A DNA stretch of 64,000 bases from a candidate division Zixibacteria bacterium SM23_81. GTDB taxonomy: Bacteria; SM23-81. The DNA is taken from positions 1 through 64,000 of the forward strand of contig LJUY01000002.1 in NCBI GenBank assembly GCA_001304015.1. Direction: 5' to 3'. The translations under genes and the position numbers were made by a program. Positions 1-64,000 of this stretch are shown here, in pieces; the stretch's first letter is position 1, and each line of letters begins with the position of its first letter. The notes beneath the pieces are model-generated. The model searched no databases. It was not told where the DNA came from and saw only the letters and a program-made list of their open reading frames with translations.

Positions 1-355
1 TGTAAGCTCATACCTTCAGGAGCGCTTAGACTTATTCAGCCCCTTCCGATGTCTCAGGCACAATGTAACACTGAAATCCAACCCACACAAGTCTAATGGA
101 GGAGGGCTTGGTGAAACCAAGCCCGACGCGGCAATCTTCTGGCATGGCACTGGCGATGAATAGTCGACGTAGCCCTATAAGGAGATTGCTTCGCGGAGCC
201 TGTCCTGAGTGAAACGAAGGGCTCGCAATGACTGCAAGCATTAAAGGTTGTTGCTTGTTTAGGTTTCTCTTGAGCATCTAATTTCTACAGTCGAGTTTCG
301 TTAGAGCTTCAATCGACTCAATTCATTTGACGACTCAAATAAAGAGGACTTTCTA
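1..355. other. Non-coding leader region at window edge
   Basis: I see no convincing gene here. The short reading frames have no recognisable family and weak starts. The stretch contains one copy of a dispersed inverted repeat (182-232) and then an A/T-rich segment leading into the glycerate kinase, with AAAGAGGAC as its ribosome site just before position 356. No clear -35/-10 pair stands out. Confidence 0.6.
182..232. repeat. Dispersed repeat, family B, copy 1
   Basis: The unit begins GAGATTGCTTCG and ends CTCGCAATGAC. A second copy with the same ends and a different middle lies at 1794-1841. The ends are partly complementary (ATTGC against GCAAT), so the unit can fold. It lies in non-coding DNA. 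Short repeats of this form occur in many bacterial genomes; I see no mobility gene beside it. Confidence 0.65.
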
Positions 356-1495
356 ATGAAAATCATCGCCGCGCCCAATGCGTTCAAGGAAAGCCTTAGC
401 GCGGTTGGGGTGGCCCAGAGCATCGCCCGCGGAGTGCACCGGGTTATACCCCGGGCTGAGGTGGTGCAGGTGCCCATGGCCGATGGCGGGGACGGCACCG
501 TGGAGGCGCTGGTGGCAGCCACGGGAGGTCGCATCATCAAAAAACGGGTAACCGGACCCCTGGACGAGTCGGTAGAGGCCTATTTTGGCCTTCTGGGCGA
601 TGGCCACACGGCGGTGGTGGAGATGGCCACTGCTTCGGGACTGCACTTAGTACCCAAGAACAAGAGAAATCCCATGAAAACCACCACCTACGGCACCGGG
701 GAGCTCATTGCAGCAGCCTTAGACCAGGGGGCTAAAAAGGTCATCGTGGGCATCGGCGGCAGCGCCACGGTGGACGGGGGGGCCGGCATGGCTCAGGCGC
801 TGGGTTGCTCTCTCTTAGAAGAAGGGGATCGTGATATCCCCCGGGGAGGCCAGGGCCTGGCCCTGCTTTCTCGAGTGGACATCAGCAAGCGCCATCCCGC
901 ATTGGGTGAGGTGAAAACGGTGGTGGCCTGCGACGTGGACAATCCCCTGACGGGCCCTCAAGGGGCCCCGGCGGTGTATGGTCCCCAAAAGGGGGCCACG
1001 CCGGAGATGGTCAGAAAGCTCGATGAGTACCTGACCAATTACGCGCGGATATTGAAGACAGATCTAGGGCTAGAGGTGGATAAGGTGCCAGGTGCCGGGG
1101 CCGCAGGTGGACTGGGCGCTGGGCTAATGGCGTTTCTCGGTGCCCAGTTGAAATCGGGAGTGGAGATCGTCATCGAGGCCTCAAAATTGGAGCAGAAACT
1201 AGCTGGAGCTGACCTGGTCATCACCGGCGAGGGCAAACTGGATGGGCAAACCGCTTTTGGAAAAGCTCCCGTGGGGGTGTCGCGCCTGGCCAAAAAACAC
1301 GGAATACCCGTGGTGGCCATAGGCGGCGCTCTGGCCGACGATGCTCATGAGGTTTTGGATCATGGCATCGACGCCATCTTCTCCATCGTTCCCCGGCCCA
1401 TACCTCTGGAAGAGGCCATGAAGAGGACCGATGAATTCGTGACTCAAACCACGGAGCAGATCGTCAGGTTGGTTCTCCTCAAGGTCGAGCGCTGA
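356..1495 (+). CDS. glxK: Glycerate kinase (GarK/GlxK family)
   Basis: Phosphorylates D-glycerate with ATP, feeding it into lower glycolysis or the serine/glyoxylate routes in the cytosol. The 379-residue product matches the usual family length. It opens with the family start MKIIAAPNAFKESLSA, followed by MADGGDGTVE near residues 41-50, a glycine-rich GIGGSATVDGGAGMAQ segment near 132-147, GAGAAGGLGAGL near 245, and TGEGKLDGQT near 290. The start is supported by AAAGAGGAC upstream. The gene stands alone on the plus strand; the next gene, a glycosyltransferase, is about 550 bases away across repeats, so they are probably not one operon. Whether the product is 2- or 3-phosphoglycerate cannot be read from sequence. 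Confidence 0.95.
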   Translation: MKIIAAPNAFKESLSAVGVAQSIARGVHRVIPRAEVVQVPMADGGDGTVEALVAATGGRIIKKRVTGPLDESVEAYFGLLGDGHTAVVEMATASGLHLVPKNKRNPMKTTTYGTGELIAAALDQGAKKVIVGIGGSATVDGGAGMAQALGCSLLEEGDRDIPRGGQGLALLSRVDISKRHPALGEVKTVVACDVDNPLTGPQGAPAVYGPQKGATPEMVRKLDEYLTNYARILKTDLGLEVDKVPGAGAAGGLGAGLMAFLGAQLKSGVEIVIEASKLEQKLAGADLVITGEGKLDGQTAFGKAPVGVSRLAKKHGIPVVAIGGALADDAHEVLDHGIDAIFSIVPRPIPLEEAMKRTDEFVTQTTEQIVRLVLLKVER

Positions 1496-1616
1496 AGACA
1501 GATTCGCATTTCCTCCGACATCCGAAACTCTTGGATTCTCGATGCTCGTTTAGCGGTGTCGAAGCTCGTAACGAAGCTCGTCTGTCGAAGTTCGATGCTC
1601 GATGAGATTCCTCTTT

Positions 1617-1710
1617 TATGTCATTCCTGCGAAGGCAGGAATCTCTGAATGAATAAATCCTGACAGAAGTTCTGAAAAACCGAGATGCCTGCCTGCGCAG
1701 GCATGACAAA
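1617..1710. repeat. Paired-palindrome repeat, family A, copy 1 (REPIN-like)
   Basis: Two 20-base palindromes, each with 6-base arms around 8 bases, lie about 42 bases apart: ATTCCT-N8-AGGAAT at 1623-1642 and ATGCCT-N8-AGGCAT at 1685-1704. The outer flanks are inverted copies of each other. A homologous unit in the opposite orientation lies at 4876-4965 and shares the middle motif ATCCTGACAGA. The form resembles REPIN/REP doublets, which are mobilised in trans by REP-associated transposases in other bacteria; none is present in the window. Confidence 0.75.
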
Positions 1711-1793
1711 TTGTGATGACTTTCTGTTCCATGGGGGTTCCTGTTTCTTAGATGCCCATCCGTAGAGACGGGAGCTTTTGGAAGCAAAAACTA

Positions 1794-1841
1794 GAGATTG
1801 CTTCGTCGGTCTTCGTTTTACGAAGACCTCCTCGCAATGAC
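1794..1841. repeat. Dispersed repeat, family B, copy 2
   Basis: Begins GAGATTGCTTCG and ends CTCGCAATGAC, as in the copy at 182-232, with an internal inverted pair GTCTTCG/CGAAGAC. It is non-coding. Confidence 0.65.
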
Positions 1842-2044
1842 AACATTCATTTATGGTTTTTTCACCAGCATTGAGGAACAAAAGGTTCCGGATCGTTTAT
1901 CTTCTTCTATCATTCTAATTCTTTTAACTCTCTAAACTGTGACCCCGTATCCAGGATCCAGCATCCAGGATTCAGAATCGGTTTTTCTTTTTACGCAACA
2001 CGCATCTCCGCAAGCTCATCTCTTATGTCAAACTGAATACGTTG

Positions 2045-3289
2045 ATGAAATCCAAAAAGAAGATCGCCCTCCTTCACTATTCCTGCCCCCCGGTCATCGG
2101 GGGCGTGGAGTTCATCTTAGAGGCCCACGCCAGGCTCATGGCCTCTCACGGCCATCTGGTCAAGGTCATCGCCGGCCGTGGCAAGAGTTTTAGCGGCGAC
2201 GTGGGTGTGGAGATCATCCCGGAGATGCGCACCCTGAGCGAGGTCGATGCCCAGCTCCAAGAAGAGCTGGACACTGGCGTCGTCTCGCAGCGGTTTAACC
2301 ATCTGAAAGACAAAGTAATGACCAGATTGCGTCCCTCTTTGGCTCCCATGACCCACTGCGTGGTCCACAACGTGATGACCATGCCCTTCAACCTGGCCCT
2401 AACGGCAGCTCTGCATCAGTTGATCGACGAGTTGCACGCCCAGACAAAATTCGTCATCTGGTGTCACGACGCCGCCTTGAGGGATCCCAATTACGCCATC
2501 GAGCGGCGAGATCAGTTCCCCTGGGACCTGTTGGGCAGGCCAAATCCCCATGCCCGCTACGTAACCATCTCCAAGCTGAGGGGCCAGCAGATCGGCGAGC
2601 TGTTGGGCCTCTCCCCAGACCAGATGACCGTGGTTCCCAACGGCATCGACCTCAAATCCTTTCTGGGCATCACCGATGCCATATGGAAACTGGCTCTCGA
2701 TCATGAACTCCTGGAGGCCCGGCCGGTAATGCTGTTCCCCTCTCGAATTTTGCGGCGCAAAAACTACGAGCTGGCCATCCGCATCGTCGCCGCCCTGAAA
2801 AAACAGGGCCAGCGGCCCAAACTTCTGCTCACCGGCCCTCCCGATCCCCACAATCCCAGGACGGCGGAATATGCCCAGGAGCTGCGTCAGTTGTGTGCTC
2901 AGCTGAAGTTGGAGGAGGACGTTCTCTTCGTCAGCCAGATCCTGGAGGTTATGGGCGAGAAAGGCGAGGTTGGCTTCCAAGACCTGCGCAGCCTATACGC
3001 CCTCGCCGACCTGCTGTTGATCACCTCCTCCCAGGAGGGCTTCGGCCTGCCCCTACTGGAGGCCGGAGCCCTGAAGCTGCCCATGGCCTGCAGCGATATC
3101 CCCGTCCTGCGAGAGGTTGCTCCCGATGATGCGTTGTTTTTCGACCTCCAGGATGAGCCCACCCAGATCGCCTCAAGGATCGTGGCCTTCCTCCAGGAGC
3201 AGCCAACTCATCGGATGTTTAAGTGGGTGTTGGGGCAGTATTCGTGGGAGAGGATTTATCAGGTTCATCTAGATGGGCTACTGAGCTGA
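2045..3289 (+). CDS. GT4-family glycosyltransferase
   Basis: Predicted retaining GT-B glycosyltransferase that moves a sugar from a nucleotide-sugar donor; acceptor unknown. The N-terminal lobe has the typical GGVEFILEAHARLMASHGH segment near residues 18-36. The C-terminal lobe has VMLFPSRILRRKNYELAI and the EX7E-type catalytic motif EGFGLPLLEAG near residue 335. Length (about 414 residues) is normal. Two adjacent starts are possible (TTG at 2042, ATG at 2045); neither has a strong ribosome site, and I chose the ATG. The gene stands alone and is followed by an intrinsic terminator at 3328-3354. Sugar specificity cannot be inferred. Confidence 0.88.
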   Translation: MKSKKKIALLHYSCPPVIGGVEFILEAHARLMASHGHLVKVIAGRGKSFSGDVGVEIIPEMRTLSEVDAQLQEELDTGVVSQRFNHLKDKVMTRLRPSLAPMTHCVVHNVMTMPFNLALTAALHQLIDELHAQTKFVIWCHDAALRDPNYAIERRDQFPWDLLGRPNPHARYVTISKLRGQQIGELLGLSPDQMTVVPNGIDLKSFLGITDAIWKLALDHELLEARPVMLFPSRILRRKNYELAIRIVAALKKQGQRPKLLLTGPPDPHNPRTAEYAQELRQLCAQLKLEEDVLFVSQILEVMGEKGEVGFQDLRSLYALADLLLITSSQEGFGLPLLEAGALKLPMACSDIPVLREVAPDDALFFDLQDEPTQIASRIVAFLQEQPTHRMFKWVLGQYSWERIYQVHLDGLLS

Positions 3290-3327
3290 TTTTCTCGCTG
3301 TTCTCCAAAAAGTCAAGCTGGATATAT

Positions 3328-3354
3328 AAAAGGGGCTGGTGTGCAGCCCCTTTT
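3328..3354 (+). terminator. Intrinsic terminator after the glycosyltransferase
   Basis: Perfect 11-base stem AAAAGGGGCTG / CAGCCCCTTTT around a GTGTG loop. It starts about 40 bases after the stop codon and ends in a short T run. Confidence 0.85.
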
Positions 3355-3613
3355 GGCTTGTGAGTTGTTAAACCTTCTTGTGATAGATATAGTCGAATTG
3401 CGAGTTTTCAGATATTATGATTTGCAGAAGACCTGCTTCGAATTCGCTTCAATTTCATGGCCAAAAATGATTATTCTTACTATTTATGGTGCAACGTACT
3501 ATCTCCCCAATAGCAATTTAAAATAAACTGCGCAAATCATAACGACTTGCGCAACCTTCTTCGGATTTTTTTGTCCGTTGCTTTTTTTCAGCTCCTCAAT
3601 CCTGGCGGTAAAC
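3355..3613. other. A/T-rich spacer; possible ispG terminator hairpin
   Basis: No gene is supported; a 61-codon reading frame here has no ribosome site or recognisable content. The inverted repeat TGCGCAA (3529-3535) / TTGCGCA (3547-3553), followed on the minus strand by GTTTATTTT, may end transcription of ispG. Confidence 0.4.
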
Positions 3614-4678
3614 TCAGGATTCACAACCCAACCTCCTCACCTCCTCCACCAGTACCCTCACCAGGTCTTTCTCCTTCACCTTGCCCACCACCTCCCCCTT
3701 CCGAAATAGCAACCCCTCTCCCTTGCCCCCGGCGATGCCTACGTCGGCCTCGCGGGCCTCTCCGGGGCCATTCACGGCGCAGCCCATAACGGCCACTTTC
3801 AGGGAGCAGCGCAAATCCTGGATCTGCTCCTCTACCTGCTGGGCGATGCCGGCCACATCCAGCTCGGTCCGGCCGCAGGTGGGGCAAGCTATAATAATCG
3901 GACCGTGCTCCCGCAGACCCAGGCTCTTAAGAATCTCATACCCGACCCGGACCTCCTCCACGGGATCTGTGGCCAGGGATACCCGGATGGTGTCGCCGAT
4001 GCCCTCCCCCAGCAGGATCCCGATCCCCACCGCCGATTTGATGGTCCCCGAGTGAGGTGTCCCCGCCTCGCTGATGCCCACATGAAGGGGGTAGTCGAAC
4101 TTCTCGGAGATGAGCCGGTAGGCATCCAGGGTCAGGGGCACATCCGAGGCCTTGGCCGAGATGACCAGGTCGGCCAATCCGAAGCCCTCCACCTTGGCCA
4201 CGCTTGCGGCCACGCTCTCCAGAATGGCCTGGGGAGTGGCATGTCCATATTTTTTGAGCAACCTTTTCTCCAGGGAGCCGGCGTTGACCCCGATCCTCAT
4301 GGGGACGCCCTTCTGTTCGGCCCGGGAGACGATCTCCTTCAATTTCCAGCTGGGACCGATGTTTCCCGGATTGATCCGGACCTTATCGGCTCCGGCATCT
4401 AGAGCCATCAAGGCCAGCCGATGGTCGAAGTGGATGTCGGCCACCAGGGAGACGGTCATCTCCTTCTTTATATTCGGGAGCGCCCTGGCCGCCCCCTCAT
4501 CGGGCACGGCCACACGAATCAGCTCACAGCCGGCCAGCTCCAATCGCCGGATCTGTGCCAGGGTGGCGGCCACATCCCGGGTGTCGGTGTTGGTCATGGA
4601 CTGCACCGAGATGGGGGTGTTTCCTCCTATAGGCAAGGAGCCGACCATAACCTGTCTGGTCTGCCGACGCGCCGTCAT
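3614..4678 (-). CDS. ispG: 4-hydroxy-3-methylbut-2-enyl diphosphate synthase
   Basis: Penultimate enzyme of the non-mevalonate isoprenoid pathway: it reductively converts MEcPP to HMBPP using a [4Fe-4S] cluster. About 354 residues, the compact bacterial form. The N-terminal barrel carries VQSMTNTDTRD, and the C-terminal cluster domain carries CPTCGRTELD (Cys265 and Cys268) and GCAVNGPGEA (Cys300 and the ligand Glu). The ATG at 4678 is chosen because GGAGG lies six bases upstream; the GTG two codons earlier sits too close to that site. It is a single gene here, away from dxr (19166-20335), the other pathway gene in the window. Confidence 0.96.
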   Translation of the reverse strand: MTARRQTRQVMVGSLPIGGNTPISVQSMTNTDTRDVAATLAQIRRLELAGCELIRVAVPDEGAARALPNIKKEMTVSLVADIHFDHRLALMALDAGADKVRINPGNIGPSWKLKEIVSRAEQKGVPMRIGVNAGSLEKRLLKKYGHATPQAILESVAASVAKVEGFGLADLVISAKASDVPLTLDAYRLISEKFDYPLHVGISEAGTPHSGTIKSAVGIGILLGEGIGDTIRVSLATDPVEEVRVGYEILKSLGLREHGPIIIACPTCGRTELDVAGIAQQVEEQIQDLRCSLKVAVMGCAVNGPGEAREADVGIAGGKGEGLLFRKGEVVGKVKEKDLVRVLVEEVRRLGCES

Positions 4679-4828
4679 TCCCACCCTCCATTTATTGTAG
4701 CATCCCCTCTAATAGTATAAACGCAAAGCGCAGTTGTCAAGAGATAAACAATTAAGGGGAAAATTTGAATTGTCAGTGGGGAAGCGCTGGAGCGGAGGTG
4801 GCGGAGGAAGGGAATGAGGGAACTTTGG

Positions 4829-4864
4829 AGTGCGGCAGCTATGCTGCCGCTTTGTCCCCACTGA
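4829..4864. repeat. Hairpin repeat, family C, copy 1
   Basis: Begins AGTGCGGCAGC, with GCGGCAGC facing GCTGCCGC across TAT, then TTTGTCCCCACTG. A diverged copy lies at 5072-5107. Both copies lie next to family-A or ATTCCC-type palindromes, suggesting composite repeats. Confidence 0.6.
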
Positions 4865-4875
4865 TTATCTCAATC

Positions 4876-4965
4876 TATCATGCCTGCGCGGGCAGGCATC
4901 TCGGATTTCAGTACATCTGTCAGGATGCTACCATTCGGAGATTCCTGCCTCCGCAAGAATGACAA
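4876..4965. repeat. Paired-palindrome repeat, family A, copy 2 (inverted)
   Basis: Palindromes ATGCCT-N8-AGGCAT at 4880-4899 and the imperfect ATTCCT-N8-AAGAAT at 4941-4960 are separated by about 41 bases. Read on the minus strand, the middle aligns with that of the copy at 1617-1710 (shared ATCCTGACAGA), so the two copies are inverted relative to each other. Confidence 0.75.
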
Positions 4966-5071
4966 AAAAGAGAGATCTCGTCGGGCATCGAGCTTCGAGG
5001 GACGAGTCCCGAAATGAGTCAAGTGTTTCGAAGCTGAAAAACAACAGACGACAATTGCGGACCCTTTTTAC

Positions 5072-5107
5072 GAGTACAGCAGCCACGCTGCCGCCTTATC
5101 CCCCACT
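5072..5107. repeat. Hairpin repeat, family C, copy 2
   Basis: A diverged copy of the unit at 4829-4864 (CAGCAGCCACGCTGCCGCC, then TTATCCCCCACTG). It is followed directly by an ATTCCCGC...GCGGGAAT inverted repeat at 5111-5152. Confidence 0.5.
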
Positions 5108-5110
5108 GTC

Positions 5111-5152
5111 ATTCCCGCGAAACTTGTCCTCATGAAAATGGGGAGCGGGAAT
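5111..5152. repeat. ATTCCCGC inverted repeat
   Basis: ATTCCCGC at 5111-5118 faces GCGGGAAT at 5145-5152 across 26 bases. It is a longer-spaced relative of the palindromes at 5459-5522 and closes the 3' side of the GIY-YIG remnant. Confidence 0.6.
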
Positions 5153-5458
5153 CCAGGGTTTTGCAGTTCATCATATAAATCCTTCCAATATGGATTGGCA
5201 CTTTCTATCAACTGAAGCTTCCATCTTCTGCTCCATTTTTTCAATTGCTTCTCCCTCTGTATGACAGACTTAATGTCATGACATTGCTCATAGTAAACCA
5301 ATCTATGCACCTGGTGTTTACTGGTAAATCCGGGGATAAGATCGTTCTTGTGCTCATATAGACACGTCTGATGAGATCGTTTGTGACACCAATGTACAGA
5401 GTGTCATTTCGTTTGCTGGCCAATATGTAAACATAATAGGTTTTCATAAAGTCTCTGG

Positions 5459-5522
5459 ATTCCCGCTTGCGCGGGAATGACAATCATTAAAAACCTCTCA
5501 GGATTCCCATTTACATGGGAAT
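5459..5522. repeat. Doublet of dRS3-like palindromes
   Basis: Two perfect ATTCCC-N8-GGGAAT palindromes, 5459-5478 and 5503-5522, are spaced by 24 bases. The ATTCCC-N8-GGGAAT plan matches the dRS3 repeat of Neisseria, which serves there as a phage insertion target; the resemblance is in layout only. The doublet flanks the 5' end of the GIY-YIG remnant. Confidence 0.75.
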
Positions 5523-5810
5523 GACAACCCTTAAATAATATATCTGGATTTCTCCCATTTAAATCGAGGATCGTGAAAGGACCCTTTGATAATCTTCTTG
5601 ACAATTCCCGGTACACATTTTATTATGAATTCCGATGGCATGAGCCACCGACCAAAATCCACATCTCTGGGATCACTCTACCTTATCATCACGGTTTTGC
5701 TGTCGGGTTGGGTCACCCGAGTGCACCTCCGAACAGCCAGGATCAAGGATCCAGAATCCAGCATCTCCTAGCCACTGAATCACAGGCCCTATTTTAGAAC
5801 GGACAAAGCT

Positions 5811-6137
5811 ATGCCTTTCTCCAGGACACTGGTCCTTCTCTTTGTCTGCATGATTGTCATCTCCTGCGGCGATGCCTCCCAAAAGGAAGTCTCCCAGGCC
5901 GAGGAAAAGCTCTTTGTGGATGTCTACGTGAAGCTCGTTCAGGCTGCTCACGATCACCATGATGATCCCGATGGTCTGGCGGCGGCCCATCAGGCCGTCT
6001 TTCTAGAAATGGGTACAGACCGGGATCGATTTCTCTCTCTGGCCCACCAGATGGAGGCATCCCCAGAGAGATGGGCTGTGGTCTGGGAGCAGATCGTGAA
6101 GAGGCTGCAGGAGGAAGGAAAAAAAGAAGGGGGCTAG
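5811..6137 (+). CDS. Small predicted lipoprotein of unknown function
   Basis: I do not recognise the family. The 108-residue product starts with a short signal peptide and a lipobox-like VISC (Cys at about 19) followed by GDASQ, so it is probably lipid-anchored outside the cytoplasm. The mature part is mostly helical, with charged residues and a His/Asp patch (HDHHDDPDG near residue 47) that might bind metal. The gene converges with yraN, and a GC-rich palindrome overlaps its stop. The upstream spacer is repeat-derived and no promoter is clear. Confidence 0.65.
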   Translation: MPFSRTLVLLFVCMIVISCGDASQKEVSQAEEKLFVDVYVKLVQAAHDHHDDPDGLAAAHQAVFLEMGTDRDRFLSLAHQMEASPERWAVVWEQIVKRLQEEGKKEGG

Positions 6138-6146
6138 CCCCCCTTT
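6127..6146. terminator. Possible bidirectional terminator between convergent genes
   Basis: AAGGGGGC and GCCCCCCTT face each other around the TAG stop of the lipoprotein gene, followed by TTTCT. The position between two convergent genes fits a shared terminator; the loop is very short. Confidence 0.45.
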
Positions 6147-6184
6147 CTAAATCCTTTGCCGGCCTTGGCCGTTTCCCACCGGTT

Positions 6185-6544
6185 TCAAGCTGAGAAAGCA
6201 TTGACGATATGTGTCAGCTGGGCTTCTTTCTCATCCAATAAGATGGCGATGACGTCAAAGCGGCAGTTGTCCTCGCCGGCGCTTTTCCCCATCAGATACG
6301 CCTCGGCGGCGCGAATCAGATGGTCCCGCTTTCGGAAGTTGACCCAGCATTGAGGGGGGCCGAAGGAGAGGTTTCGCGCCGTTTTTACTTCAACGAAGAC
6401 CACGATCCCCTCACGTTGGGCGATGAGGTCGATCTCACCATGGCGTGTTCGATAATTTCGCTCTAAAATGTGATAGCCTTTGCGCTCCAGATAAGCTGCG
6501 GCCATCTGTTCTCCCCTGTGGCCCAGCTCTCGAAGCCCTCTCAT
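6185..6544 (-). CDS. yraN: YraN/UPF0102 family nuclease-like protein
   Basis: A small protein with the restriction-endonuclease fold; the biochemical role of the family is not settled. The 119-residue product shows GEIDLIAQ and VFVEVKTAR, the acidic/lysine pattern of the PD-(D/E)xK fold. The ATG at 6544 is chosen: it begins one base after the stop of the upstream protease gene and gives the usual N-terminus, whereas the longer frame adds 27 residues of shadow sequence. In many bacteria yraN follows rnhB directly; here it is the last gene of the peptide cassette, about 7 kb from rnhB. Confidence 0.9.
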   Translation of the reverse strand: MRGLRELGHRGEQMAAAYLERKGYHILERNYRTRHGEIDLIAQREGIVVFVEVKTARNLSFGPPQCWVNFRKRDHLIRAAEAYLMGKSAGEDNCRFDVIAILLDEKEAQLTHIVNAFSA

Positions 6545-6545
6545 C

Positions 6546-9293
6546 TCAAAAGCCCCCAGGGTAGGTGCCCACCCGTATGTTCCAGGCCGGTCGCCATGAT
6601 GCGACCTCGTCCCGCAGATTCTCACAAACAGCCAGCAGATCTATTCTCACTGCCAGGGGGCTGTTGCCCAGAAACCTTAGGCCCAGACCCAGCTCCGGGA
6701 CGATCTTCACGCGACTGCCCTGAGAGCCCAAAAGGCCGCATCTGCCCACCAGGGCCACGGCCAGATATGACCACACTGGCCTGCTCAACTCCTGACCGAC
6801 GGACAGGCAATTGCCGCCAGCGTATCGGCCTTCCCTGAACCCATACAGGTGTGCATCCCGCCTGAGATCGAATTTTGCTTCATGATCAGCAAAGCCGTTC
6901 AGCAGGAGGCCTCCAAAGAGGCGCAGAGAATATCTGAAGCTCCGGAAAAGGAGATGGTGGCGCCAGACCTCAATGGAGAAACGGTGGTAGCAGGAGGTTC
7001 CCCTGGGAAGGTAGAAGCCTCCCTCCCAAGTGATCCAATAGAGATCTCCAAAGGTGGGAAAAAAAACGGTCCTTCGTCGGTTTAATATGTACTCCACACA
7101 GAGGCTGAATCTGCTTTCGCCCCCCGGCTGGTGACCATATCGTCCCCGTAATTTTAAGATCCGATAGGGCGTCCTGCAGAGAAAGGGGCTCCATATCCAG
7201 CGAACGGTCCCCTGGAGACCTCTCGATTGGGCCTCCGCGAAATACCTCACGCCCATCATGGCCCTTTTTCCCAGAAACCTGGCTCTCATAGAAGCTCCAA
7301 TCTGCCCACACCATCTCTTTTTCTGACATCGATAACGAAATTCACTCCCCAACTCATGCTCCGGCTGGAATATGAAGGGCGTCGACATCATCATCATACC
7401 TCTTGTGATCAAGCCTATGCCAACTTGTTTTTCTCCTGAAGATCCAAAGCGAACGCTGGGATAAATTTGCCCCTGAAAAACTTCAGGATTAACATTAGAT
7501 GATGGCCATAACGAAACAATTATTCTTCTTTTATATGGACAGAAGTTGTTGGCCGGTTGCGTGTCAAGAATTTCCTGATCCGAGGCCAATCGAGCCGACT
7601 GGACAGGGCGAGTTGAGGAGAGAAGGAGCTCCCATTTCCTGGCTCTGCCGTCCCACCGCTTTCTGACTCGAGTGCCATCATGCAGACTCACTGTTACCGT
7701 CACGGGCATGATGATCTTTCCTCTCCTATCCATCCTGAGACGAGTGACATATCCTTGGCTCACACGTCGGCATCGAAAATCCGCGATGGCGTAGTCGCAT
7801 CTGAAAGTGGTCGCAAACCACTGTTGAAAAAACCAGTCCATGTCCCTTCCGGCCACTTCACGGGTTACATCCATGACATGAGAGGTGGTCACCACCGTGT
7901 GCTCGGGCAAACCTAACAATCTCCTGCAGAGCAGCAGAAAGCCGTCGTTCCCCAAAAGATTCGCCAACATCTGCAGCACCAGGGGAGCCTTGGCATAAAC
8001 CGCTCCCTGGTGGCTCAAGGATTCACGAAACTGGCCGGCCATCAGGGTCATCTTGTCCTCCATCCCGAACCGGGCCAGGTTCAAATAGAGCCCACGACTG
8101 AGCCAGGAGAGAGATATACGAGGAAGCGCTCCCCCAAGCAACTTCCTCTTGATCAGCCAACCACTCGTCCCGTGATGAGCGCGCATGTAGGCGAATTCCC
8201 AGAATTTCGCAAAACCCTCGCAAAACCAGGGTTCACGAGCATCCACCCGTTCGCCCCACCACTGATGTGCCGCTTCGTGGGCGATGGTCGCCTCAAAAAG
8301 ATCGCCTAGGACATCGAGATCGTACAACAGGCCGCTGAGCAAACACAATCCCGGCAGAGAAAGCCCAGCCAGGGGAAGATGCGTTTCCACCACAGCATAC
8401 CGACGGCGGGGATACCATCCCAGACGCGCTCCCAGGAAAAGCAGGGCTCGACCGGCATACATGCCCGCCAAGGGCCCCTCTTTCCGGTGCCGGGGCAGGT
8501 AATATGAGCTCACCGCCACTCCATGGGCCCAGGTGGTAGAGATCAGGAAATCCCTGCTGCCCACCCAACCGAAGCGGCGAACGTGAACAGCAGACCAGGT
8601 CTGAACACTCAGGTCTCTCCTCTCTCGTCTGGCACCCTCCAGAAATCCTGTGGCGGCCACCACCATGCCCGCTGGCAATCTCAGGCGCACCCGGTAGTCG
8701 GCGAAGTTGGCCAGGGATTCTTCAAGAGCAACCCTTTCCTGGTACAACCAGCCATCCTCCGTGAGAAAAGCCATCTGGGGATGCCACGTGGCCATGGTGT
8801 AGATCCCTTTCCAGTAACCAAAATGGGCGTTGAGGCGTGGGATTTTCACCCAGAACTCCATCTCTACCTTGGCTTGCCCTCCCGGTGGAATGATTTCAGG
8901 GAGGGAAATTACCATCCAGGTCCCTTGCACGACGTATTCGGCCATTTGGCCGTCCACCAGCACGGACCCAATCTCGATATATCCGCCATCATCCCCTCGG
9001 GGGAAGGCTCGCAGGGGATCCTCAAAGGCGTCCAGTCCCTGTGACCAACGGCCCAGTTCAGTGATTTCAGCGGCTCTGGAGGAGTTGGGGAATAGGTGAA
9101 AGTACAGCTCGTCCAGCGATCTCTGGGACCAGTTAGAGATCTCGACCAGCTGGTTGGCGCTCAAGCACCGATTCCCCTCATCTAAAGCGGCGTCGAGGTG
9201 ATAGCGGAGGCTTTCGCCTTTGGCGGAGGCACACAAAAGCGGGATAATCCCCAGCAAAAAGCTCAGGAAGCCTCGGTGGCGCCAAAGACGCAT
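6546..9293 (-). CDS. M1-type zinc metalloprotease with barrel-like C-terminus
   Basis: Predicted exported zinc protease of 915 residues. A signal peptide lies at residues 1-25 (MRLWRHRGFLSFLLGI...CASAKG). The catalytic motif HEAAH is at 339-343, with a second zinc-ligand Glu in CEGFA at about 359, spaced somewhat closer than in classical M1 aminopeptidases. The GxMEN exopeptidase motif is replaced by AGLSLPG, so endopeptidase or altered activity is possible. The last 300 residues have short alternating hydrophobic strands, many aromatics and a terminal Phe (GTYPGGF), suggesting an outer-membrane beta barrel. It begins four bases after the upstream membrane-protein gene and ends one base before yraN. 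In context it could process or export a modified peptide; that is inference. Confidence 0.8.
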   Translation of the reverse strand: MRLWRHRGFLSFLLGIIPLLCASAKGESLRYHLDAALDEGNRCLSANQLVEISNWSQRSLDELYFHLFPNSSRAAEITELGRWSQGLDAFEDPLRAFPRGDDGGYIEIGSVLVDGQMAEYVVQGTWMVISLPEIIPPGGQAKVEMEFWVKIPRLNAHFGYWKGIYTMATWHPQMAFLTEDGWLYQERVALEESLANFADYRVRLRLPAGMVVAATGFLEGARRERRDLSVQTWSAVHVRRFGWVGSRDFLISTTWAHGVAVSSYYLPRHRKEGPLAGMYAGRALLFLGARLGWYPRRRYAVVETHLPLAGLSLPGLCLLSGLLYDLDVLGDLFEATIAHEAAHQWWGERVDAREPWFCEGFAKFWEFAYMRAHHGTSGWLIKRKLLGGALPRISLSWLSRGLYLNLARFGMEDKMTLMAGQFRESLSHQGAVYAKAPLVLQMLANLLGNDGFLLLCRRLLGLPEHTVVTTSHVMDVTREVAGRDMDWFFQQWFATTFRCDYAIADFRCRRVSQGYVTRLRMDRRGKIIMPVTVTVSLHDGTRVRKRWDGRARKWELLLSSTRPVQSARLASDQEILDTQPANNFCPYKRRIIVSLWPSSNVNPEVFQGQIYPSVRFGSSGEKQVGIGLITRGMMMMSTPFIFQPEHELGSEFRYRCQKKRWCGQIGASMRARFLGKRAMMGVRYFAEAQSRGLQGTVRWIWSPFLCRTPYRILKLRGRYGHQPGGESRFSLCVEYILNRRRTVFFPTFGDLYWITWEGGFYLPRGTSCYHRFSIEVWRHHLLFRSFRYSLRLFGGLLLNGFADHEAKFDLRRDAHLYGFREGRYAGGNCLSVGQELSRPVWSYLAVALVGRCGLLGSQGSRVKIVPELGLGLRFLGNSPLAVRIDLLAVCENLRDEVASWRPAWNIRVGTYPGGF

Positions 9294-9297
9294 GGTG

Positions 9298-10014
9298 TCA
9301 GCTCTCTTCTTTTTCGATAATAGACAGAGAAGAAGACCATATCAACCTCAGGCTCTCAAAACAGGCGCCCAGCGTTCGCATCACGGAATAACGCCCCTCC
9401 CTTTTGGCCCTGATGATATTGGCCAAATCCGTGGGAAGAACCACGCTGTAAGGCCACAGAGAGCTGAGCAGATAGAGGATCAGCGGCAGAAACCGATGCT
9501 GAAGCAAATTTCCCATATAAGACCCAGAATCCAGAAAGACAAGAGACCAGAGGGCTAAGGCCAGCAGAAGGCAGAAAATTGGGCCTGGAGCCGAAATATG
9601 TATTCTGTCCAATGGCGTAAGAAAACCCCTGTAGCGCACGGCACAGCCATAACAGATCAGCTTCCTACCCCCGGCCGTCATCCGAAACGCCGCCACAAGG
9701 TCGATGGCCTTCTGGGGTAGCCCTTTTTGAATACAAACCCAAAGATGGAGGAACTCCTCGAAGGCCATTAGCGTGGGCAGCAGGAGCAGTTGCAGCGAGA
9801 CCCCAAAAAAGAGTGTCAAAGAGCCCCGGGTAAAGCTGGCCACCAAAAGGATTCCGGCGACGACCATGAGCAGTGCTATGTTGACAATGGCTCCAAAAAA
9901 AGAGCCATACAGCCGGATGCTCAAAGACACAAAGGCCTTCATGGGATAACGACGAATTTTCATGGGTAAACAACAGACTATCAGCTGCACTTTTCTGTCA
10001 GCTCTTGGCACCAC
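9298..10014 (-). CDS. Multi-pass membrane protein, degenerate M50-peptidase-like
   Basis: About 238 residues with four to five membrane segments (near 38-60, 66-84, 143-161 and 176-195). The layout recalls site-2/M50 proteases, but the zinc motif is degraded: FEEFLH at 85-90 lacks the first His. A HISAPGPIF segment (139-147) resembles the GP motif, and LPTDLANI (193-200) resembles the third-ligand region. It may therefore be an inactive relative, or a peptide transporter or processing partner. GTG starts at 10014 or 10011 follow AAAGGGAG; later ATGs (the two MK starts) have no ribosome site. It lies between the radical SAM gene and the exported protease in one transcription unit. Confidence 0.65.
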   Translation of the reverse strand: MVPRADRKVQLIVCCLPMKIRRYPMKAFVSLSIRLYGSFFGAIVNIALLMVVAGILLVASFTRGSLTLFFGVSLQLLLLPTLMAFEEFLHLWVCIQKGLPQKAIDLVAAFRMTAGGRKLICYGCAVRYRGFLTPLDRIHISAPGPIFCLLLALALWSLVFLDSGSYMGNLLQHRFLPLILYLLSSLWPYSVVLPTDLANIIRAKREGRYSVMRTLGACFESLRLIWSSSLSIIEKEES

Positions 10015-10055
10015 GCGCTCCCTTTACCAAGCCTGTGCTTTTTTTCAAAGTCATA

Positions 10056-10247
10056 TCAGCTTGACCTATAGGTGATTTTAGAGTCACCTCTCAGATAAGT
10101 CAACGGCAAGCATGTGCGGTATGATTCTAAGGGATCCTCCTCCTTTTCCCAGACTTCCTGGGATGCATCTGGCTTAACTGGTTTATCTCCGGAGCTTCGG
10201 GATCCCATTGATCCATATGAAACCCTGGGATAGGTAAGAAATGCCAC
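10056..10247 (-). CDS. Uncertain 63-residue ORF in the peptide cassette
   Basis: An open frame with a GTG start, 12 bases after the radical SAM stop and 42 bases before the membrane-protein start. The product has no recognised domain; it is hydrophilic, with an acidic middle (WEKEEDPLESY near 34-44) and one Cys. Third codon positions are less G/C-rich than in the neighbours and the ribosome site is weak, so it may be non-coding. If real, it is the second small peptide of the cassette and a possible substrate. A palindrome, AGGTGA-N8-TCACCT, lies inside its 3' end at 10070-10089. Confidence 0.3.
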   Translation of the reverse strand: MAFLTYPRVSYGSMGSRSSGDKPVKPDASQEVWEKEEDPLESYRTCLPLTYLRGDSKITYRSS

Positions 10248-10258
10248 CTACGTTGAGC

Positions 10259-11632
10259 TCAGTACAGGTATTTACGAAAATCGTAGCCTTCGACCGTGCA
10301 TGGGTCCACAGGTGGCGGAAAGAGGTTCACCATACCGGGCTTGGTTGACCTGCGTAACCGATCTATGGACTCAAAATGCAGATTTCTGATTTGCTCGCGG
10401 CTGAGGTGCTTCGTCTGCATCACTGGAGTATAAAGATTGTAACGCCCATAGTCCCTTTCCTGAATGGCCAGCCCCAGCCGGTGAGCATCTCGAAACATAG
10501 AGGTTCCAGGAAAGGGTGTGGCGATGGAAATTCCCACCTGGGCATAGTATTCCCTCTGGAGTTCCTCTGCAAACTGGATGGTTTCCGTGATCGTTTCCAC
10601 AGTATCTTGCGGCAATCCGATCATAAAAGTGCCCACAGGACTGATTCCGGCTTTGGCCGCTCCCGCCACGGCAGCCACCACCTGGTCCAAGGTGGTCCCC
10701 TTTCCCAACCCCCTGAGGACTCTCTGGCAGCCGGACTCAATCCCAAACTGCACCCCGGCACATCCCGCTCGAGCCATTTTTTGGAAGAAGCCCGGATCCT
10801 CGATATCCACTCGTGATTCGCAGAGCCAGGGTAGATCGATCTCTGCTCGCTCCATCAGGTAAAGGATGCGGTCCAGCCTGTCCAAGTCGGCCGTTAAGGA
10901 GTCGTCGACGAACAACAGGAACTCCATGCCCATCTGGCGCAAGATGCGAAGCTCCCATAGGACTTTCTCCGGGCTTCGCTTGCGATACCGGCCGCCAGAC
11001 ATGGCCCCCGCCGAACAGAAAATGCACCGTCCGGGACAGCCGCGGCCGGTGATTACAGCTCCGGCGTTACGGTATTTATCGAGAAAGAGGAGGTTCCGCG
11101 CCGGAAGTGGAATATGGTCGAGCTTCTCCATCATGGGCCGGGGAGGAGATCTGTGTAAATGGTTTCCCTTTCTCCAACAGATCCCCTCAATGGCCTCCAA
11201 GTGGCCCTCTCCTCGAATATAAAAGTTGGCCAGCTCCAAGAGCGTGTGCTCTCCCTCGCGCAGGACGACCACATCAAAACAATCATTTTCCAAAACCTCA
11301 TCGGCCATGAAGGTGACATGAGGTCCACCCACGACCACTGGGATGCGTTGACAGAATTCCTTAACCATAGTCGCGATGCGAAAGGCATTAGGGTAGGACT
11401 CTGTCAGGGTCGAGATGCCCACCATCCTGGGCCGTTTTATGACCAAAAACCGCCGTAGATACCTGGGAGTAAAGCACCTCAAACCGAGATCCACCAACTG
11501 CACGCGATAGCCATTTTCTCGTAAAACGGCCGCCATATAAGCCAGGCCCAATGGGGGAGTGCAGGAGAACTCGGAGGCAGCGGCAGCCAAAGGGCTTGGG
11601 GTGGGCGATGCGATCAAGGCCAAATGGATCAT
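10259..11632 (-). CDS. B12-binding radical SAM enzyme
   Basis: Predicted 457-residue class B radical SAM enzyme: an N-terminal cobalamin-binding domain (PPLGLAYMAAVLRENGY; VVVGGPHVTFM near residues 100-110) followed by a radical SAM barrel with cluster motif CPGRCIFC (Cys199, 203 and 206). Class B members often methylate unactivated carbons or rearrange substrates. No SPASM cysteine set is visible at the C-terminus. The ATG at 11632 overlaps the PqqD-like stop as ATGA, giving tight translational coupling; the longer frame is read-through of the PqqD end. With a PqqD partner and a small peptide upstream, a peptide substrate is the best guess. Lipid or cofactor modification is an alternative. 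Confidence 0.9.
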   Translation of the reverse strand: MIHLALIASPTPSPLAAAASEFSCTPPLGLAYMAAVLRENGYRVQLVDLGLRCFTPRYLRRFLVIKRPRMVGISTLTESYPNAFRIATMVKEFCQRIPVVVGGPHVTFMADEVLENDCFDVVVLREGEHTLLELANFYIRGEGHLEAIEGICWRKGNHLHRSPPRPMMEKLDHIPLPARNLLFLDKYRNAGAVITGRGCPGRCIFCSAGAMSGGRYRKRSPEKVLWELRILRQMGMEFLLFVDDSLTADLDRLDRILYLMERAEIDLPWLCESRVDIEDPGFFQKMARAGCAGVQFGIESGCQRVLRGLGKGTTLDQVVAAVAGAAKAGISPVGTFMIGLPQDTVETITETIQFAEELQREYYAQVGISIATPFPGTSMFRDAHRLGLAIQERDYGRYNLYTPVMQTKHLSREQIRNLHFESIDRLRRSTKPGMVNLFPPPVDPCTVEGYDFRKYLY

Positions 11633-11955
11633 GGCACCAGCTCCTCGAAGATAACCCCATAGGGCTGTAAAGGAGACCAATGGCGTAGAATCAGACCTTC
11701 TGTTTCGGCAACGCTTAAAAACTTTTCCAGATCCTCTTGGAGGCGCTCCCGGGGCACATGGGGAAAACGATCCCTGAGAGCGAAAAGAATCTCCTCTGTG
11801 CTATGGCCACCGTCCAATAGCCTCCAAATAAGGGAGGCCGTTTGGTTCAATCGGATCAATCCATGAAAGGTGTACACCAGGATTCCAGGACCTTCCTCTC
11901 CAACCTCAGACTTCCAATAAACAACCCGGGGGTATGGCGCTGAGCGCTCCTTCAT
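11629..11955 (-). CDS. PqqD-like peptide-binding protein (RRE)
   Basis: A 108-residue protein with the PqqD/RiPP-recognition fold: a beta-rich N-terminus (PRVVYWKSEVGEEGPGIL), then RLNQTASLIWRLLDGG near residues 46-61, and helices through LQEDLEKFLSVAETEGLI. Such proteins hold the leader of a precursor peptide and present it to a radical SAM enzyme. The ATG at 11955 is chosen because AAAGAGGAGGTTA lies just upstream; the longer frame would run through a stable hairpin (11980-12019). It overlaps the radical SAM start by four bases. A C-terminal extension of about 20 residues (HWSPLQPYGVIFEELVP) follows the usual domain. Confidence 0.88.
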   Translation of the reverse strand: MKERSAPYPRVVYWKSEVGEEGPGILVYTFHGLIRLNQTASLIWRLLDGGHSTEEILFALRDRFPHVPRERLQEDLEKFLSVAETEGLILRHWSPLQPYGVIFEELVP

Positions 11956-11979
11956 GTTATCCGGTAACCTCCTCTTTGG

Positions 11980-12019
11980 AATTCTGGCAGCGAGCCAAAT
12001 GCGGCTCGCCACCAGAATT
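11980..12019 (-). promoter_or_regulatory. Stable stem-loop between peptide gene and pqqD-like gene
   Basis: On the transcribed strand a 17-base arm AATTCTGGTGGCGAGCC pairs with GGCTCGCTGCCAGAATT around a six-base loop; two of the 17 pairs are G-U wobbles. No T run follows, so it is not an intrinsic terminator. Hairpins directly after small-peptide genes commonly stabilise or partly terminate the mRNA so that the peptide is made in excess over its enzymes. That role is inferred here from position. Confidence 0.75.
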
Positions 12020-12066
12020 TGATCTCCATGATCTTCCGCGGATCCCAGCCCAGAAGGAGGCAATCC

Positions 12067-12204
12067 TCATGGTTGGGTCAGGGTGGTCCCGATGGTAATC
12101 AGAACGCAGGCCACCAAGGTCATCCACGGTATCTTCGGGGCAAAAAACGTTTCCTGCCCCTCAAGCTCCTCCACCACTTCGAGGCTCGGGGAAGAGTAGA
12201 TCAT
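12067..12204 (-). CDS. 45-residue peptide, candidate RiPP precursor
   Basis: A small gene with a strong ribosome site: AAAGGGGGTGATAGCG directly before the ATG. It overlaps the last 44 bases of the glycosyltransferase in another frame. The product has an acidic N-terminal half (MIYSSPSLEVVEELEG, 1-16), a hinge (FFAPKIP, 20-26), then a hydrophobic, Thr-rich tail with one Cys33 (TLVACVLITIGTTLTQP, 29-45). A charged leader-like part before a different tail, immediately upstream of a PqqD-like protein and a radical SAM enzyme, is the usual arrangement of a modified-peptide precursor. I recognise no known family. The tail could instead be a single membrane span of a small anchored protein. Confidence 0.72.
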   Translation of the reverse strand: MIYSSPSLEVVEELEGQETFFAPKIPWMTLVACVLITIGTTLTQP

Positions 12205-13411
12205 CGCTATCACCCCCTTTCCTTTTCAATCTCATAGGATGGCCACATGCCTCCCGGTAAATTCTTAAAAGTAGCGGCCCGACCTCTGGCCAACTTCGCG
12301 CCTTCTGGCGAGCTTCTGTCGCTATCTGGCGATGAAGCTCATGGTCATAAAGAACCATCTCCATGGCCTTCAAAAGGCTTTTGCGGTCGCCAAAGGAGAA
12401 CTTCAAGCCGTTGACTCCATCCTTGATCAGCTCGGCCAGGGCGCCGCAATTTGCCGCCACAACAGGGAGGCCATTCTGCATGGCCGCCAAGACCAGATTT
12501 CCAACAAAATGCGCTCTTCCAGGCATCACCATCAGGCTGGCTTGACGATACAGTTCCTCCTGGTCCCTCCGTTGGCTAATTTGGTCCACAAACAGAATGC
12601 GATCGGCCAGGTGAAGTTTTCGAATCATCTTGCGAGCATGAAAGCCGTAGAAGGAGTTGGGGGATGTGACCATGATGATTTGCAGGTGCTGAGCCTTACC
12701 AGCCGCGAGCTGAGAACAGGCCTGTAGTACATCAGCCACTCCGCTTCGTGGGCCCGGGGAATCTACGAAGAGGATCTTCTTCGCCCTCCCCTGGAACCTG
12801 GTTTCTCCTTCTTCATGAGGGGTGATGCGCTCAGGAAAAGGGGGCACGACGGCTAAGTCTTCTTCCCGCACCAGAAAGAGATCCTGTATTTTCTTTTGCA
12901 TGTATTGATCTGGACAGACCAGGCGATGGCAATGACGAATGATCCATCGCTCTATATAACGAGGATAAGCCAGTGTGGGATCGGCCATCCAGGGCTCACG
13001 TTCCCAAATGGCATCTTCCAAGGTACAGACCAGCGGTAAGCCCATCATCTGACAGAAAAGACCGCTGGCCAAAGCCGACTCCCAGCCGACGCTGTGAACC
13101 AAATCGGCCTTTATGCCTCTTCGCCGAAGGGAGATCATCGTCGCCAGCAAGCTGAGATTGCACTGCAGCAGGGCCTCATGACGCATTTCGTGCAACCTGC
13201 TCATCGGTATCACGCGCAGCAGTGGGGCCTGCAGACGTACAAAATTCCGGCCAAAACGCTGAGGCACCTGTTCATCGAACCCTCCAGTCAGAATCGTCAC
13301 CCGCACTCCCTGACGGGTTAGGCTGGCAGACATATCGGCCAGCTGAAGAAGGGCGCTATGCCCTGGTTGAGTAGAGGCGATCCCCTGGAGATATGTTAGA
13401 AGCACATGCAT
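12161..13411 (-). CDS. GT4-family glycosyltransferase heading the peptide cassette
   Basis: A predicted 416-residue GT-B glycosyltransferase. The N-terminal lobe has MHVLLTYLQGIASTQPGHSA, where PGH replaces the usual GG motif. The C-terminal lobe has ILFVDSPGPRSGVADVL and ASLMVMPGRAHFVGNLVLAA, with AELIKDGVNGLKF near residue 350; the EX7E motif is atypical. The ATG at 13411 has CAGGAGACG upstream, and the 40 extra residues in the longer frame look non-coding. It is the first gene after the terminator at 13485-13520, and its 3' end overlaps the small peptide gene, which couples the two. It may glycosylate the peptide product, or be an unrelated cell-surface enzyme sharing the operon. Confidence 0.82.
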   Translation of the reverse strand: MHVLLTYLQGIASTQPGHSALLQLADMSASLTRQGVRVTILTGGFDEQVPQRFGRNFVRLQAPLLRVIPMSRLHEMRHEALLQCNLSLLATMISLRRRGIKADLVHSVGWESALASGLFCQMMGLPLVCTLEDAIWEREPWMADPTLAYPRYIERWIIRHCHRLVCPDQYMQKKIQDLFLVREEDLAVVPPFPERITPHEEGETRFQGRAKKILFVDSPGPRSGVADVLQACSQLAAGKAQHLQIIMVTSPNSFYGFHARKMIRKLHLADRILFVDQISQRRDQEELYRQASLMVMPGRAHFVGNLVLAAMQNGLPVVAANCGALAELIKDGVNGLKFSFGDRKSLLKAMEMVLYDHELHRQIATEARQKARSWPEVGPLLLRIYREACGHPMRLKRKGGDSDDLLFPEPRSGGGA

Positions 13412-13484
13412 GCGGTCGTCTCCTGGCCATCGCTGCCTTCCCTCAAAGCGACATTCTACCAAGTCCTGTGCCAAAAACAGGCAT

Positions 13485-13520
13485 AAAAAAATCCCCAACT
13501 CACTTTGCTCTAAGTTGGGG
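13485..13520 (-). terminator. Intrinsic terminator between rnhB and the peptide cassette
   Basis: On the minus strand CCCCAACT pairs with AGTTGGGG across 12 bases and is followed by ATTTTTTT. It would end the ribosomal/rnhB transcript, so the downstream cassette needs its own promoter or read-through. No clear -35/-10 pair is visible in 13412-13484. Confidence 0.85.
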
Positions 13521-13696
13521 TTAGCGAACAACTCCCGGTCTAGGAGATGCGTCTTATGATCCTTCTACGCAGGAGCCAATCTAAAAACGTGGCTCCTATT
13601 CTTCCCACCGCCCTCCCCGTTCTCTACAATTTTTTACCGTACAGCCAGATCTGTTTCGACCAATATACCCAATAAGGTGATACCTTTCGTCACACC
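13521..13696. other. Spacer downstream of rnhB
   Basis: Short non-coding stretch between the rnhB stop and the terminator hairpin. It contains GGAGCCAATC and GTGGCTCC as a loose inverted pair near 13570-13600. No gene is seen. Confidence 0.5.
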
Positions 13697-14491
13697 TTAA
13701 CCCGTTCTCTCCAATACACCCCGAAAGCTTCTTCGGTGAACGAGACAGGGGCCATAGCGCCGCAGGGCTGCCAGGTGCTCCCGGGTGCCGTAACCCTTAT
13801 GGCGAGCAAAACCGTACTGCGGATGCTGGTTATCCAGGTCCCGCATGATCTGATCCCGGGTTACCTTGGCCACCACAGAGGCCGCGGCCACCGATAGAGA
13901 GCGGGCATCCCCATCCACCAAGGGAGTCTGCGAGACAGAAACCCCTGGTATGGGCAGAGGTCCGTCGACTAACAGGTGATCTGGCCTCAGGGACATGGAA
14001 GCCAAAGCTCGACGCATGGATTCCCATGTGGCCTGAAGAATGCCCACCGTGTCGATGCGTTCGGCCGATACGATCCCCAACCCAAAGGCCAGAGCTTCGT
14101 CCAAAATCCTCTGCGCATGAGCCTCCCTCGCCCCCGGTGTGAGCCGTTTTGAGTCGTCCACCCCAAGCCAATGGCACGGCCAGGGAGCGACCACGGCGGC
14201 CGAGACGACCGGTCCAGCCAGGGGACCCCTGCCGGCCTCATCGAGACCGGCTATGGCCCTAAACCCCTGTCGGCGCAGATTTTTCTCGGGAGCGATAAGA
14301 TCTCGCAGACGCACCTTTGCTCTGAGACGCTGGTCCTTCGTTTTTTGAAGGGATCGCCACAGCTTCAGGGCTCCCCGACGCGAATCCCCATGGAGCTGAT
14401 CTCGCATCTGTTGGTCAAAACCCTCACCACTGCGGATGAGATCCCGAATCTGTGCAAGGCTCAACTGGGCGATCTGGATTGATCCCGGCAT
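13697..14491 (-). CDS. rnhB: Ribonuclease HII
   Basis: Removes the RNA strand of RNA-DNA hybrids and misincorporated ribonucleotides. 264 residues. The catalytic core begins GLDEAGRGPLAGP (Asp84, Glu85), followed by VDDSKRLT near 111-118 and a DGDARSLSVAAASVVAKVTRD region near 190 holding further acidic residues. An N-terminal helical extension of about 75 residues precedes the core, as in Bacillus-type RNase HII. It follows rplS, as in many bacteria, but a 315-base repeat island separates the two genes, and the usual next gene, yraN, has been displaced about 7 kb downstream. Confidence 0.95.
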   Translation of the reverse strand: MPGSIQIAQLSLAQIRDLIRSGEGFDQQMRDQLHGDSRRGALKLWRSLQKTKDQRLRAKVRLRDLIAPEKNLRRQGFRAIAGLDEAGRGPLAGPVVSAAVVAPWPCHWLGVDDSKRLTPGAREAHAQRILDEALAFGLGIVSAERIDTVGILQATWESMRRALASMSLRPDHLLVDGPLPIPGVSVSQTPLVDGDARSLSVAAASVVAKVTRDQIMRDLDNQHPQYGFARHKGYGTREHLAALRRYGPCLVHRRSFRGVLERTG

Positions 14492-14806
14492 GGGTTCACC
14501 TGTCCAGACTGGAGACCAGAGACTCGAGATTCGTGAATCGCGGATCGTGATTCGTGTAAGATTTTCTCGCTGCTGCGGTAATATATCGGGGACCCGGGAT
14601 CCGGGGACCGTAAAAACCGAGTCTAGAGACTCGTGACTCGTGAAGAAAACAGATTCTAGATGCTGGTGAAAGAAAGACAGATCCTTGATGTTGGATCCTG
14701 GATGCTGGCAAATGATATGTTGTCAAACAACGCACTGCACAAATAGCGAACTGTCAGTCTCAAGTCTCAGGTTTCCAGGATCAAGGATCTAGGATCCAGG
14801 ATTCAG
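14492..14806. repeat. Degenerate short-repeat island between rplS and rnhB
   Basis: Non-coding. It is filled with near-copies of ATTCGTGA, GACTCGTGACTCGTG and GGATCCAGGATT. A core, TTTCTCGCTGCTGCGG followed by ATATATCGGGGACC (about 14562-14594), recurs inverted at 20584-20616. It interrupts an operon that is normally compact. Confidence 0.7.
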
Positions 14807-15148
14807 TTATTTCTTCTCTCGAATTCGCGCGCTTTTTCCTTTGAGCGCCCGAAGATAGTATAGCTTAGATCGCCGGACCTTTCCCCGCTTGACCACCTGA
14901 ATTTTTGAGATGTGGGGCGAATGCAGTGGAAATATTCGCTCCACGCCTATGCCACCGCTGACCTTGCGTACAGTAAAGGTCTCGTTGGTCCCCGAGCCTT
15001 TCCGCTTGATGACCACTCCCTGGAAAATCTGAGAGCGTTCCTTGTCGCCTTCCCGAACCAAGACGTGTACCTTCACCGTGTCGCCAGGCGCGAAATCAGG
15101 AACCTGGCCCTTTAATTGTTCAGATTCCAATTGACGAAGCACATCCAT
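14807..15148 (-). CDS. rplS: 50S ribosomal protein L19
   Basis: Large-subunit protein at the 30S-50S interface. 113 residues, normal length. It has the family segments [51 protein letters not shown] and [11 protein letters not shown]. It lies 29 bases after trmD in the rpsP-khpA-rimM-trmD-rplS order and is the last gene before a repeat island. Confidence 0.97.
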
Positions 15149-15177
15149 AGTGAACCCCAGTTCTGATGATGATGCCT

Positions 15178-15930
15178 TTAACCCCCTGCAGACTCACTCC
15201 CACGATTCTCTTCCTGGATTTGGGCAATGAGCCGTTCATCCTCCTCTGTCAAGGAGATGATCTTCAGAATCTCCGGCCTCCGCTGAAGCGTCCTTCGAAG
15301 GGCTTCTTTTTTCCGCCATATTCGAATTTGTCCATGGTCGCCGGAGAGTAAGACCTCCGGTACCCTGAGGCCCCGAAATACTCCCGGCCTGGTAAATTGA
15401 GGAGCATCCAGAATTCCGCCGAAAAAGGAGTCACTCCATGCAGATTCCTGATCACCAAGAACTCCTGGAACCTGGCGAACCACCGAGTCGATGATCACCA
15501 TAGCCGGAAGCTCTCCCCCCGTCAGAACGTAATCGCCAATAGAAATTTCCCGATCGGCTAAGGTGCGAATCCTCTCATCCAGCCCTTTATAGCGTCCACA
15601 GATGAGCAACATTCTCTTTTCCCCTGACAGGGACATCGCCATGCGGTGATGATATTGCTCTCCCTGGGGTGTCAGCAGGATGACCATGCCCCGAGGGGCT
15701 TGGCTCTGGACGCTCTCCACAGCCCGAAAGACGGGCTCTGGTTTCAAGATCATGCCGGGGCCCCCGCCGTAGGGGTAATCATCGACGGTGCCGTGTTTGT
15801 CCGAGGTATACTGGCGCAGATCGTGAAGGAGAATCTCGACCAATCCCTTTTCCTGGGCTCTTTTGATGATACTCTGACTCAGGAATCCCTTAAACATCTC
15901 TGGGAAGATGGTCAAGACATCAAGTCTCAT
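15178..15930 (-). CDS. trmD: tRNA (guanine37-N1)-methyltransferase
   Basis: Methylates G37 of tRNAs to prevent frameshifting, using SAM bound in a trefoil knot. About 250 residues starting [13 protein letters not shown]. Knot-region motifs are visible: [27 protein letters not shown] and [15 protein letters not shown]. The ATG at 15930 is chosen because GGGGAGG lies six bases upstream; a six-residue longer frame has no such site. It starts 14 bases after rimM. Confidence 0.97.
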
Positions 15931-15944
15931 CGAAGACCTCCCCT

Positions 15945-16454
15945 TCACTCCATCAAACCATCCAGGGCGCGGATGAGCACACGCCCCTGTTCTAAATCAA
16001 TATCCCTGACGATCTCTTTTACAGCGGGGATGAGCACTTCGCCTTTTTTGCTCCACACGCGATAAACATCATGTGCTGGCGTAGACCACACTCCCCGAAT
16101 CTCCCCCACCACGTCCCCACTCTCGGTTACCACCGTCAAACCCACAAGTTGAAAGCTATAGTACTTGCCGGCGGAGAGAGGCGGTAGCTTGTCTTTGGAC
16201 ACCGCCACCTCCCAATCTCGCAAGTGCCCGGCAGCAGTGAGGTCATCCACATCCTGAAGCTTTAGGATGTGGAAACGATCTCCCCCGCGCACCCACTCCA
16301 CCGAATAAGATTCTTCCTGGTCAGCTTTCACTAACCACACCTGATCCAAGTGGGCCAGGAGGTCTTCGAGCTCAAAAAAGGACACGAGCTTCAATCCACC
16401 CCGGACGCCATGGGGTTTGGTGATTTTCCCGATGACCACCAGGTCCTCCGTCAT
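15945..16454 (-). CDS. rimM: 16S rRNA processing protein RimM
   Basis: Assembly factor for the 30S head; binds S19. 169 residues. The N-terminal RimM barrel carries VIGKITKPHGVRGGLKL and the C-terminal PRC barrel carries YYSFQLVGLTV and VRDIDLEQGRVLI. It lies between khpA and trmD. Confidence 0.95.
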   Translation of the reverse strand: MTEDLVVIGKITKPHGVRGGLKLVSFFELEDLLAHLDQVWLVKADQEESYSVEWVRGGDRFHILKLQDVDDLTAAGHLRDWEVAVSKDKLPPLSAGKYYSFQLVGLTVVTESGDVVGEIRGVWSTPAHDVYRVWSKKGEVLIPAVKEIVRDIDLEQGRVLIRALDGLME

Positions 16455-16487
16455 CCTCGACTCCGCTCCCAGGAAACGCTTCAGCGT

Positions 16488-16718
16488 CTATTCTAAAATC
16501 TCCAAAACGGCTCTTTTCCCCAGTTTCGCTGAGGCGGCGTTCACCAAGATCCGAATGGATCTGGCTGTCTGTCCGTTCTTGCCGATGACTTTCCCTAAAT
16601 CTCCAGGTCCCACTCGCAACTCGTAAACGGTCGTCCTCTCACCTTCGATTTCATTGACATGAACCGCATCTGGATTATCAACGAGAGATTTCGCAATCAA
16701 CTCGATCAACTCTTTCAT
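16488..16718 (-). CDS. khpA: KH-domain RNA-binding protein KhpA
   Basis: A small KH protein that binds RNA and, in Gram-positive bacteria, partners KhpB. 76 residues. The KH signature [18 protein letters not shown] is near residues 42-59. Position between rpsP and rimM is conserved across many bacteria. Confidence 0.95.
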
Positions 16719-16789
16719 CGCAGGACCCTCCTGTGCATGCCGCCCGCCTCTATGGTGGAAAATCCCCTGATTCTATCACCTCCTCTCGG

Positions 16790-17671
16790 TTAAGCCTTCT
16801 TTTTTATGGATTTCTTTTCGCTCGCCTTGGTCGACGAGCTTTTTCCGGCAGGCGGCTTTTTCGGCGCAGCCTTCTTCTTAGCCCCGGACTTCACCGGCTT
16901 TGCAGCTGGCTTTCCGGCCTCCTTCTTGCCCCGTGGTTTCTTAGGTTTCTCCACAGCTGCGGTCTCTTCTTTAACCACCTCTTCCTCTCTAACCTTTTGA
17001 GGTTCAGTGACCTCCTTCTTCTCCTTCGCCGCTTGGACCTCTTGAACTTCCGGAGCTTTCTTCTCCTCCTTTACCGCTTGAACCTCCTCAGCTTCTGCGA
17101 CCTCCTTCTTTTCTTTTGCTGCTTTAACCTCTTCAGGTTCTGGGACCTCCTTCTCCCCTTTGGCCTCTTTAGCCTCCCGAGGTTCCGGGACCTCCTTCTC
17201 CTCCTTTGCCGCTTTAGCCTTCTGAGGTTCTGCTACCTCCTTCTCCTCTTCTGCCGTTTGGACCTCTTGAGGTTCTGGGATCTCCTTCTCAGCCTCTACC
17301 GCCACGGCCTCCACCACTTCGGGCTTCTCCGCTTTTCTAGGGGGCTTCCTGGGCTTCTTCTTCACCTTCACCTTGAGCCGAACCTCAAGCTGAGAAACAT
17401 CCTCTCCCCTCTTGAGCAGGGCCCATTTCTCGCTGAGGCCCATTCTGTACAGCAAATTCTTCACCGGAGGGGAGGGCTGGGCTCCATTTTTTAACCACCC
17501 GAAGAGTCTCTCCTCCTTAATCTCGATATCCGGAGGATCTTTCATGGGATCGTAGTACCCAATACTCTCGATATACCGGCCTCCCCTAGGCTTTCGAGAA
17601 TCGGCGACCACAATTCTGTAGAAAGGCCTCTTCTTCGCGCCCATTCTCCGAAGCCGTATCCTCACCGACAC
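16790..17671 (-). CDS. rpsP: 30S ribosomal protein S16 with long repeat tail
   Basis: Residues 1 to about 85 form a complete S16 (MSVRIRLRRMGAKKRPFYRI, ESIGYYDPMKDP, GAQPSPPVKNLL). A tail of about 200 residues then follows, where ordinary S16 proteins end at 80-120. It holds seven tandem 15-residue acidic/basic units of the form EVPEPxEVKAAKEEK (about residues 130-236) and a Lys/Ala/Pro-rich end (PKKPRGKKEAGKPAAKP) like histone H1 or bacterial HU tails. GTG at 17671 is the start: AGGAGG lies eight bases upstream and it gives the usual S16 N-terminus. The tail is probably disordered and may bind rRNA or DNA. Confidence 0.93.
   Translation of the reverse strand: MSVRIRLRRMGAKKRPFYRIVVADSRKPRGGRYIESIGYYDPMKDPPDIEIKEERLFGWLKNGAQPSPPVKNLLYRMGLSEKWALLKRGEDVSQLEVRLKVKVKKKPRKPPRKAEKPEVVEAVAVEAEKEIPEPQEVQTAEEEKEVAEPQKAKAAKEEKEVPEPREAKEAKGEKEVPEPEEVKAAKEKKEVAEAEEVQAVKEEKKAPEVQEVQAAKEKKEVTEPQKVREEEVVKEETAAVEKPKKPRGKKEAGKPAAKPVKSGAKKKAAPKKPPAGKSSSTKASEKKSIKKKA
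16964..17284 (-). repeat. Tandem 45-base repeats inside rpsP
   Basis: Seven diverged copies of a 45-base unit encode the 15-residue repeats of the S16 tail; the last copy is two residues longer. The period stays in frame. Confidence 0.85.
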
Positions 17672-17703
17672 GCTGTTCACCTCCTCTCATAACCACTTCC
17701 TGT

Positions 17704-19044
17704 TTATCTATAAATTCGACCTTTTCTTCCCTTAGCCCTCATGGAGAGCAGCTTTCTCTCCCAACCTTTTTCCCCAGCCCCATAGACCATCTTCTGAATC
17801 ATACTAAATTGCTTCAACAGCTGGTTGACCTCCTGCACATTGCGCCCACTACCTCTGGCGATCCTTTTCTTTCGGCTACCATCGATCATTTTAGGATTTT
17901 CGCGCTCTTGCGGGGTCATGGAGTTGATGATGGCCTCAACCTGAACCAAAGCCCTCTCATCCACCTGAAGCCCACTGAGTTTGAAACCCGGCACAAGATC
18001 CAATATGCTTTCCAATGATCCCATTTTTTTCAGCTGACGCAATTGGTCTAGGAAATCGTCCAGAGAAAAGGCCTTTTGGCGAAGTTTCTTCTCCAACTTC
18101 TGCTGCTGGGAAAGATCAATGGCCTCCTGAGCCTTCTCCACTAGAGTGACGACATCTCCCATTCCCAGAATCCGAGATGCCATCCGGTCAGGATAAAAGG
18201 GCTCCAGGGCATCCAGCTTCTCTCCCAAGCCCACAAATTTTATAGGCTTCCCGGTGACCGCCCTCAGAGACAGGGCGGCACCGCCACGGGCATCCCCGTC
18301 CAACTTAGTCAGCACAACCCCATCTAGGTTCAGAAGGGTGTCAAATTCTTGAGCCAGACCAACCGCCTCCTGACCCGTCATGGCATCTGCTACCAAGAGG
18401 GTCTCATTGGGGGCCACCTTCCCTCGGATCGCGACCAGCTCTTGCATCATCTCCTGGTCGATATGCCATCTGCCCGCCGTATCCAAGATGACGGCGCCGA
18501 AGCCTCCTCCACGCGCCTCCTCCACGGCCTGGACACAGATGTGAACAGGCTTTCGGTCGGGAACCATATAGACCGGGACCTGGATTTGCCGGCCCAGTAA
18601 CCGCAGCTGTTCTCCCGCCGCCGGACGATAGACATCGGCGGCCACCAGGAGAACTTTCTTGCCCTGAGACCGAAGATACTTGGCCAGCTTTCCGGCGACA
18701 GTGGTCTTCCCGCTGCCCTGTAAGCCCACTAACATGATCACCGTCGGCCCCAAGGGTGCCAAATTTAAGGTGGCGGCCGTTTCTCCCAGAAGTTGCACCA
18801 ATTCGTCGTGAACAATCTTAATCACCAGCTGCGCGGGAGTGACGCTCTTCAGGACCTCCTGCCCGACGGCCTTCTCTCGAACTCGTTCGACGAAGTCCTT
18901 GGCCACCTGATAGTTCACGTCGGCCTCCAGCAGGGCACGGCGTATATCACGTAAGGCCTCGTCGACCGTCTTCTCGGAAAGCTTGCCAAGTCCTCTTAAG
19001 GTACGGAAAGCTCCACTGAGATGTTGAGTTAACTCTTCGAACAC
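17704..19044 (-). CDS. ffh: Signal recognition particle GTPase Ffh
   Basis: Binds signal sequences on the ribosome and delivers nascent chains to the membrane through FtsY. About 446 residues. N domain FEELTQHLSGAFRTLRGLG; G domain with P-loop GLQGSGKTTVAGKLA, DTAGRWHID and TKLDGDARGG; C-terminal M domain with Met-rich helices (MTPQERENP, SRKKRIARGSG). The start is GTG at 19044 with TGAGGGA upstream, giving the standard MFEEL start; the eight extra residues of the longer frame are unlikely. It heads the translation operon, 32 bases before rpsP. Confidence 0.96.
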   Translation of the reverse strand: MFEELTQHLSGAFRTLRGLGKLSEKTVDEALRDIRRALLEADVNYQVAKDFVERVREKAVGQEVLKSVTPAQLVIKIVHDELVQLLGETAATLNLAPLGPTVIMLVGLQGSGKTTVAGKLAKYLRSQGKKVLLVAADVYRPAAGEQLRLLGRQIQVPVYMVPDRKPVHICVQAVEEARGGGFGAVILDTAGRWHIDQEMMQELVAIRGKVAPNETLLVADAMTGQEAVGLAQEFDTLLNLDGVVLTKLDGDARGGAALSLRAVTGKPIKFVGLGEKLDALEPFYPDRMASRILGMGDVVTLVEKAQEAIDLSQQQKLEKKLRQKAFSLDDFLDQLRQLKKMGSLESILDLVPGFKLSGLQVDERALVQVEAIINSMTPQERENPKMIDGSRKKRIARGSGRNVQEVNQLLKQFSMIQKMVYGAGEKGWERKLLSMRAKGRKGRIYR

Positions 19045-19165
19045 GGTTTTTCCCTCACATTTTCCCACAAAACCGCATTATCCGTCCACGGCAGATCTGC
19101 AAAAAGGGCTCGATATTTCTTTACATGTGAGCATCGGGCCTGCGAAGGGGATGCAAGGGCTCCTT

Positions 19166-20335
19166 CTACCCCGTCTCCTGTTTTTGGCCTCGAGCGATTC
19201 GAGACACCTGGTCTCGGGCTGTCTCCCGAGCCCAGCCATCTGCAGCAAGAATTTCTCCCAAATTCGGGCGGCGAACCAGTTGATGTTGACTTACCGTGTT
19301 GCCGATGACCATGGGAATATCGGTGAATCTTATTGCCTCATCCAGAAAAGCTTGCACCGCCTGCTCGTTCGCTGCGTTCAGCACTGCGGGCGTGGTTCCC
19401 CCCACATCAGCTGCATCGTAGGCCAGTTGGAGGCAGGGGAATTTTTTCTGATCGGGTCGCTGAAAAGTCAGCCTTCGCACCTGCGCCAGATCTAGAGGGG
19501 CCTCAGGGCTCTCTTCCCTCTGGGGGTAAGTCAGGGCATACTGAATGGGCAAGCGCATATCTGGCAAGCTGAGCTGAGCCAAGACAGACCTGTCGGAGAA
19601 TTCCACCATAGAATGAACTATGGACTGTTCGTGGATCAACACCTCAATCTGGGAGATAGGAATCCCGAACAGCCAATGTGCCTCGATGACCTCTAAACCC
19701 TTATTCATCAGGGTAGCGCTGTCGATGGTCACCTTCTGACCCATCTGCCAGGTGGGATGAGACAGAGCCTGCCGAGGAGAGACCGAGGTCAACTTCCCAG
19801 GGCTCAATTTCAGAAATGGCCCGCCTGAGGCCGTCAGGATGATCCTTTTTACATCTTCTCGCCTCTGGCTTTGCAAACACTGATAGATAGCGCTGTGCTC
19901 GCTGTCGATGGGGATCAGCTGGCCATCGGTTTCAGCCACCATACCCATGACCAGCTCTCCTCCCATCACCAGGCTCTCCTTGTTGGCTAGGGCCACCCGC
20001 TTGCCAGCCTGGATGGCCCCCAGGGTGGGGATCAGCCCCACGGCGCCAACCAGAGCGTTCAGGACGATGTCGGCCTCAGGAAGGGTGGCTGCCTCTTCGA
20101 GACCCTGTGGACCCACAGCCACCTTCATCCCCAAATGCTTAAGCTGGTTGGCCATTTCCGGATCGCCGATGACCACCATCTGGGGACAGAACTCCTGGGC
20201 CTGTTGACGCAGAAGTTCCACGTTCCGATGAGCTGTTAAGGCACAAACGGAAAAACGTCCCCGCAGTCGGCGGAGAACGTCCAGAGCATTTCTGCCGATG
20301 GATCCCGTTGAGCCAAGGATGACGACGCGACGCAT
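19166..20335 (-). CDS. dxr: 1-deoxy-D-xylulose 5-phosphate reductoisomerase
   Basis: Converts DXP to MEP with NADPH, the committed step of the non-mevalonate pathway. 389 residues. NADPH-binding GSTGSIGRNALDVL at 8-21; ANKESLVMGGELV; metal-binding DSEHSAIYQ; catalytic TASGGPF; WQMGQKVTIDSATLMNKGLE; and the C-terminal NAANEQAVQAFLD helices. It is separated from ffh by about 120 bases. The uppS-cdsA-rseP neighbours usual elsewhere are absent. Together with ispG it shows the bacterial isoprenoid route. Confidence 0.96.
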   Translation of the reverse strand: MRRVVILGSTGSIGRNALDVLRRLRGRFSVCALTAHRNVELLRQQAQEFCPQMVVIGDPEMANQLKHLGMKVAVGPQGLEEAATLPEADIVLNALVGAVGLIPTLGAIQAGKRVALANKESLVMGGELVMGMVAETDGQLIPIDSEHSAIYQCLQSQRREDVKRIILTASGGPFLKLSPGKLTSVSPRQALSHPTWQMGQKVTIDSATLMNKGLEVIEAHWLFGIPISQIEVLIHEQSIVHSMVEFSDRSVLAQLSLPDMRLPIQYALTYPQREESPEAPLDLAQVRRLTFQRPDQKKFPCLQLAYDAADVGGTTPAVLNAANEQAVQAFLDEAIRFTDIPMVIGNTVSQHQLVRRPNLGEILAADGWARETARDQVSRIARGQKQETG

Positions 20336-20339
20336 GCTT

Positions 20340-20671
20340 TTCCCGCTGGTTGTTCAAATCGGAATTTCTAAAATAATAACATCTTAGCAAGAAGAAAACA
20401 AGGGAAATCTGTCCCGTTTGGATTACCAGTAAGCAGGAGGCAGGAAGCAGGAGGCGGGAGGTAAGAGGCAGGAGACGGTGAAAAACGAGTAGTAGTTATC
20501 AGTTACAATTGGCGGGTCCATCACGAGTCTCGAGTCTTTATCCTCCAGTCTCCAGTTTCAGCTTTTCACGGTTCTCGGGTCTCGGTCCCCGATATGTTGT
20601 CGCGGCAGCGAGAAAGTTTTTCACGAATCTCGAATCTCGAACCTCACCACACGAGCTTCAATCGAGACAAT
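20340..20671. repeat. Degenerate short-repeat island between dxr and the hydrogenase operon
   Basis: Non-coding. It contains a purine-rich run of GCAGGAGGCAGGAAGCAGG type (20432-20475) with several G pairs and triplets, and an inverted, diverged copy of the island at 14510-14640. Shared cores are GGTCCCCGATATGTTG and CGCGGCAGCGAGAAA (20584-20616), then CACGAATCTCGAATCTCG. Confidence 0.7.
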
Positions 20672-20697
20672 AAAAAATCTGCCCGCAAAAGGCAGAT
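20672..20697 (-). terminator. Intrinsic terminator of the Mbh-type hydrogenase operon
   Basis: On the minus strand ATCTGCC pairs with GGCAGAT across seven bases and runs into TTTTTTA. It lies about 30 bases after the stop of the maturation protease, the last gene of the operon. Confidence 0.88.
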
Positions 20698-20727
20698 CCA
20701 CAGCCTACTATAACTATGGAAGACGGG

Positions 20728-21198
20728 CTAATCGTTGCGGCCAAGCAAGGATAACAGCCCCTGCTGTAGCTTTCGACACCCCTCTTTCACCTCAGGGCTC
20801 ATAGGCTGACCGAAACCGATACATTTCGCTTGAACGGCAATGAGAAAGACTTGGGCACCGGTATCAGAAGTGAGAAAATCAGCGAACAAGCCCAAAGAGA
20901 CATTATGAGTAGAGAGGCCCTCCCCCCGCCATTGGGAGGAATCGAAAACTTTCACCTCTCCGGGATCTGCGTTAAAATCGGCAGCGTCAAGCACCAGGAT
21001 CGTACCGGGGCGCTCACAACGGATGGGCCCCATATAGTTCTCCGGTGCTGAGCCACAATCAAACAGAGCCACCTCCACCCTTCCCCGCAGCCTCTGGATC
21101 ATATAGGGTCCGAAACCGTCGTCTCCCCTCAAGGGATTGCCCACCCCGACGATAACCACTCTTCCCCGCAGGCTCTCCCTTAATCGGGCGAGCACCAT
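20728..21198 (-). CDS. hycI: Hydrogenase maturation protease (HycI/HyaD family)
   Basis: Removes the C-terminal extension from a [NiFe] hydrogenase large subunit after nickel insertion. 156 residues. GVGNPLRGDDGFG near 18-30 and LVLDAADF near 69 hold the two metal-sensing acids, and STHNVSLGLF near 95 the histidine. It is the last gene of the group 4 hydrogenase operon, four bases after the NuoI-like gene, so its substrate is probably the large subunit at 27750-28952. That subunit extends about 50 residues past its last cysteine pair, consistent with processing. Confidence 0.9.
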   Translation of the reverse strand: MVLARLRESLRGRVVIVGVGNPLRGDDGFGPYMIQRLRGRVEVALFDCGSAPENYMGPIRCERPGTILVLDAADFNADPGEVKVFDSSQWRGEGLSTHNVSLGLFADFLTSDTGAQVFLIAVQAKCIGFGQPMSPEVKEGCRKLQQGLLSLLGRND

Positions 21199-21202
21199 CC
21201 TT

Positions 21203-21826
21203 CTATCCCCACTCCTCCGTCTGAATCAAACTGCGGCGGCAACTCGGGCATAACAGCCGCATGTTGTCGGTTCTCTTCAAGGGGCGCTCGGATCGGGTGG
21301 CCATTTCATCCACCAAACCCATATCCCCCCAAGCCGCCAATACCAAAGCGGGATTGGAATAGGCGATGGGGCCTAACTTTCGAGCTATCCACTGGGCATG
21401 CTTGCGGCTGGTGATGAACTCACCGCACACATCACAGGTGAGAAGCTCGTCCTCCACGGTCTCAACGGCCTCGGAGCGATCGAAAACGGCCAGGTCGAAT
21501 TTGTTGCTGAGAATGATCCCCTTTTCCGTAATGCAGGCCCGTTGACATTGACCACAGAAGATGCAGATATCATAGTGCAGGACCATGCGACGCACCGCTG
21601 TGCCGTCCTCCCTTCGCTCCTGGACCATGTCAATGGCCCCTGGGGGACAGACCTCGCCGCAGGCTCCACAAAGAACGCAGTCATCCTCATGATATTCCGG
21701 TTTGCCGCGGTAACGTTCGGAGATGATGGCCGGAGCTTTGGGGAATTTACTCGTATATGGGCCCTTCACCAGGGCCGTCACAGCCTCTTTCAGCTCTCTG
21801 AGTTTGGGCTTCCTCAAAATGTACAA
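21203..21826 (-). CDS. NuoI/HycF-like two-cluster ferredoxin subunit (MbhN type)
   Basis: Carries electrons between the peripheral module and the NuoB-like subunit. 207 residues. Two [4Fe-4S] motifs are intact: CVLCGACGEVCPPG near 46-59 and CIFCGQCQRAC near 87-97. A C-terminal extension has two more pairs, CDVC near 130 and CPSC near 194, resembling the zinc-binding tail of HycF. It follows mnhG by 10 bases and precedes the maturation protease. Its position after the antiporter genes matches MbhN in archaeal Mbh operons. Confidence 0.9.
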   Translation of the reverse strand: MYILRKPKLRELKEAVTALVKGPYTSKFPKAPAIISERYRGKPEYHEDDCVLCGACGEVCPPGAIDMVQERREDGTAVRRMVLHYDICIFCGQCQRACITEKGIILSNKFDLAVFDRSEAVETVEDELLTCDVCGEFITSRKHAQWIARKLGPIAYSNPALVLAAWGDMGLVDEMATRSERPLKRTDNMRLLCPSCRRSLIQTEEWG

Positions 21827-21836
21827 CCTCCCGCAA

Positions 21837-22175
21837 TCACTGGTCTAGCTTTCCCTCCTGGTCCTCAGCGTATTTGTCCATCACGCTTCCCTTCCACAGT
21901 TTAACCCCAGAACGATGGGCACCTCTGGCCAGAGCATGAGCGCCTGTGGGAGAGGATAACAGAACGAAAATGGCGCAGAGCAGGGCTTTGATGCCCATGG
22001 CGCCTCCCGAGTGAACCAGGACGCCCACGAGGATCAAACAGGTCCCCAGGGTCACGCACTTAGTGGCTCCCTGGAGACGGTTGTAAATATCCGGCAGCCG
22101 GACCAGGCCGATGCATCCAAAAAGGTCGAAAGCCACCCCAATGGAGATGATCACCATGCCGATGGTCTCACTCAT
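21837..22175 (-). CDS. mnhG: MnhG/MbhC-like antiporter subunit
   Basis: Small membrane subunit of the Mrp-type Na+/H+ antiporter module. 112 residues, three membrane helices, and the family motifs GLVRLPDIYNRLQGATK, TLGTCLILVGV and SSPTGAHALARGAHRSG. It overlaps mnhF by eight bases. It contributes to ion translocation by the group 4 hydrogenase. Confidence 0.92.
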   Translation of the reverse strand: MSETIGMVIISIGVAFDLFGCIGLVRLPDIYNRLQGATKCVTLGTCLILVGVLVHSGGAMGIKALLCAIFVLLSSPTGAHALARGAHRSGVKLWKGSVMDKYAEDQEGKLDQ

Positions 22176-22422
22176 CGAATCCCCTTCCCTCTAAGAATTT
22201 GGCCAGAGCGATGGTGCCGATGAAGCTCAGCAATGCCCATGAGATGGCCACGTTCATATACCAGTCTTTCCCGGTGAGAATAGCTGTAAAGGCACAAAAT
22301 CCCACCACTAGAGTCCCCAGGATGTCGATCCCCACGGTGCGATCCGGAGGAGTGGGCCCCATGCCAATGCGGTATAAACAAAGAAAACAACAGAGGATCA
22401 ATAGGACCATCAACACGATCAT
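22168..22422 (-). CDS. mnhF: MnhF/MbhB-like antiporter subunit
   Basis: 84 residues, three membrane helices. GMGPTPPDRTVGIDILGTLV is the family signature. It overlaps both neighbours by four to eight bases, as expected for stoichiometric subunits. Confidence 0.92.
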   Translation of the reverse strand: MIVLMVLLILCCFLCLYRIGMGPTPPDRTVGIDILGTLVVGFCAFTAILTGKDWYMNVAISWALLSFIGTIALAKFLEGRGFDE

Positions 22423-22907
22423 TCGAAAATTCTCCTCAGGAAAACCTCAAACCTCTTGACGATGACCTCCGTTTCCTCCTGGGGATCTTCCGTGACGATG
22501 TTGATCCAGTGGATGTACAGGTGATCGCCAATGATGTCCACAGTCAACGTACCGGGAGTCAGGGTAATGGAATTTGCCAGGAAGGTTTTGGCCATGTCGC
22601 TCTTGAGACTGGTGCGCACCTTAACGATGCCTGGTCGAATGGGCATCTCCGGATGGAGGACTCGATAGGCTACATCCAGGTTGGCCCGAACCACATAGTA
22701 GAAAAACACCGGCAAATAGAGTAGAAACCAGAAGTACCGCGCGGGCTGCACCAATTTCTCCGAACCTTGAAGAAACACGTCGTACAACATAATGCTCAGC
22801 AACAAGGCCAGAGCGACGCCCACGATGACCTCCTGCGGAGCCAAAGACCAGGTGAGCAAAAGCCAGAGGATGAAGATAATCAGAAATTGAAAAATTCTCG
22901 TGGCCAT
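22419..22907 (-). CDS. mnhE: MnhE/MbhA-like antiporter subunit
   Basis: 162 residues with two N-terminal membrane helices and a soluble C-terminal domain. Family segments: VVRANLDVAYRVLHPEMPI, FLANSITLTPGTLTVDI and LYIHWINIVTED. It overlaps mnhF by four bases and follows the MnhD-like gene by 30 bases. Confidence 0.92.
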   Translation of the reverse strand: MATRIFQFLIIFILWLLLTWSLAPQEVIVGVALALLLSIMLYDVFLQGSEKLVQPARYFWFLLYLPVFFYYVVRANLDVAYRVLHPEMPIRPGIVKVRTSLKSDMAKTFLANSITLTPGTLTVDIIGDHLYIHWINIVTEDPQEETEVIVKRFEVFLRRIFE

Positions 22908-22937
22908 TTTGGCAATACCCTTCCCGCCTGAGTGCTT

Positions 22938-24413
22938 TTAGAGGCCAAAAACCGTTTGAACGTAAGCAGTGCCTTTCAAGAGTACATCCCGCGCTGGGTT
23001 TAAAACTGTGCTGGACAGCAGGGGATACAGCAGCCCCATGGCCAAACACATGATGGCCAAGACCACCAGCGCGATTCGCATCAGAGATGGCACCTCTTTG
23101 ATCTTAGCTAACTTTGCCGGCAGATCCCCGAAGAACAGGTTGCGCTGGACTTTCATAAAATACAGGATGGTCAAGAAGCTGACCAACACAGCCACGGAAG
23201 CGAGGATGTAATGACCTGCCTGGACCAAGGCGATGACGATGATCAATTTGCTCCAGAATCCATTCAGAGGCGGAACCCCGGAGATGGACAAGAAACCCAC
23301 CGTGGCAGATGTGGTGGTCACCGGCATCCGCTGGCTGAGCCCACCCATCAGGCTCAGTTTTCTGGTGTCAGTACTGTACTCTATAGCTCCCGAAGACAGG
23401 AACAAGAGGGCCTTAAAAGTGGCATGGTTCATCAGATGGAAGAGACCACCCACAATTCCCAGAGGCGTTCCCAGGGCTAGGCCCACCACCACATAACCGA
23501 TCTGACTGATGCTGGAATAGGCCAGCATTCGCTTCAGATCATCCTGCCCTATGGCCAGCAGCCCTGCCACCACCATCGACAGTCCTCCCAGGACCATCAG
23601 CACCGAAGAGATGAAGGAGCTGAGGCCGAAAACATTGAAGATCAATCGGATGAGCGCATACACTCCCAGGGCTTTAATCAGCACACCGGATAACATGGCC
23701 GAGATGGGCGCCGGCGCAGCAGGATGGGCATCGGGCAACCAGGGATGAAAGGGCACCAGGGCCGCCTTGAGGCCAAAGCCCATGATGAACAGGGATGTGC
23801 AAAACAGAACGGCGCTGTTCACTCCTTTGGTGCCTATGGTTCGGGCCACATCCGCCATGTTCAGGGTTCCGGTGAGGCTATACAAGATGGCGATGCCCAG
23901 CAATATAAAGGTGGAGGCCACTCCGCTGAGGATGAGGTACTTGAAAGAGGCCTCTAGCTCTTCATGCTCGCATCCGAAAGCCACTAAAGCGTAAGAGGCA
24001 ATAGAGGCGATTTCCAGAAAGACAAACAGGTTGAAGAAATCTCCGGTGAGAACCACGCCGTTCATGCCACCCACCAGTAGCATGAAGAGGGCATAATATT
24101 TGGGCTTGGCCGTGTATCGGTCCATGTACTGAAGGGAGAAAATGATGACCAGAAAAGCGATCACACTGATGGTCAACAACAGAAGAGTGCTCAGGCCGTC
24201 GGAGACCAGGACAATCCCCCAGGGGGGTGGCCAGTTGCCCATGCGATAGATGCTGGGCTCCTTGCCGATGTTGGAGATGGAAAAGATTACCAGACAAAGG
24301 GAGATCAGGAAAGCAAATAGGCCTCCAATTCTCCTCCATAGCTTCGCCAGGATGAGCATGAGGAAAGCCGCTCCCAACGGAAAGGCGATGAACAGGGGTA
24401 GAATATGGTTCAT
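22938..24413 (-). CDS. mnhD: MnhD/NuoN-like ion-pumping subunit (MbhH type)
   Basis: Large antiporter-like channel subunit of about 491 residues and about 14 membrane helices. Conserved features include FVFLEIASIASYALVAFG with a channel Glu, KAALVPFHPWLPDAHPAAPAP with the Lys/His pathway residues, SSISQIGYVVVGLALGTPLG, and SGVPPLNGFWSKL. The ATG at 24413 is preferred; GGAGGAG lies nine bases before it, and an upstream ATG six codons earlier lies within that site. Confidence 0.92.
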   Translation of the reverse strand: MNHILPLFIAFPLGAAFLMLILAKLWRRIGGLFAFLISLCLVIFSISNIGKEPSIYRMGNWPPPWGIVLVSDGLSTLLLLTISVIAFLVIIFSLQYMDRYTAKPKYYALFMLLVGGMNGVVLTGDFFNLFVFLEIASIASYALVAFGCEHEELEASFKYLILSGVASTFILLGIAILYSLTGTLNMADVARTIGTKGVNSAVLFCTSLFIMGFGLKAALVPFHPWLPDAHPAAPAPISAMLSGVLIKALGVYALIRLIFNVFGLSSFISSVLMVLGGLSMVVAGLLAIGQDDLKRMLAYSSISQIGYVVVGLALGTPLGIVGGLFHLMNHATFKALLFLSSGAIEYSTDTRKLSLMGGLSQRMPVTTTSATVGFLSISGVPPLNGFWSKLIIVIALVQAGHYILASVAVLVSFLTILYFMKVQRNLFFGDLPAKLAKIKEVPSLMRIALVVLAIMCLAMGLLYPLLSSTVLNPARDVLLKGTAYVQTVFGL

Positions 24414-24453
24414 CAGCTCGGGCTCCTCCATGATCTTGGCGTGACTACCTGGG

Positions 24454-24804
24454 TTAACCTCTCAATCTCCGTATCTCGCTCATATCGAAGGTGCCATAGC
24501 GCTCATACAGACGAATGCAGAGGGCCACCATCAGGGCTATGGTGCCCAGGCCAATGACGATGGCGGTGAGCACTAAAGCCTGAGGCAAGGGGTCCACGCT
24601 CTTGGTCACGAACTCGGTTTTGCTGGCCCCTTTGGTCAAAATGGGAGCGATGCCCCTGGCCTTGTATCCCACCAAGATGAGAAACAAATTGGCCGCATAC
24701 TCCATGGTGATAACGCCGATGATCTTCTTGATGATGTTCTTCTTGGCTACCAAACAATAAAGCCCTAAAACGAACAGAAATGTGGTCAGCAAATAGACGA
24801 TCAT
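24454..24804 (-). CDS. mnhC: MnhC/NuoK-like antiporter subunit (MbhG type)
   Basis: 116 residues, three membrane helices. It has KKNIIKKIIGVITMEYAANL, LFLILVGYKARG and VDPLPQALVLTAIVIGLG, the MnhC/NuoK signature. It overlaps mnhB by four bases. Confidence 0.93.
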   Translation of the reverse strand: MIVYLLTTFLFVLGLYCLVAKKNIIKKIIGVITMEYAANLFLILVGYKARGIAPILTKGASKTEFVTKSVDPLPQALVLTAIVIGLGTIALMVALCIRLYERYGTFDMSEIRRLRG

Positions 24805-25307
24805 CCCTTTTGCTCCTGAGAATTGGCGGGCTCTCCTTCGGCCTTTCCTTTCCCAGTCCGGTCGCCTCCAACGATGGCTTTGCCGAAGATAGCCAGAGCT
24901 ACGAATACTCCATAGAGGCTGGCCGAGACCTTTAATCCGATGGCGATGTTGGACAATGGGAGGGTGCCGGCGCTGAAAAGATCAAAGGGAGTTCCGCGGT
25001 CGATAAAATTCAGGAAGAAATATCCGCCCACGAAACCCAGAAAGGCCACGATGAGAAACGCCAGTGCCCCGAGATTGTCCAACAAAGAGGCGGCCAGGTC
25101 CCCGAACTTCTTCAGGGCAATTCGGCGGCCAAAGGACAACATCAAGAGGATGAAACCCGTGGCCACGATGACCCCGCCAGGGAATCCTCCGCCGGGAGTT
25201 AAGTGTCCATACAGGATGATGTAGATCCCAAACAGAAGGATAAAATTGAGCACCAAACGCCCAATGGTCTTGACGATCAGGGTCATGCCCTCATCTGGTT
25301 CAGTCAC
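24801..25307 (-). CDS. mnhB: MnhB-like antiporter subunit (MbhF type)
   Basis: 168 residues, four membrane helices. The HGHLTPGGGFPGGVIVATGF signature is near residues 30-49. It lies 18 bases after the fused MbhD-E gene. A charged C-terminal tail (GKAEGEPANSQEQKG) is poorly conserved in the family. Confidence 0.93.
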   Translation of the reverse strand: MTEPDEGMTLIVKTIGRLVLNFILLFGIYIILYGHLTPGGGFPGGVIVATGFILLMLSFGRRIALKKFGDLAASLLDNLGALAFLIVAFLGFVGGYFFLNFIDRGTPFDLFSAGTLPLSNIAIGLKVSASLYGVFVALAIFGKAIVGGDRTGKGKAEGEPANSQEQKG

Positions 25308-25325
25308 CTTGAGCTCCTTACGAAA

Positions 25326-25889
25326 CTAAAAGTCGCCCGGGATACCCACTTGGGTGGTGTCCTCTTCACCGACTTTCTTACGTCCCTGGCTCCGAAGCAC
25401 CACGAAAGCACCCACGATAGAGGTAAACAGGACGGTGGCTTCTCCCAGGGTATCGTAAGCCCGGTAGTCAAGGACCACGGACATGACGATATTGGTCGCG
25501 CCGGTTCTTTCTACGCCGTGCTGGAGATATTCTCGCGAGACCCTCATCAGGGGATGGCCGAACTCCGGAAGGGCTTTAAAGGCCACATAGGCGAAGGTGA
25601 GAAACAACCCAAAGAAGATCAAGCTGGCCACCATGGCAAAGGTGTCTCGATACTTCTCTATGGCCGTGTTATCCAACCTGATGGTTCCACGGATTAAGAT
25701 GATCAGGATGAGAATCTCCACCACCACCTGGGTGATGGCTAAGTCCGGAGCGCCTAAAAGCAAAAACATGATGCTCACGCCAAATCCCACGGCACCGATG
25801 GAAATCACCGAGGAGAGCAGGTATTTGGTCTCGATGGCGATGATAGCGCCTATGTTCATGAAGATTAAAAGAAAAATCATCAACAGCAT
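25326..25889 (-). CDS. Fused MbhD-MbhE-like antiporter subunit
   Basis: 187 residues. The N-terminal half (to about residue 75) is MbhD/DUF4040: LLGAPDLAITQVVVEILILI. The C-terminal half is MbhE: RTGATNIVMSVVLDYRAYDT, then GEATVLFTSIVGAFVVLRS. In the sister operon (44202-45124) D is a separate gene and E is fused to F instead, so the same three units are joined differently in the two complexes. Confidence 0.88.
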   Translation of the reverse strand: MLLMIFLLIFMNIGAIIAIETKYLLSSVISIGAVGFGVSIMFLLLGAPDLAITQVVVEILILIILIRGTIRLDNTAIEKYRDTFAMVASLIFFGLFLTFAYVAFKALPEFGHPLMRVSREYLQHGVERTGATNIVMSVVLDYRAYDTLGEATVLFTSIVGAFVVLRSQGRKKVGEEDTTQVGIPGDF

Positions 25890-25917
25890 CTGTTCGCCTT
25901 CCTCCAGCTCGATGAGC

Positions 25918-27753
25918 TTACATCATCTCCATCAAAAAGATCAGGATGCCCAGACCAATGATGCTCCAGGAGAGATAGGAGGATAAGACGCCGTCGTGCA
26001 AACTCCGCAAGGCTCTCACCAGGTTGGCGCCTAATTTGTCCCCCAGATAGTACACGTCAAAAACGCCCTTATCGGCGTCGCTATAAAGACCCCGAAATCC
26101 ACCCAGGGTCCGGATGGTCTCGTAAAAGCCGGTGCCCACCACACGGGTTTCCTCCGTATCCAACACCTCGCCCCCCAGAAAGGCAGGTGCCTCACGTCTC
26201 TTTGTGATCCGGCCAAAAAGATAGATGATGGCGCCCAGCACCAAGCCCACGATCATCAACACAGTGGCCAGAGTTGGGCTCCACAGAGCATTGGTCATGC
26301 TGACCTTCGCTGGGGCACTGTCAAATTGAAAGCCCACCACAGGACCGATGAACTGCTGCAGGGGGATCTGCGCCAGGAAGCCGAAGATGACACACAGCAG
26401 AGCCAGCACCACCATGGGCCAGGCCATGAAAAAGCCTACCTCTCTGACTGCCCGAAGCGCTTTCGGCCTCTCCCCCCAGAAGATGGAGTAAAGCATTTTG
26501 ATCATGTAGGCCAAGGTCAGGGCACTGCCAAACATGGCCGCCAGAAGAAAGATGGGTTTCCCAGTGGTGACCAGGCTCTGATAGACCATCCACTTGGAGA
26601 AAAATCCGTTGAAAGGCGGCACCCCAGAAACGGACAGGGCGGCTATGAAGGTGGCCACAAAGGTGATGGGCATGGCCGAGGCCAGGCCTCCCAGTTTCTT
26701 CAGTTGGGTCGTTTCGGTCTGTTTCTCCACGGAGCCAGCGCCCAGGAAAAGACAGGTTTTATAGATGGCATGGTTCACCATATGAAACAGCCCACCCATA
26801 ATCCCAATGGGCACTCCCGTGCCGATGCCCAGAACTATATATCCCACTTGGCTTACGGCGCCGAAAGCCAGCAGTTTCTTCACGTCTTCCTGCATGAGAG
26901 CCATCATGCCCGCGAAAATGATGGTGGCCGACCCCACGATCATCAGCACCAATCCCATAGCCCTGTCCATGACGAACAGGTCCAGGGATAACCTGGCCAG
27001 CAGATAAATGCCCAGCAGTTTGTCCAGAGAGGCGGGAAGCAACGCCATCACAGGCGTGGGTGCACCCTCAGCAGCGGCCGGGACCCAGGAATGGACCGGC
27101 CAGGCTCCGGCCTTAGCCAGGGCGCCCACAGCACAGAGAAGGTAAGTGATATAGCTGAAACTGGTGCCCAGTTTCAGGCTCAGCTGGCTGATGCTCAAGC
27201 TGCCTCCGATAACCCAGATGAACACGATGCCCAAGAGAAGGGTGCAGTCCGAAAAACCCAAGATGGTAAAGCTTTTGCGCGCCGCCGCACTGGAAATTTT
27301 GGTGCCCCCCAAGGTGATGAGCAGGTAGAGCAGAACGGTAACGATCTCCCAGAATATCAGAAGCACCAAGAGGTTATCGGACAATACCGCTCCACATGCA
27401 GTGGCCACGGCCCAAAGCAAATAGGCGTAGTAGCGGCGTCCCACTTGGCTCTTAAACATGTATGCGGCGGAGTAACTGGTCACGCCCAGCCCGAAGAGGC
27501 CGATGAACATCAGCACAAATGAGCTGAAATGATAGGCTCTCAAATCAAAGGCCACGGACAGAGCGCCCAGCTCCAGCCATTCCTGACGTAAAAACTGTTC
27601 GCCTCCGCGAAAGATCTGTATCGTCGCCAGGAAGGTCCAAAATGTGGCCACAAGGGCCAAAACCTCCCGGACGACACGCACTTTCCTGGGCACCAAGAGG
27701 CACAAGAAGCCGCCCACGGCGGGAACTACTATGGGCCACAGCAAGGGATTCAT
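25918..27753 (-). CDS. NuoL/MrpA-like ion-pumping subunit of the group 4 hydrogenase
   Basis: 611 residues, about 16 membrane helices. NuoL/HyfB-type motifs are LIFWEIVTVLLYLLI (channel Glu), KAGAWPVHSWVPAAAEGAPT (channel Lys/His), FGAVSQVGYIVLGIGTGVP and SGVPPFNGFFSKWMVYQS. The C-terminus has a long amphipathic stretch (residues about 500-590) like the lateral helix region of NuoL. It overlaps the hydrogenase large subunit by four bases. Archaeal Mbh lacks a full-length second channel of this kind, so this complex may pump more ions per electron pair. Confidence 0.9.
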   Translation of the reverse strand: MNPLLWPIVVPAVGGFLCLLVPRKVRVVREVLALVATFWTFLATIQIFRGGEQFLRQEWLELGALSVAFDLRAYHFSSFVLMFIGLFGLGVTSYSAAYMFKSQVGRRYYAYLLWAVATACGAVLSDNLLVLLIFWEIVTVLLYLLITLGGTKISSAAARKSFTILGFSDCTLLLGIVFIWVIGGSLSISQLSLKLGTSFSYITYLLCAVGALAKAGAWPVHSWVPAAAEGAPTPVMALLPASLDKLLGIYLLARLSLDLFVMDRAMGLVLMIVGSATIIFAGMMALMQEDVKKLLAFGAVSQVGYIVLGIGTGVPIGIMGGLFHMVNHAIYKTCLFLGAGSVEKQTETTQLKKLGGLASAMPITFVATFIAALSVSGVPPFNGFFSKWMVYQSLVTTGKPIFLLAAMFGSALTLAYMIKMLYSIFWGERPKALRAVREVGFFMAWPMVVLALLCVIFGFLAQIPLQQFIGPVVGFQFDSAPAKVSMTNALWSPTLATVLMIVGLVLGAIIYLFGRITKRREAPAFLGGEVLDTEETRVVGTGFYETIRTLGGFRGLYSDADKGVFDVYYLGDKLGANLVRALRSLHDGVLSSYLSWSIIGLGILIFLMEMM

Positions 27754-28952
27754 GTTGACACCTTTATCCTCTTCCTCATGCGCTCCGTCTTTTCCTGACA
27801 GAGACGAATGAGGTCCTGACCGTCCAATAGCTTCTTGCCATTATCGGCATCCACGGCTATCATGCGCTCTGTGCAGCAGTAACACGGATCTATGCTGGCG
27901 GTGATCAAGGCCACATCGGCAACGGTTTCGCCGATGCAAGAGGCCTTGAAGGAGGGCAGGTTTTGAAAAGTAGGTGCCCTGATTTTATGCCGAATGGGAT
28001 AATTGGAGCCATCTGAACGTACGTAGTGAAAGACCTCTCCCCTGGGAGCCTCTCCATGTCCGATGCCCTCGCCGGGAGGGATCTGGTCCACGGGAACAGA
28101 GAAATCACCCTCGGGGAGCTCCTGGAGGCACCTGAGACATTGCTGGATAATCTTAATCGACTCGGCGTTCTCCAAGAGCCGCACGGCGGCTTTTGCGAAG
28201 ACGTCGCCCTCCGGGAACACGATGACGTTCCAATCCACCAAGTCATAGGCGGCGTATGGGGAATCACGCCGTACATCGATATCATATCCAGAGCCCCGCG
28301 CCGTGGGTCCCAGAACGGCGTATTCTATGGCGTCTTTTTTCGACAGCACCCCCACCCCCTTCAGACGAGCGTGGAGGACCGGGTCGTCGATGACCGCCTT
28401 GGTAAGCATCTCATTCTGGCGGGCCAGCTCGTCCATGGCTGCCAAGAAATCGGGGATGTCCTCTTTGAGGATGTCTCTCCTGACCCCTCCGATTTTCATC
28501 ATGGCGTAGTGGTTGCGGTTGCCTGTGATCCGCTCGAAGACGTCCAAAATGGGCTCCCGGTACTTCCAGGCCCACATGAACACGGTGTTGTATCCGATGA
28601 AGTGGCCGGCCAGCCCGACCCAAAGCAGATGGCTGTGCAGGCGCTCCAGCTCGCCCACGATGGAGCGGATGTACTTGGCTCGCTCCGGAATTTCCAGCTC
28701 CAAGAGATCCTCCACGGCATTGACATAGGCGATGGGGTGCGAGGTGGAGCAGATACCGCAGACCCTTTCTATTAGGAAAGTATCCTGCTCCCAGGTCTTG
28801 GTTTGGGCCAGCCTCTCTATGCCCCGATGGTTATATCCGATGCGGATGTCCATATCCACCACCCGCTCCCCCTCCACCTTCAGGGTGAAGAACTCGGGCT
28901 CCTCCAGCAGAGGGTGATAGGGACCTATGGGTACAGTATAACTCAAAGTCAA
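27750..28952 (-). CDS. mbhL: Group 4 [NiFe] hydrogenase large subunit (NuoD-like)
   Basis: Catalytic subunit that evolves or oxidises H2. 400 residues, related to MbhL, EchE and NuoD. All four nickel-ligand cysteines are present: [11 protein letters not shown] near 62-72 and DPCYCCTER near 350. [24 protein letters not shown] and GGVRRDIL are family segments. The product extends about 50 residues beyond the last ligand, consistent with trimming by the protease at 20728-21198. It overlaps the NuoC-like and NuoL-like genes by four bases each. The intact ligands separate it from the NuoD homologue at 37013-38155, which has none. Confidence 0.94.
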
Positions 28953-29377
28953 GTCCTCCTGTAGGGGTATTCACCCTCGGGCCAGTCGTCGGGCAGAAGC
29001 AGTCGCCGCATATCCGGGTGCCCCAGGAATTCCACCCCCAGCATCTCGTGAATTTCTCGCTCGATCCAGTTGGCCGCGGGCAGAAAGCTGCCCACCGAAT
29101 CCACCTGGAGAAAGGGCTTTTCGGCCAGGACCTTCAGGCTGACGATCTTGTTGATGGGATCCAGCGAGAAGTGGTAGAGAATCTCCACGCCCCAGCGGGT
29201 GTCCACTCCCGAGGCGGTGCACAGGCGCGCGCCATGCTCCTGGAACAGAAACCTGGCCACATCCAGGAGAGCCTCCTTTTCTACCATGACAAAGGCCCGA
29301 GTGGGGGATTTCTCCTCTATCTGCACCTTTGAGCCGAATTTCTGGTCGATCAGCTTGAGGATATCTTCGCTCATCAA
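28949..29377 (-). CDS. mbhK: NuoC-like 30 kDa subunit (MbhK/EchD type)
   Basis: 142 residues, soluble. It carries [14 protein letters not shown] and the NuoC signature [19 protein letters not shown], then [17 protein letters not shown]. It docks the NuoB- and NuoD-like subunits. It overlaps the large-subunit gene by four bases. Confidence 0.93.
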
Positions 29378-29402
29378 ATCACCTGTGGGTCGTTTTCGAC
29401 CC

Positions 29403-29816
29403 CTAAAGTGTGCCCAGAGCCTTGACGATGGCCGAGATCATGGCCTCCGGTTTCGGAGGACAGCCCGGAATGTACACGTTCACCGGGATAATCTTGTCTA
29501 TGGGGCCAACGATATTATAGGAGTCACGAAAGATGCAAGAGGTGCAGGCACACTGTCCCACAGCGATGACCAGCCCTGGCTTGGGCATCTGATCATAGCA
29601 CTCTTTAACCCTGGGGACGCACTGTCGCGTTAGAGCACCAGTCACCACCAACGCGTCGGCATGCCTAACGCTGCCTATCAGCAGGATGCCAAAACGTTCC
29701 ACATCGAATCTGGGAGTCAGGCAGTCCAACAGCTCGATGTCGCAATTGTTACAGGAGCCCGTGCTCAGGTGAAAAATCCAGGGAGATTTCTTTAAAGGCC
29801 AAGTTTTTAACGCCAA
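29403..29816 (-). CDS. mbhJ: NuoB-like hydrogenase small subunit (MbhJ/EchC type)
   Basis: 137 residues holding the proximal [4Fe-4S] cluster next to the Ni-Fe site. Cysteines are in [25 protein letters not shown] and [12 protein letters not shown]. Like other group 4 small subunits it is short, with no signal peptide and a single cluster. It follows the NuoH-like gene by 43 bases. Confidence 0.93.
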
Positions 29817-29859
29817 CGTTGCTCTCCAAGCTTTTTATCTGAATATTTAACAGACGATT

Positions 29860-30795
29860 TTACAGCCCCACCACAGCCAGGATCATGCCCAGGATGGCCA
29901 CAGCCGTCACCGGCCCCCACAAAAACCTGATGGCCTGATCGATTCTCAGCCTCGGATTTGTGTTTCTGACCACGACAATCACCACCAACAGGGCCACGTA
30001 CTTGAGAATGGTCCACAACAGATTCCATCCGGAAAAATGCAGCCCGCCCCAAAACACCGTGATCAGAAAGACGGGCAGGGCGAACAACATCATGGCTCGG
30101 GTCAGCTTGAAGATGGCCAGAGGGGCCCCGGAATATTCCACATAAGGGCCGGACATGATCTCCTGCTCGGCCTCGGGAATATCAAAAGGGATCAAGGTCA
30201 GCTTGGCCTGCGAACAGACAATGGCCACCACAAACGCCAAAATTCCCGAGGGGTGTCTGAGCATGATCCCGTTGAACTCCTGGAAGTTCAATATATCTCC
30301 GAACAGAATGGACCCAACTTTGACGACCACCGTGAAGACGGCGATGAGAAAGGGGAGTTCGTACCCCAAGACGAGTTTCATCTCCCTAGCAGCGCCCAGA
30401 GCCCCCAAGGGGTTCTTAGAGGCTGCACCGCCGATGATCACAGCCAGAGGGGGAAGGGCCAATAGGTATAGAACCACCACCAGGTCACCCACAAAGCTGC
30501 TGCCGGGGTTCAGGTTCAGCACCCAAACGACAGTGGAAACTAGGGTGACTCCCACTAAGCCCAATACAGGAGCCAGAAGGAAGAAAGTGGCTCTGGGACC
30601 AGCGGGAACGATGGTCTCCTTGCCTAAAAGCTTTAAGATATCCGCCAGAGGCTGGTACCAGGGGGGTCCGACCCGCCATTGAACCCGGGCCGTGACCTTG
30701 CGATCCACCCAAGAGGCCAAAAGGCCTACGATGCCCGTGAACAGAAAACCCGGGAATATGAGAAAGTAGAACAAGGGATAGATGACTTTTTCCAT
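29860..30795 (-). CDS. mbhM: NuoH-like membrane anchor (MbhM/EchB type)
   Basis: About 311 residues, eight membrane helices. It connects the hydrogenase core to the antiporter arm. Characteristic loops are VGPPWYQPLADILKLLGKE and IPFDIPEAEQEIMSGPYVEY. The ATG at 30795 is preferred because AGGGACG precedes it and it lies 12 bases after the ferredoxin gene; an upstream in-frame ATG has no ribosome site. Confidence 0.92.
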   Translation of the reverse strand: MEKVIYPLFYFLIFPGFLFTGIVGLLASWVDRKVTARVQWRVGPPWYQPLADILKLLGKETIVPAGPRATFFLLAPVLGLVGVTLVSTVVWVLNLNPGSSFVGDLVVVLYLLALPPLAVIIGGAASKNPLGALGAAREMKLVLGYELPFLIAVFTVVVKVGSILFGDILNFQEFNGIMLRHPSGILAFVVAIVCSQAKLTLIPFDIPEAEQEIMSGPYVEYSGAPLAIFKLTRAMMLFALPVFLITVFWGGLHFSGWNLLWTILKYVALLVVIVVVRNTNPRLRIDQAIRFLWGPVTAVAILGMILAVVGL

Positions 30796-30806
30796 GAGGT
30801 TCGTCC

Positions 30807-31307
30807 CTATGCTCTTTTCCATGGGCTACGAGCAACAACCCGTGCGCCGAACTGAGGGCGTCCTTCCTCCCACACCTCTGAGAGGTCCTCGAAGGTGAGG
30901 GCTCCTGAAACACAGGTGGCCACACATCTGGGCTCCAGCCCTTGATGGAACCTGTCCACGCACAGATCGCACTTGGCAGAAACATGTCGCAGAAGGTTTT
31001 CGTCCAGCACGCCGAAGGGACAGGCATATACGCAAGACTTGCAGCCCACACATCGGTTGGACCAGCGGCGGACGATCCCGCTCTCGTCCAGCTCCAAGGC
31101 CTCTGCTGGGCAGGCAGCCACACAGGCTGCATTTTGACAATGACGGCAGTGGTGCGGGAGCACCGCCACTTCGGCCACCTCGCCGTGAACCAGATTGAGG
31201 TCCTGGTGGTGGCTCTCCGTGCATGCCGTAGCACAGCTGCGGCAGCCAATGCAGTAGTCCAAATTGAGAACGATGACCTTCTGACCGAGGACGTCCTGGG
31301 AACTCAA
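30807..31307 (-). CDS. Four-cluster ferredoxin subunit (HycB/CooF-like)
   Basis: 166 residues with four [4Fe-4S] motifs: CIGCRSCATACTE near 19-31, CRHCQNAACVAACP near 54-67, CVGCKSCVYACP near 87-98 and CDLC...CVATC near 114-135. It belongs to the HycB/DMSO-reductase B family, which links a molybdopterin-type or other input subunit to a hydrogenase. It lies directly between the molybdopterin-fold gene and the NuoH-like gene, matching its proposed bridging role. Confidence 0.92.
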   Translation of the reverse strand: MSSQDVLGQKVIVLNLDYCIGCRSCATACTESHHQDLNLVHGEVAEVAVLPHHCRHCQNAACVAACPAEALELDESGIVRRWSNRCVGCKSCVYACPFGVLDENLLRHVSAKCDLCVDRFHQGLEPRCVATCVSGALTFEDLSEVWEEGRPQFGARVVARSPWKRA

Positions 31308-31308
31308 A

Positions 31309-33144
31309 TTAACTGCTCTCCTTCGGTTTGGACAGCAAAACCCGTTCTGGCCCCGGCTCTAACTCTCCGGATCGAGGATCCAGGTTCCAGGAGAAAAGCC
31401 TGCGAACCTCCGGAAAATGGGCGGGGGCAGAGATGACGTTATCGGCCAGGCCGCGGTTCGCCAGCACTGGAAAAACAGCTTGCCCCCTCTGGGAAGAAAC
31501 CTGAACCTGGTCTCCCTGTTTTAGTTGCAGCTTCTCCATCAAAGATGGATGGGCCCAGATACAGGGTGCCTGGCAAACTCGATGGGCCCAGCTAAAATTG
31601 CGGGTTAGCGATCCGTCCCCCAGATGGGCTGGCACGGCGGTGGAGACCAAGTAAAGGGGGTAAGCTGTATCCTGGCCTTTCTCAGCTGTGAGCTGCTGTG
31701 TCAGGCGGGATGCCACTTCAGGGAGGATCCTGTCCCAAGGAATTCCTCCGCTCTGGCTCAATTTCTCTTTGACGTCCTGAGGTGTGATGGACAGCTTGGT
31801 GTCTGAAGAGAGCTGTTGAGCCAGGCTCTCAAAGATATCCATCTCGGGACGGGCCAAACCCGGAGCAGGCACGACGGGCTGGAACTCCTGTTTATCGCCA
31901 TTCAAATAGAGTATTTGCCCCCCCTTCTCCGGCCCGATGGCAGCGGGCAAGAGAACGTGAGCTAGCTCTGTGGAAACTGTGGGAAACACATCGGCCACCA
32001 GGAGAAAATCCAATTTTTTCATGGCTTGGTCTAGCTCGTCTGTGGGCATTGCCGAAAGAGGATCCAGACCGAATAACAAGAGTCCCTTGATCTTCCCTTC
32101 GATGATCGACTCCAGAATGTGAGGGCCGGAAATGGCCTTCTGTCCCTTGTCACCACTAGAGAGAACCTGATAGACCCCTCGCCCATTCCAGAATACGGGA
32201 AGATGAAGAAAGGCCAACTTGCCCGGAACCAGACGAGTCAAAACATGTCCCAGAAAGGCGCAGGTCCCCGGCTGACCTAAGCGGCCAAAAAGGTTGGATT
32301 GAATGAGCACTCCATCTTTGGCAGAGTTCAAGGCGGAGGCCACCGTGGCCATCTGCTCCTGGGAGACAGCCGTTGCCTGGGCAACAGCCTCCAGATCCAG
32401 CTTTAAAGAAAACTCTCCAGACTTTTTCTGGGCGGAGGCCGAGAGCAGCTGGGCCAGGCCCGCCAGAACCAGAGGTTCCGTGCCTGGAAGCGGCTGCAGA
32501 TGTTGGTGGGCAAACCCTGCCGTCTGGGTAGCCTGAGAGTCGATGACGAAGAGATGACTGTGACGATCTTTGTATTTAGCCCGCAGAATTCGCTTGGAGA
32601 TGACCGGATGCTCCATGAAGACATCCCCGACCAAAACTATCACCTGGCGTCCCTGCAGGTCTTTCAGACTAAATCCATCATCCCAGCCCAGTTGGGCCAA
32701 GTAATGGAAGGCGTCGCCATCCTCGGGAAAGAGGGCAGCGACGTTTTGAGTTCCTAGGACATCACGGGCCAATTTTCCTATCCCCACAGCTTCCTCCAGG
32801 GTGAGACCACCCCCCGCCAGAACGCCTAAAGCCTCGGGGCCATGTTTCTTGACCAACCCCTTCAAGGACTTGGCGGCTTGGGAAAGGGCCTCCTGCCAGG
32901 GAACATCACGACCCTCTATCTGGGGACAAGTCAGCCGTCGAGGGTGGTCCACCAGCTCGGCTATGGAATTTCCCCGGGGGCAGAGAGATCCCTCGTTGAT
33001 GGGATTCTCCATATCATAATCCACTGAGATGGGGGATGCCTCGGTGAAACGCGGCGATGAGCGTTGCCATTGCAGAATGAGCCCATCTTGAAGGGAACAG
33101 ACGGGACAGATCGTCTTGGATCGATTGGCTTTGGAGCCAGCCAT
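31309..33144 (-). CDS. Molybdopterin-oxidoreductase-fold subunit, probably non-catalytic
   Basis: About 611 residues with the formate dehydrogenase/NuoG fold, but key features are missing. The N-terminal cluster motif is CPVCSLQDG, then GSLCPRGN: the third of four expected cysteines is absent. No Cys or selenocysteine appears where formate dehydrogenases carry their active residue (the corresponding stretch reads NVAALFPEDGDAFHYL). The C-terminal domain (KLQLKQGDQVQVSSQRGQA) is normal. It probably resembles the cofactor-free NuoG domain, a structural electron-relay subunit, rather than a formate dehydrogenase. The ATG at 33144 has AGAGGT upstream and lies 14 bases after the HydG-like gene. 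Confidence 0.8.
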   Translation of the reverse strand: MAGSKANRSKTICPVCSLQDGLILQWQRSSPRFTEASPISVDYDMENPINEGSLCPRGNSIAELVDHPRRLTCPQIEGRDVPWQEALSQAAKSLKGLVKKHGPEALGVLAGGGLTLEEAVGIGKLARDVLGTQNVAALFPEDGDAFHYLAQLGWDDGFSLKDLQGRQVIVLVGDVFMEHPVISKRILRAKYKDRHSHLFVIDSQATQTAGFAHQHLQPLPGTEPLVLAGLAQLLSASAQKKSGEFSLKLDLEAVAQATAVSQEQMATVASALNSAKDGVLIQSNLFGRLGQPGTCAFLGHVLTRLVPGKLAFLHLPVFWNGRGVYQVLSSGDKGQKAISGPHILESIIEGKIKGLLLFGLDPLSAMPTDELDQAMKKLDFLLVADVFPTVSTELAHVLLPAAIGPEKGGQILYLNGDKQEFQPVVPAPGLARPEMDIFESLAQQLSSDTKLSITPQDVKEKLSQSGGIPWDRILPEVASRLTQQLTAEKGQDTAYPLYLVSTAVPAHLGDGSLTRNFSWAHRVCQAPCIWAHPSLMEKLQLKQGDQVQVSSQRGQAVFPVLANRGLADNVISAPAHFPEVRRLFSWNLDPRSGELEPGPERVLLSKPKESS

Positions 33145-33157
33145 AAATACCTCTACC

Positions 33158-33982
33158 CTATCCAAAAAGGTTGGGCACATCCATGATATCGGCATAGCAC
33201 ATGTCGGGCCCATCTTTGCATAGAAAATAGCGTCCCACTATACAATGCCCGCATTTACCCACACCACAGCTCATATTGCGGTTCATGGACAGGTAAATCT
33301 GCTCGGGCTCAAATCCCTCCTCCAGCAGTTTAAGCGTCACGAACTTGAGCATCACCTCTGGTCCACAGGATACGGCGTAACTATTCTTCAAATCGATATT
33401 CAGCTTCTCCAGCAAGACGGTCACCAGACCCACCGTTCCAGTCCAGCCAGGCGCGGGAAGGTCGATGGTCACCTTCATATCAACGCCTTTTTTGCTGCCC
33501 CACTCTTCAAACTCACTGCGAAAACACAGCTCCTGGGGGGTGCGCGCCCCATACTTGATGGACACCCTTTTAAATTTGCCGATGTCATCTAACAAGGTGT
33601 AGATTAAAGATCTCAGGGGTGCCAATCCCACGCCCCCTCCCACCACTAAGACCTCCTTGCCATAAAGCTTCTCTACGGGATATCCCTTGCCGAAGGGGCC
33701 CCTCAGGCCCAGTTTCTGGCCCGCCTTCATCTCATGGAGCGCATCGGTGACCGTCCCCGTGCGCAGAACGGTGATCTCCATTTTCTCGGTCTGGAGGGGG
33801 GATGAAGAAGGTGTAAAGGGAGCTTCCCCCAACCCTGGAACGGTGAGCTCCATAAACTGACCGGCCTTGAAGGGAATGGGCTCCTGGGGCTGTAAAAGGA
33901 AGGTCTTGATGGTGGGCGTCTCCTCGATCACCTCGAGGATTTCAGTCTCTATAGGATAATAGGGGTTTTGCGCTTTGGCCAT
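33158..33982 (-). CDS. HydG/NfnA-like FAD-NAD(P) oxidoreductase subunit
   Basis: About 274 residues of the ferredoxin reductase family found as sulfhydrogenase gamma and NfnA. FAD-binding region KAGQFMELTVPGLGEAPFT, NAD(P)-binding VLVVGGGVGLAPLRSLIY near residues 115-132, and a C-terminal [2Fe-2S] motif SCGVGKCGHCIVGRYFLC. It probably exchanges electrons with NAD(P)H. The ATG at 33982 is preferred over a GTG four codons earlier. It lies 16 bases after the HydB-like gene, its usual partner. Confidence 0.9.
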   Translation of the reverse strand: MAKAQNPYYPIETEILEVIEETPTIKTFLLQPQEPIPFKAGQFMELTVPGLGEAPFTPSSSPLQTEKMEITVLRTGTVTDALHEMKAGQKLGLRGPFGKGYPVEKLYGKEVLVVGGGVGLAPLRSLIYTLLDDIGKFKRVSIKYGARTPQELCFRSEFEEWGSKKGVDMKVTIDLPAPGWTGTVGLVTVLLEKLNIDLKNSYAVSCGPEVMLKFVTLKLLEEGFEPEQIYLSMNRNMSCGVGKCGHCIVGRYFLCKDGPDMCYADIMDVPNLFG

Positions 33983-33998
33983 GTGAGAAGGCACCTGG

Positions 33999-35048
33999 TT
34001 ACTTTTTTGAGGTCTTGTCCGCGGCCAGCAGCTCGCTGAGGCACTGCCGAATGTCTATCTTGCCCATACAGGCCTGGATGCACCGTCCGCATCCTGTACA
34101 GGCTATGGCCTGGTAGTTATCCACGAAATAATCGAACTTGCAGGAGAATCGATTTTGAAAACGGTCTAAAAGCCTCGGCTTGGGGCTAAGATTCCCGGCC
34201 ATACGCCAGTATCCGGGATAGAAACAGACGTCCCAGACCATGGTTCGTTCGGAGTGATCACCCACCTGCTCATCGACCAACAAAAAACACCGGCAGGTGG
34301 GGCAAACGTGGGTACAGGCCCCACACTCGACGCAGGAATAAGCAACTCCCTGCTTGGCCCAAAGGGGGTTGATGAGCTGCTTTTTCACCGCTTCCTGATA
34401 GGGAGCTGCCGCATGAAAGCGAGCGTTGATCTCCTTCACACGCTGGACCACCGCCTTGCGCTTGGCCTTCATCTTCTCCAGAAGACCTTTTTCTGGCTCG
34501 GCAAACAACTCTGAGTGCTCCGCCACCAGGGCTTCACCCTTCTCCGATCCGACCTCCACCAGAATCTGTCCGTCAAGAGGTGCCAGATTCAGATCAAATC
34601 CAGATTCTGGATATGGTTTGTAGCCCACCTCGGTGCAGAAACAGGTCTCCCAAGGCTCGGTACAATCACAGGTAATGATGGTGCTGTTTTCCCTTTTGGC
34701 TTGATAAAAGGGATCCATGACGTCGTCCGTAAAAACCCGGTCCAAAATCTGAAGAGCCTTCAGACCACAGGCCCTGATGCCCACCACGGTGCTCTTTGTT
34801 GCCGTGATCTCCGCTGGTGAAGCCGAGGGGTACTGGGCCACCTTTGTGCGAGGCGGGAAGAAAAGCGCCTTGGTGGTTTCCAGGGCACGAGCTTTTTCAA
34901 TACAGACTCTGGTCAATTCCTCTTTGGGCAGCCGCTCAAAATGAACCTGGCCTTCCTGATCCTCCACATTGGCATATAAGACGCTGTCGGCCAGAATTTT
35001 CTCGAGGAAAAACTCAAACTTCTCGCGATCGGTGACCCACACTTTCAC
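33999..35048 (-). CDS. HydB-like iron-sulfur subunit (sulfhydrogenase beta type)
   Basis: 349 residues. It shows the family pattern: VVGIRACGLKALQILDRVF, a CDCTEPWETCFCTEVG segment near 150-165, and two C-terminal cluster motifs CVECGACTHVCPTCRC near 238 and CTGCGRCIQAC near 322. In archaeal sulfhydrogenases it passes electrons between the gamma flavoprotein and the hydrogenase. It is the first gene of the operon, about 43 bases after the predicted transcription start. The start codon is GTG. Confidence 0.9.
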   Translation of the reverse strand: MKVWVTDREKFEFFLEKILADSVLYANVEDQEGQVHFERLPKEELTRVCIEKARALETTKALFFPPRTKVAQYPSASPAEITATKSTVVGIRACGLKALQILDRVFTDDVMDPFYQAKRENSTIITCDCTEPWETCFCTEVGYKPYPESGFDLNLAPLDGQILVEVGSEKGEALVAEHSELFAEPEKGLLEKMKAKRKAVVQRVKEINARFHAAAPYQEAVKKQLINPLWAKQGVAYSCVECGACTHVCPTCRCFLLVDEQVGDHSERTMVWDVCFYPGYWRMAGNLSPKPRLLDRFQNRFSCKFDYFVDNYQAIACTGCGRCIQACMGKIDIRQCLSELLAADKTSKK

Positions 35049-35097
35049 AGGCTCATCCCGTTCTTTTTGAGAAACTTTTCACAAAGTGTGTTGCGTC

Positions 35098-35126
35098 ATT
35101 ATAACACCGCAGTTAATCCATGTCAA
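35098..35126 (-). promoter_or_regulatory. Consensus sigma-70-type promoter of the group 4 hydrogenase operon
   Basis: On the minus strand TTGACA (35121-35126) and TATAAT (35098-35103) are separated by exactly 17 bases. Predicted transcription start is about 35091, leaving a leader of about 43 bases before hydB. No operator-like palindrome is obvious around it. Confidence 0.88.
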
Positions 35127-35136
35127 GAAATTTTTT

Positions 35137-36984
35137 TCATCTCAATAAATATTTGCCAATACCTTGCGAAGCAATCTTTGCATCGGCAATTGCCGTGACC
35201 GCATCTAAATTGGTATTTACGATATCTCCTCCGGCAAAAACTCCGGGAATGGAGGTCATCCCATTTTCATCAACTTTGACTTTTTTCATCGCCGTAAATT
35301 CAAACTTATCAAGGAGCTTTTTGGGTATAAATGAAAAATCCGGAGCCTGTCCAATGGCCTCGATAACCGTGTCGCCTTCCAGAAACATCTCTTTCTCCTC
35401 ATAAAAGGTCGGTGCAAATCGCCCCTGATCATCGAACACAGATTTTACCTTCACGCAAAGAAGCCCTTTGACCTGGCCTTTCTCATCCAAATGTACCTCT
35501 TTAGGACCCCAACCGGGATTGAATTGTACCCCTTCAGCTTTAGCCTCTTCGATCTCTTCTTCAGTAGCCGGCATGATATCCCAATCTTCCAGAGAGACCG
35601 TCTTGGTGATCACTTTTTCATCCGAATACTGTATATTCTGGAGTCTTAAAGCCTCTCGAGCTACATCCATGGCCACATTTCCGCCGCCGATAACAATGAC
35701 TTCTTTTCCTACTGTACGTTTCTCTCCAATTTTATTATCTCTCAGGAAATCGAGGGCCAATACACATTTCTCGTAATTTCTCACCTTTGTCGAACGGCTT
35801 ACCGTGGTTCCGATTCCTAAGTAAAGTGCATCATAGTCCTTTAAGAGGTCCTCGAACGATATATCCCGACCGACATTGGTATTGAACTTGAATTCAACCC
35901 CCAAAGAGGCTATATAGCTTACATCTCTATCAATGCTTTCAATGGGTAATCGATAGAGTGGCGGCCCGATGCGCAACATACCGCCTCCGCCGGGCAACTC
36001 ATCGAATACAACAACCCTATGGCCTTTCAAGGTCAGGAAATAAGCCACCGCCAAACCGCCCGGTCCCGCTCCGATGACAGCGATGTTTCTGCCTGAGGGC
36101 TTGGCTGGCTTTTGCTCCAATGTCGACTTGTAATCTTTAATGGTATCCGCCACATATCGTTTCAGCCACCTGATGGCCAAGGCCTCACCTCTCAACCGCA
36201 ATGAGCAGGCATCCTCGCAATGTTTCATACAGACCCTTCCACAGATGGAAGGAATGGGATTGTCCTCGAATATCTTTTGCAGGGACTCGTCAGGTTTGTC
36301 TTCGTAAATGGCGTGAATGTATTCGGAGATCTTCATATGTGCCGGACAGGCTTCCTCGCAGAGTTTACACTCAAGACAACGTGCCGCTTCTCTTCTGGCC
36401 TCTTCTTTATTGTATCCGATGACCTGCTCGACAAAGGAGAGTTTCCTTTCCTCTGGGGCCACTTCAGGCATTTGGATACGGTCAGGCTCAAACAGGGCAT
36501 ATCGCAGATCAGAAGCAAATCCTTCATATTCTTCCCTGCGGTGCGATAGACTTGCTTTTAACACAGAATACTGCTCTGGGGGGAGAAACTTTTCTTTATC
36601 CGTTTTTTCGTCTTTGGGCATGAAGACAAAAGTGTTGGCATCAAAATGGATGTGGAAATAGTCCCTGGAAAGCCGTAGGGAGCCTGGAGGGCATATATCC
36701 ACACACAATCCGCAGAAACAGCATCGTCCGTAATCCAGTTGAGGCCTCTCATTTTTCTGCCCCGTTTTGGTCTCTAACCCAGATATTTCGACCATGTTGA
36801 TGGCCTCGTTGGGACAAATATCAGCGCAATTCCCGCAACCAGTGCACTTCTCCCAATCGTTGAGATGAAATCCCCTATATCTTTGCGCGGGTTCTTTCGA
36901 CTCAAAGGGATACCTCAACGTCTTCGGTTTTTTGAAAAGATAACCTGCTGATTTGAATGGACTGAGTAGACTTCGCTTTGCCAT
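35137..36984 (-). CDS. Fusion of NuoI-type ferredoxin and GltD/NfnB-type NADPH flavoprotein
   Basis: 615 residues in three parts. Residues about 1-130: NuoI-like domain with CTGCGNCADICP and CCFCGLCVDICPPG. Residues about 195-290: the helical [4Fe-4S] region of GltD/NfnB, CLECKLCEEACP and CGRVCMKHCEDAC. Residues about 300-615: FAD/NADPH domains, GAGPGGLAVAYFLTLKGHRV, GGGNVAMDVAREALR and GVFAGGDIVNT. It occupies the MbxN position, the last gene of the Mbx-like operon. The fusion would couple NAD(P)H directly to the quinone-free complex, with ferredoxin as the other partner. It ends 10 bases before the next operon's promoter. Confidence 0.9.
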   Translation of the reverse strand: MAKRSLLSPFKSAGYLFKKPKTLRYPFESKEPAQRYRGFHLNDWEKCTGCGNCADICPNEAINMVEISGLETKTGQKNERPQLDYGRCCFCGLCVDICPPGSLRLSRDYFHIHFDANTFVFMPKDEKTDKEKFLPPEQYSVLKASLSHRREEYEGFASDLRYALFEPDRIQMPEVAPEERKLSFVEQVIGYNKEEARREAARCLECKLCEEACPAHMKISEYIHAIYEDKPDESLQKIFEDNPIPSICGRVCMKHCEDACSLRLRGEALAIRWLKRYVADTIKDYKSTLEQKPAKPSGRNIAVIGAGPGGLAVAYFLTLKGHRVVVFDELPGGGGMLRIGPPLYRLPIESIDRDVSYIASLGVEFKFNTNVGRDISFEDLLKDYDALYLGIGTTVSRSTKVRNYEKCVLALDFLRDNKIGEKRTVGKEVIVIGGGNVAMDVAREALRLQNIQYSDEKVITKTVSLEDWDIMPATEEEIEEAKAEGVQFNPGWGPKEVHLDEKGQVKGLLCVKVKSVFDDQGRFAPTFYEEKEMFLEGDTVIEAIGQAPDFSFIPKKLLDKFEFTAMKKVKVDENGMTSIPGVFAGGDIVNTNLDAVTAIADAKIASQGIGKYLLR

Positions 36985-37012
36985 GGTAATTATTTTCTCT
37001 CAACGTTATCGA

Positions 37013-38155
37013 TTATCTGTCTATTTCTGGAGCGACGACGTATAAGCTGATCATGATATTTCCCACATCGGCGATGCTGGCATTCTTCAATGCCTTTTCC
37101 AGAACCGTCAAGCCATGGGGATAGGAAGGGGTTCTGAAGTGTACCCGATACGGTTTATCCTCACTATTACTCACTAAATAAAGGCCCAGCTCTCCGCGGG
37201 AAGACTCAACCCTCACATAAGCCTCTCCTTTTGGGATATTCCATTTGAACGGGTTAGGGATTCTGTGATAAACCTCTCCCTCAGGCATAGCATCAAGCAG
37301 TTTGAAGATCATGTGAACGCTTTCGATCATCTCGTCCCGAATCACCCAAATCCTGGAGTAGGCATCGCCCTCTTCTCTGGTAGGGACTTCCCAGGGCACT
37401 TTATCGTAAGCGGCATAGGGCGCAACCTTCCTGATATCGTACTTCATGCCGGTGGCCCTCAGAATTTGACCTGTCGCTCCCATTTCCTTTGCCTGCTCCT
37501 GGCTTATTTTCCCTACTCCTTTGGCCCTCTCGTAAAACAGACGGTTCTCAAAAAAAGTGGCATCGTAATCCGGAACACAACCGCCTATAGAATGCAATGT
37601 GCTGACCATCTTATCTTTAAATCCCTCTGGAAAATCACGCCTCACCCCACCAGGCCATATGTAGATGTGATACACTCTGCCGCCGGTAAGCTCCTCGAAG
37701 AGGTCTAGTAGGAGGTCCCTGTGATACATGGCCCACTGAGCCACAGTATCGAAACCAAGCATGTTGGCATAAGCCCATAAACCAAATAGATGAGAGCCTA
37801 TCCGGGCAAGCTCAAGATAAATGCTTCGCACATAATGAGCTCTTTGCGGCACTTCAATTCCGGCCAGTTTCTCGACGGCCATCGCGTAGACCATTTCCAT
37901 CGAGTCTGGTTCTACTACATTTATCCTACACACCATAGGAAAATTCTGTATCCAGGTTCTGTATTCCATGAGCTTTTCGAACCCGCGATGGAGATAACCA
38001 GGGTTGGCAATGGCTTCCGAAATGCGATCGCCTGTGACCTTCAAGGTGATGCTGAAATTTCCCACCATTCCCAAATGCTGAGGACCGAAATATAATTCCA
38101 ACTCTCTTGGCGGGTGCTCTTTGTCGACAAGAGATTTTTTGCTCACAGTCTCCAA
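37013..38155 (-). CDS. NuoD-like subunit without nickel ligands (MbxL/MbsL type)
   Basis: 380 residues, homologous to NuoD and hydrogenase large subunits. It begins ELELYFGPQHLGMVGNFSI and has GYLHRGFEKLMEYRTW, GSHLFGLWAYANMLG and GGVRRDFPEGF. The first cysteine pair is replaced (MVCRINVVEPDSM) and the C-terminus ends VVAPEIDR with no second pair, so it cannot hold a Ni-Fe site. In Pyrococcus the equivalent subunit belongs to a ferredoxin-oxidising complex reducing polysulfide/sulfane sulfur or NADP. Overlaps the MIP18-like gene by 13 bases. Confidence 0.92.
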   Translation of the reverse strand: METVSKKSLVDKEHPPRELELYFGPQHLGMVGNFSITLKVTGDRISEAIANPGYLHRGFEKLMEYRTWIQNFPMVCRINVVEPDSMEMVYAMAVEKLAGIEVPQRAHYVRSIYLELARIGSHLFGLWAYANMLGFDTVAQWAMYHRDLLLDLFEELTGGRVYHIYIWPGGVRRDFPEGFKDKMVSTLHSIGGCVPDYDATFFENRLFYERAKGVGKISQEQAKEMGATGQILRATGMKYDIRKVAPYAAYDKVPWEVPTREEGDAYSRIWVIRDEMIESVHMIFKLLDAMPEGEVYHRIPNPFKWNIPKGEAYVRVESSRGELGLYLVSNSEDKPYRVHFRTPSYPHGLTVLEKALKNASIADVGNIMISLYVVAPEIDR

Positions 38156-38445
38156 CCTTCTTCAGCCTTCTTCATAAACTGAGCACGCTCTTGTGGGTTC
38201 ATCTCCCCTACATCTATCACTACTTCGATAGCCCGATCCAAATCGGCTAAAGCCTTTTTTATACTGTTCATCAAATACTCTTTAATAGGTACCCCTGAGT
38301 ACGGCAATTTTAGGGTAAGACTCACTTGATTTTCATGAAATACCACGTCCTCGATCATCCCCAAACCAACTAAACTATCGTCAATCTCAGGATGCATCAC
38401 CTCAGCTAACGACTGATCGACCTGCTCTTGGGTAATCTTTTTCAT
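38143..38445 (-). CDS. MIP18/DUF59-family protein inside the Mbx-like operon
   Basis: 100 residues of the MIP18 (PaaD/SufT-like) family: VMHPEIDDSLVGLGMIEDVV near 16-35 and VSLTLKLPYSGVPIKEYL near 41-58. Relatives assist iron-sulfur cluster assembly. No Cys is present; many relatives carry one. Its place between the NuoC-like and NuoD-like genes suggests help in maturing this cluster-rich complex. Confidence 0.85.
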   Translation of the reverse strand: MKKITQEQVDQSLAEVMHPEIDDSLVGLGMIEDVVFHENQVSLTLKLPYSGVPIKEYLMNSIKKALADLDRAIEVVIDVGEMNPQERAQFMKKAEEGWRL

Positions 38446-38478
38446 GTCCTCATTCTATTCTGTTTTGTATACCTTCTC

Positions 38479-38994
38479 TTACTTCTTTTTCTCCTCGACC
38501 ACAGGGATGTTATCAAAAACTTCTTTGACATATTCTCTGGTATCGAAGTCCTTTCTAAAAGGAGGTATACTATAGTCCCTTTCCAGGAGAAGAGGTATCT
38601 GCCTGGGATGACCTTCAAAGTGTATTCCGAAAAGTTCATGGAGTTCACGTTCATAGGGCTCGGCATTTGCAAAAACAGGGATTATCGTCATAAACTGCGG
38701 GTTTTCCCTGGAGATCCTGGTCTTCAGGATGATATTTGTTTTCTCCTTTATCGAATATTCATAATTGTCCTGGAGATAGGCGGAGAGAATGTAAACCAGC
38801 TCGAACTCGTTGTCCTCTATCCAGTCTACACAGGATACCAGGCCTAAATGCTGGTATCCTCCAGTCTTCAAAAAGTTTAAGACAGACAGGACTGCGTCTT
38901 TTCTGGTGGTTATCACCATTCTGTCGTCTTCCGGAGCAGCGACCTTGATGTCACTGAAGGTTGCCTCGAGTTTTTCCTTAAGCGATCTGTTCAA
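38479..38994 (-). CDS. NuoC-like 30 kDa subunit (MbxK type)
   Basis: 171 residues. GLVSCVDWIEDNEFELVYIL and PYERELHELFGIHFEGHP (NuoC signature) are near residues 52-71 and 113-130. The C-terminus ends in a charged tail, VVEEKKK. It overlaps the NuoB-like gene by 17 bases. Confidence 0.92.
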   Translation of the reverse strand: MNRSLKEKLEATFSDIKVAAPEDDRMVITTRKDAVLSVLNFLKTGGYQHLGLVSCVDWIEDNEFELVYILSAYLQDNYEYSIKEKTNIILKTRISRENPQFMTIIPVFANAEPYERELHELFGIHFEGHPRQIPLLLERDYSIPPFRKDFDTREYVKEVFDNIPVVEEKKK

Positions 38995-39547
38995 CTTGAT
39001 CCTCTAGTGGGAATAATGGTGGCCATTCAAGTTCACCAAAAAGCTGTTCCTGATTTGCTCGATACAGATGGTAATTGCTTCGATAGCGTTTGTAGCCGTC
39101 TGCCATATCCTTATCAATCAATGTCCACAGATGGGTGACGGCCACAAAGATGGCTTCGGGCCTGGGCATACACCCGGCAATCCAGCCATCTATGGGAATG
39201 TATTTATCCAGACGCTTTATGGTATTATACGAATCCCAATACATCCCTCCGTTTATGGGACAGGAGCCGAAACCCACGGTGAACTTCGGTGACGGCATCT
39301 GTTCGTATGTCCTGATGATGGCCTTCAAGGTCTTCACAGAAACATACCCTGTGATTAAAAATAGATTCGCCTGCCTGGGAGTAGCCACCGGAATGACCCC
39401 AAATCTCTCCGCATCCCAACGGGCTGTTATGACGGGCGGCACCTCGATAATTCCACAGCCCGTGCAAAAATAGATGGCATGGAGGGAATACTTGTGTCCC
39501 ATTTTTGCTGGGGCCTTTAACCATTTGATGATCTGATTTCGATCCAT
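38978..39547 (-). CDS. NuoB-like subunit (MbxJ type)
   Basis: 189 residues. Cluster cysteines occur in FCTGCGIIEVPP near 28-39, FGSCPINGGMYWDSYN near 91-106 and GCMPRPEAI near 124. The CTGCGIIE form matches Mbx/Mbh small subunits. It is four bases downstream of the NuoH-like gene. Confidence 0.92.
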   Translation of the reverse strand: MDRNQIIKWLKAPAKMGHKYSLHAIYFCTGCGIIEVPPVITARWDAERFGVIPVATPRQANLFLITGYVSVKTLKAIIRTYEQMPSPKFTVGFGSCPINGGMYWDSYNTIKRLDKYIPIDGWIAGCMPRPEAIFVAVTHLWTLIDKDMADGYKRYRSNYHLYRANQEQLFGELEWPPLFPLEDQVEQIA

Positions 39548-39550
39548 TCG

Positions 39551-40441
39551 TTATCTCCTTATGATCAACACGATTATCATCCCAATAAAGGCAATAAGTG
39601 TAGGCCATCGCCACAGATACCTCATCGCCTGCTCGATCCTCAAACGGGGCAAAGCGGCATTGATGAACAGACCCAGGACGAACACCACCAGCATTTTGAG
39701 AAAAAAAATCGGTGGATTGCCGGCGCCGCCCAAAAACAGGTTGACAAAAAGGGCGATGCCGATGAACAGATTCAAGCCATGCTGGATAGTTGCCAGGGCC
39801 AAGAATGAACCGCCATATTCCACCATGGGCCCAGATGAAATTTCCTGCGCCGCCTGAGTGATTTCGAAGGGCCTGATGCCCAAGATTGCTGGCAGTATGA
39901 GAATATAGGCGATTCCAGATAAGAACAAAGGCAAAGACGTGAGAGCCCAACTTGTATTTTGCTGCATGCTGACGATATTGACAATTGATAGGGTCTTATA
40001 GTGTGTCATCACCGCCAGCAGGATAACTAATAAGGGAACCTCATATCCTAAGGCGAGGGTCAACTTACGGGAGATACCTATGCTGGCATTGGGATTCGCC
40101 GCCTCACCGCCACTGAGGGCAATCCCGAAGGGTGCAAGAAGCATCACATAAAGAATCACCAGCATACCACCTGAGCTACTTAAAGGGCAGATTTTGCCCA
40201 TGGGCAAAAACAAAATTAACACCAGTGAACAGGCTAAGGAGAAGAGGACGCCTAAGGTGAACATATTTCCGTGGCTGACACTCTTTTGACTGAACAGTCG
40301 AATGACATCGATGACCGGCTGGGTGATCGGCGGACCATAACGCCAATGGATTCTTGCCATGATCTTCCTGGCCAATCCTAGAAAAAACATCCCAATCAGC
40401 AACGCTAAAATCGGGGCTAGAATAACCTCGACAATCCGCAT
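39551..40441 (-). CDS. NuoH-like membrane anchor (MbxM type)
   Basis: About 296 residues, eight membrane helices. Loops YGPPITQPVIDVIRLFSQK and RPFEITQAAQEISSGPMVEY are the NuoH signatures. The ATG at 40441 overlaps the upstream stop as TAATG and gives the expected MRIVEVILAPIL start; the 48 extra residues in the longer frame are read-through. Confidence 0.92.
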   Translation of the reverse strand: MRIVEVILAPILALLIGMFFLGLARKIMARIHWRYGPPITQPVIDVIRLFSQKSVSHGNMFTLGVLFSLACSLVLILFLPMGKICPLSSSGGMLVILYVMLLAPFGIALSGGEAANPNASIGISRKLTLALGYEVPLLVILLAVMTHYKTLSIVNIVSMQQNTSWALTSLPLFLSGIAYILILPAILGIRPFEITQAAQEISSGPMVEYGGSFLALATIQHGLNLFIGIALFVNLFLGGAGNPPIFFLKMLVVFVLGLFINAALPRLRIEQAMRYLWRWPTLIAFIGMIIVLIIRR

Positions 40442-42297
40442 TACCACAGGCTCCATTTTAATTGAACAAAAATCAACAAAGCCAAAAACAGCACGATGTA
40501 CATCACATAGTGACCGATATAACCAGTGTACATCTGGCGTATTCCATGGCAAACGTTCTGGGTCCATCCTGCCAGCTTGATACAAAATCCGCCGATAAAA
40601 TCTTTGAAATAAGGAGAGATCATCCGGTACAGAGGATTATAAAAATCAACCGTGTAATGATATCTATCTTTTGGAATGGCTGCTCCGGCCGCATAGGTGT
40701 CCTCTTGAGCAACAGGCACTGCTTTTGGACCTGCTTTAAAAATGAGCCAGACGATAACACAGGCTGCCACAACCGCGGCAAAAATGTTAATGGTATTCAA
40801 GGTGCCGGTCTCTGAGGCGATTCCCCAAGTGGTGACGTTCAAGGATTGGAAACCGAATGATGTCCCAATCGTGTTGATAACCTTAAGAGGTATTCCAGGA
40901 AGGATACCAAAGAGAAGAATAACAAGGGAGAGAATGATCATGGGAAGTTGCATGCTGAAGGGGGCTCTTGCGACCATTTTATATTTTTCAGGAAGCTGCC
41001 CCAAAAAAATATGATGAACAAACTTATAGCAATAAAGAATGCACCCCCAGGTTCCAATTAAAGCAGCAAAAGCCAGAAATGGATGACCCTCAAGAATCAG
41101 TGTCTTGTAGATCAACCATTTGGAGACAAATCCATTAGTCAAAGGGATCCCAATCAGCCCCGATATGCCCAGCAGCGCCCCGATAAAAGAAACGGGCATC
41201 CTTTTGATGAGGCCTCCCAAGCTGTCCAGATCCCTTTGTCCTCCTGTTCTGTACTGAACAGCTCCCACACTCATGAAAAGAAGGACGATATATACGGCGT
41301 GGTTCAGAGTATGGAATATCCCTCCCGCCAGCCCCAGACTGGTACCGAATGCAATCCCCAAAATCATATAGCCCCCTTGCCCGATGGCAGACCAGCCCAG
41401 CAGCTGCTTGGCATCGTTCTGCAGGAGAGCGATAAAGGTCGAGACCACTATGGTAATGGCCCCCAGCCAGGCAAGGATATAGTTGAACTTGAAAATTCCT
41501 GGTCCTAAATTGAGTGCCCTGGCAGCGCCGACAATCACGTATATGATGAGAAGGAAACCGTACATGCCCATTCGGGTCAGCATACCGGATAGGACACCAT
41601 TGAAAGAAGTGGGGGACTCTGCGTATGCATCAGGCAGCCAGGTATGAAGGGGCATCAGGGCATTTTTAATCGCAAAGGCAATGCCGAAAAGAATGAAGAG
41701 GAATAAGAGATATCCCGAGGAAGCAGAGGGAACCAACTTCGAAAGTGTCGCGATATGTAGCGTTCCGTATATGGCATAGAGGGACAACATGCCAATAAGC
41801 ATTGACACAGAGCCCACGATGGACATGATGATATACTTCATCCCGGCCCCTAAGGCGCGTCCACGGTTGTAGCTGATCAGCAGGAAGGTTGACCAGCTCA
41901 TGATTTCCCAGAAGACAAAAAAGGAGACAAAATCACCAGCGAAAACGATGCCCAGCATTGAGGCATTGGCCAATAGCAACATCAGATAATAGAAATCGGT
42001 TCTTTCCCTGTCCTTCACGTAGTCCCAGGAGAAGATGACAGAAAGAGCGCCTAAAATGGAGATGGCCATGGCAAAGAACCAGGCGAGCATGTTTGTTCTT
42101 AAAATCAATGGCAAACCCAAGAAGCCAAAATAAAAAGGACTTTCCATGGTTTTGCCATATAAGAAGGCCATCATCACCGCCAAGGCCACAGAGCTGATGA
42201 CAGCAAATGGGTCTCGAATCTGAGGACAGATCTTGCCGAAAAGGTAACTAAGCAATGCGCCACCAAAGGCAACTATCAGCAAAAGTTCCAAACTCAT
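40441..42297 (-). CDS. NuoL/MrpD-like ion-pumping subunit (MbxH' position)
   Basis: 618 residues, about 16 membrane helices. FFVFWEIMSWSTFLLISYN (channel Glu), KNALMPLHTWLPDAYAESPT (channel Lys/His), GWSAIGQGGYMILGIAFGTS and IGIPLTNGFVSKWLIYKT. The C-terminus has an extra soluble loop (GPKAVPVAQEDTYAAGAAIP near 545-564) and a last helix. It overlaps the MnhD-like gene by four bases. Two large channel subunits in a row match H and H' of archaeal Mbx. Confidence 0.92.
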   Translation of the reverse strand: MSLELLLIVAFGGALLSYLFGKICPQIRDPFAVISSVALAVMMAFLYGKTMESPFYFGFLGLPLILRTNMLAWFFAMAISILGALSVIFSWDYVKDRERTDFYYLMLLLANASMLGIVFAGDFVSFFVFWEIMSWSTFLLISYNRGRALGAGMKYIIMSIVGSVSMLIGMLSLYAIYGTLHIATLSKLVPSASSGYLLFLFILFGIAFAIKNALMPLHTWLPDAYAESPTSFNGVLSGMLTRMGMYGFLLIIYVIVGAARALNLGPGIFKFNYILAWLGAITIVVSTFIALLQNDAKQLLGWSAIGQGGYMILGIAFGTSLGLAGGIFHTLNHAVYIVLLFMSVGAVQYRTGGQRDLDSLGGLIKRMPVSFIGALLGISGLIGIPLTNGFVSKWLIYKTLILEGHPFLAFAALIGTWGCILYCYKFVHHIFLGQLPEKYKMVARAPFSMQLPMIILSLVILLFGILPGIPLKVINTIGTSFGFQSLNVTTWGIASETGTLNTINIFAAVVAACVIVWLIFKAGPKAVPVAQEDTYAAGAAIPKDRYHYTVDFYNPLYRMISPYFKDFIGGFCIKLAGWTQNVCHGIRQMYTGYIGHYVMYIVLFLALLIFVQLKWSLW

Positions 42298-43763
42298 CCT
42301 AAAACGCTCCTGATATATTCCATTCGGTGAAGAAGTTCTGATGCGGCAGAATTCAAAACCTCGATAACAAGCTGGGGATAAATTCCCATCACCAAGATAA
42401 ATGCCACAAAGACAACCATCGGAATTAAACCGGCCACTGGAGCATCTTTCCTTTCTGAATTTCCATTTGCTTTCTTAAAATAAAGAACCTGCACCACACG
42501 GAAGAAATAGGCCCCTTCAATGACCGTGCCCAGGAGCACAAGCCCGATAAGCACGGTGAAGAGAATCTCCTCTTTGGCCAGGGCAGCGCGAACAATCAGA
42601 AACTTGCTGGGAAATCCAACAAAGGGGGGCAGACCTACCAGGGAAAACGCACCGATGGTGAAGGCCAGGGAGGTCAAGGGCATTCGCTTCCCCATGCCCT
42701 CGAAAGCAGAAATTTCCATCGAACCGCTTCGATAGATCATGTACCCAGCAGTTAAAAACAGCAGGCCTTTGCCCAAGGTGTGACTGACCAGCTGGAACAG
42801 CCCTCCGGTAAGAGCATAAGAGGTTGCTATGGCCATGGCAAATACAATTAATCCCATCTGTCCGATGCTGGAATACGCAAGCATCCTTTTGATGTTGTTC
42901 TGGGCGAAAGCACACATTTCGCCGATTAAGAGAGTCAAGACTCCCAAGAACGCAAAAAACATGAACATATTCGTAGCACCAAATATCGTGAAGAGCACCC
43001 GGACCACGGCATAAAGACCGACTTCAATGGCGATCCCTGAGAGAATCGCACTGATCGATGACGGGGCAGAGGAATGTGCATCGGGCAACCAGGCATTCAA
43101 CGGAAATATCGCTGCCTCGACGCCCAGCCCGGTGATGATAAGCACCATAGGCACAAAGACGGAGATGGAACTGGCTGATTCGATTTGCTGAGCCAGGTCC
43201 GCCATGTTGAGGGTACCGAAAAGTCCATACAGCAATCCGATGCCAATCAGCAGAAAACTTGATCCAACCGCACCTTGAATCAAGTACTTGATGGCTGATT
43301 CAATACCGGCTCGATCTCCAATATAGGCCACCAGAGCATAGGACGAAATGCACAGAATTTCAAAAAAGACAAACAGGTTAAAGATATCCCCGGTCAGCAC
43401 CACCCCTGTGGCTCCGGCAAGAAGCAGAAGATAGAGCATATGGTACTTCTCTTTCGGTCCTTCGGTGATATAAGCCAAGGCATAGACGGCTACCAAAAGC
43501 CCTGCAAGAGCGATAAGAGCGGAAAACAGAACCCCGACGGGACCGGCGACAAGATTGATGCCAAAAGGAGGAGGAAAACCTCCAATCTCGACCACGATGG
43601 CCTGTTTTAAAACGTCAGGAATGAGCCTTAAGGCAAGTGCAAAGTTAAAAATGAAGGCAACCACCGGAATGTATTTTACAATTCTTTTTGAAATTAGCCC
43701 AAATAAAGGCAGGGCAAAGGCCAGTCCTAAAGGGACAGCAATTAAAAGAACAGGATTTACCAT
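42294..43763 (-). CDS. mnhD: MnhD/NuoN-like ion-pumping subunit (MbxH type)
   Basis: 489 residues, about 14 membrane helices. FVFFEILCISSYALVAYIG (channel Glu), EAAIFPLNAWLPDAHSSAPS, SSIGQMGLIVFAMAIATSY and VGLPPFVGFPSKFLIV. The usual Lys of the KxxxxPxxxWLP segment appears as Glu-Ala (VEAAIFPLNAWLP), and the His as Asn, so the proton route may differ. It overlaps mnhC by seven bases. Confidence 0.92.
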   Translation of the reverse strand: MVNPVLLIAVPLGLAFALPLFGLISKRIVKYIPVVAFIFNFALALRLIPDVLKQAIVVEIGGFPPPFGINLVAGPVGVLFSALIALAGLLVAVYALAYITEGPKEKYHMLYLLLLAGATGVVLTGDIFNLFVFFEILCISSYALVAYIGDRAGIESAIKYLIQGAVGSSFLLIGIGLLYGLFGTLNMADLAQQIESASSISVFVPMVLIITGLGVEAAIFPLNAWLPDAHSSAPSSISAILSGIAIEVGLYAVVRVLFTIFGATNMFMFFAFLGVLTLLIGEMCAFAQNNIKRMLAYSSIGQMGLIVFAMAIATSYALTGGLFQLVSHTLGKGLLFLTAGYMIYRSGSMEISAFEGMGKRMPLTSLAFTIGAFSLVGLPPFVGFPSKFLIVRAALAKEEILFTVLIGLVLLGTVIEGAYFFRVVQVLYFKKANGNSERKDAPVAGLIPMVVFVAFILVMGIYPQLVIEVLNSAASELLHRMEYIRSVLG

Positions 43764-44134
43764 CGTAGCTCCTTTATACGCCGTAGATCAAGAACACCGT
43801 AATGATGATAAAGCCTGATGGCCAAAGAGAGAGCTAAAGCCAGAACCGCCACGCCGATGACAATCGCCGTCAGTACCAGCGCCTGAGGAACGGGATCAAC
43901 CATAGGTGCGGCTTCCATGGCAGACTTTGAAAAGATAGGGGCCGTTCCTTTACTGATATAACCCACGGAGACTAGAAACAGATTCACACCTGTTTCAAGA
44001 ATGCTCAGACCGATGATCACCTTGATCAGGTTATGTTTGACCAGCATGATGAAAAGCCCGATGAAGATGAGCCCAAATGATCCTATGTAATATACATGAT
44101 TCTGCAAAAAATCAAACGCGTTGGAAATGCCCAT
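43757..44134 (-). CDS. mnhC: MnhC/NuoK-like antiporter subunit
   Basis: 125 residues, three membrane helices. LVKHNLIKVIIGLSILETGV, VGYISKGTAPIF and VDPVPQALVLTAIVIGVAV are the signatures. The C-terminal tail ends in basic LDLRRIKELRW. About 67 bases separate it from the upstream E-F fusion, with no hairpin obvious. Confidence 0.93.
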   Translation of the reverse strand: MGISNAFDFLQNHVYYIGSFGLIFIGLFIMLVKHNLIKVIIGLSILETGVNLFLVSVGYISKGTAPIFSKSAMEAAPMVDPVPQALVLTAIVIGVAVLALALSLAIRLYHHYGVLDLRRIKELRW

Positions 44135-44201
44135 CTCTATCTCCTATGATCTCTTCAGAAATCTTTGGACGGTAACTTAAAAAGAGAATTTCCAACGGTA
44201 T

Positions 44202-44888
44202 TCATTCACTTTCCTCCACTAAATGGTCGATCACGCCAGCCAGCTCGGATCCCACTTTAAATCCGATGGCGATATAGATGATCGGAATGATACCTGCGCT
44301 GAATAACGAATTGAGCTCTCCCTTGGGCAGATAGTTGGAGAGAAAATAACCCCCACCCACGGCCAAACCCACCAGACCAACTACGATAAAAACCAATCCA
44401 CCCAGTGATTCCACCGTTTTGCTGGCAGTTTCGCTGATCCGTCTTCCCCGACACCCCAGGTACACCAAGACAAAGGCAGAGGCGACGACAGCACCTCCCT
44501 GAAAACCGCCACCAGGAGTGAGATGTCCATGGATGAAAATATAGGCGCCAAAAAGAAGGATAAGTGGAAATAACAATCGGCAGCCTGTATACAGCACCAA
44601 GCTTGCCGGCTCAACGTCTCTTTTTTCCTTTTTCCTTCGAGTCGCCAAAACAGCGCCCAGGCCAATCGCTGCCACAAAGAGGACGGTCACCTCGCCGAGG
44701 GTATCAAATCCCCGATAATTGACCACCACCGAGGTGACGATGTTGGAAGCTCCGGTCTGTTCCTTTCCTCTACCAATATAGTATTCTCCGACTTTGGTCT
44801 TGGCAGCTCCAAAAGGAATCTCATTCAGAGCTGTGGCAATACCCCAGGCAAGGACTGATATTAGAAAAAGGCTGATGATGGCTCTCAT
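44202..44888 (-). CDS. Fused MbhE-MnhB (MbhF)-like antiporter subunit
   Basis: 228 residues. Residues 1 to about 85 are MbhE-like (QTGASNIVTSVVVNYRGFDT), with a basic linker RRKKEKRDVEP. Residues about 95-228 are MnhB/MbhF-like (HGHLTPGGGFQGGAVVASAF). In the other operon MbhE is fused to D and MnhB stands alone. It overlaps the D-like gene by four bases. Confidence 0.9.
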   Translation of the reverse strand: MRAIISLFLISVLAWGIATALNEIPFGAAKTKVGEYYIGRGKEQTGASNIVTSVVVNYRGFDTLGEVTVLFVAAIGLGAVLATRRKKEKRDVEPASLVLYTGCRLLFPLILLFGAYIFIHGHLTPGGGFQGGAVVASAFVLVYLGCRGRRISETASKTVESLGGLVFIVVGLVGLAVGGGYFLSNYLPKGELNSLFSAGIIPIIYIAIGFKVGSELAGVIDHLVEESE

Positions 44889-45124
44889 TCCTCATATCTC
44901 TTGGTTCGCCTGATGGCGATAATAAAGACAGCGGTGACCAATGCCGCTCCGATGGACGCCTCTGCCATGGCCACATCCGGGGCTTGTAGGAAATAAAACA
45001 AGATCGCCGCGATCAAGCTCACCATGCAGGAAGCTATGACCGCGCTCATTAAATCTTTGAAAATGAGTGCTGCAATAGCAGCGCTGAGCATTAAAAGGGT
45101 CAGTAAGGAAACCACGAATATCAT
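44885..45124 (-). CDS. MbhD/DUF4040-like antiporter subunit
   Basis: 79 residues, three membrane helices. LQAPDVAMAEASIGAALVTA is the family segment with conserved Asp and Glu. It overlaps both neighbours by four bases. Confidence 0.9.
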   Translation of the reverse strand: MIFVVSLLTLLMLSAAIAALIFKDLMSAVIASCMVSLIAAILFYFLQAPDVAMAEASIGAALVTAVFIIAIRRTKRYEE

Positions 45125-45453
45125 GTTTTCTCCCGAAATTCCTCAAAGTCTTTGGTTTTATCCACCACGCTTCTATCGCACAGAGAAACGCCGCTTTTAC
45201 GGGAAGCTCTGGCGATGGCATGGCTTGAGATGGGATTAGTAACCAGCACAAACAGGGCAATAAGCAAAGCTTTCCATAACCAGGCCGGCTCCATGATGCC
45301 CACTCCAACAATGGTGAGAAAAGCACCTAATGTCGTGCATTTTGTTCCTGCTTGAATTCTGTTATAGACATCGGGCAATCTAAGGACACCAAAATTTCCG
45401 AGAAAGAGAAATATGATTCCCACTCCGGTGATGGCCACGCCGAATACATCCAT
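45121..45453 (-). CDS. mnhG: MnhG-like antiporter subunit
   Basis: 110 residues, three helices. NFGVLRLPDVYNRIQAGTK, TLGAFLTIVGVG and TNPISSHAIARASRKSG are the signatures. One base separates it from mnhF. Confidence 0.92.
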   Translation of the reverse strand: MDVFGVAITGVGIIFLFLGNFGVLRLPDVYNRIQAGTKCTTLGAFLTIVGVGIMEPAWLWKALLIALFVLVTNPISSHAIARASRKSGVSLCDRSVVDKTKDFEEFREKT

Positions 45454-45714
45454 TTAGATTCCCCTTTCCAGAAATCGAGCAATAGCGACTAATCCGACAA
45501 AGGCCAATAAAGAATACACTAAAGCAACATCCAAGTAGACATATCTTTTAAAAACAAAACCTAAAAGCACAAGTAAAGCGACGACAGTGGTGGTCATGGT
45601 ATCCACCGCCACAGCTCTATCCGGAGCAGTAGGACCTCTCAACATACGTAAAAGACACAGAAAAATTCCTATGGCCATGATGGCTAAAAAAACGACCGCA
45701 ATTGTCTGGCTCAT
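45454..45714 (-). CDS. mnhF: MnhF-like antiporter subunit
   Basis: 86 residues, three helices. LRGPTAPDRAVAVDTMTTTV is the family signature. It overlaps mnhE by four bases. Confidence 0.92.
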   Translation of the reverse strand: MSQTIAVVFLAIMAIGIFLCLLRMLRGPTAPDRAVAVDTMTTTVVALLVLLGFVFKRYVYLDVALVYSLLAFVGLVAIARFLERGI

Positions 45715-46232
45715 GAAAATATCACCCTTAAATATTTCTCAAACCTTTCCCCAATGATCTTTGTCGCCTCATCCATATTTTCTGACTGAACGTTGATCCA
45801 ATGAATGAGGAGCGTATCACCCAGGATGTCCAATGTAAAAGTGCCTGGCGTCAAGGTAATCGAATTGGCCAGGATCATCTTGGCAATATCCTGTTTCAAT
45901 GTCGTCTTAATCACCACGATTCCCGGTTTGATGGGCATCTTTGGATGAATCACCCGATAAGCCACATCGAGATTTGCCTTCACAATTTCTATGAAGAGCA
46001 CGATAGTAAAGGCGATGGAGAAGGCGATTCTTTTCAAGCTTATCGGCGGCAGTCCTAATTTGAGATAGTTTTTAGATAAAATTAAGGAAAGAATGAGACT
46101 GAGCAGAATGCCAACGCTGAATTCTTGCCAGTGAAAGCTTGAGGTGAGGGCTAACCATATGATCAGCAGGATGAAAAAGAGATAAAAGAAATTTCTTCTC
46201 TGATGGGATGCTTCAGGGGCTGTCTTTGCCAT
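45711..46232 (-). CDS. mnhE: MnhE-like antiporter subunit, first gene of the Mbx-like operon
   Basis: 173 residues, two membrane helices and a soluble tail. IVKANLDVAYRVIHPKMPI, ILANSITLTPGTFTLDILG and LLIHWINVQSE are the signatures. AAAGGACAT precedes the ATG. It heads the Mbx-like operon (45711-46232 down to 35137). No consensus promoter is visible in the roughly 100 bases upstream. Confidence 0.92.
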   Translation of the reverse strand: MAKTAPEASHQRRNFFYLFFILLIIWLALTSSFHWQEFSVGILLSLILSLILSKNYLKLGLPPISLKRIAFSIAFTIVLFIEIVKANLDVAYRVIHPKMPIKPGIVVIKTTLKQDIAKMILANSITLTPGTFTLDILGDTLLIHWINVQSENMDEATKIIGERFEKYLRVIFS

Positions 46233-47205
46233 CTAGAGATGTCCTTTCTAAAATGATGAACGTCTTGCCGAAAAAGCTTCTCTTCAGGAAAGATCACCTA
46301 TCGATCCAGCTCTGTGCTCATATCGGAGCCGTTACTTGCAAGTTGGGCGACCCATCAGGTTCTCCCTATGATGGAAGAGCCGCCTGGGGAATTTTCTGTT
46401 GGAGTATGCCCCAGCATATCGGCTTCGATTTCAAGGGCAGCAAAATAACAAGACCACAAAGGACTGGTCTCGGAACTTACATAGAGCCCATCACGCAGAC
46501 CGGATGACAACGCTGCCCAAGCTATCAGAAGAGATAGACATGGATGAGAGCAGTTTTGGAATCAGAAAGCGAAATTGGGCGCTGCTGGCAAAGACCTATC
46601 ATGTGGAGCGTCTATTAAAGCAAGGGCAAGCTGCTCAGCTTGCCGATGACCTATGGGACCAGATTGAAATGGATGCCATCGCCGAAGGTTTCAGCAAAGC
46701 CAGACAAATCGTCGCGCACCGATCAGTGACCTGCCCAGAATCCGCTTGGCCTTTCGCACAAACCATATGTTCATGGGCAAGGATCATGACAGATCCAAGG
46801 GCGGAGATGACATCAACAGCATCGAAGTGTTCTGCTGTTATGCCAACCATCGGCGCCATTAGAGGATAGCCTTTCTCAAGAGAATCTCTATCTGGAGCCA
46901 AAAAAAGCCGTGGTGCCTTTTCTCTATAGAGAGGAAGACCTGGCCCCGACGCTCAAAAAATATATCAACCAGCAGGTTATCAAAAAACGAACTTAACCAA
47001 ATATTCCAAATAAGTTACCAATAATAGAATATTTCAAGGAGAAAGTCAAGCACACTTTTAGCCATACCCCCAAATTGGTGCAAAAAGATGCTCATTATGG
47101 AAAAGGCTATCGCTTTCCACAAGGAGAGTGCTCATATTTGATAGTTCGCATCAATCCATAAAAAAGCTAAATCCAAGAGGTGAACGATAATTCAATATCA
47201 AACCC
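46233..47205. other. Region of eroded coding remnants
   Basis: No intact gene is convincing. Several plus-strand fragments read protein-like for 30-60 codons and then break. A first, about 46260-46450, includes CAHIGAVTCKLGDPSG. A second, about 46540-46860, includes AKTYHVERLLKQGQ and QIEMDAIAEGFSKARQIV and then continues in another frame. A third, about 46880-46995, ends YINQQVIKKRT. A fourth, about 47040-47160, includes KHTFSHTPKLVQKDAHYGKG and stops at VRINP. The breaks suggest one or two decayed genes, frameshifted more than once. I do not recognise the original family. Confidence 0.45.
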
Positions 47206-48240
47206 TCAACAGATGCGCGGAAGAAGCTCCCCGGCGGGCAGATCTATGACTCTGCTCCCACCGATTTTGGTTCTCAGAACGGCCAGGCGGGGATGTTCCT
47301 CCACCACCTGACCGATCCTGGCCGCCTCCCTCCCCAGAGGATCCTTCTTCAAAATTGAAAGGACCTTCTCGGCCTTCTGTGGAGCCACGAAAAGAACCAT
47401 CTTCCCCTCGTTGGCCACGTAGAGAGGATCTAAGCCTAACAGCTCGCTGGCTCCCCTGACCTCGTCTCGCACGGGGATTTGGTCCTCTTCTACCTGGATG
47501 CCCACCTGCCGATCCGCGGCGATCTCGGCCAATACGGTCCCCAGCCCGCCTCGCGTGGGGTCCCGCAGGCAATGGACCGAAAAAAGGGGGTTCAGAACGC
47601 TCTGAACCAATGTCACCAGAGAGGCGCAATCGCTCTTTAGCTGGCTGGCAAAAGCAAATCCTTCCCGCTGGGAAAGGACGGTGATGCCGTGGTCGCCGAT
47701 GGGACCGGTGACCAGGATCTGGTCCCCCACCTGGATTTTTTGGGGCGAGAGCTCTACGTTCGACGGCACCACTCCCACGCCGGTGGTGTTGACGAACAGA
47801 CCGTCGCCCTTGCCACGTTCCACCACCTTGGTGTCCCCACAGAGCACCTCTACCCCAGCGCCAACTGACTCCTGGCTGGCCGAGGTCAAGATTCTCTCCA
47901 AATCCTGCAGGGAGAAGCCCTCCTCGATGATGAGAGCAAGGCTCAAATAGAGGGGTCGGGCACCCACGCAAAGGAGGTCGTTTACCGTGCCGGCCACAGC
48001 CAGCTTTCCGATGTCCCCTCCGGGGAAGAACAGGGGTTGAACCACGTAGGAATCGGTGGTGAATGCCAGCCGCTGGCCATTAGTTTCAAAGAGGGCACTG
48101 TCCTCCAACCGAGCAAGAATGGGATGACCGAAATGCTTCAGGATGACACTTTGAATGAGATCACGGCTCATGCCACCACCGGCGCCATGGGCCATGGTTA
48201 CCCGGCTTACTTCTTGACCGTGATTTTCTTCACCAGGCAC
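47206..48240 (-). CDS. hypE: Hydrogenase maturation factor HypE
   Basis: Dehydrates a carboxamide on its own C-terminal Cys to thiocyanate, the source of the cyanide ligands of the Ni-Fe site. 344 residues, ending PRIC with the required terminal Cys. N-terminal MAHGAGGGMSRDLIQ, VAGTVNDLLCVGARPLYLSL, GDTKVVERGKGDG and TRGGLGTVLAEIA are family motifs. It overlaps hypA by 34 bases and is last in the hypF-C-D-B-A-E set. Confidence 0.96.
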   Translation of the reverse strand: MPGEENHGQEVSRVTMAHGAGGGMSRDLIQSVILKHFGHPILARLEDSALFETNGQRLAFTTDSYVVQPLFFPGGDIGKLAVAGTVNDLLCVGARPLYLSLALIIEEGFSLQDLERILTSASQESVGAGVEVLCGDTKVVERGKGDGLFVNTTGVGVVPSNVELSPQKIQVGDQILVTGPIGDHGITVLSQREGFAFASQLKSDCASLVTLVQSVLNPLFSVHCLRDPTRGGLGTVLAEIAADRQVGIQVEEDQIPVRDEVRGASELLGLDPLYVANEGKMVLFVAPQKAEKVLSILKKDPLGREAARIGQVVEEHPRLAVLRTKIGGSRVIDLPAGELLPRIC

Positions 48241-48581
48241 TCTCGCCCCTCCTTGATGGTCACCCCAGACTGGCCGCAGCGGGGACAGGCCAGGATGGGG
48301 AGCAGAAAATGGGCCTCCGGGCCTGGACAGGGAGGCGCTCCCTCAAAGCCACAATGCGAGCACCGTATCAAAGCGGGCTGGACGATAATCTCCACACACG
48401 CCTCGCGAGATATGGGCTTGTGAGAAAAGAACTCCTGCAGCCAAAACCGCACCTGCTCTTCACTGAGCAGGGTGAGCTCCCCTATCACCACCACCACCCG
48501 TTCTATCAGCTGGGCCTCGTTCTCTTGAGCGGTACGAAAGACCACGTCCACGATCTGCTGAGCAATGGAGAACTCGTGCAT
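48207..48581 (-). CDS. hypA: Hydrogenase nickel chaperone HypA
   Basis: Inserts nickel with HypB. 124 residues starting MHEFSIAQ, whose N-terminal Met-His-Glu is the nickel site. Zinc-binding cysteines are CSHC near 78 and CPRC near 106. The ATG at 48581 follows the hypB stop; an upstream in-frame start would hide the MHE motif. Confidence 0.95.
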   Translation of the reverse strand: MHEFSIAQQIVDVVFRTAQENEAQLIERVVVVIGELTLLSEEQVRFWLQEFFSHKPISREACVEIIVQPALIRCSHCGFEGAPPCPGPEAHFLLPILACPRCGQSGVTIKEGRECLVKKITVKK

Positions 48582-48588
48582 GGGATCC

Positions 48589-49281
48589 TCAGGCCTCAGC
48601 ACCTGATCCCGCCATCAATCCTAGAGCCTCTATCACATCCTTAGTCCCTTGATCCTGAACCAAACTGGTCTTGACCACTTGAGCCCCAGGATTGACCGCC
48701 AACACATCTTTCTTCAACTCCTCGGGATCCACCTTCATGGGTGCCGCCAGTTCCACTTTATTAATGGCCACCACGTCGGCTCCTCGAAAAATATGCGGGT
48801 GCTTCACCACCATGTGGGGGCCTTCCGTGACGGAGATGACCACTAACCTCTTGTGGGCACCGAGAGGAAACTCAGCGGGGCAAATGAGATTTCCCACGTT
48901 CTCGATAAAGAGCAGGTCCAGCTTCTCCAAAGGTAGCTCTCTCAGAGCCTTGCCCACCAGGTTGGCATCCAGGTGACACTCCTTGCCGGTGTTCACCTCC
49001 ACCACCTGGGCCCCTTTCTCCACAATCCTGTCAGCGTCGATAGTCGTCGTCAAGTCGCCGGCCACCACCCCTATCGTTTTGGTCTGGCATAAACGGCTGG
49101 AAAGGCGCTCTATCATGGTTGTCTTTCCGGAACCCACAGAGCCCATCACGTCTATGGCCAAGATGCCGTGCTTCTCCAACAGCTGACCATTGGCCTGGGC
49201 GAGTTGCTGGTTCCGTTTAAGCAAATCCTCCTCCAGCTCGATGTCAAAGCTCTCCCCTTCCTGGAATTCGATGACCTTCAT
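48589..49281 (-). CDS. hypB: Hydrogenase/urease nickel GTPase HypB
   Basis: GTPase driving nickel transfer. 230 residues. P-loop GSVGSGKTTMIERL near 47-60, metal site TGKECHLDANLV near 98, NVGNLICPAEF near 128 and AINKVELA near 174. It has no N-terminal His-rich store, only a short acidic N-terminus. Confidence 0.95.
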   Translation of the reverse strand: MKVIEFQEGESFDIELEEDLLKRNQQLAQANGQLLEKHGILAIDVMGSVGSGKTTMIERLSSRLCQTKTIGVVAGDLTTTIDADRIVEKGAQVVEVNTGKECHLDANLVGKALRELPLEKLDLLFIENVGNLICPAEFPLGAHKRLVVISVTEGPHMVVKHPHIFRGADVVAINKVELAAPMKVDPEELKKDVLAVNPGAQVVKTSLVQDQGTKDVIEALGLMAGSGAEA

Positions 49282-49290
49282 CCTTTCCCC

Positions 49291-50391
49291 CTAATGCTGA
49301 ATCTCCAAACGTCTATATCGAAATTGCGCAGCACAGGCCCCTTCTGAAGAAACCATGCAGGCCCCCACGGGATGCTCTGGCTTACAGGCTTGATCGAACA
49401 AGGAGCAGTCCAAGGGGGTCTTTCGACCTCGTAAAATGTGCCCGCAGATGCAGCCGGGATGCTCCGCCGGTGGCTCCACCTGGACGGAAATCGCGGTCTC
49501 TGCGTCATGATCGAGATATCGTTCTGCCATAAACAATCCACTGTCTGGGATCGTTCCCAAGCCTCGCCACTGAGACTCCCCGGGCTGAAAGATCTCCTCC
49601 ACCAAAGCTCTCGCTCGGGGATTACCCTCATCAGGGACCACCCGCCGATACTGATTCTCCACACGACTCCTCCCTCCCACAATCTGTGTCACCAGCATCA
49701 GTATCGACTGCAGGATATCGGTGGGCTCAAAGCCAGAGATCACACATGCGACTCCATGATCTCTGGCCAGAAATTGATAGATGCTGCGGCCCGTGATGGC
49801 GCTCACATGCCCCGGACAGATGAGACCGTGGAGACCCAGCTGATCGTCATCCACCAGGGCTTTGAGAGCTGGGGGAAGCACCTTATGTCCCACCAGAACG
49901 TAGAAATTGCTCACGCCTAGCCTTTGGGCATCCGCGATGGCCGCTGCCACGGATGGGCTCGTGGTTTCAAAGCCGATGCCCAGAAAGACCACTTTTTTAT
50001 CCGGATAGCGCCTGGCCAGGTTGAGGGCGTCTGCGGGGGAGTAAAGCAAACGAACGTCGGCTCCTCGACCACGCTCGTTTATGAGGGAGGAACTTGAGCC
50101 GGGGACCCGCAACATGTCTCCAAAGGTGGCTATAACCACATCATCGCGACGACTATAGGCAACGGCTCGATCGAGGTATCTGTTTGGGGTCACACAGACA
50201 GGACATCCCGGACCAGAGAGCAGGCTTACATTGGGTGGCAGAAGATCTCTGAGACCATATTGAAAGACGGCCATGGTGTGCGTGCCGCACACTTCCATGA
50301 GGACGATTTCACGGCGGCCAGCTACCTGAGCAATTCTCCTAGACAGCTCCCGGCAGAACTGTGCGTCACGGTATTCATCCAGGTGTTTCAT
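49291..50391 (-). CDS. hypD: Hydrogenase maturation factor HypD
   Basis: Scaffold, with HypC, for building the Fe(CN)2CO group. 366 residues. VCGTHTMAVFQYGLRDLLP near 35-53, GPGCPVCVTP near 63, GFETTSPS and ICPGHVSAITG; the C-terminal [4Fe-4S] cysteines lie in CICGHILRGRKTPLDC and CKPEHPVGACMVSSEGAC. It overlaps hypC by 17 bases. Confidence 0.95.
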   Translation of the reverse strand: MKHLDEYRDAQFCRELSRRIAQVAGRREIVLMEVCGTHTMAVFQYGLRDLLPPNVSLLSGPGCPVCVTPNRYLDRAVAYSRRDDVVIATFGDMLRVPGSSSSLINERGRGADVRLLYSPADALNLARRYPDKKVVFLGIGFETTSPSVAAAIADAQRLGVSNFYVLVGHKVLPPALKALVDDDQLGLHGLICPGHVSAITGRSIYQFLARDHGVACVISGFEPTDILQSILMLVTQIVGGRSRVENQYRRVVPDEGNPRARALVEEIFQPGESQWRGLGTIPDSGLFMAERYLDHDAETAISVQVEPPAEHPGCICGHILRGRKTPLDCSLFDQACKPEHPVGACMVSSEGACAAQFRYRRLEIQH

Positions 50392-50602
50392 GGGCCAGCA
50401 TTTCCCTCAGCAGAGAGAGGGTTTCCTCAGCCTCTTCTTGTTCTAGCTTCTGAAGGGCAAAGCCGGCATGAACCATGATGTAGTCGCCGACCTTCACATA
50501 GGCCAGGAAACGCAGATCCACCTCCCGGCTCATTCCCCCAATCTCGGCCAGGCCCTTTTCTCCCCGAATCTCAATCACCTTCATGGGAACGCTTAAACAC
50601 AT
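50375..50602 (-). CDS. hypC: Hydrogenase maturation chaperone HypC
   Basis: Carries the Fe(CN)2CO unit to the large subunit. 75 residues starting MCLSVPMKV, with the essential Cys2. VKVGDYIMVHAGFAL is the second family motif. There is one copy for two hydrogenases in the window, so it probably serves both. Confidence 0.95.
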   Translation of the reverse strand: MCLSVPMKVIEIRGEKGLAEIGGMSREVDLRFLAYVKVGDYIMVHAGFALQKLEQEEAEETLSLLREMLAHETPG

Positions 50603-50869
50603 GATGCCTTCTTTTACTGGTTGAGTTGCTCGAAACTCGTTTTTCGATGTCGAAGCTGGTCACGTTTTTGTGAATCGTAACTCGTAATTCGTGATCCGGA
50701 ACCCGGTGTCCGGGAATCGGGATCCGGGAACCTTGAAAATCCGAGATCCGCAAAAAGATGTCTATTTTTTGCTGCTTACTGCATTCTGCCTACTCTTTTT
50801 TCCCTGCCAACTGCCTCTGCCAACTGTCACTGTCATGTCTATTGCCATTGCTATTGCCACGATTCAGGA
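50603..50869. repeat. Degenerate repeat island between hypF and hypC
   Basis: Non-coding. It contains GTAACTCGTAATTCGTGATC, GGTGTCCGGGAATCGGGATC and repeated TGCCAACTG/TGTCATTGCC-type words. It resembles the islands at 14492-14806 and 20340-20671. It separates hypF from the other hyp genes; no terminator is evident. Confidence 0.6.
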
Positions 50870-53164
50870 TCAAGGCTTTCGGTTTTGATATCCGGCAACG
50901 GCCGCCTGCCCTAAAGCTATGCCGCCATCGTTTGGCGGAACCTTTTGGTGAAGCAACGGTTCAAACCCATCCCGGCGTAACAGATCTACGGTCAGCTCGG
51001 TGAGCAGCTTGTTCTGGAAAACGCCCCCGGAGAGAGCCACCCTGCTGAGGTTTGAGACCGCCCGGATATGGCGGCAGCCCAGGCCGACCAACTCAGCCAC
51101 CGACTGGTGAAAACGACGAGCGATCTCGGGTATGGTCATATGGCGCCTCAGGTCTTGGAGAAGCTCGCTGAAAAGCGGATTGGGATCGACGGTGATATAG
51201 TCGCCTTTCCGAGATATGGACCAGGAGTAGCCCGGCAAGGGATCAGAGATGTTCTCTGCCGTCACCTGAAGGTTCACCGCTGCCTCCCCCTCATAGGTGT
51301 TGTGCTGGCAGAGGCCCAACAGTGAAGAAACCGCGTCGAAGAGGCGGCCCATGCTGGAGACCAGGGGGGCATTGTAACCCCGGACGAGCATCTGCAGAAC
51401 GCCCTCGAGATGCTGGGCATTTAGATGGCTAAAAAGAGACCGCTCCCAAGTCCCGAGCTCAGGTCCGCAAAGGGAGTAAAGATGGCTCAGGGCCATGCGC
51501 CAGGGCTCCCGGTTGGCCACATCCCCTCCCGGCAGGGGCACGTAACGCAGCTGACCCATACGGTGGAATGCCTTGTAGTCTGCCACCATGAACTCCGCCC
51601 CCCAGATGTGACCATCGGCCCCGTACCCAAGACCGTCGAATACCACTCCAATGACCGGTTCCACCACCCCATTCTCGGCCATGCAGGCGCCTACATGAGC
51701 GTGATGATGCTGAACGGCGACCCTTTTTAGCTCCTTCTGGCCCCCCTCGCTCAGCTCTCGGGCAAAGCGAGTGGATAAATACTGGGGATGAAGATCATGG
51801 GCTACAATCATCGGCTGCACCCGGAAGAGGTGCTGAAATCTCTGAATCATGTTGAGGTAAAATTGGTAGGTTTCTGCGTTCTTCAAATCTCCGATGTGCT
51901 GGCTGAGGAAGGCGTTGTCTTCACGGGTGAGACAGAATGTGCTTTTCAGCTCGCCACCACAGGCCAGGATCGGGGGGGATTCAAAAGGAAGCCGGATGGG
52001 GCTTGGGGCATAGCCTCTTGCCCGACGTATGGGCATGGGTTGGCCCGCGATAAACCGGAAGATGGAATCGTCACAGCTGGTGTGGATCTCTCGGTTGTGA
52101 AAGAGATAGGCGTCGGCGATCTGGGACAGCTGTTCGCGAGCTTCTTGGTTGCTCCTCACCAGAGGTTGATCGCTGAGGTTGGCGCTGGTGGCCACTATAG
52201 CGACAGGATCCCCCTCCAGTAACAGCACGTGAACCGGGGCGTAGGGCAACATCACACCCAACGTGTTACTCCCCGGCGCCACCTGTGCTGCGATGGGAGA
52301 GTCGGCTCGACGTTCCAGGATAACGATGGGGCGCATGGGCGTGGAGAGGAGTTGTTCCTCGGCGGGAGAGAGACGGCAGTAAGACCGCACTCGATTCAGA
52401 TCCAGGGACATGATGGCCAACGGCTTGGTGGGCCTGTTCTTTCGGCGACGGAGCCTGGCCACAGCCTGATCATTGGTGGCATCGCAGCAAAAATGGAACC
52501 CTCCGATGCCCTTGACGGCCACGATCTGGCCACGCCGTAATCGCTCAATCGCCTCCTGTAAAGCCTTCTCACCCCGAGCTTGGTATCCCTTCTGGTCGCG
52601 GAACCAAAGATGGGGTCCGCATATGGGACAGGCGTTGGGCTGGGCGTGATAGCGACGATCTTCGATATCCTCATATTCTCTCTGGCACTGGTCGCACATG
52701 TTGAAGGCTCTCATGGTCGTCATGGGACGATCGTATGGCATATCGGAGATAATCGTAAAGCGAGGGCCGCAATCGGTACAGTTGATAAAGGGGTACCGAT
52801 GGCGCCGATCGCGGGGATCCAACAACTCCTCCTGACAACGCCGGCAGAGGCAGATGTCTGGTGGAACCAGAACGAACTCCTCATCAACTAGGGCGCTCTC
52901 CCGGACGGAAAAGGTCTCCAGGCCCCTGGGTGGTTGGCTCTGAATCCGCTTGGTCACAACGTTGGCCATGGGCGGGGCGTCTTCCGAAACCCGTCTATAA
53001 AACTCCTCCACCCGGTCCCGGGAGCCCTCAACCTCGATGACGACTCCCCCCGAAAAATTGCGTACCGAGCCGGCTAAATCGTTCTCTCGCGCCAGCCGAT
53101 GAACAAAGGGGCGGAAGCCAACACCCTGAACCACACCCCTAAGTGTTATCAACGCACCGATCAT
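50870..53164 (-). CDS. hypF: Carbamoyltransferase HypF
   Basis: Makes the carbamoyl adenylate used for cyanide ligands. About 764 residues: acylphosphatase domain LRGVVQGVGFRPFVHRLA, two zinc fingers (CLCRRCQEELLD...CTDCGPRF and CDQCQREY...CPICGPHL), a YrdC-like domain (AVKGIGGFHFCCDATND), and a Kae1-like domain with VQHHHAHVGACMAENG and VFDGLGYGADGHIWG. The ATG at 53164 (MIGALITLRG) has GGAAGG upstream and fits other HypF proteins; the 38-residue longer frame does not. Confidence 0.95.
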   Translation of the reverse strand: MIGALITLRGVVQGVGFRPFVHRLARENDLAGSVRNFSGGVVIEVEGSRDRVEEFYRRVSEDAPPMANVVTKRIQSQPPRGLETFSVRESALVDEEFVLVPPDICLCRRCQEELLDPRDRRHRYPFINCTDCGPRFTIISDMPYDRPMTTMRAFNMCDQCQREYEDIEDRRYHAQPNACPICGPHLWFRDQKGYQARGEKALQEAIERLRRGQIVAVKGIGGFHFCCDATNDQAVARLRRRKNRPTKPLAIMSLDLNRVRSYCRLSPAEEQLLSTPMRPIVILERRADSPIAAQVAPGSNTLGVMLPYAPVHVLLLEGDPVAIVATSANLSDQPLVRSNQEAREQLSQIADAYLFHNREIHTSCDDSIFRFIAGQPMPIRRARGYAPSPIRLPFESPPILACGGELKSTFCLTREDNAFLSQHIGDLKNAETYQFYLNMIQRFQHLFRVQPMIVAHDLHPQYLSTRFARELSEGGQKELKRVAVQHHHAHVGACMAENGVVEPVIGVVFDGLGYGADGHIWGAEFMVADYKAFHRMGQLRYVPLPGGDVANREPWRMALSHLYSLCGPELGTWERSLFSHLNAQHLEGVLQMLVRGYNAPLVSSMGRLFDAVSSLLGLCQHNTYEGEAAVNLQVTAENISDPLPGYSWSISRKGDYITVDPNPLFSELLQDLRRHMTIPEIARRFHQSVAELVGLGCRHIRAVSNLSRVALSGGVFQNKLLTELTVDLLRRDGFEPLLHQKVPPNDGGIALGQAAVAGYQNRKP

Positions 53165-53290
53165 GGCGTTACCTTCCTGGAGGAAACAAGGTGAAGAATA
53201 AAAAAGGTCACCAGGAGCGTGACCACGGGGGAAAAACCGGCTCGTGACCTCATCACAACATCGCTCCAGATGGTTCAAAGAACCCCGATA

Positions 53291-54208
53291 TCAACCAATG
53301 GGCAGCGATTGCACTCGCTCCAAGAATTCCCGGGAACCCACCCGGTTCAGGGCAAAGCCCAGCTCTTCCGGGGAAATGCCCATCGCCAATCCCAGCAGCT
53401 GAGGATAGTACACGACTGGCAAATTGTACTCCACCTCGAAGGTCTTGCCTATTTTCTTCTGGCTTACCTCCAGCATTACATCACAGGTCCCGCACTGCAG
53501 CACCAAGGCATCGGCCCCGGTCGCTTTGGCCGAGTCCAGAGTCATCTTGGCGACCTTCTGAGCGGTGGGCTCATCGATGCCCAGGACACCACCCCCGCAG
53601 CACGAAATTCGACTTGAGTGGTAGAGAGCCTGAGCCCCGGTGATCTCGATGAGCTGCTCCAGGCTTTTGGGATCTTCCGGGTCTTCAAAGCGGTCATGGA
53701 TCTCTGCCGGCTTCAAGTAGTGACAACCATAGAAAGGCGCCACGGCCAGGCCGGAAAGGGGTTGACGAATGTGTTTCCTCAGTTGATCTAGACCCACCTC
53801 CTCATAGAGGATACGCACGAAATGCTTCACTTTCGTCTTCCCGGAGTAGCTCTTGCCCACAGCCTTCAGATCAGCATTGATGCGAGAGAGAAGGTCCGGA
53901 TCACTTTGGAAAGCGTGATTGGCCTCGGAGAGGTTCACACCACAAGCGCTGCATAGGACGCAGATGTCCAGGCCCGCCTCCTCTGCCAGGCTCAGATTGC
54001 GAGCGGCCAGGAGCAAGGCGGCATGCTTGTTCACAGACTGGACGGGAAAACCACAACAGGAGAATCCTTCCTTGTCTACCAGGGCAATGCCCAGTTTTTG
54101 GGCCACCTGCCGGGCTGAGGTCTCATAGTTCATTCCTCTCACCGGCACGGTGCATCCAAGAAACAGCGCGTATTCCAACTTTTTATCTTTTTCCAATGTG
54201 GCCCTCAT
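53291..54208 (-). CDS. hdrB: Heterodisulfide reductase subunit B-like protein
   Basis: Holds the non-cubane [4Fe-4S] clusters that cleave heterodisulfide in methanogens. 305 residues with two complete CCG domains: FLGCTVPVRG, FSCCGFPVQS and CSACGVN, then FYGCHYLKP, ISCCGGGVLG and LQCGTCDV. It follows hdrC by three bases. In a bacterium the natural acceptor is unknown, possibly a thiol/disulfide or a protein partner. Confidence 0.93.
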   Translation of the reverse strand: MRATLEKDKKLEYALFLGCTVPVRGMNYETSARQVAQKLGIALVDKEGFSCCGFPVQSVNKHAALLLAARNLSLAEEAGLDICVLCSACGVNLSEANHAFQSDPDLLSRINADLKAVGKSYSGKTKVKHFVRILYEEVGLDQLRKHIRQPLSGLAVAPFYGCHYLKPAEIHDRFEDPEDPKSLEQLIEITGAQALYHSSRISCCGGGVLGIDEPTAQKVAKMTLDSAKATGADALVLQCGTCDVMLEVSQKKIGKTFEVEYNLPVVYYPQLLGLAMGISPEELGFALNRVGSREFLERVQSLPIG

Positions 54209-54211
54209 TGT

Positions 54212-54742
54212 TCATCCCCCACCCCTATCCTGAACCTCTTCCGGCTGCAGAACTCCACATTTCTCCAGAAGAGTCCGCACCTCCGCGGCATCCTGCTGGA
54301 TGGGAGGAAGTTTGAAGCGTCCTCTCTTTTTATTCTCGAAATCACCTATCTCCATAAGACGCCCGGCTTTGCCCAGAAGGTTCATCTGCGCTGTAAAGGA
54401 GGGATGAATATGCCCCTCTCGCACGGCGATGTTTCTCAGAGCAGTCATAAGATCGCCGATTTTCACCCCCTGAGGGCACCGTTCCTGACAGCTGAAACAG
54501 CCCGCACACAGCCATACGAAATCGTCGCTGAGAACCTCATCTTTTAGGCCCAGCAGGACCATATGGATAATGCGCCGCGGGTTGAACCGATCATTCGCCT
54601 GGCGCACGGGGCAGCTGGCCGAGCAGGTGCCGCAGGCGAAGCATCGCACGATCATCTCGCCTCCACGCTCTTGGGCTACCTGATCCTTGAACTTGGGATC
54701 CAACTTATCGACGGCGATCTTTTCCCGCTTCTCCTGACTCAA
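54212..54742 (-). CDS. hdrC: Heterodisulfide reductase subunit C-like protein
   Basis: 176 residues relaying electrons from HdrA to HdrB. Two [4Fe-4S] motifs: CFACGTCSASCP near 35-46 and CAGCFSCQERCP near 79-90. The C-terminal 60 residues are helical without cysteines except one near 163. It lies 14 bases after the maturation protease gene. Confidence 0.93.
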   Translation of the reverse strand: MSQEKREKIAVDKLDPKFKDQVAQERGGEMIVRCFACGTCSASCPVRQANDRFNPRRIIHMVLLGLKDEVLSDDFVWLCAGCFSCQERCPQGVKIGDLMTALRNIAVREGHIHPSFTAQMNLLGKAGRLMEIGDFENKKRGRFKLPPIQQDAAEVRTLLEKCGVLQPEEVQDRGGG

Positions 54743-54756
54743 AATCCCCTCCCCCT

Positions 54757-55260
54757 TCAGCTCACCAACGGAAGGGTATCGTCACAGAGCTCTTCTCTCA
54801 AAATCATCTCGGTTACAATGGGAATGGCCCTTTGCACCCGATGCGTGAAGCCCCGCCGCCAGGTGTGCACGTTTTCCACTTCCACGGCATAAATCACCAC
54901 TTTCTCCGGAATACAAGCTCCACACTTTCGGCCCAACTCCAGCACGGTTCTGAGACCAAGACCGTGGGCGCACAATTGGGAAATATTCCCGGGAAGTGAA
55001 TCTTCGGAAAGACGATATATATCTCCCGGTTTCCCTCCCTGAGTCTTGATGGCGTCGACGACTATAAGGTTCTGATATCCACACACCCAGTCTAACAGGG
55101 CCAGACCGGCAACGCTGGCTTCCCTAAATTCCAGGTCATCGCGTCCGGAAAGACGCCGTTTAAGTTCCCGCACCACCCTTATTCCCAAGGCGTCATCGCT
55201 GAGGAGGTCGTTGCCCAAGCCCAGAACAAGGATTTTCTTTGAAGTCCACTCTTTCGACAA
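54757..55260 (-). CDS. Hydrogenase maturation protease for the Mvh-type hydrogenase
   Basis: 167 residues of the HycI/HyaD family. GLGNDLLSDDALG near 14-26, IVVDAIKTQGG near 68 and CAHGLGL near 98 supply the metal-sensing acids and His. Placed between mvhD and hdrC, so its substrate is probably MvhA (58760-60220). It differs from the protease at 20728-21198, implying one protease per hydrogenase. Confidence 0.9.
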   Translation of the reverse strand: MSKEWTSKKILVLGLGNDLLSDDALGIRVVRELKRRLSGRDDLEFREASVAGLALLDWVCGYQNLIVVDAIKTQGGKPGDIYRLSEDSLPGNISQLCAHGLGLRTVLELGRKCGACIPEKVVIYAVEVENVHTWRRGFTHRVQRAIPIVTEMILREELCDDTLPLVS

Positions 55261-55272
55261 TTCACACTCTAT

Positions 55273-55689
55273 CTAAGAATCTATTCTTATTGGAGTTGGT
55301 CCCAGTTTCTTAATATTTTGGATGAAATCATTGACGGCCTGGGCATACTTTATTCCCTCGGTGGCCTCGATGCCTTCCATATGAAGCCGCTCTGACTCCA
55401 GTCCGAACTGTTTCATCAGGATCTTGGTCAGGGCCACGCGAGATTGAGCCCTATGAGCTCCCCCTACATGATGACAATCCGTGGGATGACAGCCGACGAT
55501 GAGCACGCCGTCCGCCCCGTTGCCGAAGGCCTCCATGATATACTCTACGTCGATCTGGGCGGCACAAGGCGTCCTGAGCACCACAAATTCTGGCTGGATG
55601 GACATATGTCTGACACCAGCCATATCGGCACCAGCATAGGCGCACCAGTCACAGCAGAAAACCAATATTTTTGGCTGAAATTCCGGCAC
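55273..55689 (-). CDS. mvhD: MvhD-like electron-transfer subunit, copy 1
   Basis: 138 residues joining the Mvh hydrogenase to HdrA via a [2Fe-2S] cluster. VFCCDWCAYAGADMAG near 11-26, RTPCAAQIDVEYI near 39 and VGCHPTDCHHVGG near 65. A second, related copy is cut by the window edge at 63661-64000. Confidence 0.93.
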   Translation of the reverse strand: MPEFQPKILVFCCDWCAYAGADMAGVRHMSIQPEFVVLRTPCAAQIDVEYIMEAFGNGADGVLIVGCHPTDCHHVGGAHRAQSRVALTKILMKQFGLESERLHMEGIEATEGIKYAQAVNDFIQNIKKLGPTPIRIDS

Positions 55690-55704
55690 AAGGCACCTCG
55701 AAGA

Positions 55705-58700
55705 TCAACTCAGGGCCGCTCGGATGGTGGCCAGGGTTTGGTCCCTCCAATAACCCGTCTGCTCGATGGCTCCACAGGGGCAAGCGACCACGCAACACCC
55801 GCAGCCCCTGCATAGATTCTCGTTTATGTGAGCCCTCTGGCTGTCGGAATCCACCCTCAACAGCTGAATGGCCTCGTATTCGCAGGTTGAGATGCAGATC
55901 CCGCAGCCATCGCAGGTCTCCTCGTCGACTCTGGAGAAATTACGGACGGGAGAGAGACGCTCTTTAGAGAGCACGGCGGCAGCCCTTGAGGCCACGCCGT
56001 GGGCTTGAGTGATGGATTCCACCAGAGGTTTGGCCGAATGGGCCAACCCGCAAAGGAAAATGCCCGGGCGAGCAAATTCGACGGGCTGAAATTTCACGTT
56101 CATCTCCTGGAGAAAGCCATCGGCAGTCCGAGGGAGGTGGAGTTGTTCCCAAAAAAGCTGGGGAATTTCCGGATCGATGCCAGTAGAGAGAACCAGCAGA
56201 TCGGCGGAAATGGACAAATCCTTGTCCAGAAGTTGATCCGCCACCACCACCTCCAGCTTGTCGTCCAAACTGCTCACGCTGGGCTTGCTCTGGAGGTCAT
56301 AGTGAAGAAAGTTAACCCCTTTCTGTCGAGCCTCAAGATAATATTCCTCCTTAAAGCCGTAAGTCATGATGTCCCGATAAAGGACAAAAATCTGGACCTG
56401 AGGATTGACCTCCTTCAATTTCAGGCTATTCTCGATGGCTTTGGAGCAGCAAAATTTGCTGCAGTAAAGACGTTGATCATCGCGAGATCCCACGCATTGG
56501 ATCATCACCACAGCCTTCATGTCAGAAATGGAAGGATCTCCAGCAGCCAGCCGTCGAGCAAGCTCTTTTTGGTCGATAACCCTCTCGTCCTGGCCGGCCA
56601 GATACTCCTGGGTCTGGACCTCTCCGGCCCCGGTGGCCACCACTATCACACCATGTTCAGCGGAGAGGGGGGTCGATCCCTTCGATTTGAGTTGGACGTG
56701 AAAATGTCCCATACCTCCCGACACCCTAACCACCTGAGTTTCAGTATAGATCCGAATCTTATCCGACGATTCCACCTTGTGCAGCATATCCGCCAACACC
56801 TTCTGGCCGTCCAGCCCTTCTAGAGTTCGGTGGATGTGGCGCAGATGCCCCCCAGTCCGCGACTCTTTCTCCACCAGATCCACTTCAAAACCCCGCTGGG
56901 CAATAGCCCAAGAACAAGATAAGCCGGCAGCGCCACCCCCAACGACCAAGGCTCGAGGAACAACCTGGTCGGCGTGACCGGCCCGAGGTCTTTGCCAGCG
57001 GGCTCGTTCCACGGCCATCCGTACCAACACCTTGGCTTTCTCCGTGGCCCGCTCTTTGTCCGAGTGGATCCAGGAGAGCTGCTCGCGCAAGTTGGCCTGT
57101 TCCAGAAGAGCCGGATCCAATCCAGCCTCTTGCACTGTATTCTCAAACAGATTGCTGAACAAGGTTGGGGAACAGGCGGCCACCACGATCCGGTTCAATG
57201 CTTTCTCACGAACGGCCTTCTTGACCTGTGCTAAATCTGCCGGGAGACACAGGGTGTCCAGCTTTTGGGTCAAGATCACGTGGGGCAATCCTCCGGCATA
57301 CTCCAGAACCTCCTCGAGACGGAAGCCTTCCTCGAGCTGTTTAGCACAGGTGCAGAAAAATATGCCGATTTTCGCTGGGGCATTTTCTGCTTTCCCTTCA
57401 GCCGATGAAGATCCGACAGGAGCTTGGTGCCTATCCAGATGGGTTGCGGCCATCAAGGCGGCAGCCGAGGCTTGGTTGACAGACTCGGGAATATCTCTGG
57501 GACCTGAAAAAGAGCCACAGACGTAAATCCCCTTCCGAGAAGTCCTTACGCCGGAGAGACCATCCCCACGACAAAAACCGTATCGATCCAGCTGAATCCC
57601 CAGGGATTCGGCAAGCTGCTTGGCTTGGGCGGGAGCCACCTGCCCGATGGACAGGACGATTAGCTGATACTCATCGCTGATCAGCTCCCCGCCCTCCGTC
57701 TCGTATCGAATTCGAAGATCTGGACCACCAGGCTCACCCTCCACGGAAGGGACCCGACAGCGAATAAAGTGAACTCCGGGATCATTTTGGATCCGCTGGT
57801 AGTATCGGTGATATCCTTTCCCGCAGGCGCGGAGGTCCATATAGAAAAAATCAAGCTTGGCCTGTGGATAAAAGTCTCTCAACTGAGCCGCCTCTTTTAA
57901 GGCATACATGCAGCAGGCCGAGGAACAGTACTCTCTGTCCTCATCCCGTGAACCCACGCATTGAATGAAAGCGATGCGCCCAGGCGGTTTCTCAGCGACG
58001 AAGGAACCGAGTTGACCACCCGTGGGCCCTAAAGCGCTGAACATCCGCTCCAGCTCAATGCTGGTAATAACGTTTGGATATCGGCTGTGGCCATAGGCGC
58101 TAAGGAGAGCGGGATCGAATTCCTGAAAGCCCGATGCCAGGATCACGGAGCCCACCTGCAACTGCCGTACCCGGTCGCCCCTGTTCAGGTCGATGGCTCT
58201 GGTGGGACAGATCTCGACGCAGGCACCACATCGGGTACAGGTCTCGGAATCGATGGTATAAGTAAGAGGGACTGATAGAGGATGAGGAAGAAAGATGGCT
58301 TTGCGCGACGGAATTGTCTGGCGGGAATCCCCTGGCACGTCCACAGGACAAACGGGCACGCACAGACCACAGCCGATGCAGTCTTGAGGGCTCACGAAAG
58401 GGTTTTTCTGGCGGAGGGAAACTTGAAAATCACCAGCAGTCCCATCCACCTTCTCCACCTGGGCGTTGAGGATAAGCTCCACCCTAGGGTGCCTTATCCC
58501 CCTCCGCAAACAGAACTGATCCGGAGCCTGCGGACCGCAGGCGGGCAGCATCTTGCACAGACCGCAGTCGTCTGTGGGAAACTGCTTATCCAGCTGGGAG
58601 ATGGTTCCACCTACGGCGGCTCCACTTTCCACAATGTAGACCTGGAAACCCGCATCGGCTAGGTCCAAGGCGGCTCTGAGCCCAGCGACCCCACTGCCCA

Positions 58701-58740
58701 CCACCAAGGCCGCGTCATTTTCTCTCTGTGCTCCGCTCAC
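55705..58740 (-). CDS. hdrA: Double-length heterodisulfide reductase subunit A
   Basis: The flavin subunit where electrons are predicted to bifurcate between ferredoxin and heterodisulfide-type acceptors. 1011 residues, about 1.5 times methanogen HdrA. First FAD domain: GSGVAGLRAALDLADAGFQV near 16-35, then CGLCKMLPACG near 59, and clusters CIGCGLCVPVCP and CTRCGACVEICP. Second FAD domain: VVGGGAAGLSCSWAIAQRG near 600. C-terminal clusters CDGCGICISTC and CRGCGCCVVACP. The double form is known from several bacteria and archaea. It sits between mvhA and mvhD. Confidence 0.93.
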   Translation of the reverse strand: MSGAQRENDAALVVGSGVAGLRAALDLADAGFQVYIVESGAAVGGTISQLDKQFPTDDCGLCKMLPACGPQAPDQFCLRRGIRHPRVELILNAQVEKVDGTAGDFQVSLRQKNPFVSPQDCIGCGLCVPVCPVDVPGDSRQTIPSRKAIFLPHPLSVPLTYTIDSETCTRCGACVEICPTRAIDLNRGDRVRQLQVGSVILASGFQEFDPALLSAYGHSRYPNVITSIELERMFSALGPTGGQLGSFVAEKPPGRIAFIQCVGSRDEDREYCSSACCMYALKEAAQLRDFYPQAKLDFFYMDLRACGKGYHRYYQRIQNDPGVHFIRCRVPSVEGEPGGPDLRIRYETEGGELISDEYQLIVLSIGQVAPAQAKQLAESLGIQLDRYGFCRGDGLSGVRTSRKGIYVCGSFSGPRDIPESVNQASAAALMAATHLDRHQAPVGSSSAEGKAENAPAKIGIFFCTCAKQLEEGFRLEEVLEYAGGLPHVILTQKLDTLCLPADLAQVKKAVREKALNRIVVAACSPTLFSNLFENTVQEAGLDPALLEQANLREQLSWIHSDKERATEKAKVLVRMAVERARWQRPRAGHADQVVPRALVVGGGAAGLSCSWAIAQRGFEVDLVEKESRTGGHLRHIHRTLEGLDGQKVLADMLHKVESSDKIRIYTETQVVRVSGGMGHFHVQLKSKGSTPLSAEHGVIVVATGAGEVQTQEYLAGQDERVIDQKELARRLAAGDPSISDMKAVVMIQCVGSRDDQRLYCSKFCCSKAIENSLKLKEVNPQVQIFVLYRDIMTYGFKEEYYLEARQKGVNFLHYDLQSKPSVSSLDDKLEVVVADQLLDKDLSISADLLVLSTGIDPEIPQLFWEQLHLPRTADGFLQEMNVKFQPVEFARPGIFLCGLAHSAKPLVESITQAHGVASRAAAVLSKERLSPVRNFSRVDEETCDGCGICISTCEYEAIQLLRVDSDSQRAHINENLCRGCGCCVVACPCGAIEQTGYWRDQTLATIRAALS

Positions 58741-58759
58741 GACCTTCCCTCAAAACTTT

Positions 58760-60220
58760 CTATCGAGAGATGGTTTCTATCAATTGGCCCTGGTGATCGT
58801 GAATCTCGATAATCAGGGGCATCTCGCCGGGCAGAGAGTGAGTGGCGCAGGCCAAACAGGGATCATAGGCCCGAAATGCCATCTCCACCAAGTTCAGCAA
58901 TCCCTCGCTGACTTTTTTCCCCTTCTTGATGACCCCCTGAGCAGCCTTTTTGAGGGACATGCAGATGGCCGCGTTGTTATTAGTGGTGCCCACGATGAGA
59001 TTGGCCTTCTCGACGATGCCGTTCTGGTCGGTGATGTAATGGTGAATCAAGGTGCCCCGCGGTGCCTCCACCTGCCCCACCCCCTCTGTGGGAGTCTCAG
59101 TGGGGATGGTGCGAACCTCCGGGCTGGTGATCTCCGGATCCTGCACCAGCTCCAACATCCGCTCCGCGGCGTAAACCAATTCAATGACGCGAGCCCAGTG
59201 TGTGGCCAGGGTGGCGTGCACGGGCTTGCCTCCCAAAGTCTCGTAGAAGCGCTCGTATTGCTCCTGAGCCAAGGGGGTGGCCATACCGTCGGCGGCGTTA
59301 AGGCGCGAGAGGGGCGTGGCCTTGTATACGCCGCTATTAGGGCCATCCACGAGTCCTTTCCAGCCTACGTTCTTCAAGTAGGGGAACTTCAGATAGGTCC
59401 AGGGCTCGACGTGCTCCTCCAGATGCTTCAGATAATCGGCGGCATGAAATTTGGCGAACTCCTTTCCTTTCTGGTCCACTACTCGAAGGTCGCCGTCGTA
59501 GAAATTCACGTGATTGTTCTCGTCAACCGTACCAATAGAATAGGTGTGGTGAGCGTATGCGTCGCTGAGAATCAGATCGACGTATCCCTTGTTGGCCAAT
59601 ACGATGTCATCAACGATCTTCAGGGTGAACTTGCCAAACTCCACGGCCGTCTTGGCCACCTCCTCGATCTGCTGGCGCTCCTCCTCGTTGATGCTCTTGC
59701 TGACTCCTCCTGGGAGAGCGCCAACGGGATGGACCGTTCGACCACCCAGCATTTTAATCACTCCGTGTAGGGCATGTCGGGCATTAATCACCTTGAGGCC
59801 GGCCTCGGTGCCCACCTTCTGGATGAGACCCAAAATGTTTCGCTCAGCGGGACTGGCCTCGGGCCCTACCACGAAATCGGGCCCGCTGAGGATGTAAAAA
59901 TGGGTGGCATGATCGGTGACGAAAAAAGCGCTGTACATGAGCTCCCGGAGCTTCTTGGCCACGCTGGGGATCTCAACGTGATAGACGGCGTCGCAAGCCT
60001 TGGCCGAGGCCATGTGATGGGCCTCGGGACAGACGCCGCAAATGCGGGTGGTGATTCGCGGGAGCTCCTCCACGGGATGGCCCTCGCAGAACTTCTCAAA
60101 ACCCCGCAGCTCCGGTACCTGAAAGTACACGTTGGCCACGTCCCCGGCGTCATTCAGAAAGATCTCGATCTTTCCGTGTCCCTCCAAACGCGTGATGGGA
60201 TCGACGGTAATGCGTTTCAT
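58760..60220 (-). CDS. mvhA: Mvh-type (group 3c) [NiFe] hydrogenase large subunit
   Basis: Oxidises H2 for the Hdr complex. 486 residues. The four nickel ligands are intact: [11 protein letters not shown] near 57-67 and DPCLACATH near 455. [16 protein letters not shown] near the start and [12 protein letters not shown] near 372 are typical. It ends with a tail past the last ligand pair ([14 protein letters not shown]), consistent with trimming. It overlaps mvhG by four bases. Confidence 0.96.
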
Positions 60221-61176
60221 TTCATGACTCTCCTGCGCAGGATTGATAAAGGCAGTCCAAAACGATAAAAGTACCCAGCGGGATTGGGAATCTGGTCAAG
60301 GATCCGATTGACCTCTTCCGGGTCTTCGGCATCGATGATGGAGCCCAGGGCGCTGACCATCTTGGCCCCCTGGTCGATGACCTTGGGGGGCGGCCCATAG
60401 CAACCCCGACAGGGCATGTTCACCTGAATGCACTGGGCTCCACAGCCGTTTCTGGTGGCAAATCCAGCACAGAAAATACCCTGTTCCAAAAGACAGGTTT
60501 CCGGCTCCGGAATTACCAGATGGGGCCGAAAGAAAGCCTTAATATGCTTCTCCTGTTTTTCGCGGGGGCACTCATCGCAGACCGTCTTCTGACCTGCACC
60601 CACCACCGATCCCTTCTCGGGGAGCTTGCCCGTCAAAACGGCCTCTAAAACCTCCCAGGTTCTCTCCCCCGTGGGAGGGCAGCCGGGGACGAAATAGTCC
60701 ACCTCCACCGTCTGAGCCAGAGTCTTGACGGTATCGTAAAACTCGGGCAAGGAGAGTTTTCCCTCTGGGACTTTGGTGGACGTTTGGGGCCTGGTTTTCT
60801 CTGGGTTAGCGGTGCTCGGCGTGGTCTGGTAGATCCTCTCGAAAATGCCCTCTCTGTCTGTCATATTGGCCAGCCCCGGGATGCAGCCCTCATGGGCACA
60901 AGAGCCATAGGCCACTAATATTTTACTCTTACGTCGGAGCAACTGGGCTACGTGTTCGTTCTCGGCCGTGCGAATGGCCCCGTTGAAAAGGGTCAGGTCG
61001 ATGCTGCCATCGGGCATGGCCTCCACATCTTTATATTTAAAATCCAAAGCTGCGGGCCAGAAAACGATCTCCGCCCCGGCGGCGAAATCCAAAATCTTGG
61101 CTCCGACGTCCAGCACGGAAATCTCACACCCCCCGCAGCTAGCCGCCCAATAGAGCGCAACCTTTAGCTTTGCCAT
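60217..61176 (-). CDS. mvhG: Mvh-type hydrogenase small subunit
   Basis: 319 residues, with no signal peptide, consistent with a cytosolic enzyme. Cluster cysteines: WAASCGGCEISVLD near 9-22, YGSCAHEGCIPG near 91, VPGCPPTGERTWE near 159, CDECPREK, GFATRNGCGAQC and MPCRGCYGPP. It carries three [4Fe-4S] clusters to MvhD. Confidence 0.95.
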   Translation of the reverse strand: MAKLKVALYWAASCGGCEISVLDVGAKILDFAAGAEIVFWPAALDFKYKDVEAMPDGSIDLTLFNGAIRTAENEHVAQLLRRKSKILVAYGSCAHEGCIPGLANMTDREGIFERIYQTTPSTANPEKTRPQTSTKVPEGKLSLPEFYDTVKTLAQTVEVDYFVPGCPPTGERTWEVLEAVLTGKLPEKGSVVGAGQKTVCDECPREKQEKHIKAFFRPHLVIPEPETCLLEQGIFCAGFATRNGCGAQCIQVNMPCRGCYGPPPKVIDQGAKMVSALGSIIDAEDPEEVNRILDQIPNPAGYFYRFGLPLSILRRRVMK

Positions 61177-61209
61177 CTTTCTTCCTTCTTTTTAGTTGGA
61201 ATTTCGATT

Positions 61210-62886
61210 TTACCTGAGCGTCCCCTGGTATTGAGTCGTGAGCTGCTTTTTGCGCACCTCTGGATTGCTGTAATCGGGCAGGATCATGGGAGCGATGCGA
61301 TCCGTCTTGACGCCCGCTCTGGCCAGCGCCCGATGATATTTCCTGACGTGATCCAGAGTCAGCTTTCCTTTGAGAGATTTCCTTTTGGCATACAGAGTCG
61401 CGTTCAAACCGGCGATTCTCCCGAAAGTGGTCACGTCCAGAAGGGAATTCCCCATCAGTCGATTCTCGCCATGAACACCTCCGGAGACCTCGCCGGCTGC
61501 GAACAGGCCCGGAAGGCTGGTCTCACATCTTTCATTAATCTCCAAACCCCCATTCTGATAGTGCAAGGTGGGATGGACCAACATGGGTTCTTGAGAGATA
61601 TCGATGTCATATCGTCTGAACAAGATGTCTTTGCCGGGAAATTCACTCCGCACCGTGCCGGGACCCCGGAGCATATCGATCATCGGAGAGTCCAACCAGA
61701 CGCCGAACTTGCCAGTGGGAGTGGGCACACCCTTGCCCACATCCGGCGAGCACTCCCTGATGATGGCTGCCGCCTCCACATCCCTTGGCTCCCGCTCATA
61801 GACGAACTGCTCGGCGTCAACGTTCACCAGATTGGCACCAGCTCCACGGAACTTCTCGGTGATCAGCAAGCCCTCCGCTTGCTCCGGAAAAACCGCCCCG
61901 GTAGGGTGATATTGTACGGTGTGTAAAAACTTGAGCTTCACTCCAGCGCGATAGCCTAAAACGAGACCATCGCCCGTGGCACCATAGTGATTGGTGGTCA
62001 TAAAATCCTGAATGTGCAGCCTCCCGGAGCCGCCGGTGGCCAGCACCGTGGCTTTCGCCTTGACCACGAAATACTCCTCGGTCTCCAAGTTATAGAACAA
62101 GGCTCCGGCACATTGCCCCTGATCGGTGAGAATCAGCTCTATCGCTGTGGAAAACTCCAGAACTTTGATATCCGTCGGCCGGTTTTTGACCTCGTCTCGC
62201 AGGGTGCGCATGATCTCTGCGCCGGTGATATCTCCTGCGTAATGCATCCGTTTCCGCGACGTACCTCCACCATGCATGGTTTTCAGCGTGCCGTCTGGGA
62301 GCTTCGAGAACATGGCCCCCAAGTCCTCCAGCCAACCCATCACCTTGGGGGCTTCCAAGACCAGGGTTTTGACCAATTTCGGATCGTTCACGAAGTGCCC
62401 ACCCCCCATGACGTCGAGGTAGTGGTAGTAGGGCGAATCCTTGCCCCGCTTGGTAGCCGCCTGAATGCCTCCCTCGGCCATCATGGTGTTGGCATCTCCA
62501 AGACGCAGCTTGGTGGCCAACAACACTTTGGCTCCGTGTTGCTGTGCCAAAAGGGCCGCCGCAGCGCCCGCGCCACCACCGCCGATAATCAGGATATCGG
62601 TCTGGTAGTCCACCCGAGAGAGGTCTATCTTGTTGGGATCCACTCGGCTCCGCGCCTCCAAGATATCCACCACTTCGTGGGAGATAGCATAGCCTTTGTT
62701 CGGGCCAACCCGGATTTTGCGACGGGAGCCGGATTTGAAATCCGGGTGATACTTCTTCAGAATCTTCTCCCGCTCATCCAAAGGAATGGTGGGGAATTCC
62801 TGGCCCTTCTTTTTTCTCTCCACCCGTGCGGGCCTAGTTTTCTCCACGATCTTGATCAGCTTTTTAAGTTCGGCAGTATAGGGCAT
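61210..62886 (-). CDS. Fumarate-reductase-like flavoprotein (TfrA-type)
   Basis: About 558 residues, soluble, with no signal peptide. FAD-binding ILIIGGGGAGAAAALLAQ near 97; MMAEGGIQAATK, where fumarate reductases carry their covalent FAD His, has no His, so FAD is probably non-covalent. ITEKFRGAGANLVN holds the substrate Arg, and GLFAAGEVSGGVHGENRLMG is the family C-terminal motif. The ATG at 62886 follows GAGGAGGG; the upstream frame adds 11 residues without such a site. No membrane anchor gene is near. Placement with Hdr/Mvh suggests a thiol- or hydrogen-linked fumarate reductase; substrate unproven. Confidence 0.88.
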   Translation of the reverse strand: MPYTAELKKLIKIVEKTRPARVERKKKGQEFPTIPLDEREKILKKYHPDFKSGSRRKIRVGPNKGYAISHEVVDILEARSRVDPNKIDLSRVDYQTDILIIGGGGAGAAAALLAQQHGAKVLLATKLRLGDANTMMAEGGIQAATKRGKDSPYYHYLDVMGGGHFVNDPKLVKTLVLEAPKVMGWLEDLGAMFSKLPDGTLKTMHGGGTSRKRMHYAGDITGAEIMRTLRDEVKNRPTDIKVLEFSTAIELILTDQGQCAGALFYNLETEEYFVVKAKATVLATGGSGRLHIQDFMTTNHYGATGDGLVLGYRAGVKLKFLHTVQYHPTGAVFPEQAEGLLITEKFRGAGANLVNVDAEQFVYEREPRDVEAAAIIRECSPDVGKGVPTPTGKFGVWLDSPMIDMLRGPGTVRSEFPGKDILFRRYDIDISQEPMLVHPTLHYQNGGLEINERCETSLPGLFAAGEVSGGVHGENRLMGNSLLDVTTFGRIAGLNATLYAKRKSLKGKLTLDHVRKYHRALARAGVKTDRIAPMILPDYSNPEVRKKQLTTQYQGTLR

Positions 62887-62915
62887 AACAACCCTCCTCG
62901 GCATAGCCTCTGAGC

Positions 62916-63695
62916 TCACACAAAGCTGTTATCTTCAGGCGTCCAATCCTCCTCGGCCATTATGGGCTCGATCTCTCTCTGTTTATATAGTTCTTTCAGT
63001 GTCTTCTCATCGGCATCCATCAAGGTCTGCAGGGATTGCTCAAATCGGTTTTCCTCGATCTCCCGAATTCTCTCGGCCAGATGTTTTGCTCTGGGAGCGA
63101 GATACTTACCATATAGACGACGGCAGAGAATGGCGAAATTGTATTGCGCCTCCTCCGCGGGGCATCGTGCCGCACAAAGCCCACACATGACGCAATCGAA
63201 GGAAAGTTCTGCCACTCCAGCCACATCCCCTCGAATGGCGCGAGCCACGTATTCCATCACGTCGATATCCATGGGACAGCTCTTGGTGCAGACATTGCAG
63301 CCCACACACTTAAACACCTCGGGGTAGAGTTTGGCCACAACCTCACCGGTGGGAGACAATTTCTCGATATCATATATGGCTTTGTTGGCGGGGAAAAAGG
63401 GTATTTGGGCCAGATACATGTTGGGCTTGACCACCGTCTGGCAGGCCAAACCCACCTCAACGCGGTAGCTATCGGGCATGCGAAACACCGTGCCGCAGGC
63501 TCCGCAGATTCCTCCCCGACAACCACAGCCCCTGACCAGCTGATAGCCCGCATATTCCATGGCTTTTTGAATGGTCAGGCTGTCCGGAACCATATATTTT
63601 TGTCCCATGATGAAGATGGGTACCAAGTTCTTTTTCCCCTCCGATTGCTTGCCAGTCTGCTCAGTCCTCTTTTTCCCTTTTCGCTGAGCCACCAT
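62916..63695 (-). CDS. Iron-sulfur partner of the fumarate-reductase-like flavoprotein
   Basis: 259 residues. A [2Fe-2S] domain (GCGCRGGICGACGTVF near 56-71, then ACQTVV) is followed by two [4Fe-4S] motifs, CVGCNVCTKSCP near 129-140 and CVMCGLCAARCP near 165-176. The layout is that of FrdB/TfrB, without the HdrB-like half fused to TfrB in methanogens; a separate hdrB lies downstream. The ATG at 63695 has AAAAGGAGG upstream and overlaps the mvhD gene by 35 bases. Confidence 0.9.
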   Translation of the reverse strand: MVAQRKGKKRTEQTGKQSEGKKNLVPIFIMGQKYMVPDSLTIQKAMEYAGYQLVRGCGCRGGICGACGTVFRMPDSYRVEVGLACQTVVKPNMYLAQIPFFPANKAIYDIEKLSPTGEVVAKLYPEVFKCVGCNVCTKSCPMDIDVMEYVARAIRGDVAGVAELSFDCVMCGLCAARCPAEEAQYNFAILCRRLYGKYLAPRAKHLAERIREIEENRFEQSLQTLMDADEKTLKELYKQREIEPIMAEEDWTPEDNSFV

Positions 63696-64000
63696 CTTGG
63701 CCTCCTTTTCTCGACCCCAGTTTCAGCGGACCGAGGGCTCTAATCTGCTGTGCAAACTCGTTCATAAGCTCGGCAAACCTCTTCCCCTCCGCGGCGGAAA
63801 TCCATTCCAGCCGAAGCCGTCCATCCTCTAGGCCAAACTGCTTAAGGACCCGCTGAAACAGTTCTATCCTCCGCAAAGTCTTATAATTGCCGTCCTGATA
63901 ATGACAGTCTCCAGGGTGACAACCCCCCACGAAGACCCCATCGGCACCCCGGTCGAAAGCCCACAGAATGTGCTCTGGATCCAGCCGACTGGAGCACATG
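63661..64000 (-). CDS. mvhD: MvhD-like electron-transfer subunit, copy 2 (cut by window edge)
   Basis: Only the C-terminal part is present; the gene runs off the right edge. MCSSRLDPEHILWAFDRG, VGGCHPGDCHYQDGNYK and RLRLEWISAAEGKRF match the second half of MvhD more closely than copy 1 does. The Met at the edge is internal, equivalent to the MCSGR-type segment of full-length proteins. It ends in a charged tail and overlaps the next gene. Two mvhD copies may give separate links to HdrA or to the fumarate-reductase-like pair. Confidence 0.9.
   Translation of the reverse strand, partial: MCSSRLDPEHILWAFDRGADGVFVGGCHPGDCHYQDGNYKTLRRIELFQRVLKQFGLEDGRLRLEWISAAEGKRFAELMNEFAQQIRALGPLKLGSRKGGQDGGSAKREKED

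Follow-up and report, generated by a model that had tools for sequence, protein, structure and literature searches.

ApyD of the aminopyruvatide (apy) pathway is a B12 radical SAM enzyme that contains a RiPP recognition element (RRE) and makes beta-methyltyrosine in a RiPP (PMC10635010), and another RiPP cluster pairs a B12 radical SAM with an adjacent RRE protein (PMC12257519). Lasso-type RREs bind the leader motif [Y/W]xxPx[L/V/I/F/A] (PMC13381572), and a YxxPxL leader motif has also been described elsewhere (PMC10368454). Outside lasso pathways, a YxxP leader is recognised by an RRE in the linear polyphosphorylated peptides (LPP; PMC13381572). In Bacillus, the epipeptide operon yydFGHIJ encodes a peptide of ~50 aa together with a radical SAM and a protease anchored in the membrane (PMC7026026). 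Here we describe a locus of candidate division Zixibacteria bacterium SM23_81, within the 64,000 nucleotides analysed from contig LJUY01000002.1 (the window), that is probably a RiPP-type cassette, in which a lasso-type leader would be presented by an RRE to a B12 radical SAM and the product then handled by an M50-like protein and an M1 peptidase-barrel protein.

The cassette is a single minus-strand unit between the terminator of rnhB (13520-13493) and a second terminator (6145-6127), in the order GT4 glycosyltransferase, 45-aa peptide, PqqD-like protein, B12 radical SAM, degenerate M50-like protein, M1 peptidase with a probable Omp85-type barrel, and yraN. All six genes that an earlier note had named lie on the minus strand, with the coordinates below, and yraN (6544-6185) also falls inside the range it covered (6185-13411).

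13697..14491, minus strand: rnhB (RNase HII; PF01351 match), the left boundary, outside the cassette
13493..13520, minus strand: intrinsic terminator after rnhB, 10-bp stem plus ATTTTTTT, kept at the same place in the relative G001
13458..13474, minus strand: possible cassette promoter, TTGGCACaggacTTGGT, sigma-54-like -24/-12 with GG for GC at -12, as read from the sequence
12161..13411, minus strand: GT4-type glycosyltransferase, 416 aa (Pfam Glycos_transf_1, E 7e-20)
12067..12204, minus strand: candidate precursor peptide, 45 aa, MIYSSPSLEVVEELEGQETFFAPKIPWMTLVACVLITIGTTLTQP, with leader motif YSSPSL and a hydrophobic C-terminal half
11980..12019, minus strand: RNA hairpin of 17 bp that follows the peptide gene and stops shortly ahead of the Shine-Dalgarno of pqqD, without a T run
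11629..11955, minus strand: PqqD-like RRE, 108 aa (PF05402, 54.4 bits against a cut-off of 23.4)
10259..11632, minus strand: B12-binding radical SAM, 457 aa, with CPGRCIFC (PF02310, 82 bits; PF04055, 80 bits)
9298..10014, minus strand: degenerate M50-like membrane protein with EEFLH, HISAPGP and LPTD (Pfam E 0.018); the start may be the ATG at 9963
6546..9293, minus strand: signal peptide, M1 metallopeptidase (HEAAH..E; PF01433, 41.5 bits) and probable Omp85-type beta-barrel, 915 aa
6185..6544, minus strand: yraN (UPF0102; PF02021, 104 bits), a housekeeping gene and the right boundary, in the same unit as the cassette
6127..6145, minus strand: intrinsic terminator closing the unit, 7-bp stem plus CTTTTTTT

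The genes had been described as a run of tightly spaced or overlapping frames. Overlaps do exist, and pqqD (11955-11629) and the radical SAM gene (11632-10259) share the reported ATGA, but gaps of 111 nt (peptide gene to pqqD, filled by the hairpin) and 244 nt (radical SAM to M50-like gene) interrupt the run. Promoter-like sequence TTGGCAnnnGAnTTGGT is retained in G001 just past the rnhB terminator, as far as the contig end (TTGGCA...TTGGT), and positions 13458-13474 may serve as the cassette promoter. Neither an exporter nor an immunity gene is evident within the unit, a point against a RiPP pathway. Beyond its closing terminator, the window holds a GIY-YIG-like nuclease ORF, apparently split across two frames (5068-5483, minus strand) and surrounded by REP-like sequence of the 'FPRKRESRDF' type. 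A REP-associated transposase-like ORF with REP-like sequence lies downstream of yraN and a lipoprotein-like gene on G001 contig C92 (L154 600-1643), and matches the position of this region of the window.

G001, the only relative found in a scan of genome contigs, is a Ca. Zixiibacteriota MAG of the same family as the window genome. Its contig C288 (DAOVRJ010000248.1) carries the peptide gene, pqqD, the radical SAM gene, the M50-like gene and the start of the M1 gene in the same order as in the window, with identities of 67% (peptide), 66% (PqqD), 72% (radical SAM), 53% (M50-like) and 57% (M1). The remainder of the M1 gene is on contig C92, where yraN comes next and then, as in the window, a lipoprotein-like gene on the opposite strand; rnhB, with the terminator and promoter-like sequence of the window, stands at the end of contig C60. 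Since this gene order is kept in the same family and the peptide is under protein-level constraint, the cassette is not a chance arrangement. In two genomes from another family of the phylum (G002 and G003), the rnhB and yraN genes overlap and leave no room for other genes, which identifies the cassette as an insertion. Judged from these sequences, it is a lineage-specific unit: of the four genomes examined, only those of the window's family have it at the rnhB-yraN site.

The peptide gene begins with an ATG at 12204 behind a strong Shine-Dalgarno (AAAGGGGGTGAT) and overlaps the 3' end of the glycosyltransferase gene by 44 nt. Between the window and G001, 38 of its 135 nucleotides differ while 31 of 45 residues are kept (pN/pS ~0.36), and in 20,000 simulations of neutral change at this nucleotide divergence, 31 of 45 residues were never kept; the 45-aa ORF is therefore a gene and not a chance ORF. 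The earlier reading had been made to depend on a conserved small ORF in related loci, and one is found at the same place in G001, immediately upstream of pqqD in both genomes. The locus thus has a short conserved precursor gene beside modifying enzymes, as expected of a RiPP cassette. The conserved hydrophobic core reads F.APKIPW.TL.AC.LIT.G.TL. A profile search of 386 genomes with the peptide returned only chance-level matches outside the family, the best of them (E 0.005) within a frame of 461 aa.

The N-termini of the two peptides, MIYSSPSLEVVEELEG in the window and MIYSSPDLEIVEEFEG in G001, contain YSSPSL and YSSPDL, respectively, which fit [Y/W]xxPx[L/V/I/F/A]; the strict form [Y/W]xxPxL is expected ~0.014 times per 45 aa, as estimated from short frames of the window. 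Among solved structures, the best match of the PqqD profile is TbiB1 (5v1u; E 3e-4), an RRE that binds lasso leaders, and this match together with PF05402 indicates the peptide-binding RRE of a RiPP pathway. One PqqD scores above the cut-off in each of the window genome and G001. That the PqqD-like protein presents the peptide had already been proposed, and the lasso-type motif and the TbiB1 match now add support of their own, so that leader binding and presentation by this protein are strongly indicated.

The regions that hold the hairpin between the peptide gene and pqqD fold at z -4.25 (window) and -4.75 (G001). Sixteen pairs can be compared between the two, of which five changed on both sides (compensatory), five changed on one side, six are unchanged and none is broken. 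A shuffle control gave 20/500, a weak result with two sequences, and sliding the pairing by 1-3 columns left 33-46% paired. The hairpin may be an RNA element that uncouples expression of the precursor from that of the enzyme, so that more precursor than enzyme would be made.

The radical SAM enzyme has the class B (cobalamin) layout, a B12 domain followed by a radical SAM domain with CxxxCxxC, in agreement with the earlier report of CPGRCIFC plus a B12 domain. None of the named NCBIfam radical SAM families recognises it, the best scores being roughly 20-35% of the curated cut-offs. By score the top named family is the ApyD equivalog NF050148 (169.3 bits against the 750 needed); TIGR03975, the RiPP maturation radical SAM C-methyltransferase, reaches 94.2 of 281.85 bits, and the hopanoid, chlorophyll and cofactor B12 enzymes HpnJ, BchE and BzaD reach 166/578, 154/481 and 92/450 bits. 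Because all these scores are far below cut-off, the reaction cannot be read from homology. In a tree of 53 homologues, the three enzymes paired with an RRE (window, G001 and the distant genome G317) form one clade (97/86), and the next branch is an enzyme beside an acetyltransferase-like gene (G101). Clustering with a lipid- or cofactor-modifying family, which the earlier note had considered damaging to its proposal, is not seen: the enzyme falls in no such NCBIfam family and sits in its own RRE-paired clade. Considering the precedents of ApyD and the B12 radical SAM of PMC12257519, the reaction is probably C-methylation or C-C bond formation.

In G317, pqqD is directly followed by a radical SAM gene whose product is 35% identical to that of the window, and no M50 or M1 genes lie alongside. 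The ORF ahead of this pqqD contains WRAPLL and a V-rich, Cys-containing stretch, GAGAAIVVVVVCVAVAARPGG; apart from these, the putative precursor is dissimilar to the window peptide. A run in the middle of this ORF (L075 2884-3351), AAIVVVVVCVAVAA, is reminiscent of a hydrophobic RiPP core. Among 20 other PqqD-bearing loci that were fetched, a homologous radical SAM occurs only in that of G317, and B12 radical SAM homologues elsewhere have no PqqD within 1.5 kb. In the screens made, a PqqD beside such a radical SAM is found nowhere other than in the window, G001 and G317.

The M50-like protein scores 14.9 bits against a Pfam cut-off of 27.2. In both the window and G001, EEFLH stands in place of HExxH, with loss of the first zinc His, while LPTD, at the place of the distal D motif, and the GP motif (HISAPGP) are kept; this replacement suggests that the protein may bind or pass the peptide instead of cutting it. 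Across 386 genomes, its profile has no convincing relative beyond the family, E 4e-4 over a short stretch being the best other match. The M1 protein retains the zinc site and catalytic Tyr of its family (HEAAH, E359 and Y433 are invariant in the alignment), with 15 residues instead of 18 between the second His and the Glu. The aminopeptidase motif GxMEN is replaced by AGLSLPG in the window and AGLSMPG in G001, which argues against aminopeptidase action; the G002 and G003 paralogues have GGMEY. PF01103 (Omp85) has no match in the window or G001 protein, and the aligned homologues score 23.9 bits against a cut-off of 24 (G002) and 17.6 bits (G003); the C-terminal domain may be an Omp85-type barrel. 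The phylum also has M1 metallopeptidases of ~974 aa with an Omp85-like C-terminal barrel that are not accompanied by the peptide cassette (L155 5047-7971 and L156 858-3782), each adjoining a gene of repeated 'TTNGGI' motifs. The claim that the two protease-like proteins cut or export the peptide is unsupported so far, with the first HExxH His missing from one and GxMEN from the other. No homologue of the glycosyltransferase was found in G001 at E 1e-30, where its expected place is the assembly gap between contigs C60 and C288. Glycosylation of the peptide is possible, the glycosyltransferase being linked by its position and gene overlap only.

For the probable RiPP-type cassette, the following course can be proposed. 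The leader (about residues 1-16, MIYSSPSLEVVEELEG in the window) would be bound through its lasso-type YxxPxL motif by the discrete PqqD-like RRE, which would hand the 45-aa precursor to the B12 radical SAM, whose gene overlaps pqqD. The enzyme would then act on unactivated carbons of the conserved hydrophobic core, with C-methylation or C-C bond formation as the likeliest reaction. The M50-like protein at the inner membrane and the M1-barrel protein at the outer membrane would then handle, cut or pass the product, a processing step and a product role that we only infer. A more ambitious version, tentative and rather doubtful, sees here a new class of RiPP that has reused a lasso-type leader for a cobalamin radical SAM; the hydrophobic, carbon-modified peptide would be carried across the envelope by a pseudo-M50 protein together with an M1 endopeptidase fused to an Omp85-type barrel of the outer membrane. 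Only two close instances and one distant one are known, which counts against reading the locus as a RiPP cassette, as does the hydrophobic, membrane-like core, with which the peptide could act unmodified.

In its outline, the parts list (small peptide, RRE, radical SAM, peptidase and glycosyltransferase) is also that of mycofactocin, and the locus might instead make a peptide-derived cofactor in the manner of PQQ or mycofactocin. The RRE and radical SAM would modify the peptide, peptidases would trim it down to a small redox molecule, and this would be glycosylated by the glycosyltransferase. This is improbable, as no PQQ or mycofactocin NCBIfam model recognises the proteins, the radical SAM is B12-type without SPASM, the peptidases are of membrane and outer-membrane type, no partner dehydrogenase is encoded in the unit, and a Tyr-containing motif is absent from the end of the core. 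The peptide might also stay unmodified, as a small membrane peptide with a regulatory or anchoring role for the M50-like and M1-barrel proteins, while PqqD and the radical SAM act on another substrate. Membrane peptides are frequent substrates of the M50 family, the C-terminal half of this peptide is hydrophobic, and M1-barrel paralogues exist without pqqD and the radical SAM. However, the leader has the motif of RRE ligands, pqqD comes directly after the peptide gene in both genomes and each genome has a single PqqD, which makes this quite improbable.

An acetyltransferase-like gene beside the G101 enzyme, on the next branch of the tree, and the 150-166 bits reached with HpnJ and BchE would be consistent with a radical SAM that modifies a lipid or glycan together with the glycosyltransferase, PqqD and the peptide being accessory. 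This is highly improbable given that these scores are far under the cut-offs, that the enzyme belongs to the RRE-paired clade and that the unit contains no lipid genes.

If the RiPP-type cassette is real, it would add a RiPP pathway for a candidate phylum that has barely been sampled, with a lasso-type RRE and leader and a B12 radical SAM replacing the lasso enzymes; a literature search returned nothing on radical SAM RiPPs in Zixibacteria. The peptide would be a defined small substrate for probing an unplaced clade of B12 radical SAM enzymes, and the cassette would allow a test of whether an outer-membrane peptidase-barrel acts on a modified peptide.

The earlier note did not recognise the combination as a named system, and this holds: no described match was found, and PQQ, mycofactocin, lasso, epipeptide, apy and hopanoid/BchE-type systems were rejected. 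PQQ and mycofactocin likewise comprise a peptide, a PqqD-like RRE, a radical SAM and a peptidase, with a glycosyltransferase in mycofactocin, but their radical SAM families are of the SPASM type and their peptides differ. For PQQ, the PqqD equivalog TIGR03859 gives 33 bits against 46 and the radical SAM is B12-type, not a SPASM PqqE; for mycofactocin, the PqqD-like protein matches no MftB/MftC model and none is among the radical SAM matches listed. Like yydFGHIJ, the cassette has a peptide of about 50 aa, a radical SAM and a membrane protease-like protein, whereas its M50-like protein lacks the first zinc His, an M1-barrel is present and there is no ABC transporter. YydG is an epimerase that is not known to have a B12 domain or a discrete RRE. 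The lasso leader-RRE pairs (TbiB1 and FusB1) share the discrete PqqD-like RRE and the YxxPxL leader. A radical SAM takes the place of the lasso enzymes here, no Pfam or NCBIfam domain of a B2 leader peptidase or asparagine-synthetase-like C cyclase being found in the unit. LPP likewise use a YxxP leader with an RRE outside a lasso context, but with other enzymes, the leader YxxPxVLxHQxIxFET and in Bacillota. The apy system shares a B12 radical SAM and an RRE acting on a precursor peptide; ApyD carries its RRE within the enzyme, whereas here the RRE is separate and no P450, MNIO or methyltransferase is present. The cassette belongs to no named system that was tested, and it would work like the RRE-guided radical SAM RiPP systems.

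What the first reader, a model, noticed from the sequence alone, without database searches (positions are those of the whole stretch)
35137..36984. NuoI ferredoxin fused to an NfnB/GltD-type NADPH flavoprotein in an Mbx-like operon
The last subunit of the Mbx-like complex carries, in one chain, the NuoI clusters, the GltD/NfnB cluster region and FAD/NADPH domains. This would make the ion-pumping complex use NAD(P)H and ferredoxin directly, unlike the archaeal Mbx/Mbs subunit set, whose last subunit has only the ferredoxin part.
Basis: partly seen in the sequence, partly recalled or inferred. Interest (0 to 1): 0.75.

Follow-up and report, generated by a model that had tools for sequence, protein, structure and literature searches.

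The report
NADH-input subunit of bacterial MBS/Mbx pump
This bacterium's sulfur-reductase-like ion pump, a relative of respiratory complex I, ends in one protein that joins the pump's ferredoxin-like electron wire to a flavin enzyme that probably takes electrons from NADH; the same kind of gene is already catalogued in Thermotoga maritima and sits in the same place in many other bacteria.

Summary
Window 35137-36984 (-) is an intact 615-aa ORF joining a NuoI/MbsN two-cluster domain to a complete GltD/NfnL-type flavoprotein. It is the last gene of a full Mbx/MBS operon, closest among solved structures to Pyrococcus MBS. It is no artefact: 61 relatives under over 20 phylum-level labels were found, and 55 of 57 with upstream sequence follow MbxL directly. 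All 16 cluster cysteines and the FAD and dinucleotide motifs are invariant in 52 of 52 aligned proteins. It is not new as a gene: NCBI holds the family (PRK13984), and Thermotoga maritima has it. Two corrections: the Arg-Arg typical of NADPH-dependent GltD/NfnL is Leu-Glu here (Glu in 51 of 52), as in NAD-dependent PreT (Arg-Glu), so NADH is the likelier donor; and nothing supports direct ferredoxin use as well. The three cysteines that hold the catalytic MBS cluster are invariant in relatives, while the fourth, dispensable in MBS, is sometimes lost. Quinone-site residues are absent and no menaquinone genes were found. Best reading: an NADH-linked, ion-pumping polysulfide (sulfane sulfur) reductase, widespread in bacteria and biochemically untested.

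The parts
35137..36984 (-). Fusion protein (MbxN plus GltD/NfnL-type flavoprotein), 615 aa, related to NCBIfam PRK13984
   Evidence: ORF; full-length NCBIfam match; PDB matches; AF2 model and structural match
36535..36984 (-). NuoI/MbsN-like domain, residues 1-150, two 4Fe-4S clusters (C47 C50 C53 C57; C88 C91 C94 C98)
   Evidence: Pfam; PDB match MbsN 6u8y_N; Cys invariant 52/52
36130..36486 (-). GltD/NfnL-type cluster domain, residues 167-285, eight Cys (C203 C206 C209 C213; C248 C252 C256 C260)
   Evidence: Fer4_20; Cys invariant 52/52
35146..36093 (-). FAD and NAD(H) Rossmann domains, residues 298-613 (GAGPGG; GGGNVAMDVAR; AGGD)
   Evidence: Pyr_redox_2; motif conservation; structural match to NfnL
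35587..35592 (-). L465-E466 at the end of beta-strand 2 of the dinucleotide domain, where NADPH-dependent GltD/NfnL has Arg-Arg: predicted NADH selectivity
   Evidence: L 52/52, E 51/52; RR in E. coli GltD, RE in PreT; strand 459-464 in the model
37013..38155 (-). MbxL (NuoD/49 kDa type, no NiFe ligands)
   Evidence: Pfam; best PDB match MbsL 6u8y_L, 342 bits
38143..38445 (-). PaaD/SUF-associated small protein between MbxK and MbxL
   Evidence: weak NCBIfam matches; also in L014 and L062
38479..38994 (-). MbxK (NuoC, 30 kDa type)
38978..39547 (-). MbxJ (NuoB type) with MBS-type proximal-cluster cysteines C28, C31, C96, C126 (= MbsJ C25, C28, C93, C123)
   Evidence: best PDB match MbsJ 6u8y_J, 222 bits against 121 for the next; conservation
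39551..40585 (-). MbxM (NuoH type); the true start is probably downstream of the listed TTG, since the ORF overlaps MbxH'
40441..42297 (-). MbxH' antiporter-like subunit
42294..43763 (-). MbxH antiporter-like subunit
43757..44134 (-). MbxG (MrpC type)
44202..44888 (-). MbxE (MrpB type)
44885..45124 (-). MbxD (small membrane subunit; assigned by position and sequence character)
   Evidence: ORF
45121..45453 (-). MbxC (MrpG type)
   Evidence: PF03334
45454..45714 (-). MbxB (MrpF type; assigned by position and sequence character)
   Evidence: ORF
45711..46232 (-). MbxA (MrpE type)
   Evidence: PF01899

Best explanation
The protein is the electron-input subunit of a bacterial MBS-type complex. NADH reduces the FAD; electrons pass through two GltD-type 4Fe-4S clusters, then the two MbsN/NuoI clusters in the same chain, then the MbxJ proximal cluster, which reduces polysulfide (sulfane sulfur), while the membrane arm pumps ions. 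The flavoprotein module thus takes the place of ferredoxin in archaeal MBS and of NuoEFG in complex I. Shown here: the fusion, the complete operon, its conservation, the intact cofactor sites, and the NADH-like and MBS-like residues. Inferred: NADH as donor, polysulfide as acceptor, the electron route, pumping, and the direction of reaction.
For: Full Mbx/MBS subunit set in one operon; MbxL and MbxJ have MBS 6u8y as best solved match and the N-terminal domain has MbsN as best match for that part. Fusion directly after MbxL in 55 of 57 usable loci. Sixteen cluster Cys plus FAD and dinucleotide motifs invariant in 52/52. Leu-Glu replaces Arg-Arg at the end of beta-2; E. coli PreT, annotated NAD(+)-dependent, has Arg-Glu and GltD has Arg-Arg. 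In P. furiosus MBS the proximal cluster is held by three Cys of MbsJ (C28, C93, C123), itself reduces polysulfide, and C25 is dispensable (PMC7684303). In relatives the three equivalents are invariant in every sequence read (42/42, 43/43, 44/44), while the C25 equivalent is Ala or Ser in three loci: the pattern MBS predicts. Complex I quinone residues are replaced in MbxL (alignment) and no MqnA/D or MenD was found. Fusion distances track MbxL and MbxJ, r 0.92 and 0.93, Mantel p 0.001. T. maritima mbxA rises 4.36-fold with sulfur (PMC9431562).
Against: I found no biochemistry for any member. From general knowledge NADH to S0/polysulfide spans only tens of millivolts, leaving little energy for pumping compared with ferredoxin. 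PMC9431562 assumes T. maritima MBX uses ferredoxin. The N-terminal domain of the model has low to moderate confidence, and cluster distances could not be measured. NADH selectivity rests on one pair of residues. The genome is 92.6% complete, so missing quinone genes are not proof.
Confidence: 0.62

Rival explanations
1. One reading: the complex uses NADPH and also docks ferredoxin directly, so the chain links both carriers to the pump.
For: GltD/NfnL homology; the N-terminal clusters are those that accept ferredoxin electrons in MBS (PMC7684303).
Against: The Arg-Arg of NADPH-dependent relatives is replaced by Leu-Glu. A ferredoxin entry on the same wire would let ferredoxin reduce NAD+ without passing the coupling site. 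No ferredoxin site was detected.
Confidence: 0.15
2. The complex is an ion-coupled ferredoxin:NAD+ oxidoreductase (Rnf-like role) with no sulfur substrate.
For: A pyridine nucleotide site and ferredoxin-type clusters are both present. PMC6349859 describes P. furiosus Mbx as a ferredoxin:NADP+ oxidoreductase, an older view than the MBS structure paper.
Against: That electron route would not pass MbxJ and the MbxL/M coupling chamber, and the three-Cys MBS cluster pattern would have no reason to be conserved. The genome already has an RnfD/NqrB-type protein, so probably Rnf.
Confidence: 0.12
3. The flavin bifurcates or confurcates electrons between NADH, ferredoxin and polysulfide, as in Nfn.
For: The closest structural relatives are bifurcating NfnL chains. 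An AsrB/NfnS-like flavoprotein gene lies downstream at 33158-33994.
Against: That gene follows the fusion only in this family (window, L009/L011), where it lies beside the FdhA/Mbh genes; no homologue of it was seen at the other loci. Without a second acceptor branch at the FAD, Nfn-type bifurcation has no exit.
Confidence: 0.06
4. In sulfur oxidisers (Chromatiales, Beggiatoaceae, Thiobacillus) and perhaps more widely, the complex runs in reverse, using ion motive force and reduced sulfur to make NADH.
For: Members with intact motifs occur in MAGs labelled as Pseudomonadota sulfur bacteria; a rhodanese gene precedes the Thiomargarita copy.
Against: Nothing here speaks to direction; most other members come from anaerobes.
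Confidence: 0.05

Closest known systems
NCBIfam NF010590 / PRK13984 'putative oxidoreductase' (Thermotoga maritima member)
   Same: Match over the whole fusion, same domain order and length; other Mbx-linked members also match full length, 687-888 bits
   Different: The window protein scores 699 bits, under the curated cut-off of 946; the family carries no stated function
Pyrococcus furiosus MBS (formerly Mbx), PDB 6u8y
   Same: Same membrane and peripheral subunits; same three-Cys proximal-cluster pattern; MbxL, MbxJ and the MbxN-type domain closest to it
   Different: MBS takes electrons from ferredoxin at MbsN and has no flavoprotein part
NfnL / NfnI large subunit (5jfc, 4ylf)
   Same: Residues 163-615 superpose on it, Z 45; same FAD, dinucleotide and cluster layout
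   Different: Part of a soluble bifurcating enzyme with NfnS; has the Arg-Arg pair; first cluster motif differs in spacing
E. coli PreT (NAD+-dependent dihydropyrimidine dehydrogenase subunit)
   Same: GltD-type flavoprotein with Glu at the position of E466
   Different: Partners PreA; no NuoI-like domain; not in an ion-pump operon
AegA / YgfT ferredoxin-GltD fusions
   Same: Ferredoxin-type clusters ahead of a GltD flavoprotein in one chain
   Different: About 30% identity; known as soluble proteins unrelated to Mbx operons (general knowledge)

Membership tests
PRK13984 (NF010590) | Full-length match to the family profile | tested here: met
   699.5 bits, residues 1-613 against 6-606 of 611
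PRK13984 (NF010590) | Score above NCBI's curated equivalog cut-off (946 bits) | tested here: not met
   699.5 bits; other Mbx-linked members, 687-888 bits, also fall short. So a relative in the wider family, not NCBI's strict equivalog
MBS/Mbx complex | Subunits A, B, C, D, E, G, H, H', J, K, L, M and an N-type ferredoxin domain in one operon | tested here: met
   B and D by position and sequence only
MBS/Mbx complex | Three-Cys proximal cluster (MbsJ C28, C93, C123) with a fourth, non-essential Cys (C25) | tested here: met
   C31, C96, C126 invariant in relatives; C28 replaced in 3 of 42
MBS/Mbx complex | No NiFe ligands and no complex I quinone-headgroup residues in the L subunit | tested here: met
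   alignments to MbsL and Nqo4, read by eye
MBS/Mbx complex | Polysulfide reduction with reduced ferredoxin and ion pumping | not testable with these tools
   needs biochemistry
Nfn (bifurcating, NfnL plus NfnS) | Paired with an NfnS-type subunit | tested here: not met
   No such gene found beside the fusion in relatives outside this family
NADPH-dependent GltD/NfnL | Arg-Arg at the end of beta-2 of the dinucleotide domain | tested here: not met
   Leu-Glu in 51 of 52, Leu-Gln in one

The most novel reading that the evidence does not exclude
A whole bacterial branch of the complex I superfamily, spread over more than 20 phylum-level labels and including sulfur oxidisers, is an NADH:polysulfide ion pump whose NADH-input module was gained independently of NuoEFG, by fusing a GltD/NfnL-type flavoprotein to the MbsN subunit.
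Probability: 0.5. Interest if true: 0.6.

Novelty: new member of a known kind. Interest (0 to 1): 0.4.

Why it matters
If right, bacterial Mbx complexes are NADH dehydrogenases for sulfur rather than ferredoxin-driven ones, which changes the energy budgets proposed for Thermotoga and for many uncultured anaerobes. It would also be a second, independent way of linking NADH to a complex I-type pump, useful for testing how complex I gained its input module.

Tried and rejected
Assembly artefact: rejected by identical fusions in independent assemblies. NiFe hydrogenase: the L subunit lacks the ligands; the true Mbh lies next door at 20728-31307. Quinone acceptor: quinone residues absent and no MqnA/D or MenD found. 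AsrA/AsrB/FdhA genes (31309-35048) as part of the flavoprotein module: they follow the fusion only in this family and lie beside Mbh. Literature on T. maritima TM1217 or PRK13984: ten searches found no description of the flavoprotein part in the open papers held; one likely source, the 2021 review PMC8165549, is not held. The T. maritima sequence could not be fetched, so its Leu-Glu pair and operon position were not checked here. The first paralog comparison used the wrong strand and was repeated. A pattern search for the MbxJ motif could only return loci that had the CxxC, so it was repeated without that bias; this showed the first Cys is lost in three loci. Model coordinates are not exposed, so cluster distances were not measured. 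A rhodanese search of the own genome found none, so no sulfur-carrier link was shown there.

Full report
What is there. The ORF at 35137-36984 on the minus strand encodes 615 aa. Its N-terminal part (residues 1-150) is a two-cluster ferredoxin domain closest to MbsN of P. furiosus MBS among solved structures, and residues 163-615 form a complete GltD/NfnL flavoprotein. The structural match to the NfnI large subunit is Z 45.3, rmsd 2.1 over 435 residues. The N-terminal part of the model has low to moderate confidence.

Surroundings. The gene ends a same-strand run of genes from 46232 down to 37013 plus the fusion. It has the full MBS set: MrpE-, F- and G-type subunits, D, E, G, two antiporter-like subunits, M, J, K and L, with one extra PaaD-like gene. 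MbxL and MbxJ match MBS subunits much better than complex I or MBH subunits. Downstream lie AsrA- and AsrB-like genes, a molybdopterin oxidoreductase and a genuine Mbh NiFe hydrogenase operon. The genome has only these two 49-kDa-type complexes, one RnfD/NqrB-type protein, and no detected menaquinone enzyme.

How general it is. A scan of 84,980 species genomes returned 62 loci: 61 members (39-87% identity) and one distant GltD-like hit, L072. The method finds relatives that keep at least one exact peptide of the window protein, so more distant members, T. maritima's among them, are missed. The records carry more than 20 phylum-level labels, among them Zixibacteria, KSB1, Aerophobetes, Cloacimonadota, Bacteroidota, Planctomycetota, Eisenbacteria, WOR-3, Caldisericota, Campylobacterota (Hippea, Desulfurellales), Spirochaetota and Pseudomonadota. 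MAG labels can be wrong; two carry archaeal names. Four loci start inside the gene. Of the other 57, 55 have MbxL immediately upstream; the two exceptions are Beggiatoaceae. In a sample of 296 Bacteroidota genomes only two had a close MbxJ, and both had the fusion. Distances of the fusion track those of MbxL and MbxJ (r 0.92 and 0.93). The flavoprotein parts form one group against the GltD-type outgroups used (SH-aLRT 99, quick tree, long outgroup branches).

Cofactor sites. In 52 aligned full-length members all sixteen cluster cysteines, the FAD GxGxxG glycines, the GGGN-A-D-R dinucleotide motif and the C-terminal Gly-Asp are invariant. One feature does change. At the end of the second strand of the dinucleotide domain, NADPH-dependent relatives have Arg-Arg: E. 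coli GltD, the own-genome paralogs L002, L004, L005 and L006, and the Nfn-type chains aligned. The fusion family has Leu-Glu (Leu 52/52, Glu 51/52). E. coli PreT, annotated NAD(+)-dependent, has Arg-Glu, with the Glu in the same column. An acidic residue there is the usual mark of NAD(H) binding (general knowledge of Rossmann folds). The prediction is NADH, not NADPH; it rests on sequence alone.

Acceptor side. In MBS, electrons run from ferredoxin through the two MbsN clusters to a proximal cluster held by MbsJ C28, C93 and C123. That cluster itself cleaves polysulfide, and MbsJ C25 is dispensable (PMC7684303). In the window protein the equivalents are C31, C96, C126 and C28. Across relatives C31, C96 and C126 never change (42/42, 43/43, 44/44 readable), while C28 is Ala or Ser in three loci. 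This is the pattern expected of an MBS-type three-cysteine cluster and not of a four-cysteine one. Polysulfide is therefore the likeliest acceptor, though it was not tested.

Mechanism. I infer the route NADH, FAD, two GltD-type clusters, two MbxN clusters, MbxJ cluster, polysulfide, with pumping by the membrane arm. Whether ferredoxin can still enter is unknown. I think it less likely, because ferredoxin electrons could then run to NAD+ without passing the coupling chamber. The weak point is energetics: NADH to polysulfide releases little energy, so the pump would have a low ion yield or work near equilibrium.

Known or new. PRK13984 is an existing NCBI family and T. maritima is positive above its cut-off. 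T. maritima mbxA is induced by sulfur, and that paper assumes ferredoxin as donor (PMC9431562). I found no open paper that discusses the flavoprotein part, but key reviews were not readable here. The gene kind is known; the NADH reading, if unpublished, is the new element.

Noticed in passing
L043 11800-12336, L068 10996-11571, and matching places in L040, L041, L045, L046, L048, L066: In the Caldisericum/Desulfurellales branch a 179-191 aa protein starts at or next to the fusion's stop codon and weakly matches the intein splicing domain (PF14890, 7 proteins, best E 1e-9) as a stand-alone gene.
   Followed up: partly
L052 5474-6019, L053 11806-12321, L058 11788-12261; similar-sized ORFs in L061 and L064: In Pseudomonadota a rubrerythrin-like gene lies just downstream of the fusion, sometimes overlapping it; in Thiomargarita (L058) a rhodanese gene lies just upstream.
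   Followed up: partly
window 20728-35048: Genuine Mbh-type NiFe hydrogenase operon with Mrp subunits, a CooF-like ferredoxin, a molybdopterin oxidoreductase and AsrA/AsrB-like genes, resembling the cluster reported for Saganbacteria RX5A (PMC6349859).
   Followed up: partly
window 53291-63695: HdrA/B/C-like genes beside a second NiFe hydrogenase (PF00374), next to hydrogenase maturation genes from 47206 to 55260.
   Followed up: no
window 38143-38445: PaaD/SUF-associated gene inside the Mbx operon; detected between K and L in only a few relatives (L014, L062).
   Followed up: no
L042 and L050: One Spirochaetes MAG (G012) carries two fusion genes and three Mbx-type MbxJ copies.
   Followed up: no
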